64,000 nucleotides of DNA, from NCBI RefSeq assembly GCF_000186865.1, contig NW_008705574.1, positions 10,282-74,281 on the forward strand. The letters are read 5' to 3'. The DNA comes from Aureococcus anophagefferens (lineage: Eukaryota; Sar; Pelagophyceae; Pelagomonadales; Pelagomonadaceae). Positions 1-64,000 of the stretch are shown one piece after another. The notes below the pieces were generated by a model, which was given only the letters and a program-made list of their open reading frames with translations, searched no databases and was not told the DNA's origin. A program made the translations under genes and the position numbers. Every line of letters begins with the position of its first letter. Position 1 is the stretch's first letter.

Positions 1-1497
1 ACGCGCGCCGTCGCGCCGTCGACGTCGACGCGTGACCGGTCGCGCTCGTAGCGGCGGAGCCCGCCGTCGAGGAACGCGAGCGCCGCGGCCTTGGCGGCGG
101 CCTCGCCGGCGGCGCCGTGGAAGGCGAGGATGCCCGCGCCCCACGTCCGCGCGAGGCCGAGGTCGCCGACGGCGCCCGCGTCGACCCCGGTGTCCGCGAG
201 CGCGACGGTCTTCGGCGCTAAGCGGGGCTTCGCCGGGTCGCCCGTCGCGCGGCAGGCGCGCAAGAAAGGGCATGAGCGTGCCCCAGTGGCCGCCCTGGAA
301 GCCCGTCGGCATGGCCACGTCCTCGGGCGCGTAGAGCAGCGAGGCGCTCGTCGCGGGCGTCTCGAGCGAGACCTTCGCCGCCAGCGCGTCGACGCGCGCG
401 CGCGCGGCGCCGTGGGCCCGGTTGCAGCAGACCGCCGTCGCCCCCACCTCCGCGGCGAGCGCCGCGGCGCCGTCGGCCCAGCGCTCGGACCGGCGCAGCA
501 CGAGCGTCGCGCCGTAGCTCGCCTTGAGCTCCGCGGCGAGCGCTTCGAGCGCCGCGGCGAGGTAGACGCGCGCCGCCGGGCCCACGCCGTCGTCGTCCGC
601 CGCCACGAAGCCGAAGACGCAGGCCGCGCCGGACTCCGCCGCGAGGCAGAGCATCGGGTTGTCGCGCAGCCGGAGGTCCGTGGCCCGGAAGAGCGCGAGC
701 GTTCGCGGCGCGCCGGCCGCCGTCGCCGGGAAGAGCGCGTCGACGGCGTCGGCGTCGGCGGCCGTGCGGACGCCCGGCGCTTCCACGAGCGCGCCGACGT
801 CCCGCGCGCCGTAGACCTCCAGGAGCCGCCGCGTCGCGGCCTCGGCGCCCTCCGGGCCCGAGAGGTAGTCCTCGCCCAGCAGCACGCCGTTCCAGGGCCG
901 GAACTTCTGCTGCGCGATGAGCTTCTTCGTCGGCAGAAAGACGGAGCCGACGACGCGCACGTCGGGGTACTCACGCCGCAGCCACGCGAGCGAGTCGTCG
1001 AGCTGCGCCGCGTCGCTGCCGAACTGGAGCCAGACCGACTGGACGAGACCCGTCGCGAGCTTCGCCGCGAGCCGGCGCCGCTCCTCCGCGCCCGCGTCGC
1101 CGGCCAGGTACGGGTTGAACGCCACGCCGACGCGGACGCCGCGCGTGGTGGAGACCTTCCCGAGAAACGTCGCGGCGTCGAGGCCCGGCTTCGCGTTCGA
1201 GCCGGACACGAGCAGCACCTCGGCGCTCTTGCCCGCGAGCGCGCTCAGGAGCCGGCCGAAGCGCGCGACGGCGCCGTCCCGCGGGTCCTTGCCCTTGCAG
1301 TTGTACTTGATGGAAAAGTGCGCGCAGACGTCCGAGGCGCCGGCGTCGAGCGCCGCGCTTGTCCACCGCGCGACGTCGTCGCCCTTGTCCTTGTTGACGA
1401 TGTTGTAGGACGTGTAGCCGCGCGACGCGAGGAAGGCGACGCGCTCGCGCAGCTCGGCGTCGGACTTGAAGAAGAGCTCGACGCGCGGTGTAGCCAT
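1..1497 (-). CDS. MTHFR-like / DNA photolyase-cryptochrome fusion protein (partial, one frame break)
   Basis: Read from ATG at 1497 leftward and off the window edge. Residues 1 to about 235 look like a methylenetetrahydrofolate-reductase-type TIM barrel (FFKSDAEL start, GVAFNPYL, SVWLQFGSD and VVGSVFLPTKKL in the MTHFR order). From about residue 262 a photolyase/cryptochrome antenna-domain start is plain: LALFRATDLRLRDNPML, then LLYAPEDV, and later GEAAAKAAALAFLDGGLRRY, the usual lead-in to the FAD-binding half. The frame shifts by one base in the CCCTTTCTTG stretch (plus strand 265-270): before it the protein reads HWGTLMPF, after it LRACRATGDPAKP, and both parts match the family. One extra base in the assembly is the simplest cause. 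The FAD-binding core lies outside the window, so repair versus light sensing cannot be told. The MTHFR assignment is less certain than the photolyase one. Confidence 0.72.
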   Translation of the reverse strand, partial: MATPRVELFFKSDAELRERVAFLASRGYTSYNIVNKDKGDDVARWTSAALDAGASDVCAHFSIKYNCKGKDPRDGAVARFGRLLSALAGKSAEVLLVSGSNAKPGLDAATFLGKVSTTRGVRVGVAFNPYLAGDAGAEERRRLAAKLATGLVQSVWLQFGSDAAQLDDSLAWLRREYPDVRVVGSVFLPTKKLIAQQKFRPWNGVLLGEDYLSGPEGAEAATRRLLEVYGARDVGALVEAPGVRTAADADAVDALFPATAAGAPRTLALFRATDLRLRDNPMLCLAAESGAACVFGFVAADDDGVGPAARVYLAAALEALAAELKASYGATLVLRRSERWADGAAALAAEVGATAVCCNRAHGAARARVDALAAKVSLETPATSASLLYAPEDVAMPTGFQGGHWGTLMPFLARLPRDGRPGEAPLSAEDRRARGHRGRRGRRRRPRPRADVGRGHPRLPRRRRRGRRQGRGARVPRRRAPPLRARPVTRRRRRRDGAR

Positions 1498-1848
1498 GAG
1501 CAGCGGCGACGGTTGCGAGCGGAGCGCAGCGCTGCGGAGCGGCGCGTGCTGCGAGCGGAGCGCCACGCTGCGGAGCGCGCTGCTGCTGCCCGATGCTACA
1601 AACGCTCCGCAGCGCGGCGCCAGGAGCGCGATGACGAGCTGCAGCAGCGCCGTCGTGCAGGTGTGCTGCGTGGCGACGCAGAGAGCCTCGAGAGCTCGAG
1701 CTGCAGCAGCGTCGTGCAACGCGCTGCGTGGTGAGTGCGGAAGTCGAGCTGCGCTGGTGGTCTGCGGGTCGAGCTGCGTCAACGTTGCGGCAGCACAGGT
1801 GCAACCTGGCATAAAAATGTGTAAAATTGAAGTTAAAAATCGCGCCCT
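1498..1848. other. gene-free spacer upstream of the photolyase fusion
   Basis: About 350 bp between two genes on the minus strand. It holds imperfect repeats of a CTGCGGAGCG-like unit (about 1510-1620) and an AT-rich patch near 1810-1840. No convincing coding sequence or RNA gene is seen. Confidence 0.5.
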
Positions 1849-3477
1849 CTACCACACCTCGAGGATCTCGACGTCGAAGACCAGGGCGCAGTGGGGCGGG
1901 ACCTTGTCCGGCACGCCCCGCTCCGCGTAGGCCGCGTGGGGCGCGACGGCGATCGTCGCCTTCTCGCCGACGCGCATGGTCCGCGTCGCCTCGCGCCAGC
2001 CCCGCGCGACGCCGCTCCGCGTGATGTGGAAGTCGAAGGCCTTGTCCTTGTCCGTCGACGAGTCCATCTTCTGGCCGTCCGCGAGGTAGCCGTCGTAGTG
2101 GACGCGGACCATGGCCTCGTCGTCGGGCGTCGGGCCGCGGCCCTCGCGGAGCACGGTCTTCGCGAAGGTCCGGGGCCCCTCGCTCGCGCCGCCCTTGTCC
2201 GCGAAGAGGTCCGGCTGGGGCGCCGGGGCCTGGCGCGGGTTCGCCGGCGGGCACGCCGCCGGGTACGACGGCAGGTTCAGGCCCTTCAACGCGTGGCAGA
2301 AGCGCTTGTGGTCCTTCCAGTGCTTCTTCTGGCAGTCGCGCGAGCAGTACGCCACGGCCTTGCAGGAGCCGCAGGGCAACAGCTTCCTGTTCTTCGCCGC
2401 GCCCATCTTGCAGACGACGCACTGCTTCGCGAGATCCAGGATGCGCGGCTTGTGCTTGTTGCCCGGCTCGCGGTTCAGCGAATCCTTGAAGAAGTCGCTG
2501 TTCGCCGAGTTCACAAAGTTGCGCATGAGCGTGACGTTCACGTCGAGGGCCCGCGCGTAGTGCCACCAGCCCCGGGGCACGAGGATCGTCTCGCCGGGCT
2601 CGACGACGGCGACGTAGGCCTGGGCCCTGCGCGTGTGCGGGTAGACCGTCGCGTCCGGCGGCGTCGCCGGGTCGAACGCGCGCCGGAGGCCGTCGCTGCC
2701 GGAGTCGCCGATCTTCTCCTCCCACGCGTGGAGCCGTAGAAACTCCGCGTCCGACGGCGCGTAGAGCACGAACTGCTTGCGGCCGTCGACCTGGGCGAGC
2801 CAGGCGTGGGTCTGCTGGTTGTCGTAGTGGAGCCGCGTCGTCGACCCGGGAACTCCGCAGAAAACTTTCGAGTAGTTGACGACGTTGTTCGGGTTGAAGT
2901 CGTCGTCGTGCTTCAGCAGGTCCTCAACGAAGTAGGGGTAGGACCACTCCCGCAGCAGCTCGGGGAACTTGCCGAAGGGCTCCCAGGAGTTCATGTACCA
3001 CGGGTTCTGCGCCGGCTCGCGGCTGAACGACGTCTCCTCGCCGCGCGCGTACGCGGCGTACTCCGCGATGCTCACGAAGCGCGTGCGCATGGGCGGGTCG
3101 TCCCACTCCTGGAGCGGCGCCCGGTCGTTGATGGCGAGCTCCTCGGCGCCGTAGTGCTTCGCGATCCAGTCGAGCGTCCACCGCCGCGCGCCCTTGCCGA
3201 ACCAGTCCTTCTGCGCGTCCGTGAACACGACGGGCGTGCCCTCGCCGTTGAGCAGGTAGTGCTCGAGCACGTACTTGGGGTCCGCGCCGGAGATCTTCTC
3301 GATGGGCTTCGCGCCGGGGATGTCGAGCGGCTCGATGGACTTCCAGGGCACGGCCTTGGCCTTGGCCTCCACCGGCTTCTTGGGCGCAGCGGCGCCGCCC
3401 CAGGCCTTTCCACCGTTCGGGGCGCTCTGGGCCGCGCTCTCGGCCTGCGCCCACGACGCCGAGTCCCAGGCGCTCAT
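1849..3477 (-). CDS. JmjC oxygenase with MYND zinc finger and C-terminal FKBP domain
   Basis: A 542-residue protein with three domains in a row. Residues about 60-325 are a JmjC/cupin-8 2-oxoglutarate-Fe(II) dioxygenase: the iron ligands read HYD (H217, D219) and the distal His is H306 in PRGWWHYA; the preceding segment resembles the JMJD6/FIH-like hydroxylase class. Residues 353-394 are a MYND zinc finger (CVVCK, CGSC, YCSRDCQ, H..FC). Residues about 455-542 are an FKBP-type peptidyl-prolyl isomerase (VHYDGYLADG, LVFDVEILEV). Likely role: hydroxylation or demethylation of a protein substrate with MYND docking and prolyl isomerase activity. The substrate is not predictable. The reading frame is uninterrupted and ends 350 bp from the next gene. 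Confidence 0.88.
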   Translation of the reverse strand: MSAWDSASWAQAESAAQSAPNGGKAWGGAAAPKKPVEAKAKAVPWKSIEPLDIPGAKPIEKISGADPKYVLEHYLLNGEGTPVVFTDAQKDWFGKGARRWTLDWIAKHYGAEELAINDRAPLQEWDDPPMRTRFVSIAEYAAYARGEETSFSREPAQNPWYMNSWEPFGKFPELLREWSYPYFVEDLLKHDDDFNPNNVVNYSKVFCGVPGSTTRLHYDNQQTHAWLAQVDGRKQFVLYAPSDAEFLRLHAWEEKIGDSGSDGLRRAFDPATPPDATVYPHTRRAQAYVAVVEPGETILVPRGWWHYARALDVNVTLMRNFVNSANSDFFKDSLNREPGNKHKPRILDLAKQCVVCKMGAAKNRKLLPCGSCKAVAYCSRDCQKKHWKDHKRFCHALKGLNLPSYPAACPPANPRQAPAPQPDLFADKGGASEGPRTFAKTVLREGRGPTPDDEAMVRVHYDGYLADGQKMDSSTDKDKAFDFHITRSGVARGWREATRTMRVGEKATIAVAPHAAYAERGVPDKVPPHCALVFDVEILEVW

Positions 3478-3669
3478 CGCCGCGCTGCGTCGACAGCCGC
3501 GGCACTAGTCGACTTCGCCTTCCAGCCACTCGCGTTTTTATATACCACAGCCGCTTGCCCTTCAAAGGGGACCTCAACACCGCCTTACGCAGGGGCTGAG
3601 GGCGCCTGGTCTAAACCGACGGAGCCCCCCCTCGGAGTTCAAACATAGGGCGCTTATTCACACAAGCAA

Positions 3670-3709
3670 GAGCGAGCGAGCGAGCGAGCGAGCGAGCGAG
3701 CGAGCGAGA
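3670..3709. repeat. (GAGC)n tetranucleotide repeat
   Basis: About ten tandem GAGC units within the 255 bp spacer 3478-3732. No gene is seen in the spacer. Confidence 0.8.
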
Positions 3710-3732
3710 GGGAGAGGGAGGACGCGGACGCG

Positions 3733-3921
3733 TCAGGCGGCGGCGCTCGCCAGGCGGTCGCGCTCCGCGTCGAGGCGGTCGCGCTCCTCCGCGAGCTCCG
3801 CGGCGCGCCGCTCGAGGGCCGATTTTGCCGCGGCGCCGTCCGACGACGCGCCGTCGTCGTCGGACGACGACGGGGACGACGACGGGGCGCCGGCGAGGTA
3901 GTCCGCGCGAGCGAGTTTGAC
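3733..3921 (-). CDS. possible orphan terminal exon, acidic/coiled-coil tail
   Basis: The minus strand reads 62 codons of coding-like sequence ending in TGA at 3733-3735: a Ser/Asp-rich stretch (SSSPSSSDDDGASSDG) followed by a short heptad-like helix (ALERRAAELAEERDRLDAER). It is preceded by TTTTTAG at 3922-3928, a good 3' splice site with phase 0. The only gene upstream is the nitroreductase, which has its own stop at 3997. This could be an alternative last exon or the tail of a gene whose 5' part is lost. Family unknown. Confidence 0.3.
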   Translation of the reverse strand, partial: VKLARADYLAGAPSSSPSSSDDDGASSDGAAAKSALERRAAELAEERDRLDAERDRLASAAA

Positions 3922-3996
3922 CTAAAAACTGCACAGTAGCCGAAAGTGCTGATTATTTCTCAGCTTAGCCTCTTCTTTCGTCGCCGTTTCGCGCGC

Positions 3997-4675
3997 CTAG
4001 GCGAGCTTCGTGTAGCAGCCGGCGACGCCGAGCTTGCGCTTCGGCGGCGTCGCCTTCTTCTCTCCCGCGTAGCCGAACCAGACGACGGCCATCATCTTCT
4101 CGCCCTCGGGCGCGCCGACGGCCTCGAGGATCTTCTCCGGCGCGATGCCCATGGCGCCCGTCATCCACTTGCTCGCGAGGCCCTCGGCGTGGAGCGACAG
4201 CATGAAGTTCTGCACCGCGCAGCTGACCTGGCGGGCGGAACGCGGTCGCGGAAAACGCGAAGCTTCGTCGGCGAAAAAAGGTGGACGCCGCGCTACGGAC
4301 GGCGGCGTGGTCCTCGAGGCCGAGCTTCTCGTCGAGCTTGTGCTTGGACGTGAGCGTGACGACCATCATGCCCGGCACCGCGAGGCAGGCGTCCGCCTTG
4401 TCGGCGTTGAGCGCCGCGAACTTCTTGATGGTCTCGGCGCCGCACTGGTAGAAGCGCCAGGGCTCGGACAGAAAGTGGTTGGGAGCGAGGATCGCCGCCT
4501 CGAGCGCGCGGTCCACGGCGGCCTGGGGAACTTTCTTCTTGGCGTACTTGACGTGGGAGCGCCGCGTCAGGAGGATCGTGCGGCCGCTGGACTTGCCGCC
4601 AAACAAAAGAAGGGTGCCGAGCAACGCGGCGGCGGCCGAGGCGACGAGAAGCGGGAGGTCGGTGCTGAGATCCAT
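3997..4675 (-). CDS. membrane-anchored nitroreductase-family oxidoreductase
   Basis: Two exons, 4301-4675 and 3997-4227, join in phase 0 across a 73 bp GT-AG intron (4228-4300). The joined product has 201 residues. An N-terminal hydrophobic helix (LLVASAAAALLGTLLLF) is followed by the nitroreductase FMN core: RRSHVKYAKKKVP, LAPNHFLSEPWRF, then across the junction EDHAAVSCAVQNFML and the GLASKWMTG segment. The intron call is supported because unspliced reading loses the conserved A-A-x-Q-N motif. It should be an FMN- and NAD(P)H-dependent oxidoreductase; the substrate is unknown. It diverges from the rRNA methyltransferase gene with about 120 bp between start codons. Confidence 0.85.
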
Positions 4676-4797
4676 GGTCGACTAATGCAGAGCAGCAGCG
4701 TCGCGGGCGTAAGGCGGGGGATGAGCTGCACGCGCCCTGCTCTTTCAGCTCGCTGAATAGATGCTGAATTGTGAATTTGTGGCAAATTTTGCAAAGC

Positions 4798-6318
4798 ATG
4801 GTCTGCCGAGTTTTGCGGCTCTCGCTCGTCGCAACGGCAGCCTTTGCGCTGTCGACGGCGCGCCAGGATCGATGTGCAAGATTGGCCATCGACACGCTGC
4901 ACGAAATTCGGGTGGAAAACGCGGCACCGGACCGCTGCCTGGCCAAAGCGCTGCGCGCGGCGAAGGACCTCAGCGACGAGGAGCGCGGCCTCGCCGCATC
5001 CAGCGTGCTGGGCTGCGCGTCGCGGCTGAAGCGCTACGAGTGGATCCTCGGCGCGCGCGGCGTGCGCAGCGCCGACGGCGCCGACGTCGCCGCGCGCCTG
5101 CTACTCGAGCACGCCGACGAGACGGCCGCGCCGCTGCGCGACGCGCTGGCGGCGCGCGTCGGCGGCGCCGCGGCGCCGCGGAACCCGGTCCCGTGGCCCG
5201 ACGACGGCGACGACGCGCTCGCGACGCGGTCGGGCGTGCCGCTCTGGCTCGCGCGGCGCCTCCGCCGGGACTTCGGCGACGCGGCCGCCGCGGAGGTCGC
5301 GTTCAACTCGACGCTGCGCGGGCCCGTGACGCTGCGCGTCGCCGGCGGGTTCGATCTGGAAACCGTCGCGCGCCGCGTCGGCGCGGCGCGACCTCCGGAA
5401 AGTTTGGGCGCTCCGAGGGCGCTCACGCTCCCCTACGGGCGACCGCGCGGCGGCGTCTGGGCGCTGCCCGGCTGGGACGCTGGCGCCTTCGAGGTCCAGG
5501 ACGCCGGGTCGCAGGCCGTCGCCGAGGCCTGCGGCGGCGGCGGCACCGCGCTCGACTTCTGCGCGGGCAACGGCGGCAAGACCTTGGCGCTCGCGGAGCG
5601 CTTCGAAAGCGTCTGGTGCCACGACGTCGACGCGTCCCGCCTCGCGCGGCTCCGGGCGCGGGCGGCGAAGGCCGGCGTGGCGCGGCGCGTCTTCTGCAGC
5701 GACGAGGCGCCGCTCCCGGCGGGGCGAACTTTCAACGCCGTCCTCGTCGACGCGCCGTGCTCGGGCTCCGGCGTCCTGCGCCGCTTCGGCCGCACCGTCG
5801 ACTTCGCCGCCGGCGCCGGCGACGCGGACCTCGACGGCGTCCTCGACGCCCACGCCGCGCTGCGCCGCGCGCGCGACCGCGACGCCGGCGACGCGGACCT
5901 CGACGACGTCCTCGACGCGCACGCCGCGCTGCGCCGCGCGCGCGACCGCGGCGCCGGCGACGCGGACCTCGACGACGTCCTCGACGCCCACGCCGCGCTG
6001 CGCCGCGCGCGCGACCGCGTCGCCGACGCGCGGTCCGGCGAGGCGCTCGCGGAGCTCGCGGAGCTCCAGCTCGCGATCCTCCGCCGCGCGGCGGACGCGG
6101 CCGCGGACCGCCTCGTCTACGCGACGTGCTCCGTGCTCGCCGAGGAGAACGCGGCCGTCGTCCGCGCGTTCGAGGCGTCGCCGGAGTCCTGGGGCTTCGA
6201 GCCCTGGGACTTCGACGCGTCTCTCGAGGGCGCGGCCGGCCACGCGCGGACGCTCCTGCCCTCGGCGCGCGCGGACGGCTTCTTCGTCGCCCGCTGGCGA
6301 CGCGCGTCTGCTACTTAG
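4798..6318 (+). CDS. RsmB/NSUN-type rRNA (cytosine-5) methyltransferase
   Basis: The start at 4798 was chosen because it gives a hydrophobic leader (MVCRVLRLSLVATAAFALS), suggesting an organelle target. A NusB-like helical domain follows (residues about 25-130). The Rossmann methyltransferase core then shows VQDAGSQAVAEA, the SAM-binding ALDFCAGNGGKT, motif IV DAPCSGSG and motif VI YATCSVL; the two cysteines are the general-base and nucleophile cysteines of this family. Between motifs IV and VI sits a lineage-specific insert of three near-identical 22-residue units (see 5806-6020). Likely modifies cytosine in plastid or mitochondrial rRNA. The 3' end lies in a 91 bp tandem duplication shared with the convergent fibrillin gene. 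Confidence 0.88.
   Translation: MVCRVLRLSLVATAAFALSTARQDRCARLAIDTLHEIRVENAAPDRCLAKALRAAKDLSDEERGLAASSVLGCASRLKRYEWILGARGVRSADGADVAARLLLEHADETAAPLRDALAARVGGAAAPRNPVPWPDDGDDALATRSGVPLWLARRLRRDFGDAAAAEVAFNSTLRGPVTLRVAGGFDLETVARRVGAARPPESLGAPRALTLPYGRPRGGVWALPGWDAGAFEVQDAGSQAVAEACGGGGTALDFCAGNGGKTLALAERFESVWCHDVDASRLARLRARAAKAGVARRVFCSDEAPLPAGRTFNAVLVDAPCSGSGVLRRFGRTVDFAAGAGDADLDGVLDAHAALRRARDRDAGDADLDDVLDAHAALRRARDRGAGDADLDDVLDAHAALRRARDRVADARSGEALAELAELQLAILRRAADAAADRLVYATCSVLAEENAAVVRAFEASPESWGFEPWDFDASLEGAAGHARTLLPSARADGFFVARWRRASAT
5806..6020 (+). repeat. 66 bp in-frame tandem repeat inside the methyltransferase
   Basis: Three copies of a 22-codon unit translating to about AGDADLDDVLDAHAALRRAR plus two residues, differing by a few substitutions. 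The length is a multiple of three, so the frame is kept. It lies between methyltransferase motifs IV and VI, where other family members have a single short linker helix. Confidence 0.9.
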
Positions 6319-6452
6319 CCCCGCCGCTGGACGAACACGTCGCCCTCGCCCGTGCGCTGGAGCGGACGGCTTCTTCGTCGCCCGCTGGCGACGCGTGCCT
6401 TCTACTTAGCCCCGCCGCTGGACGAACACGTTGCCCTCGCCCGTGCGCTGGA
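6271..6452. repeat. 91 bp direct tandem duplication at the tail-to-tail gene junction
   Basis: Copy 1 is 6271-6361 and copy 2 is 6362-6452, differing at a handful of bases. The unit contains the last codons and stop of the methyltransferase (plus strand) and the last codons and stop of the fibrillin gene (minus strand). The methyltransferase stops in copy 1 and the fibrillin gene stops in copy 2. Confidence 0.92.
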
Positions 6453-7302
6453 CTCTAAGATCCGCGTCGAGGTAGAGCAGGTCGAAGAAGGGCACGGGCG
6501 GCTTCTTCGCCGGTCGGAAGAGGAAGAGCACGCGCGTGATGAAGGCCGCGGGCACGGGGATGAAGATCGACTTGAAGAGGCCGAGGAGCCGCTTCCGGAA
6601 GGTGACCTTCACGTAGCGGAACGTGAGCTCGAGCCGCGCGCCGCCGATGGGCCTCGCGCTGAGCCGCACCTTCAACGTCTCGACCTTGCTCGCGGGGCTC
6701 TCGAAGGCGATGATGTTCGTGATCTTGCCCCTCCTGGCCTCGACGACGTTGGACACCCGGGCGGCGCCGCGCTCCGTCTTCTCGTCGAACGTCGCGTCGG
6801 CCGCCGTCGTCCACAGGTTGTTCCACGCGCCGTCGAGCGGCGAGTCCCGCGTGCGCCACGACGCCGCGGCGGCGCCGGCGAGCGACGGCTCCGCCGCGAG
6901 CGCGTCGACGGCGGCCACGACCGTCCGCGCGGCCGCGCCGACGCGCTCCGACACGGCGTCGAAGCCCTCCGGGAAGAGGTTCCGCGGCGCGCGGCTCTTC
7001 TTGTCCAGTTCGCCGCCGGACACGCCGAAGTCGATGGGCACGTTGCCGTCCATGGCCGTCGCGGCCTTGAACGCGGCGACAGCCTGGAGCAGCGCCCGCT
7101 TCGACTGCGGCGGCGCGACGGGACCGCTCCAGGACCAGCGCTCGAAGGCCGCGGCGTTGAGCGGCTGCAGCGCTGCGCCGAGGCGCGGTCGCGGCGCAAA
7201 CGCGGTCGCGCAGGATGCCAGGGCCAGGACTAGCGCGCTCGCCATCGCAAATGCGTGGCTCGAGCTCAGCATGCGCTGGCCGGGGAAAAATAGATGAAAC
7301 AT
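6406..7302 (-). CDS. plastid lipid-associated protein (PAP/fibrillin), plastid-targeted
   Basis: Up to 298 residues. ATGs at 7302, 7272 and 7245 are all possible; the last gives a compact signal peptide MASALVLALASCATAFAP. The A-F-A-P site is the bipartite plastid-targeting motif of algae with secondary red plastids. The mature part has fibrillin hallmarks: SPLDGAWNNLWTTAADATF near the start of the beta barrel, a long hydrophobic middle, and GNVFVQRR at the C terminus, matching the family's G-N-x-F-V-x-x-R end. Likely binds lipids or quinones at thylakoids or plastoglobules. Convergent with the methyltransferase gene. Confidence 0.85.
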   Translation of the reverse strand: MFHLFFPGQRMLSSSHAFAMASALVLALASCATAFAPRPRLGAALQPLNAAAFERWSWSGPVAPPQSKRALLQAVAAFKAATAMDGNVPIDFGVSGGELDKKSRAPRNLFPEGFDAVSERVGAAARTVVAAVDALAAEPSLAGAAAASWRTRDSPLDGAWNNLWTTAADATFDEKTERGAARVSNVVEARRGKITNIIAFESPASKVETLKVRLSARPIGGARLELTFRYVKVTFRKRLLGLFKSIFIPVPAAFITRVLFLFRPAKKPPVPFFDLLYLDADLRVQRTGEGNVFVQRRG

Positions 7303-7343
7303 CGACTTTTAGTCTTGCCGTGACGTCCTTGTTCAAGAAAACG

Positions 7344-7437
7344 TGTTGCAGCGGATCAAAACAAGTTGAATGTTTGGGTTGCAGCGGATCAAAACAAGTT
7401 GCAGCGGATCAAAACATGTTGCAGCGGATCAAAACAA
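7344..7437. repeat. 20 bp tandem repeat, four copies
   Basis: Four copies of GTTGCAGCGGATCAAAACAA-like units. The first two are separated by a short spacer (TGAATGTTTGG) and the last three are contiguous. It lies just upstream of the fibrillin start. Confidence 0.85.
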
Positions 7438-7717
7438 GGCGAGTTTTATAAAAACCCCTAGGATTTACATTATACTGTATACATACTATTCCACTACATT
7501 ATACCGTACCACTTGCTCGGTTGGTGGCCCTACCGAGCCCACGGCCGACACCCCCCCCCGCGGTTTCGGCTCGACGGCCCGCGGCCCCGGCGCCCTTGAC
7601 GTCCACGCGTCCCCGGGGCGCACGGGTGCGTAGACGCGACATGATTTCGATGGTGTTGCGACTCTAGCGAGTCGAGTTTAGGCCTACGCGCGGTGGTGCA
7701 CCAGCATGATCTCGGCC

Positions 7718-7826
<109 letters not shown>

Positions 7827-8252
7827 GGGGATTTTGCGTCGGAGAAGCCGCACGCCCAAGAGCACACACGGCCGATAGGATTCCCTTCGATTCTTCCCTG
7901 CGCCCCAACTTCCCTAAGAGTTCGCTACTAGACAGGCGCCTAGAGGTAACCTTGGGCGCTGTTACGAACCGACGACGTCCCCGCCCTCGCCGTCGACGCC
8001 CGCGAGCTCGAAGCGATCGAGCCAACGCGCGACGCAAGCAGAGAAGCAGCAGTCGGCCGTCGCCGAAGACGCGGCCCGGGGGATGGCCGTCAAAAGGCAG
8101 TCGCGCCGCCGGTGCGACGCCACGGGCGCGACGTCGCATCTCGTGCGCAGGCACGTCGCGATCTCCGGCGATTCCGCCGCGGCAGAGGCCGGGCCCGCGA
8201 CGCGGGCCGGGCGCCGCGGAGCGCGCGATTATCGAAGCAAAAAAGCGCCCGC

Positions 8253-8834
8253 CTAGGACCTCGGCGGCCACTTGCCGTCGCGGAGCCGCTGCGCCAGCAG
8301 CGTCTCGTCGGCGATGGCCGTCACGACGCCGCGGCAGTTGCCGCGCAGGCACACCGCGCCGAGCGCGACCTGCGCCTCGGGGCCCGGCCGGTGCGTCATG
8401 CGGCTGCCGTTGACGGCCTTGAGCGAGATCTCGAAGTCGTCGGTGCTGCTGAGCACGGAGAAGTCCGCCGGCGCCGTCTCGCCCTCCTGGAGCAGCACGA
8501 CGTCGCCCCGGACGACGCTGCTAGCTTCGACGTCGCACCACTCGCCCTCTCGTAGCACGAGCGCGTCCTCGGGCACGCTCGCCGCGAACGTGCGCATGGA
8601 CGGCAGCGAGTAGAGGCAGGGCAGCAGGCAGCAGATCACCGGCGGGCAGTTGACGGGTTTCGTCAAGAGATTGGCGCCCTCGAGGGCGTGGCGGTCCCGC
8701 GCCGTCGCCCAGTCCAGCCCGCGCTTCGGGTCCGTGCCCTCGCCGCCGGCCAAGTCCACGGCCGACAGCTCGACGCCGTCGTCGTCCTCGCCGCCGAGCA
8801 GCTCCTCGTCGTCGTGCAGCGCGTTTGTCGTCAT
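8253..8834 (-). CDS. stand-alone P-type ATPase actuator-domain-like protein
   Basis: 193 residues. An acidic N terminus is followed by a short Cys/Pro-rich hydrophobic stretch (NCPPVICCLLPCLYSLPSM) and then an A-domain-like beta fold: LVLREGEWCDVEASSVV, RGDVVLLQEGETAPADFSVL and GAVCLRGNCRGVVTA. These match the P-type ATPase sequence around the GDxVxLxxGDxxPAD motif. The TGE(S/T) loop is not present (VNGSRM stands nearby), and there is no phosphorylation (DKTGT) or ATP-binding domain, so it cannot be a pump. It is either a truncated gene or a small family using the fold for another role. It is divergently arranged with the UspA gene, sharing about 100 bp. Confidence 0.6.
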   Translation of the reverse strand: MTTNALHDDEELLGGEDDDGVELSAVDLAGGEGTDPKRGLDWATARDRHALEGANLLTKPVNCPPVICCLLPCLYSLPSMRTFAASVPEDALVLREGEWCDVEASSVVRGDVVLLQEGETAPADFSVLSSTDDFEISLKAVNGSRMTHRPGPEAQVALGAVCLRGNCRGVVTAIADETLLAQRLRDGKWPPRS

Positions 8835-8934
8835 GGCGGCACGGCCGCAGCAGCTCAGGCAGCCTCGATGCAGAGCTCCGCGCTTGATTGAACGTCAACG
8901 TGAGGTTTGAGAGCGTGAAAGAAAAAAGATATCG

Positions 8935-10185
8935 ATGGGCGCCGCGGGCAGCGTCTCCGACTACGAGACGGCCGAGAAGAACTCGGACGCGTCGGCCTTC
9001 CCCCCGGCCTTTGCGGAGGTGTCCAAGGCCGTCGCCGAGAAGAAGGCCGCCGGCGCCGGCGACGCCGAGCTGCTGGCCTTCGCCGAGGCCGAGTGCGCCT
9101 CCAAGGCGCTCACGGTCCACCTGGACAAGGAGTACTCGGCGTCGACGGGCCGGGGCCGGCTCCACGTGACCGCGTCGACGACGCCGGCGGCGCCCGCGGC
9201 CGCGCCCGCCGCGGCGGCCGCGGCGCCGAAGCCCGGCGAGCGGTCGCCGCGCGATTTGGAAGCCTCCAAGGTCGACTGGCTCAGCGGGGTCGTCGTGGAG
9301 ACGAACAAGAAGCTGCTGGCGACGCCGACGCAGACCTTCGTCGTGCTCACGGACGGCAGCCAGGCCGCGCACCGCGCCTTCGAAGTCGGCAAGACGCTCG
9401 TCAAGGACGACGACACCTTGACGGTCATGCACGTCAAGAGCGACAAGGACTACACGGAGCACGAGTTCAAGGCCGACACGATCATGGCGAGGTACGACAG
9501 CGAGCTCACGGGCTTCCTACCGGAGAAGCGCCGGAGCTCGCTGCTCCACGTCAAGGACGACAAGACGACGACGAAGTCGTTCATCTCCGAGTGGGTCAAC
9601 GGTCTCAAGGCCGAGCCCGACGAGGGCGCGACGCCGCGGCGGAGCCACCGCATGCCCAACTTTTTGATCGTGGGCTTCTCGGGGCGCAAGGAGCCGACGC
9701 GGGACCCGACGGTGCTGGGGCAGGTCGCGGACCTCAGCCTGAGGACCGTCGCGTGCCCGTGCGTCATCGTGAAACGCGCGCCGACGCCGGGCCCGAAGAC
9801 GATCACGACCTTCGTCGTCGACCACGAGCGCTGCTGGACGGCCTACCGCCTGCTCCTGGCGATCATGAAGCCCGAGGACAAGCTGCGGGTCGTCACGCTC
9901 ACGGAGGGCACGGACAACCTGGCGGCCGCGGAGGCGCTCAAGGCCAAGTACCTCGCGCACCTCCACGAGCGGGGCTACACCGGCGACGCCTTCGCGGAGC
10001 ACTACGCCGTCGACGTGCTGACCAAGGCCGCGGGCGTCACGGCGGCCAAGGCCATCGCGGACATCGTCGACGACGAGCGGCCCGAGTACGTCGCGCTCGC
10101 GACGTCGCCCAAGGACCACATCGGCTCCGTCGCGGACCACCTCATCCGCTCCTACAAGGGCAACATCATCGTCATGAAGGGCTAG
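8935..10185 (+). CDS. universal stress protein (two UspA-like domains), possibly N-myristoylated
   Basis: 416 residues beginning MGAAGS, which fits the N-myristoylation consensus (Gly2, Ser6). After a low-complexity Ala/Pro linker come two UspA-like alpha/beta domains. The first is about residues 118-285: QTFVVLTDGSQAAHRAFEVG, LTVMHVKS, NFLIVGFSGRKE, ACPCVIVK. The second runs to the C terminus: TITTFVVDHERCWTAYRLLL, LRVVTLTEG, YVALATSPKDHIGSVADHLI, NIIVMKG. The G-x-x-G-S-x-x-x-(ST) ATP-binding signature is only partly conserved. Probable cytosolic or membrane-tethered stress sensor. It ends 5 bp before the stop of the next, convergent gene. Confidence 0.8.
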   Translation: MGAAGSVSDYETAEKNSDASAFPPAFAEVSKAVAEKKAAGAGDAELLAFAEAECASKALTVHLDKEYSASTGRGRLHVTASTTPAAPAAAPAAAAAAPKPGERSPRDLEASKVDWLSGVVVETNKKLLATPTQTFVVLTDGSQAAHRAFEVGKTLVKDDDTLTVMHVKSDKDYTEHEFKADTIMARYDSELTGFLPEKRRSSLLHVKDDKTTTKSFISEWVNGLKAEPDEGATPRRSHRMPNFLIVGFSGRKEPTRDPTVLGQVADLSLRTVACPCVIVKRAPTPGPKTITTFVVDHERCWTAYRLLLAIMKPEDKLRVVTLTEGTDNLAAAEALKAKYLAHLHERGYTGDAFAEHYAVDVLTKAAGVTAAKAIADIVDDERPEYVALATSPKDHIGSVADHLIRSYKGNIIVMKG

Positions 10186-10190
10186 CATGC

Positions 10191-11330
10191 TTAATCGCCG
10201 GGGCCCTTGTCCTCGAGGTGCTGGAGCTTGGACAGGTAGGCCTTGCCGCGCGCGAGCGAGAACAAGGGGTTCGCGTGCTTGTCGACGTTCGAGTCCCAGA
10301 ACCCGTCGAGCAGCGCGGACACGTTGCGCCCGACGTCGTAGCCCCGGCCCTTGAAGAGGTGCAGGGCCAGCGTGTGCTGGTCCCAGACGCGGTGCGCGAT
10401 GAGCTGCTCGAGCGCGTATTTCACGTCGCCGAGCATCGGCCGCGGGAGCACCTGTGTGGAAATCAACCGCCGGTTTGGGACGCGTCCCGACCAAACTTTG
10501 AAATGCTCTCGCTCGGTCAACTCGAAGTCGATTCGGCTGATTTTTGGACGAATCGATCGCTCTCGTCGAGTTCTCGAAGCAGAGCCGAAGAGGTTGCGTC
10601 GAAATTGTCGCATATGCGCACATTGAAGTCGAGTTGAAGATTTGATTTCCACACGGGGGAGCGCGAGCGCGGCGTCCGAGAAGCGCATGCCGTGCTTCCG
10701 CCAGGGCGCGAGGCACTTCTCCGAGAGGTGCCGCTCCTTGTAGGTGCAGTGGTGGTCCTGGCCGATGTAGACCTCGTGGAAGGGCAGCCAGAGCGTCGGG
10801 GATTCCGCGGAGCCCGCCGTCGCGTCGCGCCGCATGAGGTCGACGACGTCCCGCTTCAGGACGATGTCCGCGCGCAGCGACAACAAGACGTCCCAGTCGT
10901 AGCGTTCCACGAGAGCGTAGGCGCGCCGCAGCAGCTCGTTGGGCAGGATCTGCTTCTTGTGGTCCTTGAGGACGATGTCGCTCCGCGAGACGCCGGCGTT
11001 CTTCAGCCAATCCGCGGCGACGTCGCTGTGGTGGCTGCAGGCGAAGACCGTGACGTTCGCCCCGGCGCGCTCGAGGGGCCCGACGACCTTCTTCACGTGG
11101 TTCTCGTGCACGCTCCAGTGGTTCGCGTTCACGTGGATGATCTTGTTGCGATGCCGCTCGCTCTTGTAGGAGCCGTAGTGCATGCCGCGCCAGAGCAGCG
11201 CGACGCGGGCGCCGGCCCAGCTGCTCGCGGCGGCCGTGCGCGCCTTCCAGGGCTTGTCGCTCGTTTTTGCCGCGGCGGCGACGACCGCGATGAGGTGAGC
11301 CCATCGAATCACCATACGCTCGTAGCCCAC
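10191..11330 (-). CDS. secreted or type II membrane glycosyltransferase-like protein
   Basis: Exons 10665-11330 and 10191-10451 join across a 213 bp introner (10452-10664), giving 308 residues in frame. An N-terminal hydrophobic segment (WAHLIAVVAAAA) suggests a signal anchor. The body has a GT-like alternation (VALLWRGMHYG, IIHVNANHW, VTVFACSHHSD, DVLLSLRADIVLKRDVVDL); the R-A-D-I-V block resembles acceptor or metal-binding loops of Golgi glycosyltransferases, but I cannot name the family. Unspliced reading stays open through the intron and adds an Arg-rich insert unlike the rest. Confidence 0.5.
   Translation of the reverse strand: MGYERMVIRWAHLIAVVAAAAKTSDKPWKARTAAASSWAGARVALLWRGMHYGSYKSERHRNKIIHVNANHWSVHENHVKKVVGPLERAGANVTVFACSHHSDVAADWLKNAGVSRSDIVLKDHKKQILPNELLRRAYALVERYDWDVLLSLRADIVLKRDVVDLMRRDATAGSAESPTLWLPFHEVYIGQDHHCTYKERHLSEKCLAPWRKHGMRFSDAALALPRVEIKSSTRLQCAHMRQFRRNLFGSASRTRRERSIRPKISRIDFELTEREHFKVWSGRVPNRRLISTQVLPRPMLGDVKYALEQLIAHRVWDQHTLALHLFKGRGYDVGRNVSALLDGFWDSNVDKHANPLFSLARGKAYLSKLQHLEDKGPGD
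10452..10664 (-). mobile_element. introner intron, GTGTGG-terminus subfamily
   Basis: Intron of 213 bp in the sense (minus) direction. Termini are inverted: GTGTGGAAATCAA near the 5' end and TTGATTTCCACACAG at the 3' end. The flanking 8 bp repeats are GCGCTCCC (5', inside the intron) and GTGCTCCC (3', in the exon), a 7/8 match. If the 5' copy provides the donor it is GC; a GT donor 12 bp inside would also keep frame. The core GCTTCGAGA ... CGTCCAAAAATCAGCCGAA is shared with the 200 bp introners elsewhere in the window. Confidence 0.85.
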
Positions 11331-11472
11331 TTAGGCCGATCTTGAATGCGGCATCATCATCTGACCGAGCTCGGATTCGTTGCGTCGACAAAATCGACTG
11401 CCTCTCTCGGCGCCACCGAGTCGAATTATTTGGGAGAGGAGAAGGCAAACCCCATCACCCCGGGCGCCGACC

Positions 11473-13125
11473 ATGCGCTCGTCGACCTTCTGGAACCTCC
11501 TCAAGGGCTCGAGCAAGGAGCGCCACCCGTCCCCGACGACGGTGACGAAGACCCCGCTGACCAACAGCGTGTCGCCGCCCGCGTCGCCCAAAACCTCCGA
11601 CGCCGACAGCGACGACGCCCGGTCCTCCTCCTGCGCCTCCACGACCAAGCCCCCGGAGCCCGACGAGGCGAAGAAGAGCCACCGGCGGCTCCACAGCGAC
11701 CCGGAGCGCTTCTCCCGGGGCAAGAAGCGCGCGTGCGGCCTCTGCGGAGCGCACGCGGGCGACGTGCTCGAGCCCCTCACGGAGCCCCTCATGGGCGAGG
11801 GCCACCCGCTCAAGCCCGACGCCGCGAACCCGGCGAACGACGCCCCGCACCGGGTCGACGCCGTCGAGGACGCGGGGGCCGCGGCCGGGCCCCGTTCCGG
11901 GAACGCGCGCCGGGCGCCCGAGGCGTGGCGCCGGGACCTGCGCGCCGTGAGCCTGCTGGGCCAGGGCAGCTTCGGCAAGGTCCACCTCGTCACGGACGGC
12001 GACGAGCAGTACGCCCTCAAGTCCGTCGCGACCGCGTCGCTCGCGACGGAGAAGAAGCGCGAGCACGCGCGGTCCGAGCGCCTCGCGCTCGAGCTGTTGC
12101 GGGGCCACGCGAACGTGCTGACGCTGCTCGGCGCCTGGCGCGCGCCCGGCGCGCTCCACATCGTCACGGAGTGCGCCTGGGGCGGCGAGCTCTTCCGCCA
12201 CCTGCAGCGGAAGAAGCGCTTCGAGCCCGCGGAGGCGCGGTTCATCGTCGCGGAGCTGTCGAGCGCGTTGGTCCACGCCCACGGCCACCGCGTGGCCTAC
12301 CGCGACGTCAAGCCCGAGAACGTGCTCTTCGACGCGCGGGGCCACGTGCTCCTCGCCGATTTCGGGCTTTCGAAAATCTTGGACGCGGACGCCGAATCGT
12401 CCGTCTTCCGGGTCTCGGGCTGCGCCTCTCTCTGCGGCACGCCCGAGTACATGGCGCCGGAGGTGCTGAACCGCGTCGACTACGGCGGCAACGTGGACTG
12501 GTGGGCGCTGGGCATGCTCACGGCCGAGCTCGTGACCGGGCTCCCCCCGTGGTACACGGAGGACCGCGTCGAGCTGTTCCGCCGCGTGCGCTACGCGCCG
12601 CTCCAGGCGCGCTACCTCGTGGCGCCGGACAAGCTGGCGTCGGGCGACCCGCTGGCGCGCGACACGGCCTACTTTGTGGAGGCGCTGCTGAAGCGCGACG
12701 CGAAGGCGCGCCTGGCGGACGACGAGCTGGCGGCGCACTCCTTCTTCACCGAGTTGTGCGGCAACGACTTCGCGAAGCTGGCGTCTCTGGAGCCGCCCTT
12801 CAACCCCATGCGCGACGACGGCGGCGAGGGCGTCGTGCTCGTCGACGAGCGCGCCGCGCCGCCGCCGCTGCCGCCGCGGAAGGTGTCCGTCGACGGCGCG
12901 AGCGAGCCGCCGCCGCCGCCGCCGCCGCCGGCGCTGCTGGGCTCGAGCGCGGCGCTGCGGCGCAACTTCGAGATCGACGGCGACCGGCTCTGCCTGACGG
13001 CCGACGAGATCGCCCTCGAGGTCGCGTCCGCGGCGCCCGCGCCGCCGCCGCCGCCGCCGTCCGCGTCGGGCTCGCCGCCCGCGCCCCCGGACCACTTCCC
13101 CGCCTGGGAATACCCCACGCCCTAA
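11473..13125 (+). CDS. AGC-type serine/threonine protein kinase
   Basis: Start at 11473 (MRSSTFWNLL); an in-frame ATG at 11380 is less likely. A disordered Ser/Pro-rich N terminus of about 150 residues carries a CGLCG motif. The kinase domain follows: LGQGSFGKVHLV (P-loop), YALKSVA (lysine), YRDVKPENVLFD (catalytic loop), ADFGLSK (DFG) and CGTPEYMAPE (activation segment). The CGTPEY form and the hydrophobic EPPFNPM near the C terminus place it near the AGC group (PKA/PKG/S6K-like). The C-terminal tail is rich in proline runs. No regulatory domain such as cNMP or PH is seen, so the upstream signal is unknown. Confidence 0.9.
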   Translation: MRSSTFWNLLKGSSKERHPSPTTVTKTPLTNSVSPPASPKTSDADSDDARSSSCASTTKPPEPDEAKKSHRRLHSDPERFSRGKKRACGLCGAHAGDVLEPLTEPLMGEGHPLKPDAANPANDAPHRVDAVEDAGAAAGPRSGNARRAPEAWRRDLRAVSLLGQGSFGKVHLVTDGDEQYALKSVATASLATEKKREHARSERLALELLRGHANVLTLLGAWRAPGALHIVTECAWGGELFRHLQRKKRFEPAEARFIVAELSSALVHAHGHRVAYRDVKPENVLFDARGHVLLADFGLSKILDADAESSVFRVSGCASLCGTPEYMAPEVLNRVDYGGNVDWWALGMLTAELVTGLPPWYTEDRVELFRRVRYAPLQARYLVAPDKLASGDPLARDTAYFVEALLKRDAKARLADDELAAHSFFTELCGNDFAKLASLEPPFNPMRDDGGEGVVLVDERAAPPPLPPRKVSVDGASEPPPPPPPPALLGSSAALRRNFEIDGDRLCLTADEIALEVASAAPAPPPPPPSASGSPPAPPDHFPAWEYPTP

Positions 13126-13145
13126 AGGGACCGGTTTTTGGCGCC

Positions 13146-14516
13146 TTACTCGGCGGGCGACGGCGGCGCGGGGAGGTCGTAGGAGTGGATCGCCGCGAGC
13201 TCCGCGTCGAAGACCGCGTGGTGAACGAGCTTGTCGACGACGCGGCCCGCGACGGCGGCCTCCTGCGCGGGGCTCGGCTCCGTCTCGACGAAGGGCGGCA
13301 GCGTGTTCTCCCAGGCGCCGTCGCTGCCGAAGTACTTCTTGTACATCTCCTTGCGGTGGCCGACGTCGCTCTCGTCGCCGCCGTGGATGTTGATGGACTT
13401 GATCTTCTCCTCCGACGTCACGGGCTCGTCGTCCAAGGCCGTGAGGCGCTGGAGGCGCACGATGACGCGCCGCTTGTAGAAGTCCAGGGACGCGCAGGGG
13501 TTGCCCCGCAGGAAGAGGGACGAGAAGAGCGGCAGGTCCGCGAGTCTTTCCACTTCCCGCACCCGCTCCACCGCGTTGTCCGACGCGTCCAGGCTCCCGA
13601 GCTGGACGCACTTCTGCAAGCCGTCGAGGGACGCGATGGCGTTGTTCGCCACGGACAGCTTCTGGAGGAGCACGAGCTTCTCCAAATTCTCGAGGAACCG
13701 CAAGCAGTTGTCGTCGAGCGAGAGATCGACGAGCGGCAGACTCCCCAGCCCGTCGATCTTGCCGATCTTGTTCCCGTTCAGCGACAGGGTCGTCAGGTAG
13801 GCGAGCCCGGACACGCCCGAGATCGTGCGGATGCGGTTGCCGTCCAGGTAGAGCTTCTCGAGGTAGCGGTGGCCCGACTGGTCCTTGATCGCGCGGACGC
13901 GGTTCCGCGAGAGGTCCGCGACGCGGAGCTGGGACCCCACGTGGGACGCGCCCGTGGACCAGGCCGACCCCGGCGCGCACTCGGGGAACTGGAGATCCAG
14001 CACCTCCGCGAGCTGGTTGTCCGACGCGTCCAGGTTCGTGAGGTACGGCACCCTTTCTAAACTTCTCAAATCCGTGAGGAGGTTCTTGGAGACGTTGATG
14101 GTCTGGAGGTGGGGGTACTCCTCCAGCAAACTTAAATCCGTGATGAGCCGGTCCGACACGGTGAACCCGAGGAAGACGTGCCTGAGGTCGAACGCGCCGC
14201 GGCCGAGCGTGTGCAGCCCCTTGACCATGTCGGCCCGGTCCAGCGCCCTCCCCCCCCGCTTCTTCCGCTCCTGCTCGCGCCGCGCCTGGCGGCCCCGGTA
14301 GACGCGCCCGATGCTCGTACTCGCGTGGCTCATGTCCCGCTGCATGCCCACCTTTTTGGCGGCGAGGCGCCCCCGCTGCCGGTTCTGGAGCACCGTCGCC
14401 GCGTGCTCGCGCTCCTTCCGCAGCGTCGCCGTCCGCGCGGCGACGCGCCGGCTCCGCCGCCCGCGGGAGATGGCCTGCAGCCGCGTCGCCGCGTCCGACT
14501 CCTCCTGGTGGATCAT
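13146..14516 (-). CDS. IQ-motif leucine-rich-repeat protein (LRRIQ/LRGUK-like)
   Basis: 456 residues. The N terminus has calmodulin-binding IQ motifs (ATRLQAISRGRRSRR and ATVLQNRQRGRLAAKK). Residues about 110-370 form SDS22-type leucine-rich repeats (LQTINVSKNLLTDL, LTNLDASDNQLAEV, LEKLYLDGNRIRTI, LTTLSLNGNKIGKI, LVDLSLDDNCLRFL, LQKLSVANNAIASL). They end in an LRR cap (GNPCASLDFYKRRVIVRLQ ... LTALDDEPV). This architecture is common in flagellar/axonemal and centrosomal proteins. It is convergent with the kinase gene, 21 bp apart. Confidence 0.82.
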   Translation of the reverse strand: MIHQEESDAATRLQAISRGRRSRRVAARTATLRKEREHAATVLQNRQRGRLAAKKVGMQRDMSHASTSIGRVYRGRQARREQERKKRGGRALDRADMVKGLHTLGRGAFDLRHVFLGFTVSDRLITDLSLLEEYPHLQTINVSKNLLTDLRSLERVPYLTNLDASDNQLAEVLDLQFPECAPGSAWSTGASHVGSQLRVADLSRNRVRAIKDQSGHRYLEKLYLDGNRIRTISGVSGLAYLTTLSLNGNKIGKIDGLGSLPLVDLSLDDNCLRFLENLEKLVLLQKLSVANNAIASLDGLQKCVQLGSLDASDNAVERVREVERLADLPLFSSLFLRGNPCASLDFYKRRVIVRLQRLTALDDEPVTSEEKIKSINIHGGDESDVGHRKEMYKKYFGSDGAWENTLPPFVETEPSPAQEAAVAGRVVDKLVHHAVFDAELAAIHSYDLPAPPSPAE

Positions 14517-14636
14517 GGTTAAAGCGGCAGCGTCTATTCGCGCGCTGATCGACCGCCGGTTTTGATGATACCTGGCATTGAATCAAAGGTGCCTCGATGT
14601 TTGACCTGCGGCGCCGGTCTAGCGGGTTGTCCCCTA

Positions 14637-15500
14637 ATGGCCTTCGCGCCAGCGCCCGCGCCGCCGCCGCCGCGCCGCGAGGCCTTCGCGCCGACGCGCT
14701 ACGCGCGGCAGGCCGACGAGTTCCCGCGCCGGCTCCAGTCGACCGTCGACGGCGCCCTCGGCCGCTTCCCGCCCGTGCTCGCCGCCCGCGCGCAGCAGAC
14801 GTCCTGCGCCGCCGTGCCCGTGCCCGAGACGACGCTGGTCTTGCTCGTGGGCCTCGTCCACGGCGGCCGCTGGCGCAGCGCGTCGGAGATGCGGCGCGTG
14901 CTCGCGCGCGCCGCGCACAAGCCGGTGCCGAGCGTGCAGGACATCGGCGCGACGTTCGACGCCGTCGCCGCGGAGCTCGGCGTGTCCCGGCGCGTCAGCG
15001 CGTCGGGCACGCGCGAGTACTGCGTGCGCGACCGCGCGCACGCGTTCCGGCTCCTCTCGTTCCGCGCGAAGACGGCGCGACGAGTCGCCGGGGAGGACGC
15101 GGCGGAGGCGGCGGAGGACGCGGCGGAGGCGCCNNNNNNNNNNNNNNNNNNNNNNNNNNNNNNNNNNNNNNNNNNNNNNNNNNCGGACGTGGAGGCGTGC
15201 GCCAAGGCCGCGGCGGCCGCGAAAGCCGCCGCGGCGGCGCGCGAGCGGGCCGCCGCGGACGCCGACGCGGAGGCCGCCGCCGCCGCGCCGCCGCCGAAGA
15301 CGCCCGAGGCCATCGCCGAGGTGCCGTCGATCCGGCGGCGCCGGTCCATGTCCATCGCCGAGGACCCGTCGACCTGGGACCAGACGCCGTCCGTGCGGTC
15401 CGCGACGCCGGCGGACGCGGCCGCGAGCGCGCGGTCCACGGCGACGCGGAAGGTGTTCACGCGCCAGAAGCCGAAGGCGGCGGTGGCGCCGTGGTTCTAG
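14637..15500 (+). CDS. hypothetical protein with Ala-rich middle (contains assembly gap)
   Basis: Start at 14637 (MAFAPAPAPPPP); an in-frame ATG lies at 14562. The N-terminal 140 residues look folded (ETTLVLLVGLVHGGRWRSAS, VQDIGATFDAVAAELGVS, GTREYCVRDRAHAFRLL), possibly a small helical or winged-helix module. An Ala/Glu-rich repeat then runs into a 50-N gap. The C-terminal part has basic-serine motifs (IRRRRSMSIAEDPSTWDQTP), a likely phosphorylation site context. Family not recognised. True length across the gap is unknown. Confidence 0.55.
   Translation: MAFAPAPAPPPPRREAFAPTRYARQADEFPRRLQSTVDGALGRFPPVLAARAQQTSCAAVPVPETTLVLLVGLVHGGRWRSASEMRRVLARAAHKPVPSVQDIGATFDAVAAELGVSRRVSASGTREYCVRDRAHAFRLLSFRAKTARRVAGEDAAEAAEDAAEAXXXXXXXXXXXXXXXXXXDVEACAKAAAAAKAAAAARERAAADADAEAAAAAPPPKTPEAIAEVPSIRRRRSMSIAEDPSTWDQTPSVRSATPADAAASARSTATRKVFTRQKPKAAVAPWF
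15134..15183. other. assembly gap (50 N)
   Basis: 50 undetermined bases in an Ala-codon-rich repeat of the preceding gene. The same 50 N length occurs at the two other gaps, so it is a placeholder and not a measured size. Confidence 0.99.
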
Positions 15501-15819
15501 GGCTAACATCTGTGCACGAGGCGTCGGGACGCGTGCGCGTCAGACGCCTCGTCCGGACGCGTCCCGCACGCGGCTCGCCGACCGCGGCCGATCACTCGAC
15601 CCACTGCTGGCAGCCACGCGGACGACGACCGCCGCGACGCCGCAGACCATGCTCGGCGCGCAGCCGCGTCCTGCCATCGCTTCGCGGCCGATCGATTCGT
15701 GCGATGATGAGAGCTTCCTATTGTTTCGTCGGACGCTGCGGGCCCTCCGTGCCACGCGGATGATGGAACGAACTTACCTACATTCGCTGAGCACTGCGAC
15801 GAGGCGCGCGCGCGCATCG

Positions 15820-16356
15820 ATGCCCCGCGCGGCGCGCGGCGCGACGTATCGTGCGTCCCGCGCAGGCGCGACGCGGCGCTACCTGCTCGCGGCGCTGGCC
15901 CTCGCGGCCGTCGTCGCCGACGACGCCGCGCCGGCGAAGCCGCGGAGACCCAAGGGCGGCAAGCCCGGCGGCCGGCCCGGCAAGCCCGGCGCCGACGGCC
16001 GGCCTGGCAAGCCCGGCGGCAAGCCCGGCGGCAAGCCCGGCGCCGGCGGCAAGCCCGGCGGCCGGCCGACGTTCGAGGCGATGCTCGAGCTTTTGAAGGC
16101 CTACAAAGCGGAGACGGGCCACGTCGACGTGCCGCTGGACCACGAGGCCGACGGCCCCGCCGGCCGGCCCGTGAAGCTCGGCCGCTGGCTCATGGCCGTG
16201 CGCCGCGCGCACGAGAGCGACCGCATCAAGGACGACCGCGAGGCCGCGCTCGACGCCGTCGACGCGAAGTGGGCCGTGACGTCGCAGAAGCTCGAGGACG
16301 CGCCGCCCCGGAAGCGCGGCGGCAAGGGCAAGAAGGGGGCGCCCTCGGATGACTAG
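15820..16356 (+). CDS. secreted helicase-associated (HA) domain protein with GKPGG repeats
   Basis: Start at 15820 gives a signal-peptide-like leader (RRYLLAALALAAVVADDA); other ATGs upstream are in frame. A collagen-like or disordered stretch of Gly-Lys-Pro-Gly units follows. A single HA domain comes next (FEAMLELLKAYKAETGHVDV ... LGRWLMAVRRAHESDRI ... DAVDAKWAV). HA domains are numerous in stramenopiles, mostly of unknown function; they were first named from bacterial helicases. The C terminus is basic (KRGGKGKKG). The last codons, stop and downstream 200 bp are duplicated at 18659. Confidence 0.72.
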   Translation: MPRAARGATYRASRAGATRRYLLAALALAAVVADDAAPAKPRRPKGGKPGGRPGKPGADGRPGKPGGKPGGKPGAGGKPGGRPTFEAMLELLKAYKAETGHVDVPLDHEADGPAGRPVKLGRWLMAVRRAHESDRIKDDREAALDAVDAKWAVTSQKLEDAPPRKRGGKGKKGAPSDD

Positions 16357-16479
16357 GGTATTATCATTTTGTCCGGGAGTCATATTGCATACATGTGGGC
16401 GGCGACGGGTCCGCGGAGCGGGCCGGCGGCGGGGTGCTTCTGCGCGCCTTGTGCGAGCTAGTTGCGCCTTGTGCGCGGC

Positions 16480-18476
16480 TTATAACTTTTTGCCCTTCTT
16501 GCCCTTGCCCTTCTCCTTGCAGGGCTTTCCGTTCTTCTTCTTGCAGGGGGGCTTGTCGCCCTCCGGCCAGTCCTCGTCCGGCCCGTCCTTCGGCTTGCAG
16601 GGTTTGCCGTTCTTCTTCTCGCAGGGGGGCTTGTCGCCCTCCGGCCAGTCCTCGTCCGGCCCGTCCTTGCAGGGTTTGCCGTTCTTCTTCTTGCAGGGGG
16701 GCTTGTCGCCCCACCCGTCGCCGTCCTCGGGCCAGTCCTCGTCTTTGTCGTCCTTGGGCTTGCACTCGTCGTGCTTCCACTTGCAGCCGAGCGGGTCCTT
16801 TTTGCACGACTTCTTGCTCGTGTTTTCCTCGCACGACCCGAACGGGGGATCGTCCGGTTCGAAGGGCGCGTCCTCCGCGTCGCAGGTGCCGCAGGTGAGC
16901 TGGCACGCGTCGTAGGCCTCGCGGCCGTCGTCGCCGACGCGCGAGCACTCCTTCTCCGTGAGCTTCTTACACTTTTTGTGGTCCTTGTCGCAGACCTTCT
17001 TGAGGCGCTTCTTGATGTACTTGCAGTCCTTGGGCTTCACTTTGCCCCCGCGCCTGTGTGGATTCCAAATCTTCAACCCGACTTCAATGCGCGCGTAATC
17101 GAACGGATTGGACCACACTCTTTCGACCCCCCAAACCAGTGGTTGGAATCCACACTGCCCCCGCGCGACTTCTCGTTGCTCTGAAGCCAGTTCTTGTCGT
17201 CCTCGCACTTCCACGGGCCGTCGTCCTCGTCGCACGTGTTGCATTCGACGAAGCACGCGTCCTTGGCCGACACGCCCGTCGAGTCCTTGGCGTTCTTGCA
17301 GGCGCGCTCGAGCTTCTTGCCATCTTTCTTGCCGATCCAGTCGCAGTCCTTCGACGGGCGCATCGGGAGGTGCCACGACGTCGACGACTCGCAGCCGCCG
17401 AAGCCGCCCGTCGGCGCGGGCGTCTCCTCGATGGGCTCGTCGGGCGGGAAGGGCCCGTCGTCGACAGGCGGCACGTCGATGGGCGGCAGATCGTAGCCGT
17501 CGCCGTAGTCGTCTTCGAGGCGGCGCGACGTCCAGGAGTGCGAGAGCATGTGCTCGCCGTAGTCGCCGAACTTGTGCCAGTCGTTGGCCGTGCGGCCGTC
17601 CGAAGCACGCGCGGGCGTCTCGTCGTCGCCGCGGAGGAGCGTGGCGTCGTCGTACATGCCGCCGGCGAGGCGACCCTGATGGTATACCTCCGAGAGCATG
17701 TAGGGCCCCGTGGAGCGCAGGATGTCTAGGTCGGTGACTTCGTCCTTGTCTTCGAGGGCCTTGGCGCGGCGCACGGCCTCGTCGAGCGCATCGACGACGA
17801 GCGCGTGGCCGGCCTCGGCGCCAAAGGCGTAGTTTCCGACCTGGAAGTGCTCGAAGTCGTCGCGGGGGCGCGCGAAGTGGCGCTCCGCGAAGGCGTCGTC
17901 GGACTTCCACCACTCGAGCGGAAAGACGGCCGTCGAGTCCTCCGCGAGGGGGGCGAAGTTCTTCTTCGCGAGCACCTGCGTGGGCGCGTAGGTCATAGGT
18001 CCGTAGGTTCCGGTCGAGGCTACGTAGGCTCCAGAGGCTCGAGCCGAGGCTACGTAGCCTCGTAGGCGCCTACGTAGGCACCTATGCGACACTGGCGAGC
18101 ACGTCCTTGTCAAGGTAGAAGCCGCCGTTCTTCGCGACGACGGCGAGGCGGAACCTACGGGCCGGTGTTCCAGGGGGCGCGGCGGCGGGCAAGGCGGGAG
18201 CGCTCACATGTCCGCCCTCATGACGGGCCGCGGCGCCGCGGCGTAGACTTCGGCGAGCTCGGTGCCCGCGTACTCGCGCTCGATGAACGCGGCGGCCTCC
18301 TCGTCGGAGAAGTCCGTGATCTCGAAGTCGCCGTTGAGCTCGCGGAGGATCGCGTCGTACGTGGCCCAGTCGGCGCCTTCCTTCGGGCCGTGCGTGAGGT
18401 AGATGGACTTGGGGATGTCGGCCGCCACCGGCGCGGAGAGCGCGAGGGCGACGACGAGTTTCATTGCCTTCTGCAT
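16480..18476 (-). CDS. secreted DXD-motif glycosyltransferase with ShKT-like Cys-rich tail (paralogue A)
   Basis: Four exons: 18208-18476, 18103-18154, 17167-17975 and 16480-17053, total 1704 bp, 567 residues, in frame throughout. The signal peptide is MQKAMKLVVALALSAPVAA. Then comes a sugar-binding DXD glycosyltransferase domain of the Och1/alpha-1,4 type: IPKSIYLTHGP ... VMRADMFRLAVVAKNGGFYLD with the DKD metal site. After an acidic linker are Cys-rich ShKT-like modules (AYDACQLTCGTC). The end is three near-identical acidic/basic units (GPDEDWPEGDKPPCKKKNGK). Likely a Golgi or secreted enzyme acting on polysaccharide or glycoprotein. The paralogue at 18900 lacks all three introns and has a shorter tail. 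Confidence 0.82.
17054..17166 (-). mobile_element. introner intron, GTGTGG-terminus subfamily (short form)
   Basis: 113 bp intron in paralogue A. Inverted termini GTGTGGATTCCA / TGGAATCCACAC; ends CAG. Direct repeats GCGCGGGG flank it (identity extends to 11 bp, GCGCGGGGGCA). Splicing at GC of the left repeat gives EKSRGGKVK, exactly the pre-insertion codons; a GT donor 3 bp upstream would also stay in frame. The ATTGAAGTCGGGTTGAAGATTT stretch is shared with the element at 10452. Paralogue B has no intron here. Confidence 0.85.
17976..18102 (-). mobile_element. palindrome-rich intron with 8 bp target duplication
   Basis: 127 bp intron in paralogue A, from GTGCTCGC to CACGCAG, phase 0 (YLDKD / VLAKKN). 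The 8 bp GTGCTCGC occurs both at the intron start and at the start of the next exon. The interior is built of CTACGTAGG-like palindromes. It shares no core with the other introners. Paralogue B has one copy of the 8-mer and no insert. Confidence 0.85.
18155..18207 (-). other. 53 bp GT-AG intron absent from the paralogue
   Basis: GTGAGCG...CCCGTAG, phase 2, within the VMRADMFRLAVV block of the glycosyltransferase. The matching position in paralogue B is uninterrupted. No target duplication is seen, so its origin may differ from the two other introns of this gene. Confidence 0.75.
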
Positions 18477-18658
18477 GTTCGTCGGGGAGATTGCTGATTC
18501 GTGCACGTGCACGTTGCTGTTGTCGCGGTGTGGCGACGGTACGAGGTCGAGACGCTCGGTGAGGCTCTTTTTATTTTTCCCGGAGCTCGTGCGGAGACGA
18601 CTTTCGAGACCCCTCGCCGGGGGTCCGCTCGGACCCCACACTAAGTCCTACACTAGCT

Positions 18659-18705
18659 CGGAAGCGCGGTGGGAAGGGCAAGAAGGGGGCGCCTTCAGAT
18701 GACTA
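18659..18705 (+). pseudogene. duplicated 3' tail of the HA-domain gene
   Basis: Reads RKRGGKGKKGAPSDD then stop, the same as the C terminus encoded at 16309-16356, followed by the same downstream sequence. There is no start or upstream gene body. It marks the left breakpoint of the tandem duplication. Confidence 0.85.
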
Positions 18706-18899
18706 GGGTATTATCATTTTGTCCGGGAGTCATATTGCATACATGTGGGTGGCGGCGGGTCCGCGGAGCGGGCCGGCGCGGCGGGTACGCGGAGCGGGCC
18801 GGCGGCGGGTGCTTCTGCGCGCCTTCTGCGAGCTAGTTGCGCCTTGTGCGTGGGTGCTTCTGCGCGCCTTGTGCGAGCTAGTTGCGCCTTGTGCGTGGC

Positions 18900-20389
18900 T
18901 TAGAGCTTCTTGCCCTTCTTGCCCTTGTCTGCGCCCTTGGGCTTACACTTGTCGTTCTTCCACTTGCAGCCGAGCACATCCTTTTTGCACGAGTTCCTGC
19001 TCGTGTTGTCCTTGCACCGTGTCGTCGACCCGCCGCCGGCGGTGAAGCCTCCTTTCGCGGGCTTGCACTTGGCGTTCTTCTTCTTCCACTCGCAGCCGAG
19101 CGCGTCCTTTGTGAACGATTTCTTGCTCGTGTTGTCGGCGCACGACCCGCCGGTGAACTCTTCGGGCCCGTCCGATTCGAAGGGCGCGTCCTCCGCGTCG
19201 CAGGTGCCGCAGGTGAGCTGGCACGCGTCGTAGGCCTCGCGGCCGTCGTCGCCGACGCGCGAGCACTCCTTCTTCGTGAGTTTCTTGCATTTCTTCTCCG
19301 TGAGCTTCTTGCACTTCTTGAGGCGCTTCTTGATGTACTTGCAGGTCTTGTCTTTCCCTTTGTTGTTGTTCTGATACCAGCTCTTGTCGTCCTCGCACTT
19401 CCACGGGCCGTCGTCCTCGTCGCACGTGTATATTCGACGAAGCACGCGTCCTTGGCCTTAACGCCCATCGAGTCCTTGGTGTTCTTGCACGCGCGCTTGA
19501 GCTTCTTGCCCGTTTTCTTGCCGATCCAGTCGCAGTCCTTCGACGGGCGCTTCGGGAGGTGCCACGACGTCGACGACTCGCAGACGGGCTCTTCGTAGTA
19601 GTCGTCGGTGAGGCGGCGCGACGTCCAGGAGTGCGAGAGCATGTGCTCGCCGTAGGCGCCCAGCTTGTGCCAGTCGTTCTCTGTGCGGCCGTCGGAGGGA
19701 CGCGCGGGCGTCTCGTCGTCGCCGCGGAGGAGCGTGGCGTCGTCGTACATGCCGCCGGCGAAGCGGCCGCCGTGGTAAACCTCAGAAAGCATGTAGGGCC
19801 CCGTGGAGCGGAGCACGTCCAAGTCGGTGACTTCGTCCTTGTCTTCGAGGGCCTTGGCGCGGCGCACGGCCTCGTCGAGCGCGTCGACGACGAGAGCGTG
19901 GCCGGCCTCGGCGCCGAAGGCGTAGTTTCCGACCTGGAAGTGCTCGAAGGCGTCGCGGGGGCGCGCGAAGTGGCGCGCCGCGAAGGCGTCGTCGGATTTC
20001 CACCACTCGAGCGGAAAGACGGCGGTCGACGCCTCCGCGAGGGGGGCGAAGTTCTTCCTCGCGAGCACGTCCTTGTCGAGGTAGAAGCCGCCGTTCTTCG
20101 CGACGACGGCGAGGCGAAAGAGATCTGCTTTCATGACGGGCCGCGGCGCTGCGGCGTAGACTTCGGCGAGCTCGGTGCCGGCGTACTCGCGCTCGATGAA
20201 CGCGGCGGCCTCGTCGTCGGAGAAGTCCATGATCTCGAAGTCGCCGTTGAGCTCGCGGAGGATCGCGTCGTACGTGGCCCAGTCGGCGCCTTCCTTCGGG
20301 CCGTGCGTGAGGTAGATGGACTTGGGGATGTCGGCCGCGACCGGCGCGGAGAGCGCGAGGGCGACGACGAGTTTCATCGCCTTCTGCAT
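18900..20389 (-). CDS. DXD glycosyltransferase with ShKT-like tail (paralogue B, one frame break)
   Basis: Intronless counterpart of the gene at 16480. Signal peptide and glycosyltransferase domain are intact (VMKADLFRLAVVAKNGGFYLD, DKD). At about 19428-19433 one base is missing relative to paralogue A (GAATATACACG against GAATGCAACACG), so the frame switches within the first Cys-rich module. Beyond it the other frame continues as TCDEDDGPWKCEDDKSWYQ and on to a normal stop at 18900, with AYDACQLTCGTC and further Cys-rich modules conserved. The 1490 bp length is one base short of a multiple of three. Either a recent inactivating deletion of the tail or an assembly error. Confidence 0.78.
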
Positions 20390-20585
20390 GATCGTCGGGG
20401 AGATTGCTGATTCGTGCACGTCACGTGCACGTCGCTGTTGTCGCGGCTTGGCGACGGTACGAGGCGGAGGTGGGATCGTCGAGCGGCGCGAGCGGCGTCG
20501 GCGTCGTGTGTGTCGCCACCCCGCCAAATCCCGGACTTCGCGGACGTCGTCGTTTGTTCGAGACCCGTCGCGGGGGGGTCGGACC

Positions 20586-20729
20586 CTAGCCCGCCCACCT
20601 TACGCAGCGCCCCCCCGTGTCCGCCCGCCGCAGGATGCCCGCGACCTCCGCGTCGTCGTCGACGAGGTAGCGCAGGTCGGCGGCCGTGATCTTCGTCGTG
20701 CGGTGGTCCGGCCCGAGCTTCGCGACCAT
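20586..20729 (-). CDS. short hypothetical protein or truncated first exon
   Basis: 47 codons from ATG at 20729: MVAKLGPDHRTTKITAADLR then YLVDDDAEVAGILRRADTGG and a few more. The composition is protein-like, but the frame ends at the breakpoint of the tandem duplication. A consensus donor GTAAGG follows TGC near the end, suggesting this is the first exon of a gene whose remainder was displaced. Family not recognised. Confidence 0.35.
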   Translation of the reverse strand: MVAKLGPDHRTTKITAADLRYLVDDDAEVAGILRRADTGGRCVRWAG

Positions 20730-20800
20730 GCGCTCTCTTCAAAGGCTAAAAGATCAGTGTTTGAATTTCAACTTGACCTCACTTAAGAACCAAACGCCGC

Positions 20801-22453
20801 TTACGGCCGACTCAGCAGCAGCTCCTCGAACGCGCGAGCGAAGTCGACGTCGCCGTCGTCGGTGCGATGGAAGACGTGCGCGGCGTTTCCGCCGAGGAAG
20901 TCGGGGATCGCGTCGGCGCCGCCGAGGACGGCCGCGAGCTTCGCCGCGGCCCGGTCGCCGCGCGGGAGCATGACGATGCGATTTCGGAGGCTCGCGGGCA
21001 TGAAGGGCTTCGCCATGTTGAAGAGCAGGCGGTTGAAGCCCGACGCGCCCGCGACGACGAACTCCGCGCCGCGCTCGGGGAACGCCGTCGTCAGCGCGTC
21101 GAGGCCGCCCCGCAGCACGCGCCAGCCCGTCATCAGCGGCACGCGCGACGGCGACAGGTCCGCGGCCTCGACGTACCTGTGGGCGTTTCGCGTCTTCTCT
21201 CGTCGCATCGGAGGGAGAGGCGCTCTTCTCGTCGTATCGCCCTCGACTCGAGGCGCCGCGCCGCGCGTGAAGCCGCCGCCGCCCGCGAGCGCGCAGAGCT
21301 CGAAGAGCGTGGCGACGGCGTCGACCCAGGCCCGCTCGCCCGCGGCGCCGAGGTTGCGAAGGTCGATGAGGCCGGACCGCGCCCAGACGATGGGCCGGCC
21401 CGCGGCGTCGCGGCCGCGGACGTAGAGCCCGCCGCCGCGGAGCGCTTTGCCCGCCGCGCGGAGCCTCTCCTCGGTCGCGAGCGGCTCGTCGCGGCCCGCG
21501 GCGTCGACGCCGGCCCGCGCGAGCGCCGCGGCGACGCGCGGCGCGATGGGCGCGGGCTTGCCGCCGCCGGCGTCGCGGCGGTACCGCGCGGCGCCCGCGA
21601 CCTTGCGCCGCGCCCAGGTCGCGTCGCGGTCGCCGCCTACCGAGGGCGCGCCGTCCGAGACGCTCCCGGGGACGCGACGCGGGCCCGCGCGGTCGAGGAG
21701 GCGCCGCAGGTAGGCGTCGTCCATGGACAGGGGCACGCGGCCGCCCGCGGCGCGCTTCAGGCGCGAGACCTACGCCCGCGGCGCTCCCGCGGCGACGACC
21801 GCCGGCGCACGCGCCTCCGCGTCCTCCTCCCGCGCCTCGTCGACGGCCGTCGCGACGGCCTCGGGCCGCGCCGGCGGGGTTTGCAGCGCTGGCGGGGTTT
21901 GCAGCGCCGCCGGCGGCGGCGCGGCGGATCCGCCGCGGCCGAGCGCGCGCGCGCCGAGGACCGCGGAGCACGCGCAGGCGACGCCCGCCGCCGGCCCCGC
22001 CGTGGCCGTCGCGACGGCCACGGTGACCCAGAGCGCGGCGAGCGCCGCGCCGCTCGCCTCGGGCGGCGCCGCCGCCGGCCGGGGCTCGGGCCGCTGGAGC
22101 GCGAGCACGCGCTGGACGACGGCCGACGGCGCGTCCTCGGCCGGCGGCCGCTCGAGGAACGCGTCGATCGCGCTCGCCGGCGCGGTCGCGGCCGCCGTCT
22201 TCAGCCAGCGGTCGAGGGCGTCGCGGCGCCGCTCGAGGAGGTGGACGTCGTCCATGCGCCAGCCGCCGCGGATGCGCGGGAAGGGCGGCACGGTGCCCAC
22301 GCCGAGGGCGTTGGCCACGCGGCTCAGGCCCGCGAAGTCGCGGTGCCGGCGCTCCACCTCCCAGGAGTTGCCCGACGCCGCGCAGCGGATCTTGTAGACG
22401 GCGTGGCTGCCCGTCCACCGGAAGCTGACCACGTTCGTGCAGACGACGGCCAT
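20801..22453 (-). CDS. PX domain - CRAL-TRIO (Sec14-like) lipid-binding protein
   Basis: The N-terminal part (from ATG 22453) is a phox-homology domain: VSFRWTGSHAVYKIRC, SWEVERRHRDFAGLSR, FPRIRGGW, LLERRRDALDRWL. A hydrophobic stretch follows (LAALWVTVAVATATAGPAAG). The second part has a CRAL-TRIO N lobe (MDDAYLRRLLDRA) and Sec14 lobe (RPIVWARSGLIDLRN, TGWRVLRGGLDALTTAFPER, GFNRLLFNMAKPFMP, AIPDFLGGN). A stop at 21770 separates them in one frame, but TAG at 21770-21772 is a good 3' splice site; a 75 bp intron (21770-21844, donor GTCGACG) joins both in phase, giving 525 residues. The intron is inferred; two separate genes remain possible. Confidence 0.65.
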
Positions 22454-22556
22454 GAGGGCTGCCCCACCTCAGCGGAGATCACCAGACGATCGACCTCTCG
22501 TTCAGCGGAAACATAGGCATTGTACTGCAAGTTGAAGACGGAGAGCATCGATCGCG

Positions 22557-23378
22557 ATGGCCCGCAGCTTTGTGCCGGCGTGCGTCTTGCTCGCAGCCTG
22601 CGCCACAGCACTCCTGGCGCCACCAAAACCAACGGCGCCTGCGCGCCGTCCGTCTCCGTCTAGACCATTCGCGCCTGCGCGCCGGCGCGCCGCCGCGCTC
22701 GAGGACGCCTCGGGCTCCGTCGCCGTGCGCCCGACGCCGGACCGCGGCCTCGGCGTCTTCGCCACGGCGGCCATCGCCAACGGCACCTTCGTCGTCGACT
22801 ACGCCGGCGAGGTCATCGACGCCGACGAGGTCGCGGCGCGCCACCCGGAGCTCGAGCCCGAGTACGCGTTCCGCGTCGGCGAGCTCTACATCGACGCGGA
22901 GCGGTGCGACCACTGGTCCAAGCGCATGAACCACGACGCGCTGGACCCGGCCCTCGACTTCGAGGTGTCGGAGTCGCCGCCGCGCGTGCGCTTCACGGCG
23001 ATCCGCGACGTCGCCGCGGGCGAGGAGCTGACTTTTGATTACGGCGAGGAGTACTGGGACGGCCGGTCCTTCGCTCCGGACCCGGCCACGGACGCGCGCA
23101 TCTACGCGGCGCCCATCCGCTGCGAGTCCATGGACCTGGGCGTGCCGCTGTCGGACGCGTCCGTGGACGACGTCCTAGCCGCGCGCGCGCCGCGCGCGGA
23201 GAAGGTCGCGGCGCTGCGGCGCGCGCTCGACTACTTCGGCGCGGACCAGCGCGCCGTGGACGTCCCGGCGCCGCGGCTCCTGCGCTGGCTCGGACGGCCG
23301 CCGACAGTCGTCGACGCCGCGGACGCGAGCCCGCGGCAGCTCGCGCGCGCGCTCCGCGTGTGCCTCGCCTGGGATTAG
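22557..23378 (+). CDS. SET-domain lysine methyltransferase with N-terminal targeting leader
   Basis: 273 residues. The leader FVPACVLLAACATALLAPPK looks like a signal peptide with a cleavage motif similar to the plastid A-F-A-P type (here L in place of F). SET motifs follow in order: TPDRGLGVFATAAI, GTFVVDYAGEVI, MNHDA (the N-H of motif III) and ELTFDYGEEYWDGR. No post-SET cysteines are seen. A plastid protein methyltransferase is possible, but histone activity is not excluded. The stop overlaps the stop of the convergent PX gene by four bases. Confidence 0.78.
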   Translation: MARSFVPACVLLAACATALLAPPKPTAPARRPSPSRPFAPARRRAAALEDASGSVAVRPTPDRGLGVFATAAIANGTFVVDYAGEVIDADEVAARHPELEPEYAFRVGELYIDAERCDHWSKRMNHDALDPALDFEVSESPPRVRFTAIRDVAAGEELTFDYGEEYWDGRSFAPDPATDARIYAAPIRCESMDLGVPLSDASVDDVLAARAPRAEKVAALRRALDYFGADQRAVDVPAPRLLRWLGRPPTVVDAADASPRQLARALRVCLAWD

Positions 23379-24895
23379 AGCGCGCAGCACCGCACCTCCT
23401 TGGGCCGCGGCGACGCGGGCGGGCCCGGCCGCAGCGAGGTGAGCCGGTCGAGCTCCGCGGCCTTGGCCTCGAGGCGCGCGATGAGCGCCGCCGCCTCGGC
23501 GCGGTCGCGGTCCGCGTTCGCCTCCACGTCGCCGAGGCGGAAGAGCAGCTGCTCCTGGGCCCGCGCGAGCGCGTCGCCGCGGTCGCGCTCGCGGCGGAGG
23601 TCGCGCTCCGCGTCCTCGAGGGCCTCGTCCTTGGCCGCGCATTCGGCGACGGCGGCCTCGTGGTCCGCGGTCTTCGCGCGGAGCTGGGCGGCGAGCGCGT
23701 CCTTCGCGGCGCGCTCGTCGGCGAACTTGGCCTCGGCGTCGCCCACGGCGTAGGCCGCCCGCGCCGCCGCCTGCTTCGCCGCGGCCGCCTCGGCCTCGAA
23801 GACGGCGTCGCGGTCCGCGAGCGCCGCGGCGTGCGCCGCCTCGCGCTCCCGGAGCGTCCCCTCGAGGGACGCGAGCGCGTCCTGCTGCGCGGCGCTCGCC
23901 TTCGCCGCGGCCGCCGCGCAGTCGCGCTGCTGCTTCAGGGCCGTCGCGAGGTCCCCGCGCGCCGAGTCGCGCGCGCCCTCGGCCGCTCGCAACGCCTCCG
24001 CGGCGTCCGCGAGCGCCGCGTCCTTGGCCTCCAAAGCTGTCGCGTGGACCGCGTCCTCGGCTTCGAGCGCCGCCGCGTGGGCCGCGTCCTTGTCCTCTAA
24101 AGCCGTCGCGTGCGCCGCGTCCTTGTCCTCTAAAGCCGTCGCGTGGGCCGCGTCCTTTTCCTCCAAAGCCGTCGCGTGGGCCGCGTCTTTGTCCTCCAAA
24201 GCCGTCGCGTGCGCCGCGTCTTTGTCCTCCAAAGCCGTCGCGTGGGCCGCGTCTTTGTCCTCTAAAGCCGTCGCGTGCGCCGCGTCTTTGTCCTCCAAAG
24301 CCGTCGCGTGGGCCTGCGCCTGCTCCTGGAGGGCGTCGCGCTCCGCGAGCGCCTCGCTCGTCAGCGGCAGCGGCGGCGCCGGCGGCGCGTCGTCCTTGGC
24401 CTCGTCGTCGTCGTCGTCGTCGTCGTCGTCCCGCGCGGGCGTCCGGTTCGGCGTGGACGCGACCGAGCGGCTCGGCGTCGACGGCGCGTCGTCGTCGCGG
24501 CGCTCCCAGCCCGCCTCGAGGCCCAGGAACATGCGGAGCGCCCTGGCGCGGGCCTCGTCGAGCCGGTCGCGCTTCGACGCGAGCTCGGCGACCCAGTCCC
24601 TTAGTCGCGACGCGCGCCTCTCGAGCGCGGGCGCCGACAGCGCGCCCGACAGCACGGACCGCGCGGGGAACGTCGCCGACAGCTTGAGAACCTTCGCCAC
24701 GTCCTGGCGCAGCGCGCGGAACTCGGAGAAGCGCCGCGTCGCCGTCGCCGTGCGCGTGCCCTCGTAGCGCGTCGTGAGCGCGTACCAGACCGTGCCGCAG
24801 TCGTCGGGCGCCGCGACGGCGACCGTGACCTTCCACTTCTCCGGCGCGCCCTTGTCCTTGCGCAGCGCGTCGGCGAAGGCAGTGGCGCGCGACAT
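23375..24895 (-). CDS. PX-domain protein with long coiled coil
   Basis: About 506 residues from ATG at 24895 (MSRATAFADALRK). Residues about 20-130 form a PX domain (WKVTVAVAAPDDCGTVWYAL, TATRRFSEFRALRQDVAKVL, LERRASRLRDWVAELAS, RMFLGL). A poly-Asp linker follows. The rest is a coiled coil that begins with about ten copies of a 10-residue unit (HATALEDKDA) and continues as Ala/Glu/Lys-rich heptads. Probably a phosphoinositide-binding tether in endosomal sorting, by analogy with sorting-nexin-like proteins; this is inference. It ends CCAL, which could be prenylated. Confidence 0.72.
   Translation of the reverse strand: MSRATAFADALRKDKGAPEKWKVTVAVAAPDDCGTVWYALTTRYEGTRTATATRRFSEFRALRQDVAKVLKLSATFPARSVLSGALSAPALERRASRLRDWVAELASKRDRLDEARARALRMFLGLEAGWERRDDDAPSTPSRSVASTPNRTPARDDDDDDDDDEAKDDAPPAPPLPLTSEALAERDALQEQAQAHATALEDKDAAHATALEDKDAAHATALEDKDAAHATALEDKDAAHATALEEKDAAHATALEDKDAAHATALEDKDAAHAAALEAEDAVHATALEAKDAALADAAEALRAAEGARDSARGDLATALKQQRDCAAAAAKASAAQQDALASLEGTLREREAAHAAALADRDAVFEAEAAAAKQAAARAAYAVGDAEAKFADERAAKDALAAQLRAKTADHEAAVAECAAKDEALEDAERDLRRERDRGDALARAQEQLLFRLGDVEANADRDRAEAAALIARLEAKAAELDRLTSLRPGPPASPRPKEVRCCAL
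24020..24315. repeat. 30 bp coding tandem repeat
   Basis: About ten contiguous copies of a 30 bp unit encoding HATALEDKDA (minus strand), with silent variation (TCTAAAGCC / TCCAAAGCC). It is in frame within the PX coiled-coil gene. Confidence 0.93.
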
Positions 24896-25371
24896 CGGTC
24901 GGTGTGCCTGGTTCCGCCCTCGGAGAGCGCCTCTATAGCCTCTCTCGACTCGAATTGCCACAACAACTAAAAGCGTCAACAAAGTTTTAGCTTTTCGACG
25001 GCCTCTCCGCGCAAACGCCAAGGATCGAACGCCGTCCGCGACGCGCCGGCGTGTCCTCGTGGCGCTACGAGCCGCCGCTGGCCCGACGTAATCCGACTCG
25101 ACACGTCCGGGCGCGGACAGAGCGCGACGAAACTCGCCAGGAGTCTTCCGGACGATAGCAGCCGCGGGCTGGTCGACGCCGACCCGCGAAGAGACGATGG
25201 GCATGTTGCTCAGCCTCTGTGACGCTACGCGCGAGGATGGCGTCGCACGCGCTTGGTGAGGTCGATGATGAGGCCGACGCAAATCGCAGGCAAGGCGATC
25301 TTGTGATCGAGACGATCAACCCGCTCGAACTGGGCCTCGACGTCGTAGCCCGAACAGTGGCCTTGGTGTTG
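24896..25371. other. spacer upstream of PX and bZIP genes
   Basis: About 475 bp between two divergently transcribed genes; both promoters must lie here. An AT-richer patch is at 24955-24995. An in-frame upstream extension of the bZIP frame (from 25219) exists but does not look coding. Confidence 0.5.
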
Positions 25372-26583
25372 ATGTCGCAGCCGCCGCCGCAGCCGCCGGC
25401 GCAGGCGCCGCCGCCGGCGGCGCCGGCGCAGCCGCAGGTGGCGAAGGGCATGCTCCCGCGGCGCCTCGGCATCGCCGCGCCGCCGCCCGGCGGCGCGCCC
25501 GAGGGGCCCGGCGGCCTCCAGCGGCCGGGCGACGCCCTGATGACGTCGTCGCCCTACCTCAAGTCCATGGCGCTGCTCGACAGCCTGGACCTCCAGCAGC
25601 TCATGGCCGGCGGCGACCTCGCGCCCGCGCGGCGGCGGCGTCCCCGCGCGCGCCCCGAGAGCGGCCGCGGCGCGCGGCGGCGCGGAAAGGAACGCGCGAT
25701 CCGTAGGGCGCGGGCGGCGACGCGCGCGCGCTCCAGGGGCAGCGCCCCGCGGCGGCGGGCGGCGGCGAGGCCCGGGGCAGGCGCGGCGGCGCGGCGTCCC
25801 GAAGCGCCGCGGACGCGAATTTGGCCGACGCCGCCGCCGCGCAGGTCCGTGGACTCGCCGAACCTGAGCGCGCTCTCCGCCGTGGCGACGCAGGCCGACT
25901 CGTCGCCGGCCTACGGCACGCAGACGACCGCGCGTCCCGCGGCGCCCCGACGCGCCGCGCCGCGCGCCGCCCGACCGTTCGAACGCGCGCAGGCGCCGCT
26001 CAAGGCCGCGCCGACGGCCGCGTCCGGGCCGAGCCTGCGGCGCATCTCGAGCCACGAGCAGCTCACGGCGACGGCGCGCGCGCCGCGTCCTCTTTATGTC
26101 GCCGGGGACGCGAAACGCGCGTTTCGTACGCAGGCGGCGGCCGTCGCGGCGCTCTCGTCGCCGCGCGGCGCGGAGCCGCGGGACCTGAGCCTGCCCGCGG
26201 CGTCGGGCGGCCTCCCGCCCCGCCCGCCGCCCGGGGCCCTCGCGCGCGGCGCGCCGAAGCGGGCGCGCGCCGACGACGACAGCGACGACGGCGGCGGCGG
26301 CGGCGGCGACGGCGACAGCGAGAAGCAGCGCAAGGACATCCGCCGCGAGCGGAACCGCGAGCACGCGCGCATCTCCCGCGAGCGCAAGCGCCAGAAGCTC
26401 GAGCACCTCCAGGAGGAGAACGACGCGCTCCGCCGCAAGGAGCAGGTCCTCGTCGACGAGCGCGACCGGCTCCGGGAGCGGCTCAGCACCGTCGAGCACG
26501 AGAACAGCCAGCTCCGCACCTGGATCCGCACGAACTCGGGCGACGACGCCGAGCCGCCGCCGCCGCCGGAGACGATCTCCTGA
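25372..26583 (+). CDS. bZIP transcription factor
   Basis: Start at 25372 (MSQPPPQPPAQAPPP). The C-terminal basic region is RRERNREHARISRERKRQK and leads into a leucine-zipper-like heptad array (LEHLQEENDALRRKEQVLVD, ERDRLRERLSTVEHENSQL). The N-A-x-x-S core of canonical bZIPs appears here as E-H-A-R-I-S-R. The N-terminal 300 residues are disordered, Ala/Pro/Arg-rich, with a conserved-looking patch (SSPYLKSMALLDSLDLQQLM). An Arg-rich stretch at about 25625-25850 reads unlike the flanks and may hide an unrecognised intron. Nuclear DNA-binding regulator; targets unknown. Confidence 0.8.
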   Translation: MSQPPPQPPAQAPPPAAPAQPQVAKGMLPRRLGIAAPPPGGAPEGPGGLQRPGDALMTSSPYLKSMALLDSLDLQQLMAGGDLAPARRRRPRARPESGRGARRRGKERAIRRARAATRARSRGSAPRRRAAARPGAGAAARRPEAPRTRIWPTPPPRRSVDSPNLSALSAVATQADSSPAYGTQTTARPAAPRRAAPRAARPFERAQAPLKAAPTAASGPSLRRISSHEQLTATARAPRPLYVAGDAKRAFRTQAAAVAALSSPRGAEPRDLSLPAASGGLPPRPPPGALARGAPKRARADDDSDDGGGGGGDGDSEKQRKDIRRERNREHARISRERKRQKLEHLQEENDALRRKEQVLVDERDRLRERLSTVEHENSQLRTWIRTNSGDDAEPPPPPETIS

Positions 26584-26942
26584 TCCTGATCGCCGCGGGC
26601 CGCGGCGCGCGACCCCCGTCGGAAGTCTAACTACTAGTGTCATGCTCGTCGCGACGTGGCCGGCGGTCCCCCCGCATAGCGTGGGTTCCGGTCGGACGTC
26701 GCGGCGTGGGCAGCAAGTCCCGAACGCGGCCGCGAGCGGCCTGTCCAACGGCATCTAAAGGCAGGACCAATCTTAAACGGCAAGGCGTGCGTACGTTTGG
26801 CTTGGGTGGGGTAGCAGTGCGCTTCATGATCTAATTATCGTCCGTGTGTTCTGCCGGTTCTAGGGTGCATTCTCAACGTGCGTAACTTCGAGTTGAGAGT
26901 CCCTTTTGCAATGGACGCCTTTAGCTCAAGGATTCGCGCGCC
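26584..26942. other. gene-free spacer with a small hairpin
   Basis: About 360 bp. A 7 bp inverted repeat (TCTCAAC at 26871 and GTTGAGA at 26892, 14-base loop) lies just before the next start codon. No coding sequence or tRNA is recognised. Confidence 0.5.
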
Positions 26943-28399
26943 ATGAGCGAACCGCCGGCGCTCCCGCCCGACGCCGCCGCGCCGGCGTCGCAACCGGCGC
27001 CGCGCCGCCTCGTCGAGCGGCGCGACCGCTTCTTCCCGCCGCCGCCGCCGCCGCCGGCCCGGGCTGCCCACCAGCGCCCGGATCGGCAGCACGCGCCCGC
27101 GCCGCCCGCGCGGCCGAGCCTCTCCGGGCGGCCCTGGGGCGCCGTCGAGCTCCGCGCGGGCAAGTGGGGCGCCGAGGAGATCGCCTACGCGAACGCCGTC
27201 GCCCGCGACTTCCGGCGGGGCTCGCTCGTCGGCTGCCCGGACGGGGCCATGCTCCGGGCCCTCCTCGCGAGCCTCCTGAACTGCACCCCCATGCGCGTGA
27301 GTAAACGGTTCGCCGGCGAGGCGGCCATGGGCAAGCGCGCCTACGTCGACGACCCCGCCGCGCGCGCGGCGGGCGCCGGCGGCGGCGGCGGCGGCGGCCC
27401 GCGGCCCGCGCGGGGCCCGCGCCGATCGCGCCCGGCGCCCGCGCACGCGACCCCCCCGCAGGCGTCCCTCGCGGACCTCGAGGCCGCCTTCCACGGGAGC
27501 GTCCGCGGCTGCGGCGACCTGCGGGTGAGCCTCTACCGTCGCGCGCCGGCGCGCCCGAGGGGCTCCGCGGGGGTCCGCGGAGCGCCGCGGCGCAGGCACG
27601 AGCGGCCTGTGCACGCCCAAGGACATCCGCAGGGCGAAGCTCGAGCTCCGGTACCCCGACCTCGGCTCCGACCGGAAGCGGCGGCGCGGCGGCGACGCGC
27701 GCCTCCGACGCCCGCGCGATCCGCGCGCGCCGCCGCGACCCGCCGCCCCGCCGCTCCCGCCGCCCTGGGAGCCCGCGGCGCCGGGCCCGCCGCCGCCCTT
27801 CGCCGGCGGGTCGCCGCTCGCGGGCGAGCGCTACGTGCCGCCCGCGGANNNNNNNNNNNNNNNNNNNNNNNNNNNNNNNNNNNNNNNNNNNNNNNNNNTT
27901 CGCGCCGCCGCCCGGCTACGGCTACGCGCCGCCCTACGCCTACCGCGCGCCCGCGCACGCGCCGGCGCCGACGTGGCCGGCTTTCCGCGGCTACCGCGCG
28001 GGCGACCGCGGCGCCGCCGCCTTCGCGCCGCCGCCGCCGCCGCCCTACGACGGCCGCGCCTACGGCGGCCGCGCCTACGACGGCCGCGCCTACGACGGCC
28101 GCGCCTACGGCGGCCGCGCCTACGACGGCCGCGCCTACGGCGGCCGCGCCTACGACGGCCGCGCCTACGACGGCCGCGCCTACGGCGGCCGCGCCTACGA
28201 CGGCCGCGCCTACGACGGCCGCGCCTACGGCGGCCGCGCGGACCACCCCTACGACGACCACCACCCCTACGACGCACATCACCCCTACGACGACCGCGCG
28301 CCGCCGACGACGGTGGTGATCTCGACGCGCGCCGGAGACCCCGCGGCGGACGACGACGACGCCGACGACAGCCTCCGCCGCGTCGAGACGAGCTCCTGA
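26943..28399 (+). CDS. stramenopile-type nuclear-like protein with GRAY repeats (intron and assembly gap inside)
   Basis: Exon 1 (26943-27524) carries a conserved-looking module: WGAVELRAGKWGAEEIAYAN, DFRRGSLVGCPDGAMLRALL, LLNCTPMRVSKRFAGEAAMG. I have seen this pattern in diatom and oomycete proteins but know of no established function. A consensus donor GTGAGC is at 27525. The frame changes, and coding resumes as CTPKDIRRAKLELRYPDLGS near 27610; the acceptor is not resolved (AAG at 27620-27621 fits phase). A 50-N gap follows. The C-terminal part is a Tyr/Gly/Arg repeat (five-residue unit YDGRA/YGGRA, about 13 copies), then HPYDDHHPYD and an acidic end. Confidence 0.6.
27849..27898. other. 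assembly gap (50 N)
   Basis: 50 undetermined bases within the Pro/Gly-rich part of the preceding gene, before the tandem repeat. Confidence 0.99.
28048..28239 (+). repeat. 15 bp coding tandem repeat
   Basis: About 13 copies of a 15 bp unit (TACGACGGCCGCGCC and TACGGCGGCCGCGCC) encoding YDGRA/YGGRA in frame. The D and G versions alternate in a pattern that suggests expansion of two- and three-unit blocks. Confidence 0.93.
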
Positions 28400-28530
28400 G
28401 GCGGCACCGCCGGGGCCTTGACGCGCCACATACCAAGGCCCTCGAGCGGCCGCCGACGTCCGTAACGAGCTCGAGCGCGCGCGGTCGACTCGGTTTAGGC
28501 TTCGGCGGGGTCGCCGACGGCGCGCGGCGC

Positions 28531-29553
28531 CTAGTCGTCTTCGAAGGACGCGCGGCTCGGTCGCTTCTTGCGGTTCGCGCCCTCGAGGATGGCCTTCTTC
28601 TTGTCCGCGGCCTGCTGCGCGGACGTGATCGAGGGCTTCTTCGAGTCGATGACGTCGATGTCGATCTCGTGGTTCCGCCGGCAGAGCACGAGGCTGACGA
28701 CGCACTCGGCGATGGACACGGGCGGGTCGCGGCCGTGCGTCCGGCGGTGCTCGTTCTTGAACCGCTGCCGGTTCACCTGGGCAGCACAAGGGTGATTCAA
28801 CGTCGCCTCAACGTGAGTGTTCCGCGCGCGCGCGTTCCGGAAAAAGCACCCACGCTTCGAGACCGTTCCGAGAGATGATCGCTCGTCCAAAAATCAGCCG
28901 AAACGAGTGGAAAACGGCCGAGAAAGGAGCCTTTGAAGTTGGGAAGTTCGCTCTCTTTTGCTGCCCTGCCGGTTCACGGCGATGTGGATGTTGCGCCAGT
29001 TCGACGTGCCCAGCGTGCACTTCTGCATCTGCTCCTGGAGCCGGAAGGCCGGAAAGAAGATCAGGGGGTAGCGCTGCTCGATGACCTTGAACTCCTGGAA
29101 GTCGATGATGCCGTCGTCGTTGCTGTCGAAGTTCTGGAGCACCGTCGTGAAGTTGCCCGGGAACATGGGCGTGCCGTTGTTCACGGACGACAGGAGGGCC
29201 ATGAACTCCTGCTCGTCGATGGAGTTGGAGTGGTCCCGGTCGTAGGTGTCGAAGCAGAACCGGAGGATGTCGTCCTTGCTGTACATGCAGTACGTGAGCA
29301 GCACGGCGACGAACTCGTCGAACTCGATGGTGCCGCTCCCGTCGAGGTCCATGAGCCCGAAGAGGGCGTCCGTGAGGGGCGTGCGGTCCTCGCCGAGCAT
29401 GCCGAAGAACTCCGTCGAGTCCATCGTGCCGCTCCCGTCGACGTCGACCTCGTCGAACTTCTTCTTCAGGTACTTGAGCTGGCGCTGGTTCAGGCAGAGG
29501 GCCTTGACGGCCTCCTTGGCGTCGGGCCGCTGGATGTAGACGTTGTTCGCCAT
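28531..29553 (-). CDS. four-EF-hand calcium-binding protein
   Basis: Exons 28978-29553 and 28531-28776 join in phase 0 across an introner, giving 273 residues. Four EF-hand loops are visible: DVDGSGTMDSTEF, DLDGSGTIEFDEF, DRDHSNSIDEQEF and DSNDDGIIDFQEF. All have acidic position 1 and Glu or equivalent at 12; the third lacks the usual Gly6 context. After the EF-hands, the TLGTSNWRNIHIAVNRQRFK segment and a basic C-terminal tail (KKKAILEGANRKKRPSRASF) are present. Likely a calcium sensor; the partner is unknown. Without splicing the frame ends within the element at 28894. Confidence 0.88.
28777..28977 (-). mobile_element. introner intron (200 bp family), orientation R
   Basis: 201 bp intron in the EF-hand gene. 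The left repeat is GTGAACCG (donor GT) and the same 8-mer starts the next exon; identity extends to GTGAACCGGCAG. The element begins AGGGCAGCAAAAG and ends CTTGTGCTGCCCAG, near-perfect inverted termini. Splicing restores HIAVNRQRF. Confidence 0.93.
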
Positions 29554-29601
29554 GCCCAGGCACCTGCGAGCGGCCGCCGCGTCGCGCGGCGGGGTTCGCT
29601 A

Positions 29602-30208
29602 CTAGGAAGGGGGCGCGGCGGGAACGCGCGCCCAGAACTTCTTCATCAGCGTGTTCTTGCCCCGCTTCTTCTTCTTCGCCGCCTTGAGCTTCGCCATGCG
29701 CTCCTCGTAGGTCTCCTCCTGCTGGGGCTTGTACTTCTCGTTGGGCCCGCCGACGTCCGCGAGCTTCTGCTTCGCGGCCTCGACGCGCGCGTCGAGGCCC
29801 GCGCCGCTCTTCCGCGGGCCGCGCTGGTTCGCCGTCGGCCGGAAGGGCTTGCCCTTGTTGTCGTCGCCGCCGGGCCGCGGGCTCCGCTGGCCGCCGCCCC
29901 CGCCCTTGTCCTTGCCCTTGTCCTTGTGGCGCCGGCCGCGGTCGCGGTCCTTGTTGTAGCCCTCGGACGCCTTGGGGCTCTGCTTGTCCCGCGACTTCGA
30001 CGAGCTGCTCGACGACTGGCCGGGCTCCTCCCCGGGCCAGGCCTTGCGCGACCTACGAAAACGCTGCCATCTCCGTCGGTGCGGCGCCATGACACGACGC
30101 GGGCGCGCGCTTCGACTTGCGGTTCTCCTTGTCCTTGTGCTTCGGGGACTTGGACTCGCCGCCGCCCGGCGCGACCTTGCCGGACCGCGACTCCCGGTCC
30201 TTGGCCAT
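29602..30208 (-). CDS. basic low-complexity protein, unknown family
   Basis: Exons 30099-30208 and 29602-30052 join across a 46 bp intron (30053-30098, GTCGTGTC...TTCGTAG), phase 2. The protein is about 186 residues. The N terminus is Lys/Ser/Arg-rich (MAKDRESRSGKVAPGGGESK) and the middle holds Ser and Lys-Gly runs. The C-terminal third is helical and looks conserved (LDARVEAAKQKLADVGGPNE, YEERMAKLKAAKKKKRGKNT). Likely nuclear or nucleolar by composition. It is divergent from the next gene with 213 bp between start codons. Confidence 0.6.
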
Positions 30209-30421
30209 GGCCGGGCGCCCGCGGGACGCCTGACGATGCCGCTGCGGGAGAGCAGCGTTTGAGCCGGATGAATGCAGCAGCCCCTGCGTTAGATATGTTT
30301 GGCAACACGCCTCAACTCGACAGCATCTTTGACAACAGTGCAGTGCGGCGACATCGAGCCAAGGACCTCTCCTGCGCGCCTCGGCAACACTGCGCGGAGC
30401 GGTTCTCGCAGCGTCGCAGCA

Positions 30422-30955
30422 ATGGCCCAGGGCCTCAAGAAGACCTCGAAGGTCGCCCGGAAGACGAAGAACGTCACGAAGCGCCAGCGCACGGCCGCGG
30501 CCAAAAAAACCGTGAAAAAGACGATCAAGGACCAGGTGCGCAGCGGCGCCTCCCTCCCTGCCGCGCAAGCGTTGCGGCGCGCCATCGTTGCGCCGCGGCG
30601 CCGTATCGCATCGCGGCGCGCCGAGCGATGGCGCGCCGAGCGATGGCGCGCGGCGGCGACGCCCGGCCGCCCCCGACGACTCCTCCGCGCCGCGCTCCCT
30701 CTCCGATCGCGTCCCATCCCGCAGGTGAAGAAGAAGATCAACGCGCAGATCGAGAAGAACACGGGCGGCAAGGCCGCGCGCGGCGGCCAGCACTTCGAGC
30801 TGTCCGCGATCAGCGACAGCAGCAAACAGGTGTGCGCGGAGCTGCGGAAGGACGCGGGCAAGAGCAAGAAGCAGATGCGGACGCAGAAGGCCAAGGAGCG
30901 GGCCATCGCCGTCGCCACGAAGCGCGAGGAGAGCGCGGGCATCTTCGGCCCGTGA
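30422..30955 (+). CDS. small basic nuclear/nucleolar protein (UPF0390-like)
   Basis: Exons 30422-30535 and 30725-30955 join in phase 0 across a 189 bp GT-AG intron, giving 114 residues. The N terminus MAQGLKKTSKVARKTKNVTK and the Lys-rich helical body (KKTVKKTIKDQVKKKINAQI) resemble the small UPF0390/DUF2462 family of nucleolar proteins, but the match is weak. The C terminus (KKQMRTQKAKERAIAVATKR) is also basic. The intron reads open because its length is 3n, but it contains out-of-character Arg-rich repeats of GCGATGGCGCGCCGA. No target duplication flanks it. Confidence 0.6.
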   Translation: MAQGLKKTSKVARKTKNVTKRQRTAAAKKTVKKTIKDQVRSGASLPAAQALRRAIVAPRRRIASRRAERWRAERWRAAATPGRPRRLLRAALPLRSRPIPQVKKKINAQIEKNTGGKAARGGQHFELSAISDSSKQVCAELRKDAGKSKKQMRTQKAKERAIAVATKREESAGIFGP

Positions 30956-31037
30956 GCGCGCCGCGCCGCCGCGCCGCCTGTGTCCCCCCCCGCCCCGTTG
31001 TGCAAGAGCCGTCCGATTTCTAAAAAGCGCGAGCGTC

Positions 31038-31442
31038 CTACATGCCCTTGGTCTGCTCCTCGTAGACCTTGCGCGCCTCCTCGGCGGCCTTGGCGCGCAT
31101 GTCGGACTGCTTCTTCATGATGGCCTCGCCGAGCTTCTCCTGCTCCTCCTGCTTGGCCTTGACCTGGGCGTCGACCTTCTCGATCTCGCCGTTGATGAAC
31201 TCGAGGCGCTTGACGACGTTCTCCTTGACGTCGTCCATCTCCTGCTTGAAGAGCACGGGGCCGACGAGCTTGTACACGGCCGCGTCGTCTTTGCCGATCT
31301 CGAGCTCGCCCCTGACCATCTCGTTCTCCGACTTTTGCTGCAGGAAGCGGCCCCGCGACTGCATGAGCGTGTTGATGTGGCCCTGGAGCTCCTTGTAGGC
31401 CGCGATCTCCTCCTCGGCCTCCTGCTGCACGTTCGCCGCCAT
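31038..31442 (-). CDS. PFDN6: prefoldin subunit 6 (beta-type)
   Basis: 134 residues from ATG at 31442 (MAANVQQEAEEEIAAYKELQ), the normal family length. It has two coiled-coil arms joined by a beta hairpin with the beta-prefoldin signature VYKLVGPVLFKQEMDDVKEN, followed by VVKRLEFINGEIEKVDAQVK. It is a subunit of the hexameric prefoldin chaperone that hands nascent actin and tubulin to CCT. An upstream in-frame ATG (31718) would add an Arg/Ala-rich extension that does not look coding. It diverges from the GH32 gene with 223 bp between starts. Confidence 0.93.
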   Translation of the reverse strand: MAANVQQEAEEEIAAYKELQGHINTLMQSRGRFLQQKSENEMVRGELEIGKDDAAVYKLVGPVLFKQEMDDVKENVVKRLEFINGEIEKVDAQVKAKQEEQEKLGEAIMKKQSDMRAKAAEEARKVYEEQTKGM

Positions 31443-31665
31443 GGGCGCCGGCGGCGGCGTCGAACGGCGGCGGTTCGCGGCGAGCGCTCCGGCGCTGGCG
31501 CGGCGACGGGCGGCGGCGGCGCGGCGACGAGGCGACGCGCGCGCGAACCGGCGGCGGCGGCGCGACGGCGGCGGCGCTGCGCGTCGAGAGCTGCGGCTGC
31601 GGCGGCGACCGGTGAGAGGCTGAGGCAGCGATGCCGCGACGATGCCTCTACGTTGAAGCCGCACG

Positions 31666-33384
31666 ATGATGGTGGGCTCCTCGGCGGGCTCCACCCTGGT
31701 CGGCTTCTTGCTGCCCATCGTCGCGTCGTGGCTGCCCGTCGTCGCGTCGTGGCCGGCGCCCGTCGTCGACTACCGCGCGGTGCTCTACACGGACAACGCG
31801 ACGGCGATCGCGCTGGCCGCGGCGGCCCTGCGTACCTGGATGGCCGCCAACGATCCCGACTACCCCCTGTACCACCTGGCGCCGCCCGAGGGCCACGCCA
31901 ACGATCCCAACGGCGTCACGTGGGACGCGGCGCGCGGCCTCTACCACCGCTTCTACCAGTACGACCGCACCTACGACGAAAGCTGCATGCACGGCAACTA
32001 CACAGACTGCGACCGGTTCTCCCGAAACGGGACGCTCAACCCCGCGGCGCGCGCCTGGGGCCAGACGACGTCGCGGGACCTCGTCCACTGGGAGGAGTGG
32101 CCGGCCATCGTCGGCGACTCGGAGTGGGACTGGCGGGCCGTCTACAGCGGCAACTGCGCGTTGGACGACCGCGGCGACCCGGTCTGCGTCTACACCGGCG
32201 GCCGCGCGGCGCCCTGCGACACGGGCGTCTGCGCGACGTCCCGGGATTGGATCCACTGGGAGAAGCGCGGCTGCATGCTGACCGCGCCGTCGCCAAAGAG
32301 CCAGACGAACCACGACTCGGCGCTCGTGCGGCTTCGCGACGGCACCTGGGTCGTCGTCGTCGGCGGTTGTACCTACAACGGCAGTAACGTGCCCAACGGG
32401 ACCTGCATGGGCAACGCGCAGCTCTGGCGCTCCGACGACCTCTCGACCTTCCGCTACTGGAAGCCCCTCGGCGCCGCGGAGGGCCCGGGCACGTACTGGG
32501 AGCTGCCGTACCTCCTGGGCTTCGACGAGCACGGGACCGCGCTGCCGAACGACGCGATCGAGGACGCGTCGACGACGGCGCTCCTCTTCGGCGAGGGCGG
32601 GAACAAGTACTTCTTCGGGTCGCTCGCAGACGACGTCTCCTTTTCGCGCGCGTGGGCGGAGCCCAAGGAGACGGACGCGTTCCCGCCGTATTATTCCTTC
32701 AACCCGCACGCGACGGACGAGGTCGACGGGACGACGCGGCGCCTCATGTTCGGCTGGATCCTCGTCTTCGGCCCGACGTCGCGCGTCTCCGCCGCGGCGG
32801 AGGCGGGCCGCGTGCCCCCCTGGGACGGCGCGCACTCGCTCTGCCGCGCGGTCACCGCCGACGTCGGCGCGGGCGCGCTCGTCCAGGCGCCCTGCCCGGA
32901 GACGCGCGCGCTCCGCGGGATCCGCGCGGGGGCCCTGGCGAACAAGCGCCTAGCCGACGGCGTCTTCGTCGGGCTCTCGAACGTCGGCGACGCGCTCGAC
33001 GTCGTCGCTTCGTTTGACGTGGGCGACGCGGACGCCGTCGGGCTATCGGTGCGAGTGCTCGGCGACTTTTCTTGCGACGTCGTCTGGAACGTGTCTGCCG
33101 CGACGCTGACCGCGGGGGTCGACCCGCCCTGGCCCGCGGTGTATCCGCCCGCGCCGACCGACCCCGTCGAGTTGGAGGTGTTCGTGGACCGGTCGATCGT
33201 GGAGGTCTACTTCATCGGCGCCGCGCTCACGTCGCGCTGCGCGCTCCCGGCATCGCTCCACGACGAGCTCGCGCGGAGGGGGGCGGTTCCGAGCGAGGTC
33301 GCCTCTGTTCGCGCCTTCGCCAAGGGCGGCACGGCGACGCTGGCGCGGCTGGAGGCGTGGACGATGGGGTCGATGTGGAGTTAG
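31666..33384 (+). CDS. secreted glycoside hydrolase family 32 (fructan/sucrose-cleaving)
   Basis: 572 residues with a hydrophobic leader (STLVGFLLPIVASWLPVVAS, itself a short internal repeat). The GH32 five-blade propeller carries the nucleophile motif as HANDPNGVTW, the RDP-motif region as QTNHDSALV (Asp kept, Arg and Pro not), and the acid/base Glu as YWELPYLLGF in place of the usual WECP. The C-terminal beta-sandwich signature VDRSIVEVYF is clear. Several N-x-T/S sequons and Cys pairs fit secretion. Expected action is on beta-fructosides such as sucrose, inulin or levan. The altered motifs leave substrate open. Confidence 0.88.
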   Translation: MMVGSSAGSTLVGFLLPIVASWLPVVASWPAPVVDYRAVLYTDNATAIALAAAALRTWMAANDPDYPLYHLAPPEGHANDPNGVTWDAARGLYHRFYQYDRTYDESCMHGNYTDCDRFSRNGTLNPAARAWGQTTSRDLVHWEEWPAIVGDSEWDWRAVYSGNCALDDRGDPVCVYTGGRAAPCDTGVCATSRDWIHWEKRGCMLTAPSPKSQTNHDSALVRLRDGTWVVVVGGCTYNGSNVPNGTCMGNAQLWRSDDLSTFRYWKPLGAAEGPGTYWELPYLLGFDEHGTALPNDAIEDASTTALLFGEGGNKYFFGSLADDVSFSRAWAEPKETDAFPPYYSFNPHATDEVDGTTRRLMFGWILVFGPTSRVSAAAEAGRVPPWDGAHSLCRAVTADVGAGALVQAPCPETRALRGIRAGALANKRLADGVFVGLSNVGDALDVVASFDVGDADAVGLSVRVLGDFSCDVVWNVSAATLTAGVDPPWPAVYPPAPTDPVELEVFVDRSIVEVYFIGAALTSRCALPASLHDELARRGAVPSEVASVRAFAKGGTATLARLEAWTMGSMWS

Positions 33385-33407
33385 TGTGTCGATGTGGAGT
33401 TAATGTG
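33370..33407. repeat. 19 bp tandem duplication spanning a stop codon
   Basis: Two copies of TCGATGTGGAGTTARTGTG (33370-33388 and 33389-33407). The first copy contains the GH32 stop codon TAG; the second has TAA in frame-equivalent position. Confidence 0.9.
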
Positions 33408-33923
33408 TAACTAGACCGCCTGTTGAAGCGCCCTAGATGTCGCTGGGACGCGCCGGGGCGGCAAAGGAGCTGCCACGGGTCCGCCAAGATGTCGTTCAGT
33501 ACGCTGTTCGCGGACTTGGCGAATTGAAGCGGCGAACCTTCCGCCGACCACGACCGAGCTCGTTGAGACCAAAGCACGGCCGCCGCGCAAGATCAAACGA
33601 CCGCGCGCGCCGGCGTCCCGTACGCGCATACTCCCTTCCCAAACACACTTTCATGTGATCGGTCGTGGTCGCGCGCGTCGCGCGTCACGGTACTGTCGTT
33701 TTCGGCGCGCGAAACCGTCGGAGGTGCCCGCGCGATCGGTCGGCGCGCGCAGTGACGTGAAAATCGTGCGCGCGCCCCGCTGGACCGCCTCGCCCGTGCC
33801 CGCGCGCGTCCCCGGGCGCCGCGCCACGCCGCGGGCGCGGCCGCCCCGACTTTTTAGTCGAAGAAAGTTCTTCGCGTAACCGATCAGCCGGTTCAACCCC
33901 GCGCCCCCGCAGGCATCACAACA
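33385..33923. other. gene-free spacer between GH32 and RAD51
   Basis: About 540 bp, lower GC than the genes. It should contain the GH32 terminator and RAD51 promoter. No coding sequence or RNA gene is recognised. Confidence 0.5.
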
Positions 33924-35072
33924 ATGGCCGCCCTGATGGAGGCCCCGCTGGACACGACGCAGATGGACGACGAGGAGCAGCTCGAGGAGATGGAGGAGGA
34001 GGAGGCCGGCGCGGCCCGGTGTCCGTAATCCCCCAAAGACCCAACAAGCAAACGCTCCCGCACACTCCCTCGAGTGATTTTGACATGAAGCTCACCCGTT
34101 CCCTCCGTAGGCGCCGCCTTCTTCCACGTCACGGAGCTCGAGAACCACGGCATCAGCCGCCAGGACACGCAGAAGCTCGCGGCCGGCGGCTTCTGCACGG
34201 TCCAGTCCGTCGCGTACGCGACGATCAAGAAGCTCTGCGAGGTCAAGGGCATCTCCGACACCAAGGCCCAGAAGCTGCGCGAGATCTCCTACAAGCTCGT
34301 GCCGTCGACGTTCGTCACCGCGGCCGAGGAGCTGCAGCAGCGCCAGCAGATGATCATGCTCTCGACGGGCTCCAAGGAGCTCGACAAGCTCCTCGAGGGC
34401 GGCATCGAGACGGGCTCGCTCACGGAGCTCTACGGCGAGTTCCGCACGGGCAAGACGCAGCTCTGCCACACGCTCTGCGTGACGGCGCAGCTGCCGCTGG
34501 ACCAGGGCGGCGGCGAGGGCAAGGCCATGTACATCGACACGGAGGGCACGTTCCGGCCCCAGCGGCTCCAGGCCATCGCGGAGCGCTACGGCGTGAGCCC
34601 CGAGATGGTGCTCGAGAACGTCGTCTACGCGCGCGCGCACAACAGCGAGCAGCAGTGCGAGCTGCTCAAGCAGGCCTGCGCGCTCATGTCCGAGGACCGC
34701 TTCTCGCTCCTCATCGTCGACTCGGCGACGGCCCTCTACCGCACGGACTACATGGGCCGCGGCGAGCTCAGCGAGCGCCAGATGCAGCTCGCGCAGTTCC
34801 TGCGCCAGCTCACGCGCATGTCCGCCGAGTTCGGCATCGCCGTCGTCCTCACGAACCAGGTCGTCGCCAACCCCGACGGCATGTCCTTCGCCAAGGACGC
34901 GACGAAGCCCATCGGCGGCAACATCATCGCGCACGCGAGCCACACGCGGCTCCAGCTCAAGAAGGCGCGCGGCGAGAACCGCGTCTGCAAGGTCATCGAC
35001 TCGCCCTCCATCGCCGAGTCCGAGGCGTCCTTCTCCGTCGGCGGCGCGGGCATCGCCGACGCCGTCGAGTGA
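33924..35072 (+). CDS. RAD51: RAD51 recombinase
   Basis: Exons 33924-34020 and 34111-35072 join in phase 1 across a 90 bp intron, giving 352 residues. The acidic N terminus ([13 protein letters not shown]) is followed by the HhH domain ([25 protein letters not shown]-like [12 protein letters not shown]). The RecA core then shows [18 protein letters not shown], Walker [27 protein letters not shown], Walker [29 protein letters not shown] and [15 protein letters not shown]. These are RAD51 rather than DMC1-like or archaeal RadA features, although DMC1 cannot be fully excluded by eye. It forms the strand-exchange filament in homologous recombination. Confidence 0.93.
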
Positions 35073-35152
35073 AGCGGCCAAGAAGTCCACCAAGCGCGCC
35101 CATACGACGAGTCCCCCCCTAAGACCCACGACACCCGACATCTTCTTGTGTC

Positions 35153-38100
35153 TTAGAGGAGCTCCTCCGCGGGCGGCGGCGCGCCCAGGGGCAGGAGGTC
35201 CAGGAGCGTCGCTTTGAGGTCGCGCTCGCGGACGCCGCGCTCGTCGAGCGAGAGCGCGAGGCGGCGCACGGCGTCGTCGCCGACGTAGAAGCCCCAGGTC
35301 GGCGTCGTCGACGCGGCGTCCGGCGGCGCGCGGCGCTCCTTCCAGACGCGCACGGGCGACGGCGGCCGCGGCGGCGACGACGCCGACTCCGCGACGTCGA
35401 GGCGCGGGAACGTCCAGTAGACGTCGCGGTGCCGGTCGCTGCCCAGGGGCTCCATGCGCGGCAGGGCGTGGGCGCGCACGTCCTGGGCCCGCGCGCGCCG
35501 CCGCTCCGTCTCCTCGAGGCGCAGCTCGACGTCGCGGAGCGCCTCGTACGCGTCCGCGAGCTCGCGCGTGACCCATCGCTTCCGCCGCGCCTCGCCGTCG
35601 AGCGACAGCGGCGGCATGGCGTCGACGTCCATGGCGTCGTCGTCGTCCGGCGGCGGCGGCGGCGGCGGGTCGAAGACGCCCTCGAGGGCGACGGCGTCGG
35701 ATTTGCGCGTCCGCGACGGCCGAGCGGAGTTCTAAGACGTCGTCGTAGTCCGGGTCGCCCTCGCCGCCGAGGCGCGCCGCGGCGCCCTTGAGGCGCTCCA
35801 TGACCGCGAGGCGCGCGGGCCGCCGCGCCTGGGACGACGCGGCGCCGTCGGGCGTCGCCTGCTCGCGCCGCTCCAGCGCGAGGAAGCCGACGAACTCGAC
35901 GTCGCCGCCGCCGCACGCGTCGACGGCGCGGACGTGCGCGACCTCGGCGCGGAAGCGGTGGCGCGTGGGCTGCGCCGCCGGCACGCAGGCGAGGGACGAC
36001 GGCGACGCGCGCGGCGACGCCCGGGGGCTCGCGGAGGCCACGGACTCGCCCGACGGCGGCGGCGGCGACGCGCCCAAGGCGCGCGCGACCTCGGGGTCCT
36101 CGTCGCCGCCGTCGGACGGCGGCGGCGGCGGCCGCGGCGGGTCGGGCGGCGCCTCGCTGCCCGCGTCGTCGGCGGCGGACGCCGCGTCGAGCGCCGCGTC
36201 GCCGACGGACGGCGTCACGGACGGCGTCCGCGACGGCGCGTCGGGCTTCGAAGCGTCGCCGTCGCCCTTGGCGGCCTTGGCGTCGTCGTACCACTTGCGG
36301 TGCTCCGGGTTCGTGAGCACGGTGTAGCCCCGCGCCAGGTCGTTGAAGATGTCGCCGCGGCGGCCGCCGAGCTTCATGACCTCCTTAATTGTCGCGCCTT
36401 TCGAGTAGCGCTCGTAGAGCGCGTGGCAGCGGCTGCCGGGCAGCTTCGGGTTCCGCGCGTCGACGGCGCAGGGCGCGTCGCAGGCGATGAGCTTGTCGAG
36501 CGCGGACGACAGGGGCGGCGGCGCCGCGCCGGGCCGCGGCCGCGGCCGCTTCCTTGGGTTGCCGTCGCCGTCGTCGTCGGGCCGGGGCTCCTTGGGCTGC
36601 TTGGGCTTGCGCTTCCGCGGCTTCGCGGGCTTCTTGGCCTTGGGCAGCTCCACGGGCTGGGGGACGATGCCGTTGGCGAGGTCCTCCGCGGCCTTGGCCT
36701 CGGCCTCCGCCTGCTGCGCGGCGAGCTCGACGGCGAGGCGCTCGCGGACCTTGGCGGACGTGTCGCGCTCCTTCTCGGCCGCGCGGCGCTTCCGGTCGCG
36801 CTCGTCGGCCTCGTGCGTCGCGTCCCGCAAGGCGCGGCCCTCGGCGGCCTCGTCGACGAGCGTCGCGCAGCCGTACGACGCCGCGTAGGCGTCGCACAGA
36901 GCTTTGAGCACGGCGACGCGCTCGCGCGCGCCGAGGCCGCCGTAGGGCAGGCCCTCCGAGAGCCACTTCGACGCGCGGTCGAGGTGGCCGTCGACGTGGC
37001 CGTCGCAGGTCTCGCCGTCGCGCGCGGCGAGGCGGCTGCCGACGGCGCCCGCGAGCGCGGCCCACGTCGACGGCCCGACGGACTCCTTGGGCGGCCGCGG
37101 CAGGCGCAGCTCCGCGACGGGCGCGAGCACCTCCGGCGGCGCGTCGATGAGGTCGCCGAAGTCGTCGTCGTCGGGCGGCGCGTCCTCCGGCGGCGGCGGC
37201 GCGTCGCGGAGCTCGCGCTTCCGCTTCTTCGACGCCTTCCGGTCCAACGCGTCGGCGACGAGCGCGACGCGCATGGCCTCCTTGGGGAACGCGACGGCCG
37301 TCGACCCGCCGAGCAGGGACACGGTCGTGGAGGTCGCCAGAGCGTACTCCTTCTGCGTCGTCTTCTTCGCCTTGCGGCCGCGGCGCCGGTCGCCGCCGCT
37401 CGGCCGCTCCGCGCGCTCGGGGAAGAGGGACGCGTCGGCGCCGCCGGGCTTCTTCGCTTGGGCCTTCCGCTTCGTCGGCCCCCGCTTGAGGGGCTGCTTG
37501 GGCGGCGGCGCGGGCGCGGCCTCGTCCTCGTCCTCGGTCTCGTCGTCGTCGACGGGCGCGCCCGCCGGGGGGCGCAGCGGCGCGGCCTCGAGGGGGACCA
37601 GAGATTCGAGCACCTCGTGGAGCTCCAGGTCCTCCTCGTCGCCCGCGAGCTCGCCCGTCTCGAGCGTCACGTGCCACAACGCCGCCGCGTTGCCCGCCGC
37701 GTCGACGTAGTCCGACGCCGTGTCGTCCAACCAGCCGGCGACCAGGCCGTCGCTGTGGCTCGCGACCTGGCCCGCGTCGTCGAGCACGGACCGGCGCACG
37801 GTCCGCCCGACGTACTCGGAGCCGTCGACGCGCCAGACGTCCGCGGATGGCTTCGACGACGCCTTCGACGACGGCGCCTTGAACTCGTCGTCGCTGTCGT
37901 CGTCGGCCGCGGCGTCGGCGGAGTCGTAGGCGTCGTCGTCGTCCGCGGCGCGCTTCTGCTGCCGGGCGACGCCGTCGACGTAGCGCTCCCAGGTCCGCGT
38001 CGCCTCGTCGGCGTCCGCGCGCCGCGCCGCGTCGCGGTCGGCCGCCGCGCCCTTCCAGGCCCGGGGCCGCGCCTTGCGCGCCGCGGCGGCGAGCGACGCC

Positions 38101-40753
38101 GCGGCGCCGCGCGCGGCGGCCGTCGCGTCGAGGGCCGCGAGCCGCTCGAGGAAGCGCTTCGCGCGGGGCACCGTCGTGAGCCGCGCGGCGCAGCGTAAAC
38201 AGTCGCGCGCCGCGCCGTCGCCCGCGGCGCGCTCGCACTGGTCCACGGCGCCGACCCAGCGCCGCGTGTCCGCGTCGGCCTCCGCGCCGCGCCGCAGGTC
38301 CTTGACGATGGCCTCGACGGCCGCGGCCAGACCGTCGGGCGACGCGTCCGTGTCGTCGTCGGCCTCGCGTATCAGGTCCACGTCGTCCGCCGCGAGGCGC
38401 GCCTGGGCGGCGCGGGAGAAGCGCCGCGTGACGCGCGCCCAGGGGTGCGCCGCCTTGCGCTTGCTCTTCCGCTTCGCGCCGCCGGACTCCTCGTCCGACG
38501 ACTCGGCGAAGAACGCCGCGTCGCGCGTCGCGTCCAACGGCGCCCACCAGCCGTCGGCCGACGCGTCGTCCAGCAGCACCTCCAGCAGCGCGCCGTGGGC
38601 GCGCCGCAGCGGCTCCAGGGCGCCGCGCGCGCCGCCGAGCGCGCCCAGAGGCGCCGCCAAGGCCGCGCCGAAGGCCTCCAGCGGCGGCGGCGGCGCCGGC
38701 AGCTCCTCGACGGGCGTCGCGTCCTTGTCGACGCGCTTGAGGCCCAACGCCGTGCGCCGCGCGCCGATGGCGCGGAGGAGCGCGTGGATCGCGAGGACGT
38801 CGCCGACCGCGTCCCTGGGCACGCCCCGGAGCAGCGAGTCCGACGGGTCAGAGGCCTCGGGCCGCGGCGGCAGCGGCGGGTCCGGCGGCGGCTCGCCGTC
38901 CAGCAAAGCGTCGTCGACGGGGTAGCGCTCCGCCTGCTTCCGCTTCATCTCGGCCAGCGCGCGGTTCGCCGCCGCGGCGGCCAGCTCGGAGTCCTTCTCC
39001 GCGCGTCTTTGCTTCGCGTCCTCGTCGCGCTCGGCCTTGCGCGTCGCCGCGTCCTTGGAGCGCTTGTCGCGGCGCGCCTCGGCGTCGGCCTCGCGCTCCG
39101 CGCGCTTCGCCAGGGTCTCCGCCTCCTTGGCCGCCTTCTTCCGGCGCCGCTCGGAATCCGCGGCCGCGCGGCGCTCCGCGGCGGCCGTCGCGTCGCGCAG
39201 CAATTCCTCGAGGCGCTGCGTGGCCTTGACGAGGCGCTCCACCGTGCGCCGCTCGCGCTCCACCTCCTTGAGCAGGTTCTGGTGGCGCGCGACGGCGACC
39301 TGGTGCGCCTGCAACGCCGCGCACCGGACGNNNNNNNNNNNNNNNNNNNNNNNNNNNNNNNNNNNNNNNNNNNNNNNNNNTGCTTCGCCGCGGCCTCCTT
39401 CTGCCGCTGGTCCGCGAGCTTGGCGGTTAGGCGGTCCACGCGCGACTCGCCCGGCGCGGGCTTGGACCGCTCCTCGTCGTCGCCGGCGCCGCCGCCCTCG
39501 TCCTTGCGCTTCGCGTCGTCGAGGGTGTTCGCCAACGACTTGCGGAAGTTCACGGTCAGCGCCGCGAAGCGCCGCGCGTGGGCCGCGCGCCGCCGCGCCT
39601 TCTTCGTGCGGCCGAAGCCGAAGTTCGCCGGGCCCTTGGCCCCGGGGACCTTGGGCGCGCGCGCGGGCGCGGCCAACGCGAACGCGCGCGCGACCTCGGC
39701 CCGCGACCGGTAGCGCCGGCCCAGGGGGTCGAAGTAGTAGACGTCGTAGGTGCCCGCCGTGTTGCCCTCCTTGCGCACCTCGACGGTCGCCGTCCAGCCG
39801 TCGATCAAGTCCGCGGAGCCGCCGCAGGCCTCGACGTAGCGGGCCAGCGCGGCGACGCACGTGTCGCTCGCCTGGTTCGAGTTCAGCCCCTTGAGGTTCG
39901 CCCGGTCGATCTGCACGGGCGCCGGCCGGCCCGCCGACGCCCAGCGCGCCGCCGCGCGCAGCGCGTCGAGGCGGATGAGCGCGGACGTCGCGGGCAAATA
40001 CGGCGGCGGCACGTCGGGCGGCGGCAGCGGGCTGCAGGGCCGGTCCGTGCCGTCGTAGTAGAGCTGCGCCGGCGGCGTCGGCGGCAGCGCCGGCGGCGGC
40101 GGCGCGCCGGGGGTCGGGGGGAGGAGCGGCGCCGCGGCCGCGGCCGGCGGCGGCGGCGCCGGCGCCGCGGGCGCGTCGACGTCGTCGCGGACCTGCCACG
40201 GGTGGCCCCGCAGGCGCTGGCCGTCGACCTTGAGGCGCACGGCGAAGAGCTTCGCCGGCGCCGGCGCCGGCGCCGCCGGCGCGGCGCCGCCGAGGGCCGC
40301 GAGCGAGAAGCCCTGCGCCTCGCCCTGTTCGAACGGCGACCAACGGCCCTCGTCGTCGTCGCCGTCGCTCGACGGCGGCGCCGCGGGCCGGAAGGTCGCG
40401 CCGGCGAGGAGCGCCGGGTTGAAGGGGTACTGGCCGATGGCGGCGGCGGGCACGGGCCGCGCGGCCGGCCGCGGCGCGATCGGGATCGGCGCGGCGGGCG
40501 CGGCGGCGGCCGCGTAGTAGTGGGGGGGCATCTGGAGCATGCCCGCGCTCAGCTGCATGGGCGGGAGGAAGCCCCGCGGCGGCTGCTGGCCCTGGAAGAC
40601 GAACATCTGCTGCTGGAGCTGGAGCAGCTGCTGGGGCGGCAGGCCGCGGGGCCAGCCCGCGGGCACCTGGACCGGCGCGCCCCGACCCACCCCCGGGACC
40701 CCCTGAGGGTACTGGGGAGGTCCCCGGCCGTTCTGACCCCACCCGGGGTACAT
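35153..40753 (-). CDS. BAZ/WSTF-like chromatin remodelling subunit (MBD, DDT/WHIM, WSD), with gap and one frame break
   Basis: Very long protein (about 1,860 residues). N terminus: Gln/Pro-rich low complexity. Next is an MBD/TAM-like domain (DLIDGWTATVEVRKEG, YDVYYFDPLGRRYRSRAEVA), then a coiled coil across a 50-N gap. A DDT-like helix follows (AVGDVLAIHALLRAIG). A Tudor-like module comes next (ASHSDGLVAGWLDDTASDYV, ELAGDEEDLELHEV). WHIM-like helices are LSEGLPYGGLGARERVAVLK. The WSD domain ends the protein (LGSDRHRDVYWTFP, WGFYVGDDAVRRLALSLDER, GVRERDLKATLLDLLP). The order fits ISWI-partner subunits (ACF1/WSTF/Itc1). Near 35731-35736 the frame shifts by one base: DDVL continues as NSARPSRTRKSDAV only if one base is removed. 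Confidence 0.75.
39331..39380. other. assembly gap (50 N)
   Basis: 50 undetermined bases in the coiled-coil part of the chromatin gene. The reading frame differs on the two sides, so the real gap is not 50 bp modulo 3 as drawn. Confidence 0.99.
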
Positions 40754-41340
40754 GGCGTCGTCGTCAAGTCAGTTTGCAGACTTAATTGCGAAGAGGCGAG
40801 TTGAGCCCGATCGGGACGCTTTGACGACTTGCTCGGTGTTTGGGCCTGAGTCTCGCGCCTCTGCTTCAACAATCGAGTTCCCAAGACGTTGAAGCCAGAT
40901 ACTGACGCGTTTGACGGTGCTCGATCGGCCGCAAAGTGTCCAAAGTCATCTCGGATGCGTTGGAGATCCGTTGCGGGGGCCCGGGGGGTCGCGAGATCAT
41001 TTTTGGAGCGCACGCAGCCCCGCGCTCTCGCGAAACCGCGCGCGCGCGCGGCGAAACCGCCGTGGGGTCTGCGGCTCGTGCGGGATGACCCGTGATTGCT
41101 AGCGAGCACGGCGCTGGTGTTCGGGGCGGGGAGACAGCTGCGGGATCGCTCGCCCGACGAGCGCTGGCGACCCGCGCCGCGCGCCAACATGAGTTCAAAC
41201 AGCTTGTCGTGATCTTAGCGATTGACAGACCGCCGCAGCGTGCTGTCAAGCGCGGTTGACCGCCCTGCGCCGACCCCGACACCCGGCACCACTCCAGCGC
41301 GCTCTCCCCCGCACCACCGCGACCGCACACAACCGCAACC
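40754..41340. other. gene-free spacer, divergent promoters
   Basis: About 590 bp between the chromatin gene (minus) and the small zinc-finger gene (plus). GC is lower at 40760-40970. A CG-alternating run lies near 41035-41050. No coding sequence or RNA gene is recognised. Confidence 0.5.
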
Positions 41341-41745
41341 ATGCCCCTCGGCGGCAAGGCCATCAAGAAGCGCCAGCAGGCCGCCGACGCCAAGGAGGGC
41401 ATCGTGAGGGACGAGATGGTGCTGCGCAAGCAGGCGACGGCGAAGGCCGACGTGGCCTGCAAGCTCTGCGCGACGTCCTTCAAGCTCACGAAGAAGAACG
41501 TCGACGCGCGGACGCACGCCGCGTCGAAACATCCGGAGTCGACGTTCGAGGCGTGCTTCCCCGTCTGCGTCGCGCACGAGGCCGAGCTCGCCAAGAACGG
41601 CGCGGGCGACAGCGGCAACAACGCCAAGGGCGGCGTCGGCAAGACCGGGGGCAAGAAGAAGGACAAGGGCGAGGACCTCAGCGCGCTCCTCGACGCCGGC
41701 CTCGCGGGCGTCGGCTCCAAGCCCAAGAAGGGCGGGAAGAAGTAA
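41341..41745 (+). CDS. small zinc-finger protein (ZNF706/At2g23090-like)
   Basis: 134 residues. The N terminus is basic and helical (MPLGGKAIKKRQQAADAKEG). One C2H2-type finger follows: CKLCATSFKLTKKNVDARTH then ASKHPESTFEACFP. The C-x2-C, H-x3-KHP and cFP pattern is that of the conserved small eukaryotic family including ZNF706. The C terminus is Lys/Gly-rich (KTGGKKKDKGEDLSALLDAG). Function of the family is poorly defined; nuclear or RNA-associated roles are suggested for relatives. It ends 12 bp before the stop of the convergent PAQR gene. Confidence 0.75.
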   Translation: MPLGGKAIKKRQQAADAKEGIVRDEMVLRKQATAKADVACKLCATSFKLTKKNVDARTHAASKHPESTFEACFPVCVAHEAELAKNGAGDSGNNAKGGVGKTGGKKKDKGEDLSALLDAGLAGVGSKPKKGGKK

Positions 41746-41757
41746 ATTGGAAACGAG

Positions 41758-43551
41758 TTATTCGGCGCAGTCGCCGGCGTCGCACGTCGCTTCGTCCTCC
41801 CCGCGGAAGAAGCTCCGGAGCGCCGCGCGGTAGGACCGGGGCTTCTCCGCCGCGCGCGCGATGAGGCTCTTGGCCTCGTCGAGGTGGAGCGCGTCCTTGG
41901 CGAAGCGCGTCGCGTTCTCCAGGAGGCCCGTGTCGTTGAAGAGGAGCGACGCCAGGGCGAGGTCCGGCAACAGCTCGAGGAGGTGCGCGCGCGAGAACGA
42001 CTCGGGGATGAGGCTCGCCGCGCGGCCCTTGTTCTCCCGGAGGAGCGCGAGGAAGGACGACCGCGAGACGCCGTCGGGCAGCGTCGGCCGGAAGGCCTTG
42101 GACGCGGCGTAGCGCGCCATGAGCGCGTCCACGGACTGCTTCAGCTCCTCGCGCGAGAACGCGCCCTCGTCCCACTGCGGGCTCCGCTCGTAGTCGCCGA
42201 TGACGGACCCGCCCCCGGCGGAGAAGTCGATGGACGGCAGGATGTAGAGGTAGACGCAGAACCAGTGCGTCGCCGCCGCGGCCATGACGAAGATGTGCCA
42301 GACGACGTGCCAGCCAGGGTGCCGCATGCCGCGGACGAAGAAGAAGATGCCCGCGATGTAGAGCGCGCCGCCGAGCGCCAGCAGGAAGAAGGCCTCGGGC
42401 GCCAAGAGCCGCTTCACGGGGCCGATGATCGGCAGCACCGCCGCGCCCATGGACGCGTAGATGATGATCTCCGTCGGGTTCAGGTGCTCCGACGAGATGC
42501 CGATGCCCGCGGCCGAGATGCAGCAGCCGCAGAACGCCGCGATCCAGTTGATGACGACGATGGCCGCGGCGCCGAGGTGGCCCCGGCAGCCCAGGAAGAC
42601 GAGGGGCGTGTAGCTCCCCGCGATGAGCAGGTAGATCGCCGCGTGGTCGAAGCGCTGGAACCAGAGCATGATGCGCGGGTGCATGAAGAAGCCGTGGTAC
42701 GCCGTCGACGAGCCGAAGCAGCAGAGCAGCGTGAACTGGTAGAGGAGGCAGGCCCAGTACGTCGTGCGGTCGCGGTGCCACGCGTCGTACAGGAGCGGGA
42801 TCGCGCCGATGAGCGCGGCGATGAAGCCCATGCCGTGCGTCAGGGCGTTGAGGATCTCCTCCGTCGTGTAGTTGCCGACGGCGTCGATCTTGACGCCGTG
42901 CTTACTGAGGACCGTCGCGAGCTTGTGGCTGCTCGAGTAGTAGAGCCCGTTGTTCGAGACGTCGAGGCGCTGCAGGCCGCAGCTGCAGCGCCACTTGCCC
43001 GCGCCGAGGTGCTTCGTGAGCGCCGCCGTGCCCGCGTCGCCGAAGGCGTTGGACCCGAGCTTGGCCGTCTTGATGGTCGCGGACGAGCCGAGCGCGGCCG
43101 CGAGCTCTGTTATGGCGAGGTCGTCCAAGCCGCAGGCGCTCACGTCCAACGTCGTCACCGACGTGTTCCGCCGCAGGGCCTGGGCCAGGGCCCGCGCGTC
43201 GGCGGCGTGCGACGCCGCCGTCGAGTTGTTCGGGTCCGACCGGAGCGTCAGCGACGTGATCGTCTTCGACTCGGCCAAGACGTCGAGGAGCGGCAGCAGG
43301 CCCCCGTCCCCAAAGTAGGTCTTGGGCGCCAGGAACCACCAGCGCGTCGACAGCGTCGTGAGCACCGACGGGTCCGGCTGGACGGACAGCTCGGCGCAGC
43401 GCCGCAGGTACTCCCGCTCCTCGTTCGTCAGCGGCGGCGAATTGGTGAGGCGCGCGGGCGGCGGCGGCGGCGAACTGTCGTCGCCGCGGGGCACGGGCAG
43501 GCACCGCAGCTCCGGCGACGACGACGAGCCCGCCTTCTTTTTCGTCGCCAT
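41758..43551 (-). CDS. LRR - PAQR/HlyIII-family seven-helix membrane protein
   Basis: 597 residues from ATG at 43551 (MATKKKAGSSSSPEL). Residues about 90-240 are RNI-type leucine-rich repeats (LAQALRRNTSVTTLDVSACG, LAAALGSSATIKTAKLGSNA, LQRLDVSNNGLYYSSS). They are followed by the PAQR membrane domain: EEILNALTHGMGFIAALIG, SSTAYHGFF (S..YH), FQRFDHAAIYLLIAGSYTPL and HPGWHVVWHIFVMAAAATHW, with the conserved His residues of the hydrolase-like zinc site. A cytosolic helical tail ends in a Cys-containing acidic peptide. PAQR members include ceramidase-like receptors; the old HlyIII name does not imply a toxin. The LRR-PAQR fusion is unusual. Confidence 0.85.
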   Translation of the reverse strand: MATKKKAGSSSSPELRCLPVPRGDDSSPPPPPARLTNSPPLTNEEREYLRRCAELSVQPDPSVLTTLSTRWWFLAPKTYFGDGGLLPLLDVLAESKTITSLTLRSDPNNSTAASHAADARALAQALRRNTSVTTLDVSACGLDDLAITELAAALGSSATIKTAKLGSNAFGDAGTAALTKHLGAGKWRCSCGLQRLDVSNNGLYYSSSHKLATVLSKHGVKIDAVGNYTTEEILNALTHGMGFIAALIGAIPLLYDAWHRDRTTYWACLLYQFTLLCCFGSSTAYHGFFMHPRIMLWFQRFDHAAIYLLIAGSYTPLVFLGCRGHLGAAAIVVINWIAAFCGCCISAAGIGISSEHLNPTEIIIYASMGAAVLPIIGPVKRLLAPEAFFLLALGGALYIAGIFFFVRGMRHPGWHVVWHIFVMAAAATHWFCVYLYILPSIDFSAGGGSVIGDYERSPQWDEGAFSREELKQSVDALMARYAASKAFRPTLPDGVSRSSFLALLRENKGRAASLIPESFSRAHLLELLPDLALASLLFNDTGLLENATRFAKDALHLDEAKSLIARAAEKPRSYRAALRSFFRGEDEATCDAGDCAE

Positions 43552-43693
43552 GGGGTCACGTGCAGAGCGACGACGAGGACAGACGACACCACTGTGACGA
43601 GGGTTGTGTGAATCTCCGTCGACGTCAAGGCACCACAAACCATGCCGTGCTTCGTTGCCGTAGCAGGCCGCCGTCGATAACAAGAAGCATCCA

Positions 43694-46141
43694 ATGGCTG
43701 AGGCTGCGGTGAAGCGGGCTGCCCGTGCCCTCCTCCTGGCAATCGCGGCCCACGCGGGCACGGAGGAGCTCATCTGCAGCGACCCGCGCGCCGTCGCCGG
43801 CGGCTTCTTCCTCGGCCAGTACGTCGCGGCCAACGAGGCGACGCCGTCCCTGACCATCACGGCCAACGCGACGCAGTATAGATACGGCGAGACGGTGAAG
43901 ATCGACATCGACGCCGTCGGCGACAGGTACAAGACGGGCAACTGGCTCGCCATCCAGGTCGACTTCACGGGCCCCGACGGCGAGGCCATGGGCCTCGTGC
44001 ACGAGCACACGAAGGACCTGAAAATGGTACCGAACTGCGCGTCGTCGCTCTACAGCGCCGCGGAGTTCAATGGCCACGCGTCCTTCCTCTGGACGCCGTC
44101 GACGCACAAATTCGAGATGGGCTCCCTCGACACCACGGGCAACGCGACGTTTCGCGCCATCTGGACGAACGCGCCGGACGGGGCAGCAAAAGGGTGATTC
44201 AACGTCGCTTCAACGTGAGTGTTCCGCGCGCGCACGTTTCGGAAAGAGCACCCACGCTTCGAGAGCGCTCCGAGAGATGATCGCTCGTCCCAAAATCAGC
44301 GGAAACGAGCGGAAAATGACCGAGAGAGGAGCCTCCACAAAGTTGGGAATTTCGCACCCTTTTCCTGCCCAGGCGCCGGACAAGTCCAAGTCCTACGCGG
44401 ACCCCTACCTCTACATGAAGACGGTCACGCTCTGGGACCCGACGAAGTGGAATCCGTCGACAAAGGCCGCCGCGCCGCCGAAGCCGCCCGGCGACGCCCG
44501 GGCCTGCGTCGACGACACGCCGTCGCTGAACGGCGCGAAGCAGGGCAGCAAAAGAAAGCGAAATTCCCAACTTCAAAGGCTCATATCTCGGCCGTTTTCC
44601 ACTCGTTTTGGCTGATTTTTGGACGAGCGATCATCTCTCGGAACGGTCTCGAAGCGTTGATGCTTTCTTTGGAACGCGCACGCGCGGAACACTCACGTTG
44701 AAGCGACGTTGAATCTCCCTTTTGCTGCCCAGGCGCGAAGCACCACTACCGGCGGTCGCCCGTCTTCCTACAGCGGGCCGGCGACCGCGTGCTCACCTTC
44801 CCCAACGACCGCTGCGTCAAGTGCCACGCGTCCTTCGGCGACTCGTGCCTGTCGGCGCAGGTCTCGTGCCCGACGGCGCCGGGGCTGCCCATCGTCGAGC
44901 GGCTGTGGGCGCGGTCGAAGAACTGCGAGGGCGCGCCGACGCGCGTGGCGACGGTCGCGCCCGGCGACTACGTCTGCCCCGGCGCGTCCTGGTGGGACCC
45001 GGAGCACCTCGACCTGGACCGGTTCGTGCCCAAGATGCTCCGCGACTTCCCGCACGTCTTCGGGAAAGAGGGCGAGGAGGCGCACGCGAAGGCCGCGGTG
45101 GACGCCTACCGGTCCATGCTGCGGCTCGTGCAGCTCCAGCCGGAGCTGCCCGTCGTTCCCTCGAAGCAGGTCGACGCCGCCTGGCACTCCCACATCTTGG
45201 ACACGGAGGCGTACGCGCGGGACACGCTGCGGCTCTTCGGCACGTACCTCCACCACGCGCCGTCCTTCGGCGGCGCCGAGGAGCAGCGGGAGCTCGTGGC
45301 GCAGCGCGACGCCATGTTCCGCCGGCTCGAGGAGGCGACGGGGCGGGACCCGCGGAAGGACCGCGCGTGGACCGCGGGGGGCGGCCTCGCGGAGTGGCCC
45401 GACTTCGCGGACCAGAAGTCGCCGGACTGCTGCAGCGCCATGTGCGTCAAGGCCGACTGCGCGGGCTGCGTCGGCTGCAACGCCATCGACTGCGGCTTCC
45501 TGGGGGACGCGAACGGCAACTCGCCCGGCGCGAGGATCCAGCAGCTCTCGCCCTCGCAGCTCGCGGGCTACGTGCCCGCGTCGGCCGAGCTCCTCGGCGC
45601 CTACGACGCGAACGCCCCGGCCTCCTACAAATGTGCTTCAGCCCCCCACGCGTCCATGGAGCTCCAGTGGACCATCGTCGGCGACGAGATCTACTTCAAG
45701 CACGACTTCAAGAAGGAGGCGTGGTACGGCGTCGGCCTCGCGAACACGTCGACGCACGACATGGGCGACGGCGTCGACTACATGGTCACCATGGTCAAGG
45801 GCGGCAACTACACGGACTACGTCCGCGACATGTACAAGTGGGACGCGGGCAACGGCTGGCCGTGCTGGGACGTGCTCTGGGAGTGCTCCCCGGGCAACGG
45901 CACGCAGGGCACGCCCGACTTCAAGGACGTCCAGGTCGACCGGGAAAACGGCTACGCGTCGTCGTCCTGGAACCGCAAGCTCGCCACGGGCGACGGCAAG
46001 GACTGGGTCATCGCGGACGAGTTCACGCGCGTGCTCTACGCGTTCGGCGTCGAGGACGACTTCACGTACCACGCCCAGAACTTCGGCGAGTGCGTCCTCA
46101 ACTTCTTCTCCGGCGTGAGCCAGTACTGCTGGTGGGCCTGA
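43694..46141 (+). CDS. secreted Reeler - GRDP-like - DOMON protein
   Basis: Three exons (43694-44170, 44373-44532, 44733-46141) total 2046 bp, 681 residues, in frame. A signal-like leader (ARALLLAIAAHAG) precedes a Reeler-like domain (FFLGQYVAANEATPSLTIT ... SFLWTPSTHKFEMGSLDTTG). The middle holds a module resembling glycine-rich-domain (DUF1399-type) proteins (VVPSKQVDAAWHSHILDTEA, LFGTYLHHAPSFGG) and a Cys cluster (CCSAMCVKADCAGCVGC). The C-terminal DOMON domain reads MELQWTIVGDEIYFKHDF, AWYGVGLANTSTHDMGDGVD and DWVIADEFTRVLYAFGVEDD. Reeler plus DOMON recalls ferric-chelate reductase-like proteins, but no cytochrome b561 helices follow. Both introns are introners with GC donors. Confidence 0.8.
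44171..44372 (+). mobile_element. introner intron (200 bp family), orientation F, GC donor
   Basis: 202 bp. The 8 bp repeat GCGCCGGA is at 44171 and 44373. The element starts CGGGGCAGCAAAAG and ends CCTTTTCCTGCCCAG. Spliced product IWTN-APDKSKSYADP. The first dinucleotide is GC, and no in-frame GT alternative is available nearby because TGA follows at 44195. Confidence 0.92.
44533..44732 (+). mobile_element. introner intron (200 bp family), orientation R, GC donor
   Basis: 200 bp. The 8 bp repeat GCGCGAAG is at 44533 and 44733. The element starts CAGGGCAGCAAAAG and ends CCTTTTGCTGCCCAG. Phase 1; spliced product SLNGAKHHYRRSP. It lies only 160 bp (one exon) from the previous introner and in the opposite orientation. 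Confidence 0.92.
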
Positions 46142-46264
46142 GGGAGGGTCGCGGGTGCGGGTGTATATACTTTTAGGACGAGGCGTAGGACGGCGTCAGC
46201 GCGACTTCAACTTCCTCTTCACCTTATGAAGCAGCTTTGGTGAAGTCTGTCATCGCCGCCGCGA

Positions 46265-49200
46265 ATGGAGCAATTTAAAGAGGCCGAGTCGGCGTCCACC
46301 CTCGACGGCGCAGTCGCCTTAGAGCGGACCCACCCGCCGCCCGCGCGCCCCGCGGCGATGAGCGAGGACTTCCGCACGGCGGGCTCCCCGCTCTGCGGCG
46401 CGGCGCTCATCCGCACGATCCTCCACGCCGACGGGACCATCGCGTCGTCGTCGAACGCGACGGTCGTCGGCTGGCTCGACGCGTCCGAGTCGGAGTTCTT
46501 CAACGACCGCGACGAGCCCGCGGCGCTGTTCCGCATCCGCTACCTCGACGGCGAGCTCGCCGGCGACGAGGAGGATCTGGAGGAGCACGAGGTGCGGTCG
46601 TCGATTCCGCTCGCGGCGCGCGTCGGCGCGCTCGCGGACCCCTCCGGGGGCCCCGCGGGCGTCGCCGCCGTCGCCGCGAAGCGCGCGGCGCGCAAGCCCC
46701 CGCCGCCGAAGAAGCCCGCGAAGAAGCCCGCGAAGAAGAAGATGCGCGCGGCCGCGCCGCCGCCGCCGAAGCCCAAACGGCCCGCGCCGCCCGCGGACCA
46801 CGCCGCGCTCGTGACCGTGCCGCGGCGCGCGGCGGCCCAGGCGGCCATGAACCGCGGCTTCTGCGAGGCGGCGCCGGGCTCGACGAAGTCGCGCGACGAC
46901 GGCGCGCGCGTCGCGCTCGCGCGGCGCGCGCTGAGCGAGTTGTGCGTCGAGACGGGCGCGTCGCGCGCGAAGGCGCGCGACATCGCCAAGAAGTGCCGCG
47001 AGCTCGCCGGGCGCCTGAGCCGCGGCGACGTCCTCGGGTTGGACGCCGACGGCGACGACGACGACTACGACGAGGATTTGGAGGACGTGAATTTAAGCGC
47101 GGCGCTCGTGGAAGCGGCGCTCAAGCAGCTCGTCGACGACGGCGAGGTCTACGAGAGCGGGTCGGGCTACGCGCCGCGCCTCGCCGGCGACGACGGCGGC
47201 GCCTGGCAGAGCGACGCCTCCGGCGACGAGAAGCCCGCGGCCTTCGTGCCCAAGAAGCCGCCGGGCTACGACGCCGCGGTCGCGTCCGACGCGAAGCACG
47301 CGAGGCCCTACGCGCCCTGGCGGCCCCCGCGGCGCGGCGTGCGCTGCCTGCCGCCGGACAAGTCGCCGGAGAAGAAGCCGAAGCAGGCGGGCGACGAGGA
47401 CGCCGACTCCCAGGCGGATTTGGAGAGCCAGGCGGTGTCGGAGGAGGACGCGGAGAAGGCCGCGATGATCGCGGACGCGTGCTTCACGGCGGCGTCGGCG
47501 GCCCTCGACGATCTGCGGGGCGACCTCAAGCAGCCGCGGTCCGCCTTCGCGCTCTTCAAGCACGACCACACGAAGGACGCCGTCGCGGCCACGATGGACG
47601 GCCACTCGCTCAACGACGATCCCGCGCCCGGCTGGTACCGCGAGCTCGTGCCGCGGCGGTCGGGCGACAAGGTCGACGCCTACTACTACCCGCCCGACGG
47701 CACGCAGTTGCGGAGCCGGCCCGACGTGCGGCGCTACTTCGAGGGGAACCCCGACGCCGTCAAGGTCGGCGACGTCGTGTTGGACACGTCCCAGTTCCAG
47801 TTCGCCTACTCCAAGTGCCCCGCCGAGGAGCTGCGCAAGTGCAAGCCTTTGAACCGCGGCGCCATCACGGCGGAGCTCCACCGCCGCTGGGAGGCGCTCG
47901 AGGCCTCGGAGCGCGACGGCTACGCGACGAAAGCCGTCGAAGAAAAAGCCCGCCTCGACGAGGAGCGCAAGCGCGCGGCCAAGACCGTGCGCGACCGCGC
48001 CGTCGAGGCCGCGGAGCAGCTCGGCGCGAGCCGCCGCGACGCGCGTTTGGCCGCGGCGCGCGCGGCGCGGTCGCTCTTCGTCGACTTGGACTGGTCGACC
48101 TTGGTCTCCGGCGACTCGCCGGTGAAGCGGCCCAAGATCGAGGCGCCCGCCGACGGCGACGACGGCGCGGCGCCCGTGATGACGCCCAAGTCGCCGGGGG
48201 CGCGGTCCATCATCGAGCAGCTCGAGAACGAGGCGCCGCCGCTGAATTTGGGCGCGACGGGCGCGGCCCGGCCGCGCCGCGCGGCGACGCAGGGCGTGCG
48301 CAAGTCCTACAAGGAGAAGCCGTCGACGGCGGCGGATGTTGTGGCTTGGGCCCTGGAGACGGGCGAGGACTCGGGCGCGAACCAGGAGGGCGAGCAGCGC
48401 GCGCTGGGGGTCGACTGGCCGGAGCTCTGCTCCGCGGTCGCGATCAACGAGCGCGCCAAGAAGCTCGACGCCAAGTGCACGGCCTTCAAGGACGCGCCCT
48501 ACCGCGCGACGCGCGACGGCCTGGCGTCGCTGCTGCGCTCGGGCAAGGCGCGGCGCGCGTGGGCCGACCTGTCGGCCGACGTCGCCGCGGCGGACTTCGA
48601 GGATCCCGAAATCCCCGCGGTCGCGCGCCACGGCCGCGCGGAGGCGGGCCTGCGGGCCCTGGTGCTCGCGAAGCTCAGCCCGCCGGACCTGCGGGCGCCC
48701 CTCGACGGCCCGCCGGCCGCGGGCTGGCGCGACGACCACGACTGGGTCGGGCGGCCCGTCGTCCACGACGCCGCCGTGGGCCGCGTCGTCGCCTACGGCG
48801 GCGCCGACGGCCGCTGGCGCTGCGACTTCGACGACGACGGCGGCCGCGAGACGAACGCGGGGCGGTTCCTCTCCGCGCGGGAGTGCTTCAAGGGCGTGGC
48901 CGCCGCGGCGCCGTGCGTCGCGTTCCCGGAGTTGGACCGCGACCGTTTGATCCACGAGCTCGTCATGATCTACTGGCCCATGGACAAGCTCTTCTACGAG
49001 GGCGCCATCGTCGCCGCGAAGCAGCGCGACCGGCTGTTCGACGAGGCGCCGCCCGCGGGCGCGCACTCGCTGGCTTCGGAGCATTTGGTGCTCTACGACG
49101 ACGGCTCGTCCGAGTGGCTCGACCTATCGACGGAGCGCGTGCGCTACGTCGAAGCCTCGAAAGCCGCCCGCGAGGCCGGCGACGCCATCCAGCAATTGGT

Positions 49201-50777
49201 CGCCGAGGACTACTTCCAGTGGTTCATCTCGCCCGTCGATTCCGAGGCGTTGGGTCTGGTCGACTACCACGAGGTCGTCAAGCAGCCCATGGACCTCGGC
49301 ACCGTCGACGACCGCATCGCCCGGGGCTTCTACGACGACGCCTCGGACGACGACGAGGGCTTGACGCCGCGCCAGCGGGACGCGGCCGTCGCCAAGCGGC
49401 TCCGCCGCCGCGCCGCCGCGGACATCCGCCTCACGTTCACGAACGCCGTGCTCTTCGGGGCAGGACAAGAGAGCGAAATTCCAAACTTCAAAGCCTCATA
49501 TCTCGGCCGTTTTCCACTCGTTTCGGCTGATTTTTGGACGAGCGATCATCTCTCGGAACGGTCTCGAAGCATGGATGCTTTTTCCGGAACGAGCGCGCGC
49601 GGAACACTCACGTTGAAGCGACGTTGAATCACCCTTGTCCTGCCCAGGTGCTCTTCAACGCGGACCCCAAGAACCCCTGCGCGTCCGCGGCGAAGAAGCT
49701 GCTGGCCCTCTTCGAGAAGTCGGCGCTCGCGCGGTCCGCGCGCGACCCGGACGCGGCGCCCGCGCCCGCGCCCGCGGCGGCGGCCGCGGCCAAGGGCCCC
49801 GCGCCGAAGCGGCCCCGCGACGACGACGACGACTACGACGACGACAGCGACGGCGACTGGGCGCCGGGGGGCAAGGCGCGCAAGAAGCGCGGCGCGGACC
49901 TGCCGGCGTTCTCCGCCGGGGGCAAGCACCCCGTCGAGAACGCGCTCCGCTTCGAGCAGCTCCTCTCGTCCATCAGCCGCCAGGCCCACGTCGACGCCTT
50001 CGCGCCGCCGTCGTCAAGCGCAAGCAGACCGCCGACGAGTACCGCCTCCGCTCCGAGCCCAAGGTCAAGCCCGTCGAGCCGGAGGTCAAGCCCGAGCCCA
50101 TGGACGTCGACGCGCCGCCGGCCGCCGCGCCGCCCGCGGCCGACGTCGCGGCCAACGGCTTCGCCGCCGCGCCGCCCGCCGCGCCGGCGCCGGCCGTCGC
50201 GCCGGCGCCGCCGCCCGCCGCGCCGGCGCCCGTCGCCGCGCCCGTCGTCGCGCCGGCGCCCGTCGTCGCCGGCACGGCGTCGCCGCCGCCGCTGCCCGCG
50301 CCCGCGGCGCCCGCGGCGACGCCGCCGGCCGCGGCCGCGGCGTCGCCGCCGCCGACGTCGGCCGACGGCCTCACGCCGCTGTCGCCGCCGCCCGAGGTCG
50401 ACGACCGGCGCCTCTACTGGGGCCGCGCCGCCGTCGAGACGGACTACTACGAGCGCGAGCACTTTGCGCATGTCGCCGACAAGCCCTACCTCGGCCGCGT
50501 CGCGAACGGCGTCTGGGAGATCCGGCCGTCGCTCGCCAAGGTCGCCCTCGGCCACGTCCTCGGCACGCTCGTCCACAGTGGCCACGTCGTCGAGCTCGCC
50601 GACGGCGGCTTCGTCGCCGCGAACCTCTACCGCCGCGGCGTCGCCTTCGAGCGCAAGCGCGCGGGCGGCGCGAAGGACGCGCTCCCGGACGTCGAGCTCG
50701 AGCTCTCGGAGTACGAGATCCAGCGGCGGGAGCGCATGGCGCGCAACGAGGCCATGCTCAAGAGTCTCGGCTTCTGA
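46265..50777 (+). CDS. multidomain chromatin reader: Tudor-like, HMG/MBD-like, bromodomain (one frame break)
   Basis: About 1,437 residues; exons 46265-49447 and 49648-50777. The N-terminal module ATVVGWLDASESEFFNDRDE / GELAGDEEDLEEHEV matches one in the BAZ-like gene at 35153. Next come a basic linker, an HMG-box-like start (KQPRSAFALFKHDH), an MBD-like segment (YYYPPDGTQLRSRPDVRRYF) and the HMG-like end (ELHRRWEALEASERDGYATK). A second Tudor-like part follows (DWVGRPVVHDAAVGRVVAYG). The bromodomain is split by an introner: YFQWFISPVDSEALGLVDYH, VVKQPMDLGTVDDRIARGFY, then LTFTNAVLFNADPKN and AAKKLLALFEKS. At about 50003-50011 one base is missing: HVDAFA continues in another frame as VVKRKQTADEYRLRSEPKVK. 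Probably nuclear, reading acetylated histones. Confidence 0.78.
49448..49647 (+). mobile_element. introner intron (200 bp family), orientation R
   Basis: 200 bp in the bromodomain gene. The 8 bp repeat GTGCTCTT is at 49448 and 49648, donor GT. The element starts CGGGGCAGGACAAG and ends CCTTGTCCTGCCCAG. Splicing restores FTNAVLFNADPKN, the bromodomain Asn helix, exactly. Confidence 0.94.
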
Positions 50778-50886
50778 GCACGCCCGGTCGCACTAAGAAA
50801 GAGATCGGGTTCAAGTTTCCTCACTGGCAGATGCCAGTGCCGCAGATCTAGACTCTGAGAGGCTCGGACCGTTCAACTGAGTCAAG

Positions 50887-52503
50887 TTAGTCGACGGACG
50901 CCCAGCGGCCGGGCCGCGGGCCCGTCGCCGTCCGCGCGGGCATGCGGAGGCAGCCGAGCTCGTCGGGCAGGTCGACGTCCTGGCTCATGCCCGCCCACGC
51001 GCCCGCGTAGGCGAACCTCACGACGCGGGGCGGGTCGCCGCGGGGCCGAAGCAGCCGGCCGTCGTACCATTTTTCCTCGACCAGGAGCTGGCACCGCAGG
51101 TCCGCGCGCACGTCGGACATCCTGACCCACTCGAAGCCCGGCGCGCACGCCTCGAACGGCGCGGACTTGGGCTTGAAGCCCGGCGCGCACTCGTCGCCGC
51201 TCGACTCGGCGCGCTGCCGCTTCTTGGGCTTGCACTCGAGGCCCCGCGGCTTGCACTCGAGGTCGCGCCGCCGCGGCTTGCACTCGAGGTTGCGCCGCCG
51301 CGGCTCGCACTCGAGACCCTCGTCGTCGTCGTCGAACTGGAACTCCTCCTCGCCGTCCGACTCGCCGCCCTCCTTCTCCTCGTCGAACTGGAACTCCCGC
51401 TCCTCCTCGCTGTCCGACTCGCCAAAGAGCGCCTCCGTCGCGGTCCGCGGCCGAAACGACGCGTTCGAGGACCGCTCCTCGTCCGCGGTCACGGCCGTGC
51501 TCCGCTCGTCGTCGGCGGGCTCGGGCGCGGCGCGCGGCTCGGCGCGCGCGGCGCGCGGCTCGCCCTTGACGGCCGCGGCGGCGGCCAGCGCCTTCTTCGC
51601 GACCTTCGGGGCGCGCCTCGCGGGCCGCGGCGCGGCCGCGGCGGGCGGCGCGGCGGGCGCGGCGGGCGGCGCGGGCGCGGCGGGCGCGCGCGCGGCGTCG
51701 CCCTCGCCGGCGGGCCGCGCCGCGTCGCACACATCGCACGTCGCGTCGTCGGCTTTGTTGTAGGCAAACGTGCACGACGTACAGGACCACATCGTGAGGT
51801 CGATCGGCGGCAAGGGCGACGAAGCGCTCGGCGCGGGCGCCGGGGCCTTCGGCGCGGGCGGCTGGGCCTTGGGCGCGGGCGGCGGCGCCGACGGCTTCGG
51901 TCGCTTGGCACCGGTCTCCGCCGAGGCGTCCGACGCCCGCTTCTTCTTCGGGATTTTCGGCATAACCGTGAGGTCCTCGATCTCGCCCCGCGCTTTCGCC
52001 TCCGAGAGGTTCGCGCGCGCGAGCTCCTCCGTCGTGCTCGCGCCCAGGAAGACGACCTCGTCGTCGGAGTCGTCCGCCCGAGGCGAGAACTCCTCCGCCT
52101 TCTCGAGGATGTAGCTCTCACGAAACACTCGATACTTCTTGCCGGTCTCCGTGAGCTGCGCGTGCAGCTCCGAGTCCTCCTGCACGTGCTTGCCCACGAG
52201 CCACGCGCGAGCGAACCCGCTCCGCCGCATGTCGCGCACGTAACCGGCGTAGCTCTCCGCGTCGATGTGCTCGCTGAAGCGCACGAAGAGCTCGTCCGGC
52301 TTCGATTCGTGCCTCAAGCGCACGGTCACCTCCGTGCGGCGCGGCGCGTCGCCAAAGCGAGCCTTAAACGCGTCCTCGGTCCAGTCGAGCATGGCGGTGG
52401 GCACGGTCCACTGCTTCGTCTCGAGGATGCGCAGCACGGCGCCGTGGACTTTGTAGATGTCGCGCGTCTCCTTCGCGTCCCACTCCGGCCCAAAGAGGGC
52501 CAT
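50887..52503 (-). CDS. RPB5-N-terminal-like protein with RanBP2-type zinc finger
   Basis: 538 residues. Residues about 10-135 resemble the N-terminal jaw domain of RNA polymerase subunit RPB5 (IYKVHGAVLRILETKQWTVP, MLDWTEDAFKARFGDAPRRT, LFVRFSEHIDAESYAGYVRD). This assignment is by pattern and moderately sure; the C-terminal RPB5 assembly domain is absent. A RanBP2-type zinc finger follows (WSCTSCTFAYNKADDATCDV, C). Then come acidic patches (EEEREFQFDEEKEGGESDGE), tandem LECKPRRR units, and a C-terminal Tudor/SH3-like patch (LLVEEKWYDGRLLRPRGDPP). It could be a transcription- or ubiquitin-related adaptor. Confidence 0.6.
   Translation of the reverse strand: MALFGPEWDAKETRDIYKVHGAVLRILETKQWTVPTAMLDWTEDAFKARFGDAPRRTEVTVRLRHESKPDELFVRFSEHIDAESYAGYVRDMRRSGFARAWLVGKHVQEDSELHAQLTETGKKYRVFRESYILEKAEEFSPRADDSDDEVVFLGASTTEELARANLSEAKARGEIEDLTVMPKIPKKKRASDASAETGAKRPKPSAPPPAPKAQPPAPKAPAPAPSASSPLPPIDLTMWSCTSCTFAYNKADDATCDVCDAARPAGEGDAARAPAAPAPPAAPAAPPAAAAPRPARRAPKVAKKALAAAAAVKGEPRAARAEPRAAPEPADDERSTAVTADEERSSNASFRPRTATEALFGESDSEEEREFQFDEEKEGGESDGEEEFQFDDDDEGLECEPRRRNLECKPRRRDLECKPRGLECKPKKRQRAESSGDECAPGFKPKSAPFEACAPGFEWVRMSDVRADLRCQLLVEEKWYDGRLLRPRGDPPRVVRFAYAGAWAGMSQDVDLPDELGCLRMPARTATGPRPGRWASVD
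51222..51325 (-). repeat. short coding repeat (LECKPRRR units)
   Basis: Four to five copies of a 24-30 bp unit encoding LECKPRRRD / LECEPRRRN / LECKPRG, in frame within the RPB5-like gene. Confidence 0.85.
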
Positions 52504-52727
52504 ATTTTGATCTCCCGACTTGCTGCGATCGATGCGGCGCCCAGGAACCTCAGCGACGCGAGGCAGGGCGTTTGGCTACGGCGAAACAGCGCCGCGCCGT
52601 CGACCCATCGGCCGCGGCGCTCTCCGAGGTCAGGCGATGCTTGTGTCCGAGGAGAACCTCGCCGCGGCGCCAGACAGCTCGTCGTGCACCCTCGACGCCG
52701 CCAAGCGCCCGCGAGTTCAAATCCACC

Positions 52728-55700
52728 ATGTCCTCCATGGAGGTCGACGAGAACACGACCAAGATCGACGAGGGCTTGTACTCCCGCCAGCTCTACGTCC
52801 TTGGGCGCGAAGGCCAGGCGAAGATGTCGGCGAGCAGCGTGCTCGTCTGCGGCCTCAACGGCGTCGGCTGCGAGGTCGCCAAGAACGTGATCCTCGCCGG
52901 CGTCAAGGCCGTGACCCTCTTCGACCCGACGCCGGCGACGTGGTACGACGTCGGCGGGTCGCCCTACGTCGCGCCCGCGCACGTCGGGACCGCGACGCGC
53001 GCCGACGCGTGCGCGAAAGCGCTCGCGGAGCTCAACCCCTACGTCGCCGTGTCCGTCATGGGCGCCGGCGGCAACGGCAGCAACGCCGGCGACCTCCACT
53101 CCGGCGACGCGGCCGAGTGGGCCGCGCGCGTCGCGGGCTTCTCGTGCGTCGTCCACTGCGACGCTTCCAGCGACGCGGAGCTCGTCGCGGCGGACGGCGC
53201 GTGCCGCCAGGCGGGCGCGTGCTTCGTCGCCGCCGAGTGCCGCGGCGTCTGCTGCGCCCTCTTCTGCGACTTCGGGGACGCCTGGGCCGTGACGGACGTC
53301 GACGGGGAAGCGGGCGCGTCGTGCCTCGTCGCTTCCGTCACCCAAAGCCAGCCGGCGTTGGTCACGGTCACGGACGAGCAGCGCCACGGCATGAACGAGG
53401 GCGACGTGGTCCAGATCGCGTCCTGCGTCGGCGCCGAGGAGTTGAATGATCGCGAGTTCGAGGTCGTTCGGGTCACGTCGCCCTACGCGTACGAGATCGA
53501 CTGCGACGGCACGAAGCTCGCGCGGCCCTACGTGGGCAGCGGCTACGCGAGCCACAAGAAGCAGCCGGGCACGGTCGCCCACGCGTCCCTCGCGTCGAAG
53601 TTCGAGAACCCCGGCGAGTTCCTCACGCCGGATTTCGGGAAATTCGCGCGGCCGGCGACGTTGCACGGCGCGTTCCGCGCGTTGCGGTCCTGGCGGTCGG
53701 CCCACGGCGGCGCCTTCCCCGGGCCCGCGGCGGCGGCGGCCGTCGGCGAAGTGTACGCGTCGACCTTCGCCGTCGCCGACGGCGAGGAGGGCGCGCGGGG
53801 CTTCGCGGAGGCGCTCGCGCGGACCGCCGCGGGCGACGTGTCGCCGGTGGCCGCGTTCCTCGGCGGCGTCGCGGGCCAGGAGGTGCTCAAGGCCTGCAGC
53901 GCCAAGTTCACGCCCGTGAGCCAGTGGTTCTACTTCGACGCCCTCGAGAGCCTGCCGGAGGCCGCGTCGCCGCCGCGCGGCGACCGCGACGATTCCGCGC
54001 GCGTCGTCTTCGGAGACGACGTCCTGGGCAAGCTCAAGAACGCCAAGCTCTTCCTCGTGGGCGCCGGCGCCATCGGCTGCGAGATGCTCAAGAACTGGGC
54101 GCTCCTGGGCGTGGGCGCCGGCGCCGGGGGGTCCGTGACGGTGACGGACATGGACCGCATCGAAAAGTCGAATCTGTCGCGCCAGCTCCTCTTCCGCGCG
54201 TCCGACATCGGCGAGGCCAAGTCGACGACGGCGGCGGCGGCGGCGCGGGCCCTGCGGCCCGAGATCAACGTGACGCCCCTCGAGCTGCGCGTCGGCCCGG
54301 ACTCCGAGGACGTCTTCGACGACGCGTTCTTCGCGAGTTTAACGGGCGTGTGCACGGCGCTCGACAACGTCGACGCGCGGCTCTACGTCGACTCCAAGTG
54401 CCTCTTCTACCACCTGCCCATGTTCGAGTCCGGGACCCTGGGCACGAAGGGCAACACGCAGGTCGTCGTGCCGGGCCTCACGGAGCACTACGGCGCGAGT
54501 CGCGATCCGCCGGAGAAGTCCATACCCGTGTGCACGTTGAAGAACTTCCCCAACAAGATCGAGCACACGCTCCAGTGGGCGCGCGACTGGTTCGAGGGCG
54601 CCTTCAAGCAGGGCGCCGACGACGTCAACATGTTCCTCGCGCAGGGCAACGCGGGCTTCGAGAAAGCGCTCGACGCGCAGCCGAACACGAAATTGGAGGT
54701 CGCGGCCCGCGTGAAGACGGCGCTCGTGGACGCCCGGCCGACGACCTACGAGGACTGCGTCGTCTGGGCGCGGCTCCAGTTCGAGGACTGCTTCCACAAC
54801 TCCATCGCGCAGCTGCTCCACAACTTCCCCGAGGACCAGGTCACGGCGGGCGGCGCGCCGTTCTGGTCAGGGCAGGACAAGAGTGATTCAACGTCGCTTC
54901 AATGTGAGTGTTCCGCGCGCGCGCGTTCTGGAAAAAGCATCCACGCGTCGAGACCGTTCCGAGAGATGATCGCTCGTCCAAAAATCAGCCGAAACGAGTG
55001 GAAACCGGCCGAGCTAGGAGCCTTTGAAGTTGGGAATTTCGCACTCTTGTCCTGCCCAGGTTCTGGTCGGGCGCGAAGCGCGCGCCGGCCACGTGCGCCT
55101 TCGACGCCAACGACGCGCTCCACCTCGACTACGTCAAGGCCGCGGCGGCGCTCCGGGCGTCGAACTACGGCATCAACTCGACCCTCGCGACCTACGACGC
55201 GGCCTTCTACAAGGCGGCGTTGGACCGCGTCATCGTCCCCGACTTCTCGCCGCGCGACGGCGTCAAGATCTCCGCCAACGAAGCGGAGGAGAAGAAGGCC
55301 AAGGAAGAGGTCGCCGGCGGCGACGTCGACGCCGACTGCGCCGCGCTGATCAAGGCTCTGCCCGCGGCCGCGTCGCTCGCGGGCATGAAGCTCGTGCCCT
55401 GCGACTTCGACAAGGACGACGACGCCCACATGGCCTTCGTCGCCGCGTGCTCGAACCTGCGGGCGCGCAACTACAAGATCCCCGAGGCCGACGTGCACCA
55501 GTCGCGGCCAGGGCAGCAAAAGAGAGCGAAATTCCCAACTTCAAAGGCTCCTCTCTCGGCCGGTTTCCACTCGTTTTGGCTGATTTTTGGACGAGCGATC
55601 ATCTCTCGGAGCGGTCTCGACGCGTGGGCGCTTTTTCCGGAACGCGCGCGCGCGGAACACTCACGTTGAAGCGACGTTGAATCACCCTTGTGCTGCCCAG

Positions 55701-56241
55701 GTCGCGGCTCATCGCGGGCAAGATCATCCCGGCCATCGCGACGACGACGGCGCTCGTCGCGGGTTTGGCGTGCCTCGAGCTCGTCAAGGTGCTCCAGGGC
55801 AAGCCCCTCGAGGCCTACAAGTGCGCCTTCGCGAACCTGGCGCTGCCCCTCTTCGCCATCTCCGAGCCCAACGCGCCGGCGACGACCGCGGCCAAGATCC
55901 CCGGCGGGCGCCGCGGCGGCGAGGAGTGGAAGCACACGCCCTGGGACTGCATCGAGCTCGACGGCGCGGACCTGACGCTCAAGGCGCTCGTGGCGCACTT
56001 CGAGGACGAGTTCGGCTGCGAGCTGTCCATGCTGTCCTACGGCGTGTCCATCCTCTTCTCGTCGTTCGCGTCCGCGAAGAAGGTCAAGCTCCGCATGCCC
56101 ATGAAGATCACGGACATCATCGCCGAGGTCACGAAGAAGCCCGTCGCGCCGAACCGCAAGTACCTCGTCCTCGAGGTCATGCTCCAGGACGACGACTGCG
56201 AGGAGGTCGACCTGCCCTACGTGCGGCTCAAGCTGTTCTAG
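52728..56241 (+). CDS. UBA1: ubiquitin-activating enzyme E1
   Basis: Exons 52728-54859, 55060-55500 and 55701-56241 total 3114 bp, 1037 residues, the normal E1 length. The start MSSMEVDEN at 52728 precedes KIDEGLYSRQLYVLGREGQA of the inactive adenylation half. The active adenylation half shows LVGAGAIGCEMLKNWALLGV, DMDRIEKSNLSRQLLFR and CTALDNVDARLYVDSKC. The catalytic cysteine is in SIPVCTLKNFPNKIEH (near residue 602). The second catalytic half follows (GAPFWSGAKRAP across intron 1; LIAGKIIPAIATTTALVAGL across intron 2). The C-terminal ubiquitin-fold domain ends LPYVRLKLF. Both introns are introners inserted in universally conserved E1 motifs, so the exact restoration can be judged. Confidence 0.95.
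54860..55059 (+). mobile_element. introner intron (200 bp family), orientation F
   Basis: 200 bp. The 8 bp repeat GTTCTGGT is at 54860 and 55060, donor GT, phase 2. The element starts CAGGGCAGGACAAG and ends CTCTTGTCCTGCCCAG. It restores GAPFWSGAKR, a near-invariant E1 motif. Confidence 0.95.
55501..55700 (+). mobile_element. introner intron (200 bp family), orientation R
   Basis: 200 bp. The 8 bp repeat GTCGCGGC is at 55501 and 55701, donor GT, phase 2. The element starts CAGGGCAGCAAAAG and ends CCCTTGTGCTGCCCAG. It restores HQSRLIAGKIIPAIATTTA of E1. Confidence 0.95.
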
Positions 56242-56270
56242 GAGCCCCGTAGTAAGCGCACCGTCGGACC

Positions 56271-57350
56271 CTAGGGCCGCCCGAACTGGGGGAACTCGTC
56301 GTGGTAGAGCCGGAGGATTTCGCTCGCCGTCGGCTGGATGGCGTCCTCGGAGTGGTGCGTCATGGCCTCGAGCTCCGGCCGCCAGGGCGGCGACAGCTTC
56401 AGGTTCAGCCGCGCGACGTGGAGGATCGCGGACGCGAGGAGCGACGGCTGGATGGCGGAGAACTTGTGGTGCTGGAGGCACAAAGAGCAGAAGAAGGCGC
56501 ACCACTTCTGGACGTAGAGGTAGAGCCGGTCGAACTTGTCCGGCGTCACGGGCGCGTCGCGGTGGAAGTCGCGCGGGCCCTCGGCGTCGCCCGCCGCGCG
56601 CGCGTAGAGCGGCTTGAGCGCGATGAAGTGCTGGAGGCAGTGGAGGGGCGTGACGCAGAGCACGCGCCAGCCCAGGTGCAGGTCGATGTAGCGCTCGCAG
56701 GTCCGCCAGTCCGAGTTCTGGCACTGCTTGCTGAAGAGGTCCGGCACGTGGCGCGCGAACGCGCCGTCGTCGGGCACGGGCGCGCGGTGCAGGCGCGCCG
56801 ACGCGCGCAGCGCCGCCACGCAGAGGTAGGCCGCGTGCTCGCGCATGGTCCGCGCGACCCAGCGCAGCGCGTCGTCGCGCGCGTTCGGCAACAGCCACAA
56901 CAGATCGATGAGGCGCACCGCGTGGTGCGCGACCGACAGGTCCAGGTCGCACTTCTCCGCGAGGCCGTGGAGCGAGTCGACGACGGCGCGCCGGTAGCGC
57001 GTCCACCAGGGGCTCGCCAGGCTCCCGTGGGCCCGCCGCGCGGCCTCGGCCTGCGCGCCGAGCACCGCCTCCGTCTCCAGCAGCCGCTCGAAGCGCTCGG
57101 CCGCGCCCGCGCGGTCGTCGGCGCCGCCGTCGAGCACGTAGGGCAGCACGTGCCGGAGTATCAGGTCCTTGGGCACGGCCGCGAGCCGCGGCGACCGCGC
57201 GTGGCACTCGAGGACGGCGAAGGCCGTGCGCCGCTCCGACGCCGGCAGCAGGTGGCCCCACTCGTGGATGTCGAGCGACGCGAAGCGCCGGAAGACGAGC
57301 ACGGAGCTCGGCCACCGCGGACTCGCGAAGGTCCGCGACGGGTCGTCCAT
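56271..57350 (-). CDS. cyclin-box protein
   Basis: 359 residues from ATG at 57350 (MDDPSRTFASPRWPSSVL). The cyclin fold is recognised from WWTRYRRAVVDSLHGLAEKC, LDLSVAHHAVRLIDLLWLLP, CERYIDLHLGWRVLCVTPLH and, in the second box, CLQHHKFSAIQPSLLASAIL. The pattern is nearest to mitotic A/B-type cyclins, but the MRAIL helix is not conserved and no destruction box is evident in the short N terminus, so the class is uncertain. It is convergent with UBA1 (29 bp between stops) and divergent from the RRM gene (about 225 bp). Confidence 0.72.
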   Translation of the reverse strand: MDDPSRTFASPRWPSSVLVFRRFASLDIHEWGHLLPASERRTAFAVLECHARSPRLAAVPKDLILRHVLPYVLDGGADDRAGAAERFERLLETEAVLGAQAEAARRAHGSLASPWWTRYRRAVVDSLHGLAEKCDLDLSVAHHAVRLIDLLWLLPNARDDALRWVARTMREHAAYLCVAALRASARLHRAPVPDDGAFARHVPDLFSKQCQNSDWRTCERYIDLHLGWRVLCVTPLHCLQHFIALKPLYARAAGDAEGPRDFHRDAPVTPDKFDRLYLYVQKWCAFFCSLCLQHHKFSAIQPSLLASAILHVARLNLKLSPPWRPELEAMTHHSEDAIQPTASEILRLYHDEFPQFGRP

Positions 57351-57576
57351 CAGGCCCACCTGCGGCCCGCGCCGGGCAGGGGCGAATGCGATTGCTGCCC
57401 CGGCGGAGCCGACGACGAAATCGAGGGGAAAGGAGGGCTGCACCTCGACCGCCTCATCTACCTTGCATGCCTCGAGATCGAGCTCGCCGCCGAGCGCGTC
57501 GTCTTGCGCGCCCACTCGCGCACCGCGCTCTCGGTCCCCTCGCCGCTCGCTCGCTTTCCCGCAAAGCGCCGGTACC

Positions 57577-59367
57577 ATGTACGGCGGCGGCTACGGCGGC
57601 GGCTACGGCGCGCCGCCGCCGCAGATGGGCTACGGCGCGCCGCCGCCGCAGATGGGCTACGGCGGCGGCGGCTACGGCGCGCCGCCGCCCCAGATGGGCT
57701 ACGGCGGCCCGCAGCCGGGCATGGGGTTCCACAACCAGATGCCCATGAACGCGCCGCCGCCGCCCCTGGGCCTGCCGCCGCGCGCGCCCGTCGGCACGCT
57801 CGACGACGTCAAGAGCCTGTGGGTGGGCGAAGTCCAGCCGGACTGGACCGAGGAGTACATGCGGTCCATCTACGCCGAGTGCAACAAGCGCTTCAACGTG
57901 AAGATCATGCGGGACCGCGCCACGGGCACGGCCGCGGGCTACGGGTTTTTGGAATTCGAGAGCCACGCGGACGCGGCGGAGGTGCTGCGGCTCTACGAGG
58001 ACAAGCCCATCCCCGGCACGCCCTTCAAGTGCGTGCTGCGCTGGGGCGGCGGCCACGGCACGGCGGCCGCGAAGCCCAAGGGGGGCACGCCCTACGGCGC
58101 GGGCACGATGCACCCCGTGGGCTACTCGGGGCCGCCGCCGCAGGCGGACTGGTCCATCTTCGTGGGGGACCTGGACTACACGGTCACGGAGCAGCAGCTC
58201 CACGGCGCCTTCGCGAAGAAGTACCGGAGCATCCTCAGCACGAAGCTCGTCATCGACATGTCCACGGGCCTCTCCAAGGGCTTTGGGTTCATCAAGTTCG
58301 GCTCCGAGGCCGAGCGCGACTCCGCGATGAACGAGATGCACGGCCAGTACGTCGGCGAGCGCGCCATCCGCTGCACGCTCGCGACGACGCGCGAGGAGCG
58401 CGAGCGCGAGGCGAAGATGAACCAGCAGCAGCAGATGTACGACCCGAGCCGGTTGCACGCGCCGAAGGCGACGGAGGAGGGCGAGAACACGTGCGTCTTC
58501 GTCGGCGGCCTCGACGAGTCCGTGAGCCCGGACATGCTCCGCCACCACTTCGGGCTGTTGGGCGACATCGCCTACATCCGCATCCCGCCGGGCCGGGGCT
58601 GCGGCTTCGTCGGCTTCGTGCACCGGAAGAACGCCGAGGCCGCGATCTCGACGCTCCAGGGCCTCCGCATCAACGGCTACAAGGTGCGCCTGAGCTGGGG
58701 GTCCATGCGCCAGGGCCCGAAGAACGCCCGCGTCGCCCAGCAGGCCGCGGCCGCGCGCGCGGCGGCCGCGTCGGGCAAGCAGCTCACGCCCCAGGCGCGC
58801 GAGCTGCTGGGCTCCGCGGCGGGCGGGCTGATCCCCATGGTCACGCAGTTCAAGAAGGAGCACAAGACGCCCTTCGGGACCGTGACCAACGACTTCCTCG
58901 ACGCGCTGCCGGACCCGTCCGCGCCCTGGCCCGCGCCGGACCCGCCGGGCGCGGCCGTCGACGACGGCGCGCCGGGCGCGTCCGCGCCGCCGCGCGCGCC
59001 GGGCAAGGGCAACGTGCCCACGTCGCCCTACGTCGCCCAGCTCAAGGCGCGCTACGACGCCTACAACGCCGCCGCGGGCGTCCGCGGCGCCGCGGCCGCC
59101 GCGGGCGCGGCCGCGAAGCGGCCGCCGGGCTCCGCGTTCTCCCACAGCAGCCGCCGCGTCGAGCGCTCCGCGAAGCGCGCGCTCGCGCTCGACGAGGTCG
59201 CGGCGGAGAACGACGCCTACGCCACCCACTTCCTCAAGCCCACGCTCCACGCGCTCTCGTCCGCCGTCGTCCTCGCCGTCGACCGGCCCAAGCCCATCGT
59301 CGCGCCCGACGACGCCGTCGCCCACACGCCCATGTCGCTCTTCGAGAAGCAGGCCGCGTCGTCGTAA
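57577..59367 (+). CDS. triple-RRM RNA-binding protein (RBP45/47, Nam8-like)
   Basis: 596 residues from ATG at 57577. The N terminus has Gly-Tyr and APPPQMGYG repeats. Three RRMs follow: RRM1 SLWVGEVQPDWTEEYMRSIY / AAGYGFLEFESHADA; RRM2 SIFVGDLDYTVTEQQLHGAF / SKGFGFIKFGSEAERDSAMN; RRM3 CVFVGGLDESVSPDMLRHHF / GCGFVGFVHRKNAEAAISTL. RNP1 and RNP2 motifs are in place in each. This order and spacing match plant RBP45/RBP47 and yeast Nam8/Ngr1, which bind U-rich or poly(A) RNA and join stress granules or 5' splice-site complexes. A disordered, Ala/Pro-rich C-terminal region of about 200 residues follows. Confidence 0.88.
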   Translation: MYGGGYGGGYGAPPPQMGYGAPPPQMGYGGGGYGAPPPQMGYGGPQPGMGFHNQMPMNAPPPPLGLPPRAPVGTLDDVKSLWVGEVQPDWTEEYMRSIYAECNKRFNVKIMRDRATGTAAGYGFLEFESHADAAEVLRLYEDKPIPGTPFKCVLRWGGGHGTAAAKPKGGTPYGAGTMHPVGYSGPPPQADWSIFVGDLDYTVTEQQLHGAFAKKYRSILSTKLVIDMSTGLSKGFGFIKFGSEAERDSAMNEMHGQYVGERAIRCTLATTREEREREAKMNQQQQMYDPSRLHAPKATEEGENTCVFVGGLDESVSPDMLRHHFGLLGDIAYIRIPPGRGCGFVGFVHRKNAEAAISTLQGLRINGYKVRLSWGSMRQGPKNARVAQQAAAARAAAASGKQLTPQARELLGSAAGGLIPMVTQFKKEHKTPFGTVTNDFLDALPDPSAPWPAPDPPGAAVDDGAPGASAPPRAPGKGNVPTSPYVAQLKARYDAYNAAAGVRGAAAAAGAAAKRPPGSAFSHSSRRVERSAKRALALDEVAAENDAYATHFLKPTLHALSSAVVLAVDRPKPIVAPDDAVAHTPMSLFEKQAASS

Positions 59368-59430
59368 CCGACTCGGGCGCTACGATGTGTGGCAGTTTGT
59401 GCATGAACTACCACATCACATGAGCGCATC

Positions 59431-60435
59431 TTAGACCCAGTTGGCGTAGCGTTCGAGCGCGTTGCAGGCGGATAGGTCGTCCATGGGGATAGTAGAAGCA
59501 GCGTCTTCGTCGGTAGGGTAGTACCAACCGAAGGTCAACGAAGCGGTCGTCGGAGAGGGCTGGGCACCAGCGATGGCGATGCCGGTGCCTTGTCTTTGCC
59601 ACAGCAGCTGAACTGTAGGTGCGAGTTGGACTTCGTGCTCATATAATTCTTCTTCTAACCAACACCGAAACTTTGCTGCTTCCGAACCGTCGTAATGTCC
59701 CAAAGATCTGCCCACATCTTCGAAGGCGAAACTGCCGTCTGTGTTGACCCGACCTTGTCCACGATACAGCCGCGCGAGCTGTAGGCCTTGAACGCCTCGT
59801 CGGGTCGCCATCACGCGGAAGTGTACATGTTGTTTGAATTCGCTCATGTTTCCTTCGCTGTCACGCCACAACTTGGAAACTCGGTCAAAGACACTGCCGG
59901 GTGGATGAAATTCTATCACAGATCGATTTCCTCCTTCGCGTAGTAATCCCGTGTCGAGGAAGAGAGATTCACGGAACACACGCTGGTTGAATTGAGTACG
60001 GTCGAATTCAGTCACAGCCTCGTCTCTAAGCGCGATTTCCAGTAGAAACCCATAATCGCGTAGGGCAGCTGTCGGCCGAATAAATGAACGTGATGGCTGC
60101 TCACAGAAGAGGCGGAAAAGGGCGTGCGGCGTTGTCATCGATTCCGACCGCGCGTCTTCGACAACCGAGAGGATTGGGAAGCGGCGGATAACAAGGCTGC
60201 GTTCGAAGCCCGGAGAAAGGTTCGCGAGACCGCGATTGAGCTCGGAGCTCGCCGCGGCGCACGCCGCCACCTCGTTCAGGTCAGAGTAGCCGAGGATCGC
60301 GTGCAATACGTCTGCGGGGAGCCCGAGGCGCCCCACGCCGCGGTCGCGATTGTTCGCGTGCGCCGCATCTCGAGCCCGTTTGTAGGCGTCGCGCGCCTGC
60401 CGGAAGGTCTCGAAGGCCTCAGCGACCGCGTCCAT
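59431..60435 (-). CDS. F-box-like protein of atypical base composition
   Basis: 334 residues, single exon. An F-box-like helix set is near the N terminus (LGLPADVLHAILGYSDLNEV, AACAAASSELNRGL). The rest has no recognised domain (SEFKQHVHFRVMATRRGVQG, LTFGWYYPTDEDA). The gene is clearly lower in GC than its neighbours, with third positions often A or T, a contrast visible across 59430-60640. That suggests a different origin (transfer, an expanded young family) or relaxed selection. No ubiquitin-ligase substrate domain such as LRR or WD40 is seen. Confidence 0.6.
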   Translation of the reverse strand: MDAVAEAFETFRQARDAYKRARDAAHANNRDRGVGRLGLPADVLHAILGYSDLNEVAACAAASSELNRGLANLSPGFERSLVIRRFPILSVVEDARSESMTTPHALFRLFCEQPSRSFIRPTAALRDYGFLLEIALRDEAVTEFDRTQFNQRVFRESLFLDTGLLREGGNRSVIEFHPPGSVFDRVSKLWRDSEGNMSEFKQHVHFRVMATRRGVQGLQLARLYRGQGRVNTDGSFAFEDVGRSLGHYDGSEAAKFRCWLEEELYEHEVQLAPTVQLLWQRQGTGIAIAGAQPSPTTASLTFGWYYPTDEDAASTIPMDDLSACNALERYANWV

Positions 60436-60594
60436 AATGTAAGACGGCCTCGGGTAAGGACCGAGGCGGCTAGGCGATTGAAATGGAGGCGGCCATGCCT
60501 GCTCCTAAAAGGCAACCATGCGGCAACCCGCTGCAACTTGAGTTGTTGCCGTCTGGTCTCGTCGACAAGCACTTTTCGGTCGCGCCCGTGAAGG

Positions 60595-60631
60595 AAAGAG
60601 TGCGAAATTCCCAACTTCAAAGGCTCCTCTC
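60595..60631. mobile_element. introner fragment (relic)
   Basis: 37 bp matching one end of the 200 bp introner (AAAGAGTGCGAAATTCCCAA, then CTTCAAAGGCTCCTCTC). The rest of the element, the second terminus and any 8 bp duplication are missing. It lies between the F-box and sulfotransferase genes, outside recognised coding sequence. Confidence 0.8.
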
Positions 60632-60659
60632 GTAAACTACCAAAGAGGGGAGCGCATCT

Positions 60660-61646
60660 TTACCGTGGCCTGGCGCGCCGGTCGGGCGGCGCCATGCTCG
60701 CGCGGACGTCGTCCGCGGTCGCGTTCGCCGGGAGCGCGAGCGCGGTCCTTCGGAACGCGGCGAAGACGGCGGCGACGGTCGCGTTTTGGCCCGCCCAGGC
60801 GCCGTAGTCGTGCGCGGCGCCGTCGTCGTAGGGCGCGAGGCCCCGGGAGACGCGCAGCGCGTTGAGCAGCGCGTAGTCCAGCGCGTAGTAGTCCCGAACC
60901 CGGGCGACCGTCGCGTTCGACAGGTCCTCCGCGGCGAACTTCTTCACGTGGCGCGCGGCGACGGGCTCGCGCACGCAGGGCGGGTCGGCGCAGCCGGCCT
61001 CGACGTCGGGGACGAGCTCGCCGAGCAGCGCCAGCGCGTCCGCGTCGAGCCGATCGGTCCAGAGGACGCGGTCGACGGCGCCGCCGCGCGCGTCGCCGAC
61101 GTAGAGGTACTGCGGCAGGAGGTGGCAGTCGGCCGCGAAGACGCGGCGCTGGCCCAGGGGGCGGTACCCGTCGCGCCCGAGGCAGAACGCCACGAGGTCA
61201 TCGACGAGGCGCAGCTGCGCGGCCCGGCCCTCCGTGCCGTCGGCGAAGCGGCCCCCGAGGTGCCGGAAGTCGAACGCCTCGCCCTCCACCCCCGAGAAGT
61301 GGGCCGTCGAGCCCCAGCCGTGGTTGAGCTCGCTCACGAAGCGCAGCAGCGGGTCCCTCAGGCTCGTGAACGTCGCGTTCTCCGCGCGCGCCAGGAAGCC
61401 GTAGAGGTACGGCGGCAGGTGCCACGGGCTCCGGCACGGCCAGCCCCCCTTGGGCCGCCGCGCGCCGGCCGCGACGCCCGCCCAGCCGCGGCGACCGACG
61501 TGGCAGCGCGCGCGCGCGTGGAAGTACTCCTCGACGCCCGTGCCGCCGGTCTTCGGGTTGTGGAAGTACGCGACGCCGGGGCAGCTATTGGACATGGGCT
61601 CCATCGCGGCGCAGCCGACGACGACGAGCGCCCACGCACGGCGCAT
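60660..61646 (-). CDS. secreted/Golgi sulfotransferase
   Basis: 328 residues with a short hydrophobic leader (MRRAWALVVVGCAAM). The PAPS-binding 5'-phosphosulfate loop is FHNPKTGGTGVEEYF, and the 3'-phosphate-binding motif is TSLRDPLLRFVSELNH. Both are in the order and spacing of carbohydrate sulfotransferases (HS2ST/sulfotransferase-2-like). Several N-x-S/T sequons and paired cysteines (CADPPC) fit a lumenal enzyme. Likely sulfates a cell-wall or extracellular polysaccharide. The acceptor is unknown. Confidence 0.82.
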   Translation of the reverse strand: MRRAWALVVVGCAAMEPMSNSCPGVAYFHNPKTGGTGVEEYFHARARCHVGRRGWAGVAAGARRPKGGWPCRSPWHLPPYLYGFLARAENATFTSLRDPLLRFVSELNHGWGSTAHFSGVEGEAFDFRHLGGRFADGTEGRAAQLRLVDDLVAFCLGRDGYRPLGQRRVFAADCHLLPQYLYVGDARGGAVDRVLWTDRLDADALALLGELVPDVEAGCADPPCVREPVAARHVKKFAAEDLSNATVARVRDYYALDYALLNALRVSRGLAPYDDGAAHDYGAWAGQNATVAAVFAAFRRTALALPANATADDVRASMAPPDRRARPR

Positions 61647-61765
61647 GGCTTCGCGCAGGCTAGACCATCGTCAAGGCACCATGCATTGCGAAACTTCACT
61701 TATTGCAAGTCTTATTGCGAATCAACTTTTAATCAACTTGACCTCCGCGCCGAAAGCAAAATCTC

Positions 61766-63320
61766 TTACGCGTCGTCCTCGCTGTCCGTCTCCGGGTGGA
61801 GGTCGAGGTAGACGAGGAGGACGAGCTTGTCGGGCTTCTTCTTCAGCTTGCACTTCTTGACCTTGCAGTCCATGCGCCCGCGCGTGCGGATGAAGGGCCC
61901 CTTGCGCCCGGGCAGGTCGAGCTGCCGTTTGTGGCCCTGATGCCAGAAGCGGAGGACGACGGACGTGTCGTCCCAGAGCAGGGTGACGTCGTCGTCGGCG
62001 ATGGCCGCGGCGCCCTTGGCGGGGACGTAGACGGAGATCTTCGCGCCGCCGTCCTCCTCGGCGAAGCCAAACTCGCGCACCTCCGTGATGGGCACCTCGC
62101 GGCGCGCCGACGTCTCGAGCTTCACGGGCGCCGTGTCGACCTTCACGCTCTGGTCCGTCGCGCCGTGCGCGTAGTAGTAGGAATTCTCGCCGTGCTTGCA
62201 CACGGACGCGCCGAGCGCGCCCGGGGGCTCGGCGCGCCCGGGGTCCTCGGGCGTCACGTCCTCGACGACGAAGCCGTCGGCCTCGTCGAGGCGCTGCGGC
62301 GCCATGACGACCTTGGTCTTCTCCGCGCGGCCCTGCTCGCCGTGCGCGAAGTAGTACCTGGGCAGGAAAAGGGTGCGAAATTCTCAATTTCAAAGGCTCC
62401 TTTCTCGGCCGATTTCCACTCGTTTCGGCTGATTTTTGGACGAGCGATCATCTCTCGGAGCGCTCTCGAAGCGTGGATGCTTTTCCTAGAACGCGCGCGC
62501 GCGAAACACTCACATTGAAGCGACGTTGAATCACCCTTTTCCTGCCCTGAGTAGTACGAATTGCCGCCCTTGCGCGCGATGGAGTCGGCGATGGCGTTCT
62601 TCGACGGCGCCTTGGTCGTGATGACGCCCCGGTCCTTCGTCGCCGCGCCGCGCTCGCCGCGCTCGCTCTGCTGGCGCAGGAGCTCCTGCTTCGCGGCCGT
62701 CGCCTGCGGACGCGCCCGGTCGCGGCGCGAGCGCGGGGACGCGGAGCGCGCGCGCGCGCGCGAGCGTACATCCCCTCGGCTGTGGTTCTTCGTAATTTGA
62801 GTAGTCTTCCGCATCGGCGGGCGGGTTTCAAGCCGCCGCCTCTCGTGGTCGTAGGACTGGGGCTCGTCACCGGGGCTTTCGGCGGCGTTCGCGGGACGCG
62901 GCGCCGCGCGGAGATGGGCGCCCGCTCGTCGCGGCGGCTCGCCTCGCGCCGCTCGGCGACGAGCCGCAGGCGCTCGGCCTCGCGGCGCCGCGCGGCCGCG
63001 GCGGCCGGCGACTCGGCCGCGGCCGCGCGCGCCTCCGCGGCCGCGGCGTCCTGCGCGCGCCGGTGCGCGTCGACCTCGTCGCTCGACAGCGGCCGGAGCA
63101 CGCGGCTGCTCACGTAGCCGCCGACGGGCTTGACGATGCGCCGCCGCGACACGCCCGCGGACGTCTTGGCGACGGACGCGTCGGCGGCGACGACGACGGC
63201 GCCGTAGACGAGGTCGCCGACCTGGGCGCTGTCCAGCTCCACGTCGGCGCGCACGACGGCGCCACTCCGGCCGATGACGCGGTAGAGCGGCCGCGACGAC
63301 TGGAGCGCCGAGGCGACCAT
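61766..63320 (-). CDS. SH3-like / coiled-coil / CS-domain protein (CacyBP/p23-like C terminus)
   Basis: Three exons, 62898-63320, 62558-62856 and 61766-62357, total 1314 bp, 437 residues, in frame. An SH3-like or KOW-like N terminus (SRPLYRVIGRSGAVVRADVE, VGDLVYGAVVV) is followed by an Ala/Arg-rich coiled coil. A 41 bp intron (62857-62897) comes next, then a basic region, the introner, and a C-terminal half with a repeated NSYYFAHG / NSYYYAHG motif. The end is a CS/p23-like beta-sandwich (ITEVREFGFAEEDGGAKISV, VTLLWDDTSVVLRFWHQG, KLVLLVYLDLHPETD), as in CacyBP/SGT1-type co-chaperones. The 41 bp intron is inferred from phase and motif continuity. Confidence 0.68.
62358..62557 (-). mobile_element. 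introner intron (200 bp family), orientation F
   Basis: 200 bp in the sense (minus) direction. The 8 bp repeat GTACTACT lies at both ends, donor GT, phase 2. The element starts CAGGGCAGGAAAAG and ends CCTTTTCCTGCCCAG. Splicing gives GGNSYYFAHGEQG, matching the second NSYYYAHG motif of the same protein. Confidence 0.93.
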
Positions 63321-63550
63321 CACCGCGGCCGCCGTCGACCTAGGCACAGCCACAGCGAGTGGCAAAATGGAGCGCTGCTGGCCTCAAGGACTTGTCGTTG
63401 AATTGGTCCCATGATGTTGAAGTGACCGCCCGCGCGCTGGGGCAGCGTTTGGACGCTCTGGACGCTCGTTAGAAGGCGCCGGTCGACGGACGACTCGCGC
63501 CGCGCGCCGCGCCGCCCGTCGGCGCACGTCGCCGCGCCGCCGCGTCGCGC

Positions 63551-64000
63551 ATGGGCGGCCCGGTCGAGAACCTCCTGCGCGCCGCGGGCTGCCCGCTCTA
63601 CGCCGTCCCAAAGGCCCTGGGCTTCGACGTCGAGGCGCAGCGGAGCGCGGCGCAGGTGGAGGCGGACAACGCGCGCGGGTGCGTGGCGCCGTGCTGGGAC
63701 GAGACGGACAACGGCATCCCCGACGTCTGCCTCGAGCGCAAGTGGTGCCCCTTCAACCCGGACAACCCCGTCACGAACGACAACTTCGTGTGCCTCGTCT
63801 TCGGCAACATCGGTTTCCCCTACTTCGACCGGCGGCGCAAGGTCTACATGGGCGTCGCCATGTGGTCGACGCTGCTCGCGATGTTCGTCACGGCCTTCGG
63901 CGCGCTGTCGCTGTCGACGGACCCGGACGTCGTGCGCACGTCCTACTGGGCGAAGCTCGAGACCTGGAACGCGACGTCTCGGGAGACGACGCACTACTAC
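63551..64000 (+). CDS. membrane protein, unknown family (partial, runs off the window)
   Basis: From ATG at 63551 the frame stays open to the window end (150 codons). It begins MGGPVENLLRAAGCPLYAVP and contains a Cys-rich segment (CVAPCWDETDNGIPDVCLER, KWCPFN) and one clear membrane helix (VYMGVAMWSTLLAMFVTAFG). N-glycosylation sequons follow. MGG could be myristoylated, but Gly-Gly-Pro is a poor context. Family not recognised from this portion. Confidence 0.55.
   Translation, partial: MGGPVENLLRAAGCPLYAVPKALGFDVEAQRSAAQVEADNARGCVAPCWDETDNGIPDVCLERKWCPFNPDNPVTNDNFVCLVFGNIGFPYFDRRRKVYMGVAMWSTLLAMFVTAFGALSLSTDPDVVRTSYWAKLETWNATSRETTHYY

Follow-up and report, generated by a model that had tools for sequence, protein, structure and literature searches.

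The window, by which we mean the whole 64,000-nucleotide stretch of Aureococcus anophagefferens DNA that was analysed, carries two paralogous genes in tandem, together with duplicated flanking sequence:

16480-18476, minus strand: paralogue A, a glycosyltransferase (Gly_transf_sug, DXD) with a Cys/Lys-rich tail
18208-18476, 18103-18154, 17167-17975 and 16480-17053, minus strand: exons of paralogue A
18900-20389, minus strand: paralogue B, with 0 introns at the three sites of A and a 1-nt deletion
16309-16428, no strand assigned: duplicated flank of the A unit, 95% identical to 18659-18778
18659-18778, no strand assigned: duplicated flank of the B unit, counterpart of 16309-16428

The protein encoded by A matches PF04488 in a profile search (E=1.4e-8). 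A first-pass annotation had placed three introns in A and none in B, and the base-by-base alignment of the two copies agrees with this, as it contains three extra stretches in A and runs uninterrupted through B at all three places. Translation of A gives an open frame of 567 amino acids once all three introns are removed. Compared with A, copy B lacks 1 nt near 19430, which puts the two copies in different frames; B may therefore be a young pseudogene or contain an assembly error. The earlier observation that the duplication includes sequence beyond both coding regions was confirmed by the flanks listed above and by a second pair, 18504-18551 and 20422-20469, with 90% identity. The flank at 16309-16428 takes in the 3' end of an ORF on the plus strand, which ends at 16356.

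Recent gain by insertion, as proposed in the first-pass annotation, is well supported for intron 2, which has the following parts:

17976-18102, minus strand: intron 2 of A, the 119-bp E1 insert plus one copy of an 8-bp repeat
17976-18094, minus strand: E1 introner element, the bulk of intron 2, 119 bp, CAGTGTCG...GCGCCCACGCAG
18095-18102, minus strand: 8-bp target-site duplication GTGCTCGC, copy on the intron side, putative source of the GT 5' splice site
17968-17975, minus strand: exon-side copy of GTGCTCGC, directly after the CAG of the element (putative 3' splice site)
20061-20068, minus strand: empty site in B, a single GTGCTCGC at the codons matching intron 2 of A

The reported presence of this 8-bp sequence on both sides of the insert in A, and once in B, stood up to re-checking. 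Within the window, exact 8-bp direct repeats at a spacing of 119 occur at 9 of 63,510 positions (1.4e-4), and the repeat at intron 2 adjoins the ends of a repeat family that is found elsewhere in the genome. This family, E1, is dispersed (38 candidate places gave 60 match rows, window copy included), and its 3' end pattern has 25 genome matches as compared to 0 for the reversed control. All 25 places have GT or GC there, in a pattern that itself ends in GY and was matched with mismatches allowed. The terminal inverted repeats of E1 are imperfect, and the E1 strand is predicted to fold nearly end-to-end (-56.1 kcal/mol, calculated without a shuffle control). Since the last 54 bases of the E1 copy in A are identical in four other E1 copies, while dS between A and B is 0.175, the insertion is probably younger than the A/B duplication.

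An origin by insertion is likely for intron 1 as well, the components of which belong to a different family:

17054-17166, minus strand: intron 1 of A, an E2 copy plus one copy of a 9-bp repeat
17054-17157, minus strand: E2 introner element, the bulk of intron 1, an internally deleted copy of 104 bp
17158-17166, minus strand: intron-side direct repeat GCGCGGGGG, 9 bp
17045-17053, minus strand: exon-side direct repeat GCGCGGGGG, 9 bp

The terminal inverted repeats of E2 are CAGTGTGGATTCC / GGAATCCACACAG, and the terminal repeat has 1130 genome matches at three or fewer mismatches, versus 29 for the reversed control. A length of 203 bp was found for 16 of 20 E2 copies examined, and a full-length E2 with its duplication measures 211 nt. 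The repeat at intron 1 lies off the 8-bp register, so that it scored 4/8 in the analysis of E2 flanks, the actual direct repeat being 9 bp; B does not have a clean empty site at this position, its exon being different there. As bounded at 17054-17166, intron 1 is predicted to be of the GC-AG type, and the frame stays open as well (566 aa) in an alternative GT-AG reading extended by 3 nt (17054-17169).

Target-site duplications, which in A are exact over 8 bp at intron 2 and over 9 bp at intron 1, are also found around other members of both families. For this comparison 20 E1 and 19 E2 places were fetched, mostly from the top of the match lists, and the window copies were added. Both ends were recognised in 20 of 21 E1 copies, including that in the window; no pair of ends was obtained for the fetched copy L039. 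The E1 flanks agree at 6 or more of 8 bases in 17/20 copies and at all 8 in 9/20, with a mean of 6.55/8 as compared to 3.0 after permutation (maximum of 2000 permutations 4.15). For E2, again with the window copy, the corresponding numbers are 19/20 and 15/20, and the mean is 7.55/8 against 3.3 (permutation maximum 4.7). The three of 20 E1 copies without a good duplication are L034, L037 and L045, the first of which was probably paired wrongly by the automated end-matching. As scored, the right-hand repeats begin with GT or GC in 19/20 E1 and 17/20 E2 copies, and the examined elements of both families terminate in CAG or nearly so. Thus, at the sequence level, the 5' splice site would come from the target repeat and the 3' AG from the element.

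The first-pass annotation had named the presence of these introns at matching sites in distant relatives as something that would refute intron gain, and such introns were sought among paralogues of the same genome. No intron-sized interruption was present at the intron-2 site in C4 and C6, the two paralogues that cover it, or at the intron-3 site in any of the four that cover that position (C4, C20, C5 and C6). The C4 paralogue is 51-54% identical, and intron 1 falls outside the stretch covered by these sequences. A further candidate outgroup, C40, was left out of the counts because its earlier match was not reproduced by tblastn. Since the other paralogues do not have introns 2 and 3, both were probably gained in A.

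We consider it very probable that a tandem duplication was followed by two introner insertions into A. The glycosyltransferase gene would first have been duplicated at the DNA level, after which two introners from different families, both of them non-autonomous MITE-like DNA transposons, would have entered copy A, presumably by transposase-driven insertion, with about 8 bp of target being duplicated each time. With a target copy beginning with GT or GC in use as 5' splice site and the terminal CAG of the element as 3' splice site, removal of one target copy plus the element would give back the original message exactly, and B would still show the intron-2 site in its ancestral, empty state. Copy A probably gained its introns after its separation from B; two of these derive from short mobile elements and are probably removed by splicing, and intron 1, like intron 2, may well postdate the duplication. 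Counting against this model are the off-register repeat of intron 1, the state of the corresponding site in B, the E1 copies without a good duplication or end pair, the failure to find a transposase with matching ends among the loci examined, the different structure of introner family 4 of Aureococcus sp. (described below), and an intron for which it does not account:

18155-18207, minus strand: intron 3 of A, 53 nt, GTGAGC...CCGTAG

Intron 3 also looks like a gain in A, though one without an insertion signature. We are inclined to attribute it to a separate event, such as a small local insertion, mutation or repair combined with chance splice signals, which is compatible with the two introner insertions. 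In a genome search in which the best candidates were scored it matched itself alone, no flanking repeat was seen on inspection, it is missing from B as well as from all four other paralogues, and 7 base differences between A and B are clustered within 19 bp here (cluster p 0.013). It could instead be a decayed introner, from a family too diverged for a search limited to the best candidates. A third introner family found no support among the best candidates scored, and a short likeness of the 3' end of intron 3 to antisense E1, noticed by eye, was too short to count. Tentatively, and with clearly less confidence than in a separate origin as such, we suggest that since the duplication at dS ~0.18 paralogue A may have acquired its three introns in two or more ways, namely two introners of different families and a de novo, single-copy intron of 53 nt without a target repeat. 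If this is true, the A/B pair would be a rare place to polarise a non-transposon intron gain almost base by base, beside gains made by transposons.

It is improbable that the inserts are simply transposon damage retained in the message, making A a pseudogene. Translation gives an early stop if any single intron, or all of them, is retained (after 90 codons with intron 3, 113 with intron 2 and 407 with intron 1), but the exons of A form the 567-aa frame described above, the frame-shifting deletion sits in B and not in A, and copies of both families repeatedly begin with GT/GC and end in CAG; moreover, a dN of 0.032 versus the dS of 0.175 suggests constraint on the coding sequence of the pair. 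Even less probable is that the introns are ancestral and were lost from B by recombination with reverse-transcribed mRNA; the first-pass annotation had also judged such a loss less likely than gain. It would fit the joint absence of the introns from B and a possible sign of conversion between the copies (6/252 bases differ in the first 84 codons versus 34/504 after codon 92, p 0.0098). However, the other paralogues contradict it for introns 2 and 3, and it would not produce target repeats in A; in addition, both E1 and E2 are dispersed, and their copies at other places have such repeats too.

Transposons of the hAT superfamily have 8-bp target duplications and a terminal motif resembling 5' CAGTG. 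E1 and E2 are like hAT-superfamily MITEs in both respects, their 8-bp duplications being of the hAT length, but the one intact hAT found in the genome has unrelated ends, so that they are only candidate members of the superfamily. Among the loci examined, no transposase with ends matching E1 or E2 was found. Profile searches with PF05699 and PF18758 at E 0.001 gave no matches, but as the control genomes were silent too this does not amount to absence; a PF14291 search at E 1 led to the intact hAT (C6:240325-243507), and PF05699 at E 10 to three places besides it. As the terminal repeats of the intact hAT (CGGGGTTCGACG...) differ from the E1 and E2 ends, it was set aside as their mobiliser; a comparison of its transposase with solved structures gave nothing significant (best E 0.96). 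The hAT-domain places L108 (C1), L109 (C13) and L110 (C8) are still candidates: BLAST, the one comparison made for L110, matched none of them to E1 or E2, and end pairs of L108 and L109 were sought near the edges of their shared stretch. Inspection of fragment loci L098, L101, L102 and L103 showed no pair of CAGTG-type ends flanked by a target duplication, and viral contigs gave 0 matches to the exact 3' end patterns of E1 or E2. Wide E2 end pairs were sought among 20 fetched stretches; that at L066 was on read-through two separate short copies, and L070 has a 3392-bp pair with a 6/8 repeat, whose ORFs include no obvious transposase by eye.

The general introner mechanism is not new, since it is in print for other eukaryotes, and the A/B pair is a clean case of a process that has been described before in such algae. 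Because a single genome has the filled and the empty state at a distance of about 2 kb, and further paralogues give the direction of the change, the birth of an intron can be followed here without cross-species inference. The pair further suggests that several introns can accumulate in a single gene within a short time, and it raises the question of the origin of intron 3. According to Huff and co-workers, A. anophagefferens introners are reportedly short non-autonomous repeats that carry one splice site and co-opt the other from the duplicated target, as appears to be the case here. E1 departs from these introners as a second family, of lower abundance, with palindromes resembling CCTACGTAGG. 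The work on Aureococcus introners (Huff et al. 2016) is cited in PMC9481584 and PMC10228655, and the former gives an introner length of ~210 bp for A. anophagefferens, which is matched by full-length E2 with its duplication, whereas the E2 copy in A is a 104-bp deletion derivative. The introners of Symbiodinium microadriaticum, as depicted in PMC9860276 (Fig. 2B), follow the same scheme, with the 3' splice site in the element and the 5' site from the target duplication, but have duplications of 4 bp instead of ~8 bp. Introner family 4 of Aureococcus sp. (Fig. 2F of that paper) provides an 8-bp duplication in a pelagophyte, as found here, but this family has both splice sites in the element and lengthens the message by 12 bp, whereas the inserts in A would come out exactly.

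Paralogues A and B are tandem glycosyltransferase genes on contig C14 (the window being G000:C14:10282-74281) of an assembly of 49.05 Mb in 86 contigs; the G+C content is 70.8%. The pair and its flanks are arranged as follows:

16480-18476, minus strand: paralogue A, in tandem with B
18900-20389, minus strand: paralogue B, in tandem with A
16309-16428 versus 18659-18778: duplicated flanks, 95% identical, outside the genes and reaching as far as the 3' end of the adjacent plus-strand ORF

The two units align well across most of their length and, since the duplicated unit takes in sequence beyond the genes, the duplication occurred at the DNA level. Between A and B, dS is 0.175 and dN 0.032 (260 codons). 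The three extra stretches that the first-pass annotation had placed in A, at 17054-17166 (intron 1), 17976-18102 (intron 2) and 18155-18207 (intron 3), are borne out by this alignment. Removal of all three leaves 567 codons up to the stop, and in the product the Gly_transf_sug family (PF04488) is recognised at 35.8 bits, above its cut-off of 23; if one intron stays, an early stop follows after 90 (intron 3), 113 (intron 2) or 407 codons (intron 1). Relative to A, B has a 1-nt deletion near 19430, past which another frame is open to the same C-terminus. Tandem repeats of 72–78 bp (16509-16736) encode a Cys/Lys-rich tail of A that is mostly without counterpart in B. The window also holds three runs of exactly 50 N (15134-15183, 27849-27898 and 39331-39380).

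At intron 2, the gene strand of A reads GACAAGGAC-GTGCTCGC-[119 bp]-GTGCTCGC-GAAGAAG, and the matching site in B reads GACAAGGAC-GTGCTCGC-GAGGAAG, with a single GTGCTCGC. The 119-bp insert, starting with CAGTGTCG and ending with GCGCCCACGCAG, defines an introner-like family, E1, which gave at least 60 match rows from at least 38 candidate places in its own genome. Twenty places taken from this match list were examined together with the window copy, and both ends were located in 20 of these 21 copies, L039 giving none. The eight bases on either side agreed at 8/8 positions in nine copies, 7/8 in four and 6/8 in four; agreement was poor in L037 (4/8), L045 (2/8) and L034 (1/8), the ends of the last looking mispaired. 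Mean agreement was 6.55/8, against 3.0 when right flanks were swapped among copies (4.15 at most in 2000 permutations). A 25-base pattern for the E1 3' end, ending in GGY and allowing up to three mismatches, gave 25 matches and none for its reversed control; GT or GC stood at that end in all 25, even though mismatches were permitted there.

Intron 1 consists mostly of a member of a second family, E2, here a 104-bp insert with CAGTGTGGATTCC at its start and GGAATCCACACAG at its end. Since 16 of the 20 copies examined (19 from the genome plus that of the window) measure 203 bp, the copy in A is internally deleted. With up to three mismatches, the E2 terminal repeat gave 1130 matches (reversed control, 29); searched for without mismatches, the 3' end plus a following GT or GC gave 52 (control, 0). 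Flanks agreed at 8/8 in 15 copies, 7/8 in three and 6/8 in one; the window copy scores 4/8 in the strict 8-bp register because the direct repeat there is 9 bp, GCGCGGGGG. The mean was 7.55/8, compared with 3.3 after permutation (highest 4.7). As scored, 17 of the 20 right-hand repeats start with GC or GT; by our own reading L056, L057 and L063 lie in the opposite orientation, their repeats starting with GT, GT and GC, which brings the counts to 13 GC and 7 GT. Intron 1 is predicted to be spliced as GC-AG (113 nt) or GT-AG (116 nt), the frame being kept either way. Three copies (L067:1965-2167, L070:4502-4704 and L082:394-596) start with CTG and end with CAG, so that a CAG end could be available whichever way the element lands, and one E2 element might be spliceable in both orientations.

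Introners have been reported in 175 genomes (Gozashti et al. 2022; PMC9860276). The same source describes a 5' splice site derived from the duplication in Symbiodinium and, for an Aureococcus family, 8-bp duplications with both splice sites inside the element. Splice-site-co-opting introners, which PMC10228655 attributes for A. anophagefferens to Huff et al. 2016, are described as having direct repeats and terminal inverted repeats (PMC7789003). A full-length E2 with its duplication (203 + 8 bp) amounts to 211 nt, which may be set beside the approximately 210 bp given as characteristic of A. anophagefferens introners in PMC9481584, where Pelagomonas intron lengths are likewise stated to peak at about 210 bp. 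As introners of this type are already in print, the case of A adds a clear further instance of a mechanism that was known before.

Paralogues on other contigs bear on the polarity of the gains. The alignments of those on C4 and C6 span the sites of introns 2 and 3, C6 with small gaps near the intron-2 site, none of intron size; those on C20 and C5 span the intron-3 site. Intron 2 is absent from both covering paralogues and intron 3 from all four, and B lacks both, so that the straightforward interpretation for these two introns is that A gained them. The intron-1 site lies outside the aligned domain of the outside paralogues, and its gain rests on membership of the E2 family and on its direct repeat. 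Since the final 54 bases of the E1 copy in A are identical in four other copies among the genomic matches listed, its insertion is probably younger than the A/B duplication.

Intron 3 (53 nt, GTGAGC...CCGTAG) matched itself only in the genome search, no flanking repeat was seen by eye, and the introner scheme does not account for it. Around its site (18208-18226 in A, 20120-20140 in B) 7 of 19 bases differ, a mild clustering of differences (simulation, p 0.013). Compared by eye with the outside paralogues, B carries G-to-A and C-to-T changes, so its tract looks the odder one; A too is unlike the others at intron 3 itself (CTC to ATG). The first 84 codons hold 6 differences in 252 positions versus 34 in 504 in the rest (p 0.0098), a greater likeness that may mean past gene conversion between A and B extending to the intron-3 point.

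As to a possible mobiliser, L108 (G000:C1:938700-948600) and L109 (C13:595000-604900) share, at 99.2% identity, a stretch of 5.4 kb that includes a hAT dimerisation domain; BLAST gave no match to E1 or E2 within it. Searching the genome with PF14291 turned up one stop-free hAT-type transposase frame on C6, 1217 codons long. In its product zf-C17orf113 passed its cut-off, and DUF4371 and Dimer_Tnp_hAT fell short of theirs; Dimer_Tnp_hAT exceeded its cut-off in a separate genome scan. The element and its relatives are:

623-7110 of the reverse complement of L087 (G000:C6:237500-247000): hAT element of 6488 bp with the uninterrupted transposase frame
L099:4391-4833 and L100:4379-4821 (C15 and C1): two 443-bp deletion derivatives with perfect 8-bp duplications

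The C6 element is bounded by terminal repeats of 16 bp that match perfectly and by an 8-bp duplication, GCGGGGGG. Its ends (CGGGGTTCG...) differ from those of the introners (CAGTGT...), so it points to past movement of hAT elements in this genome and is not evidence that it moves E1 or E2.
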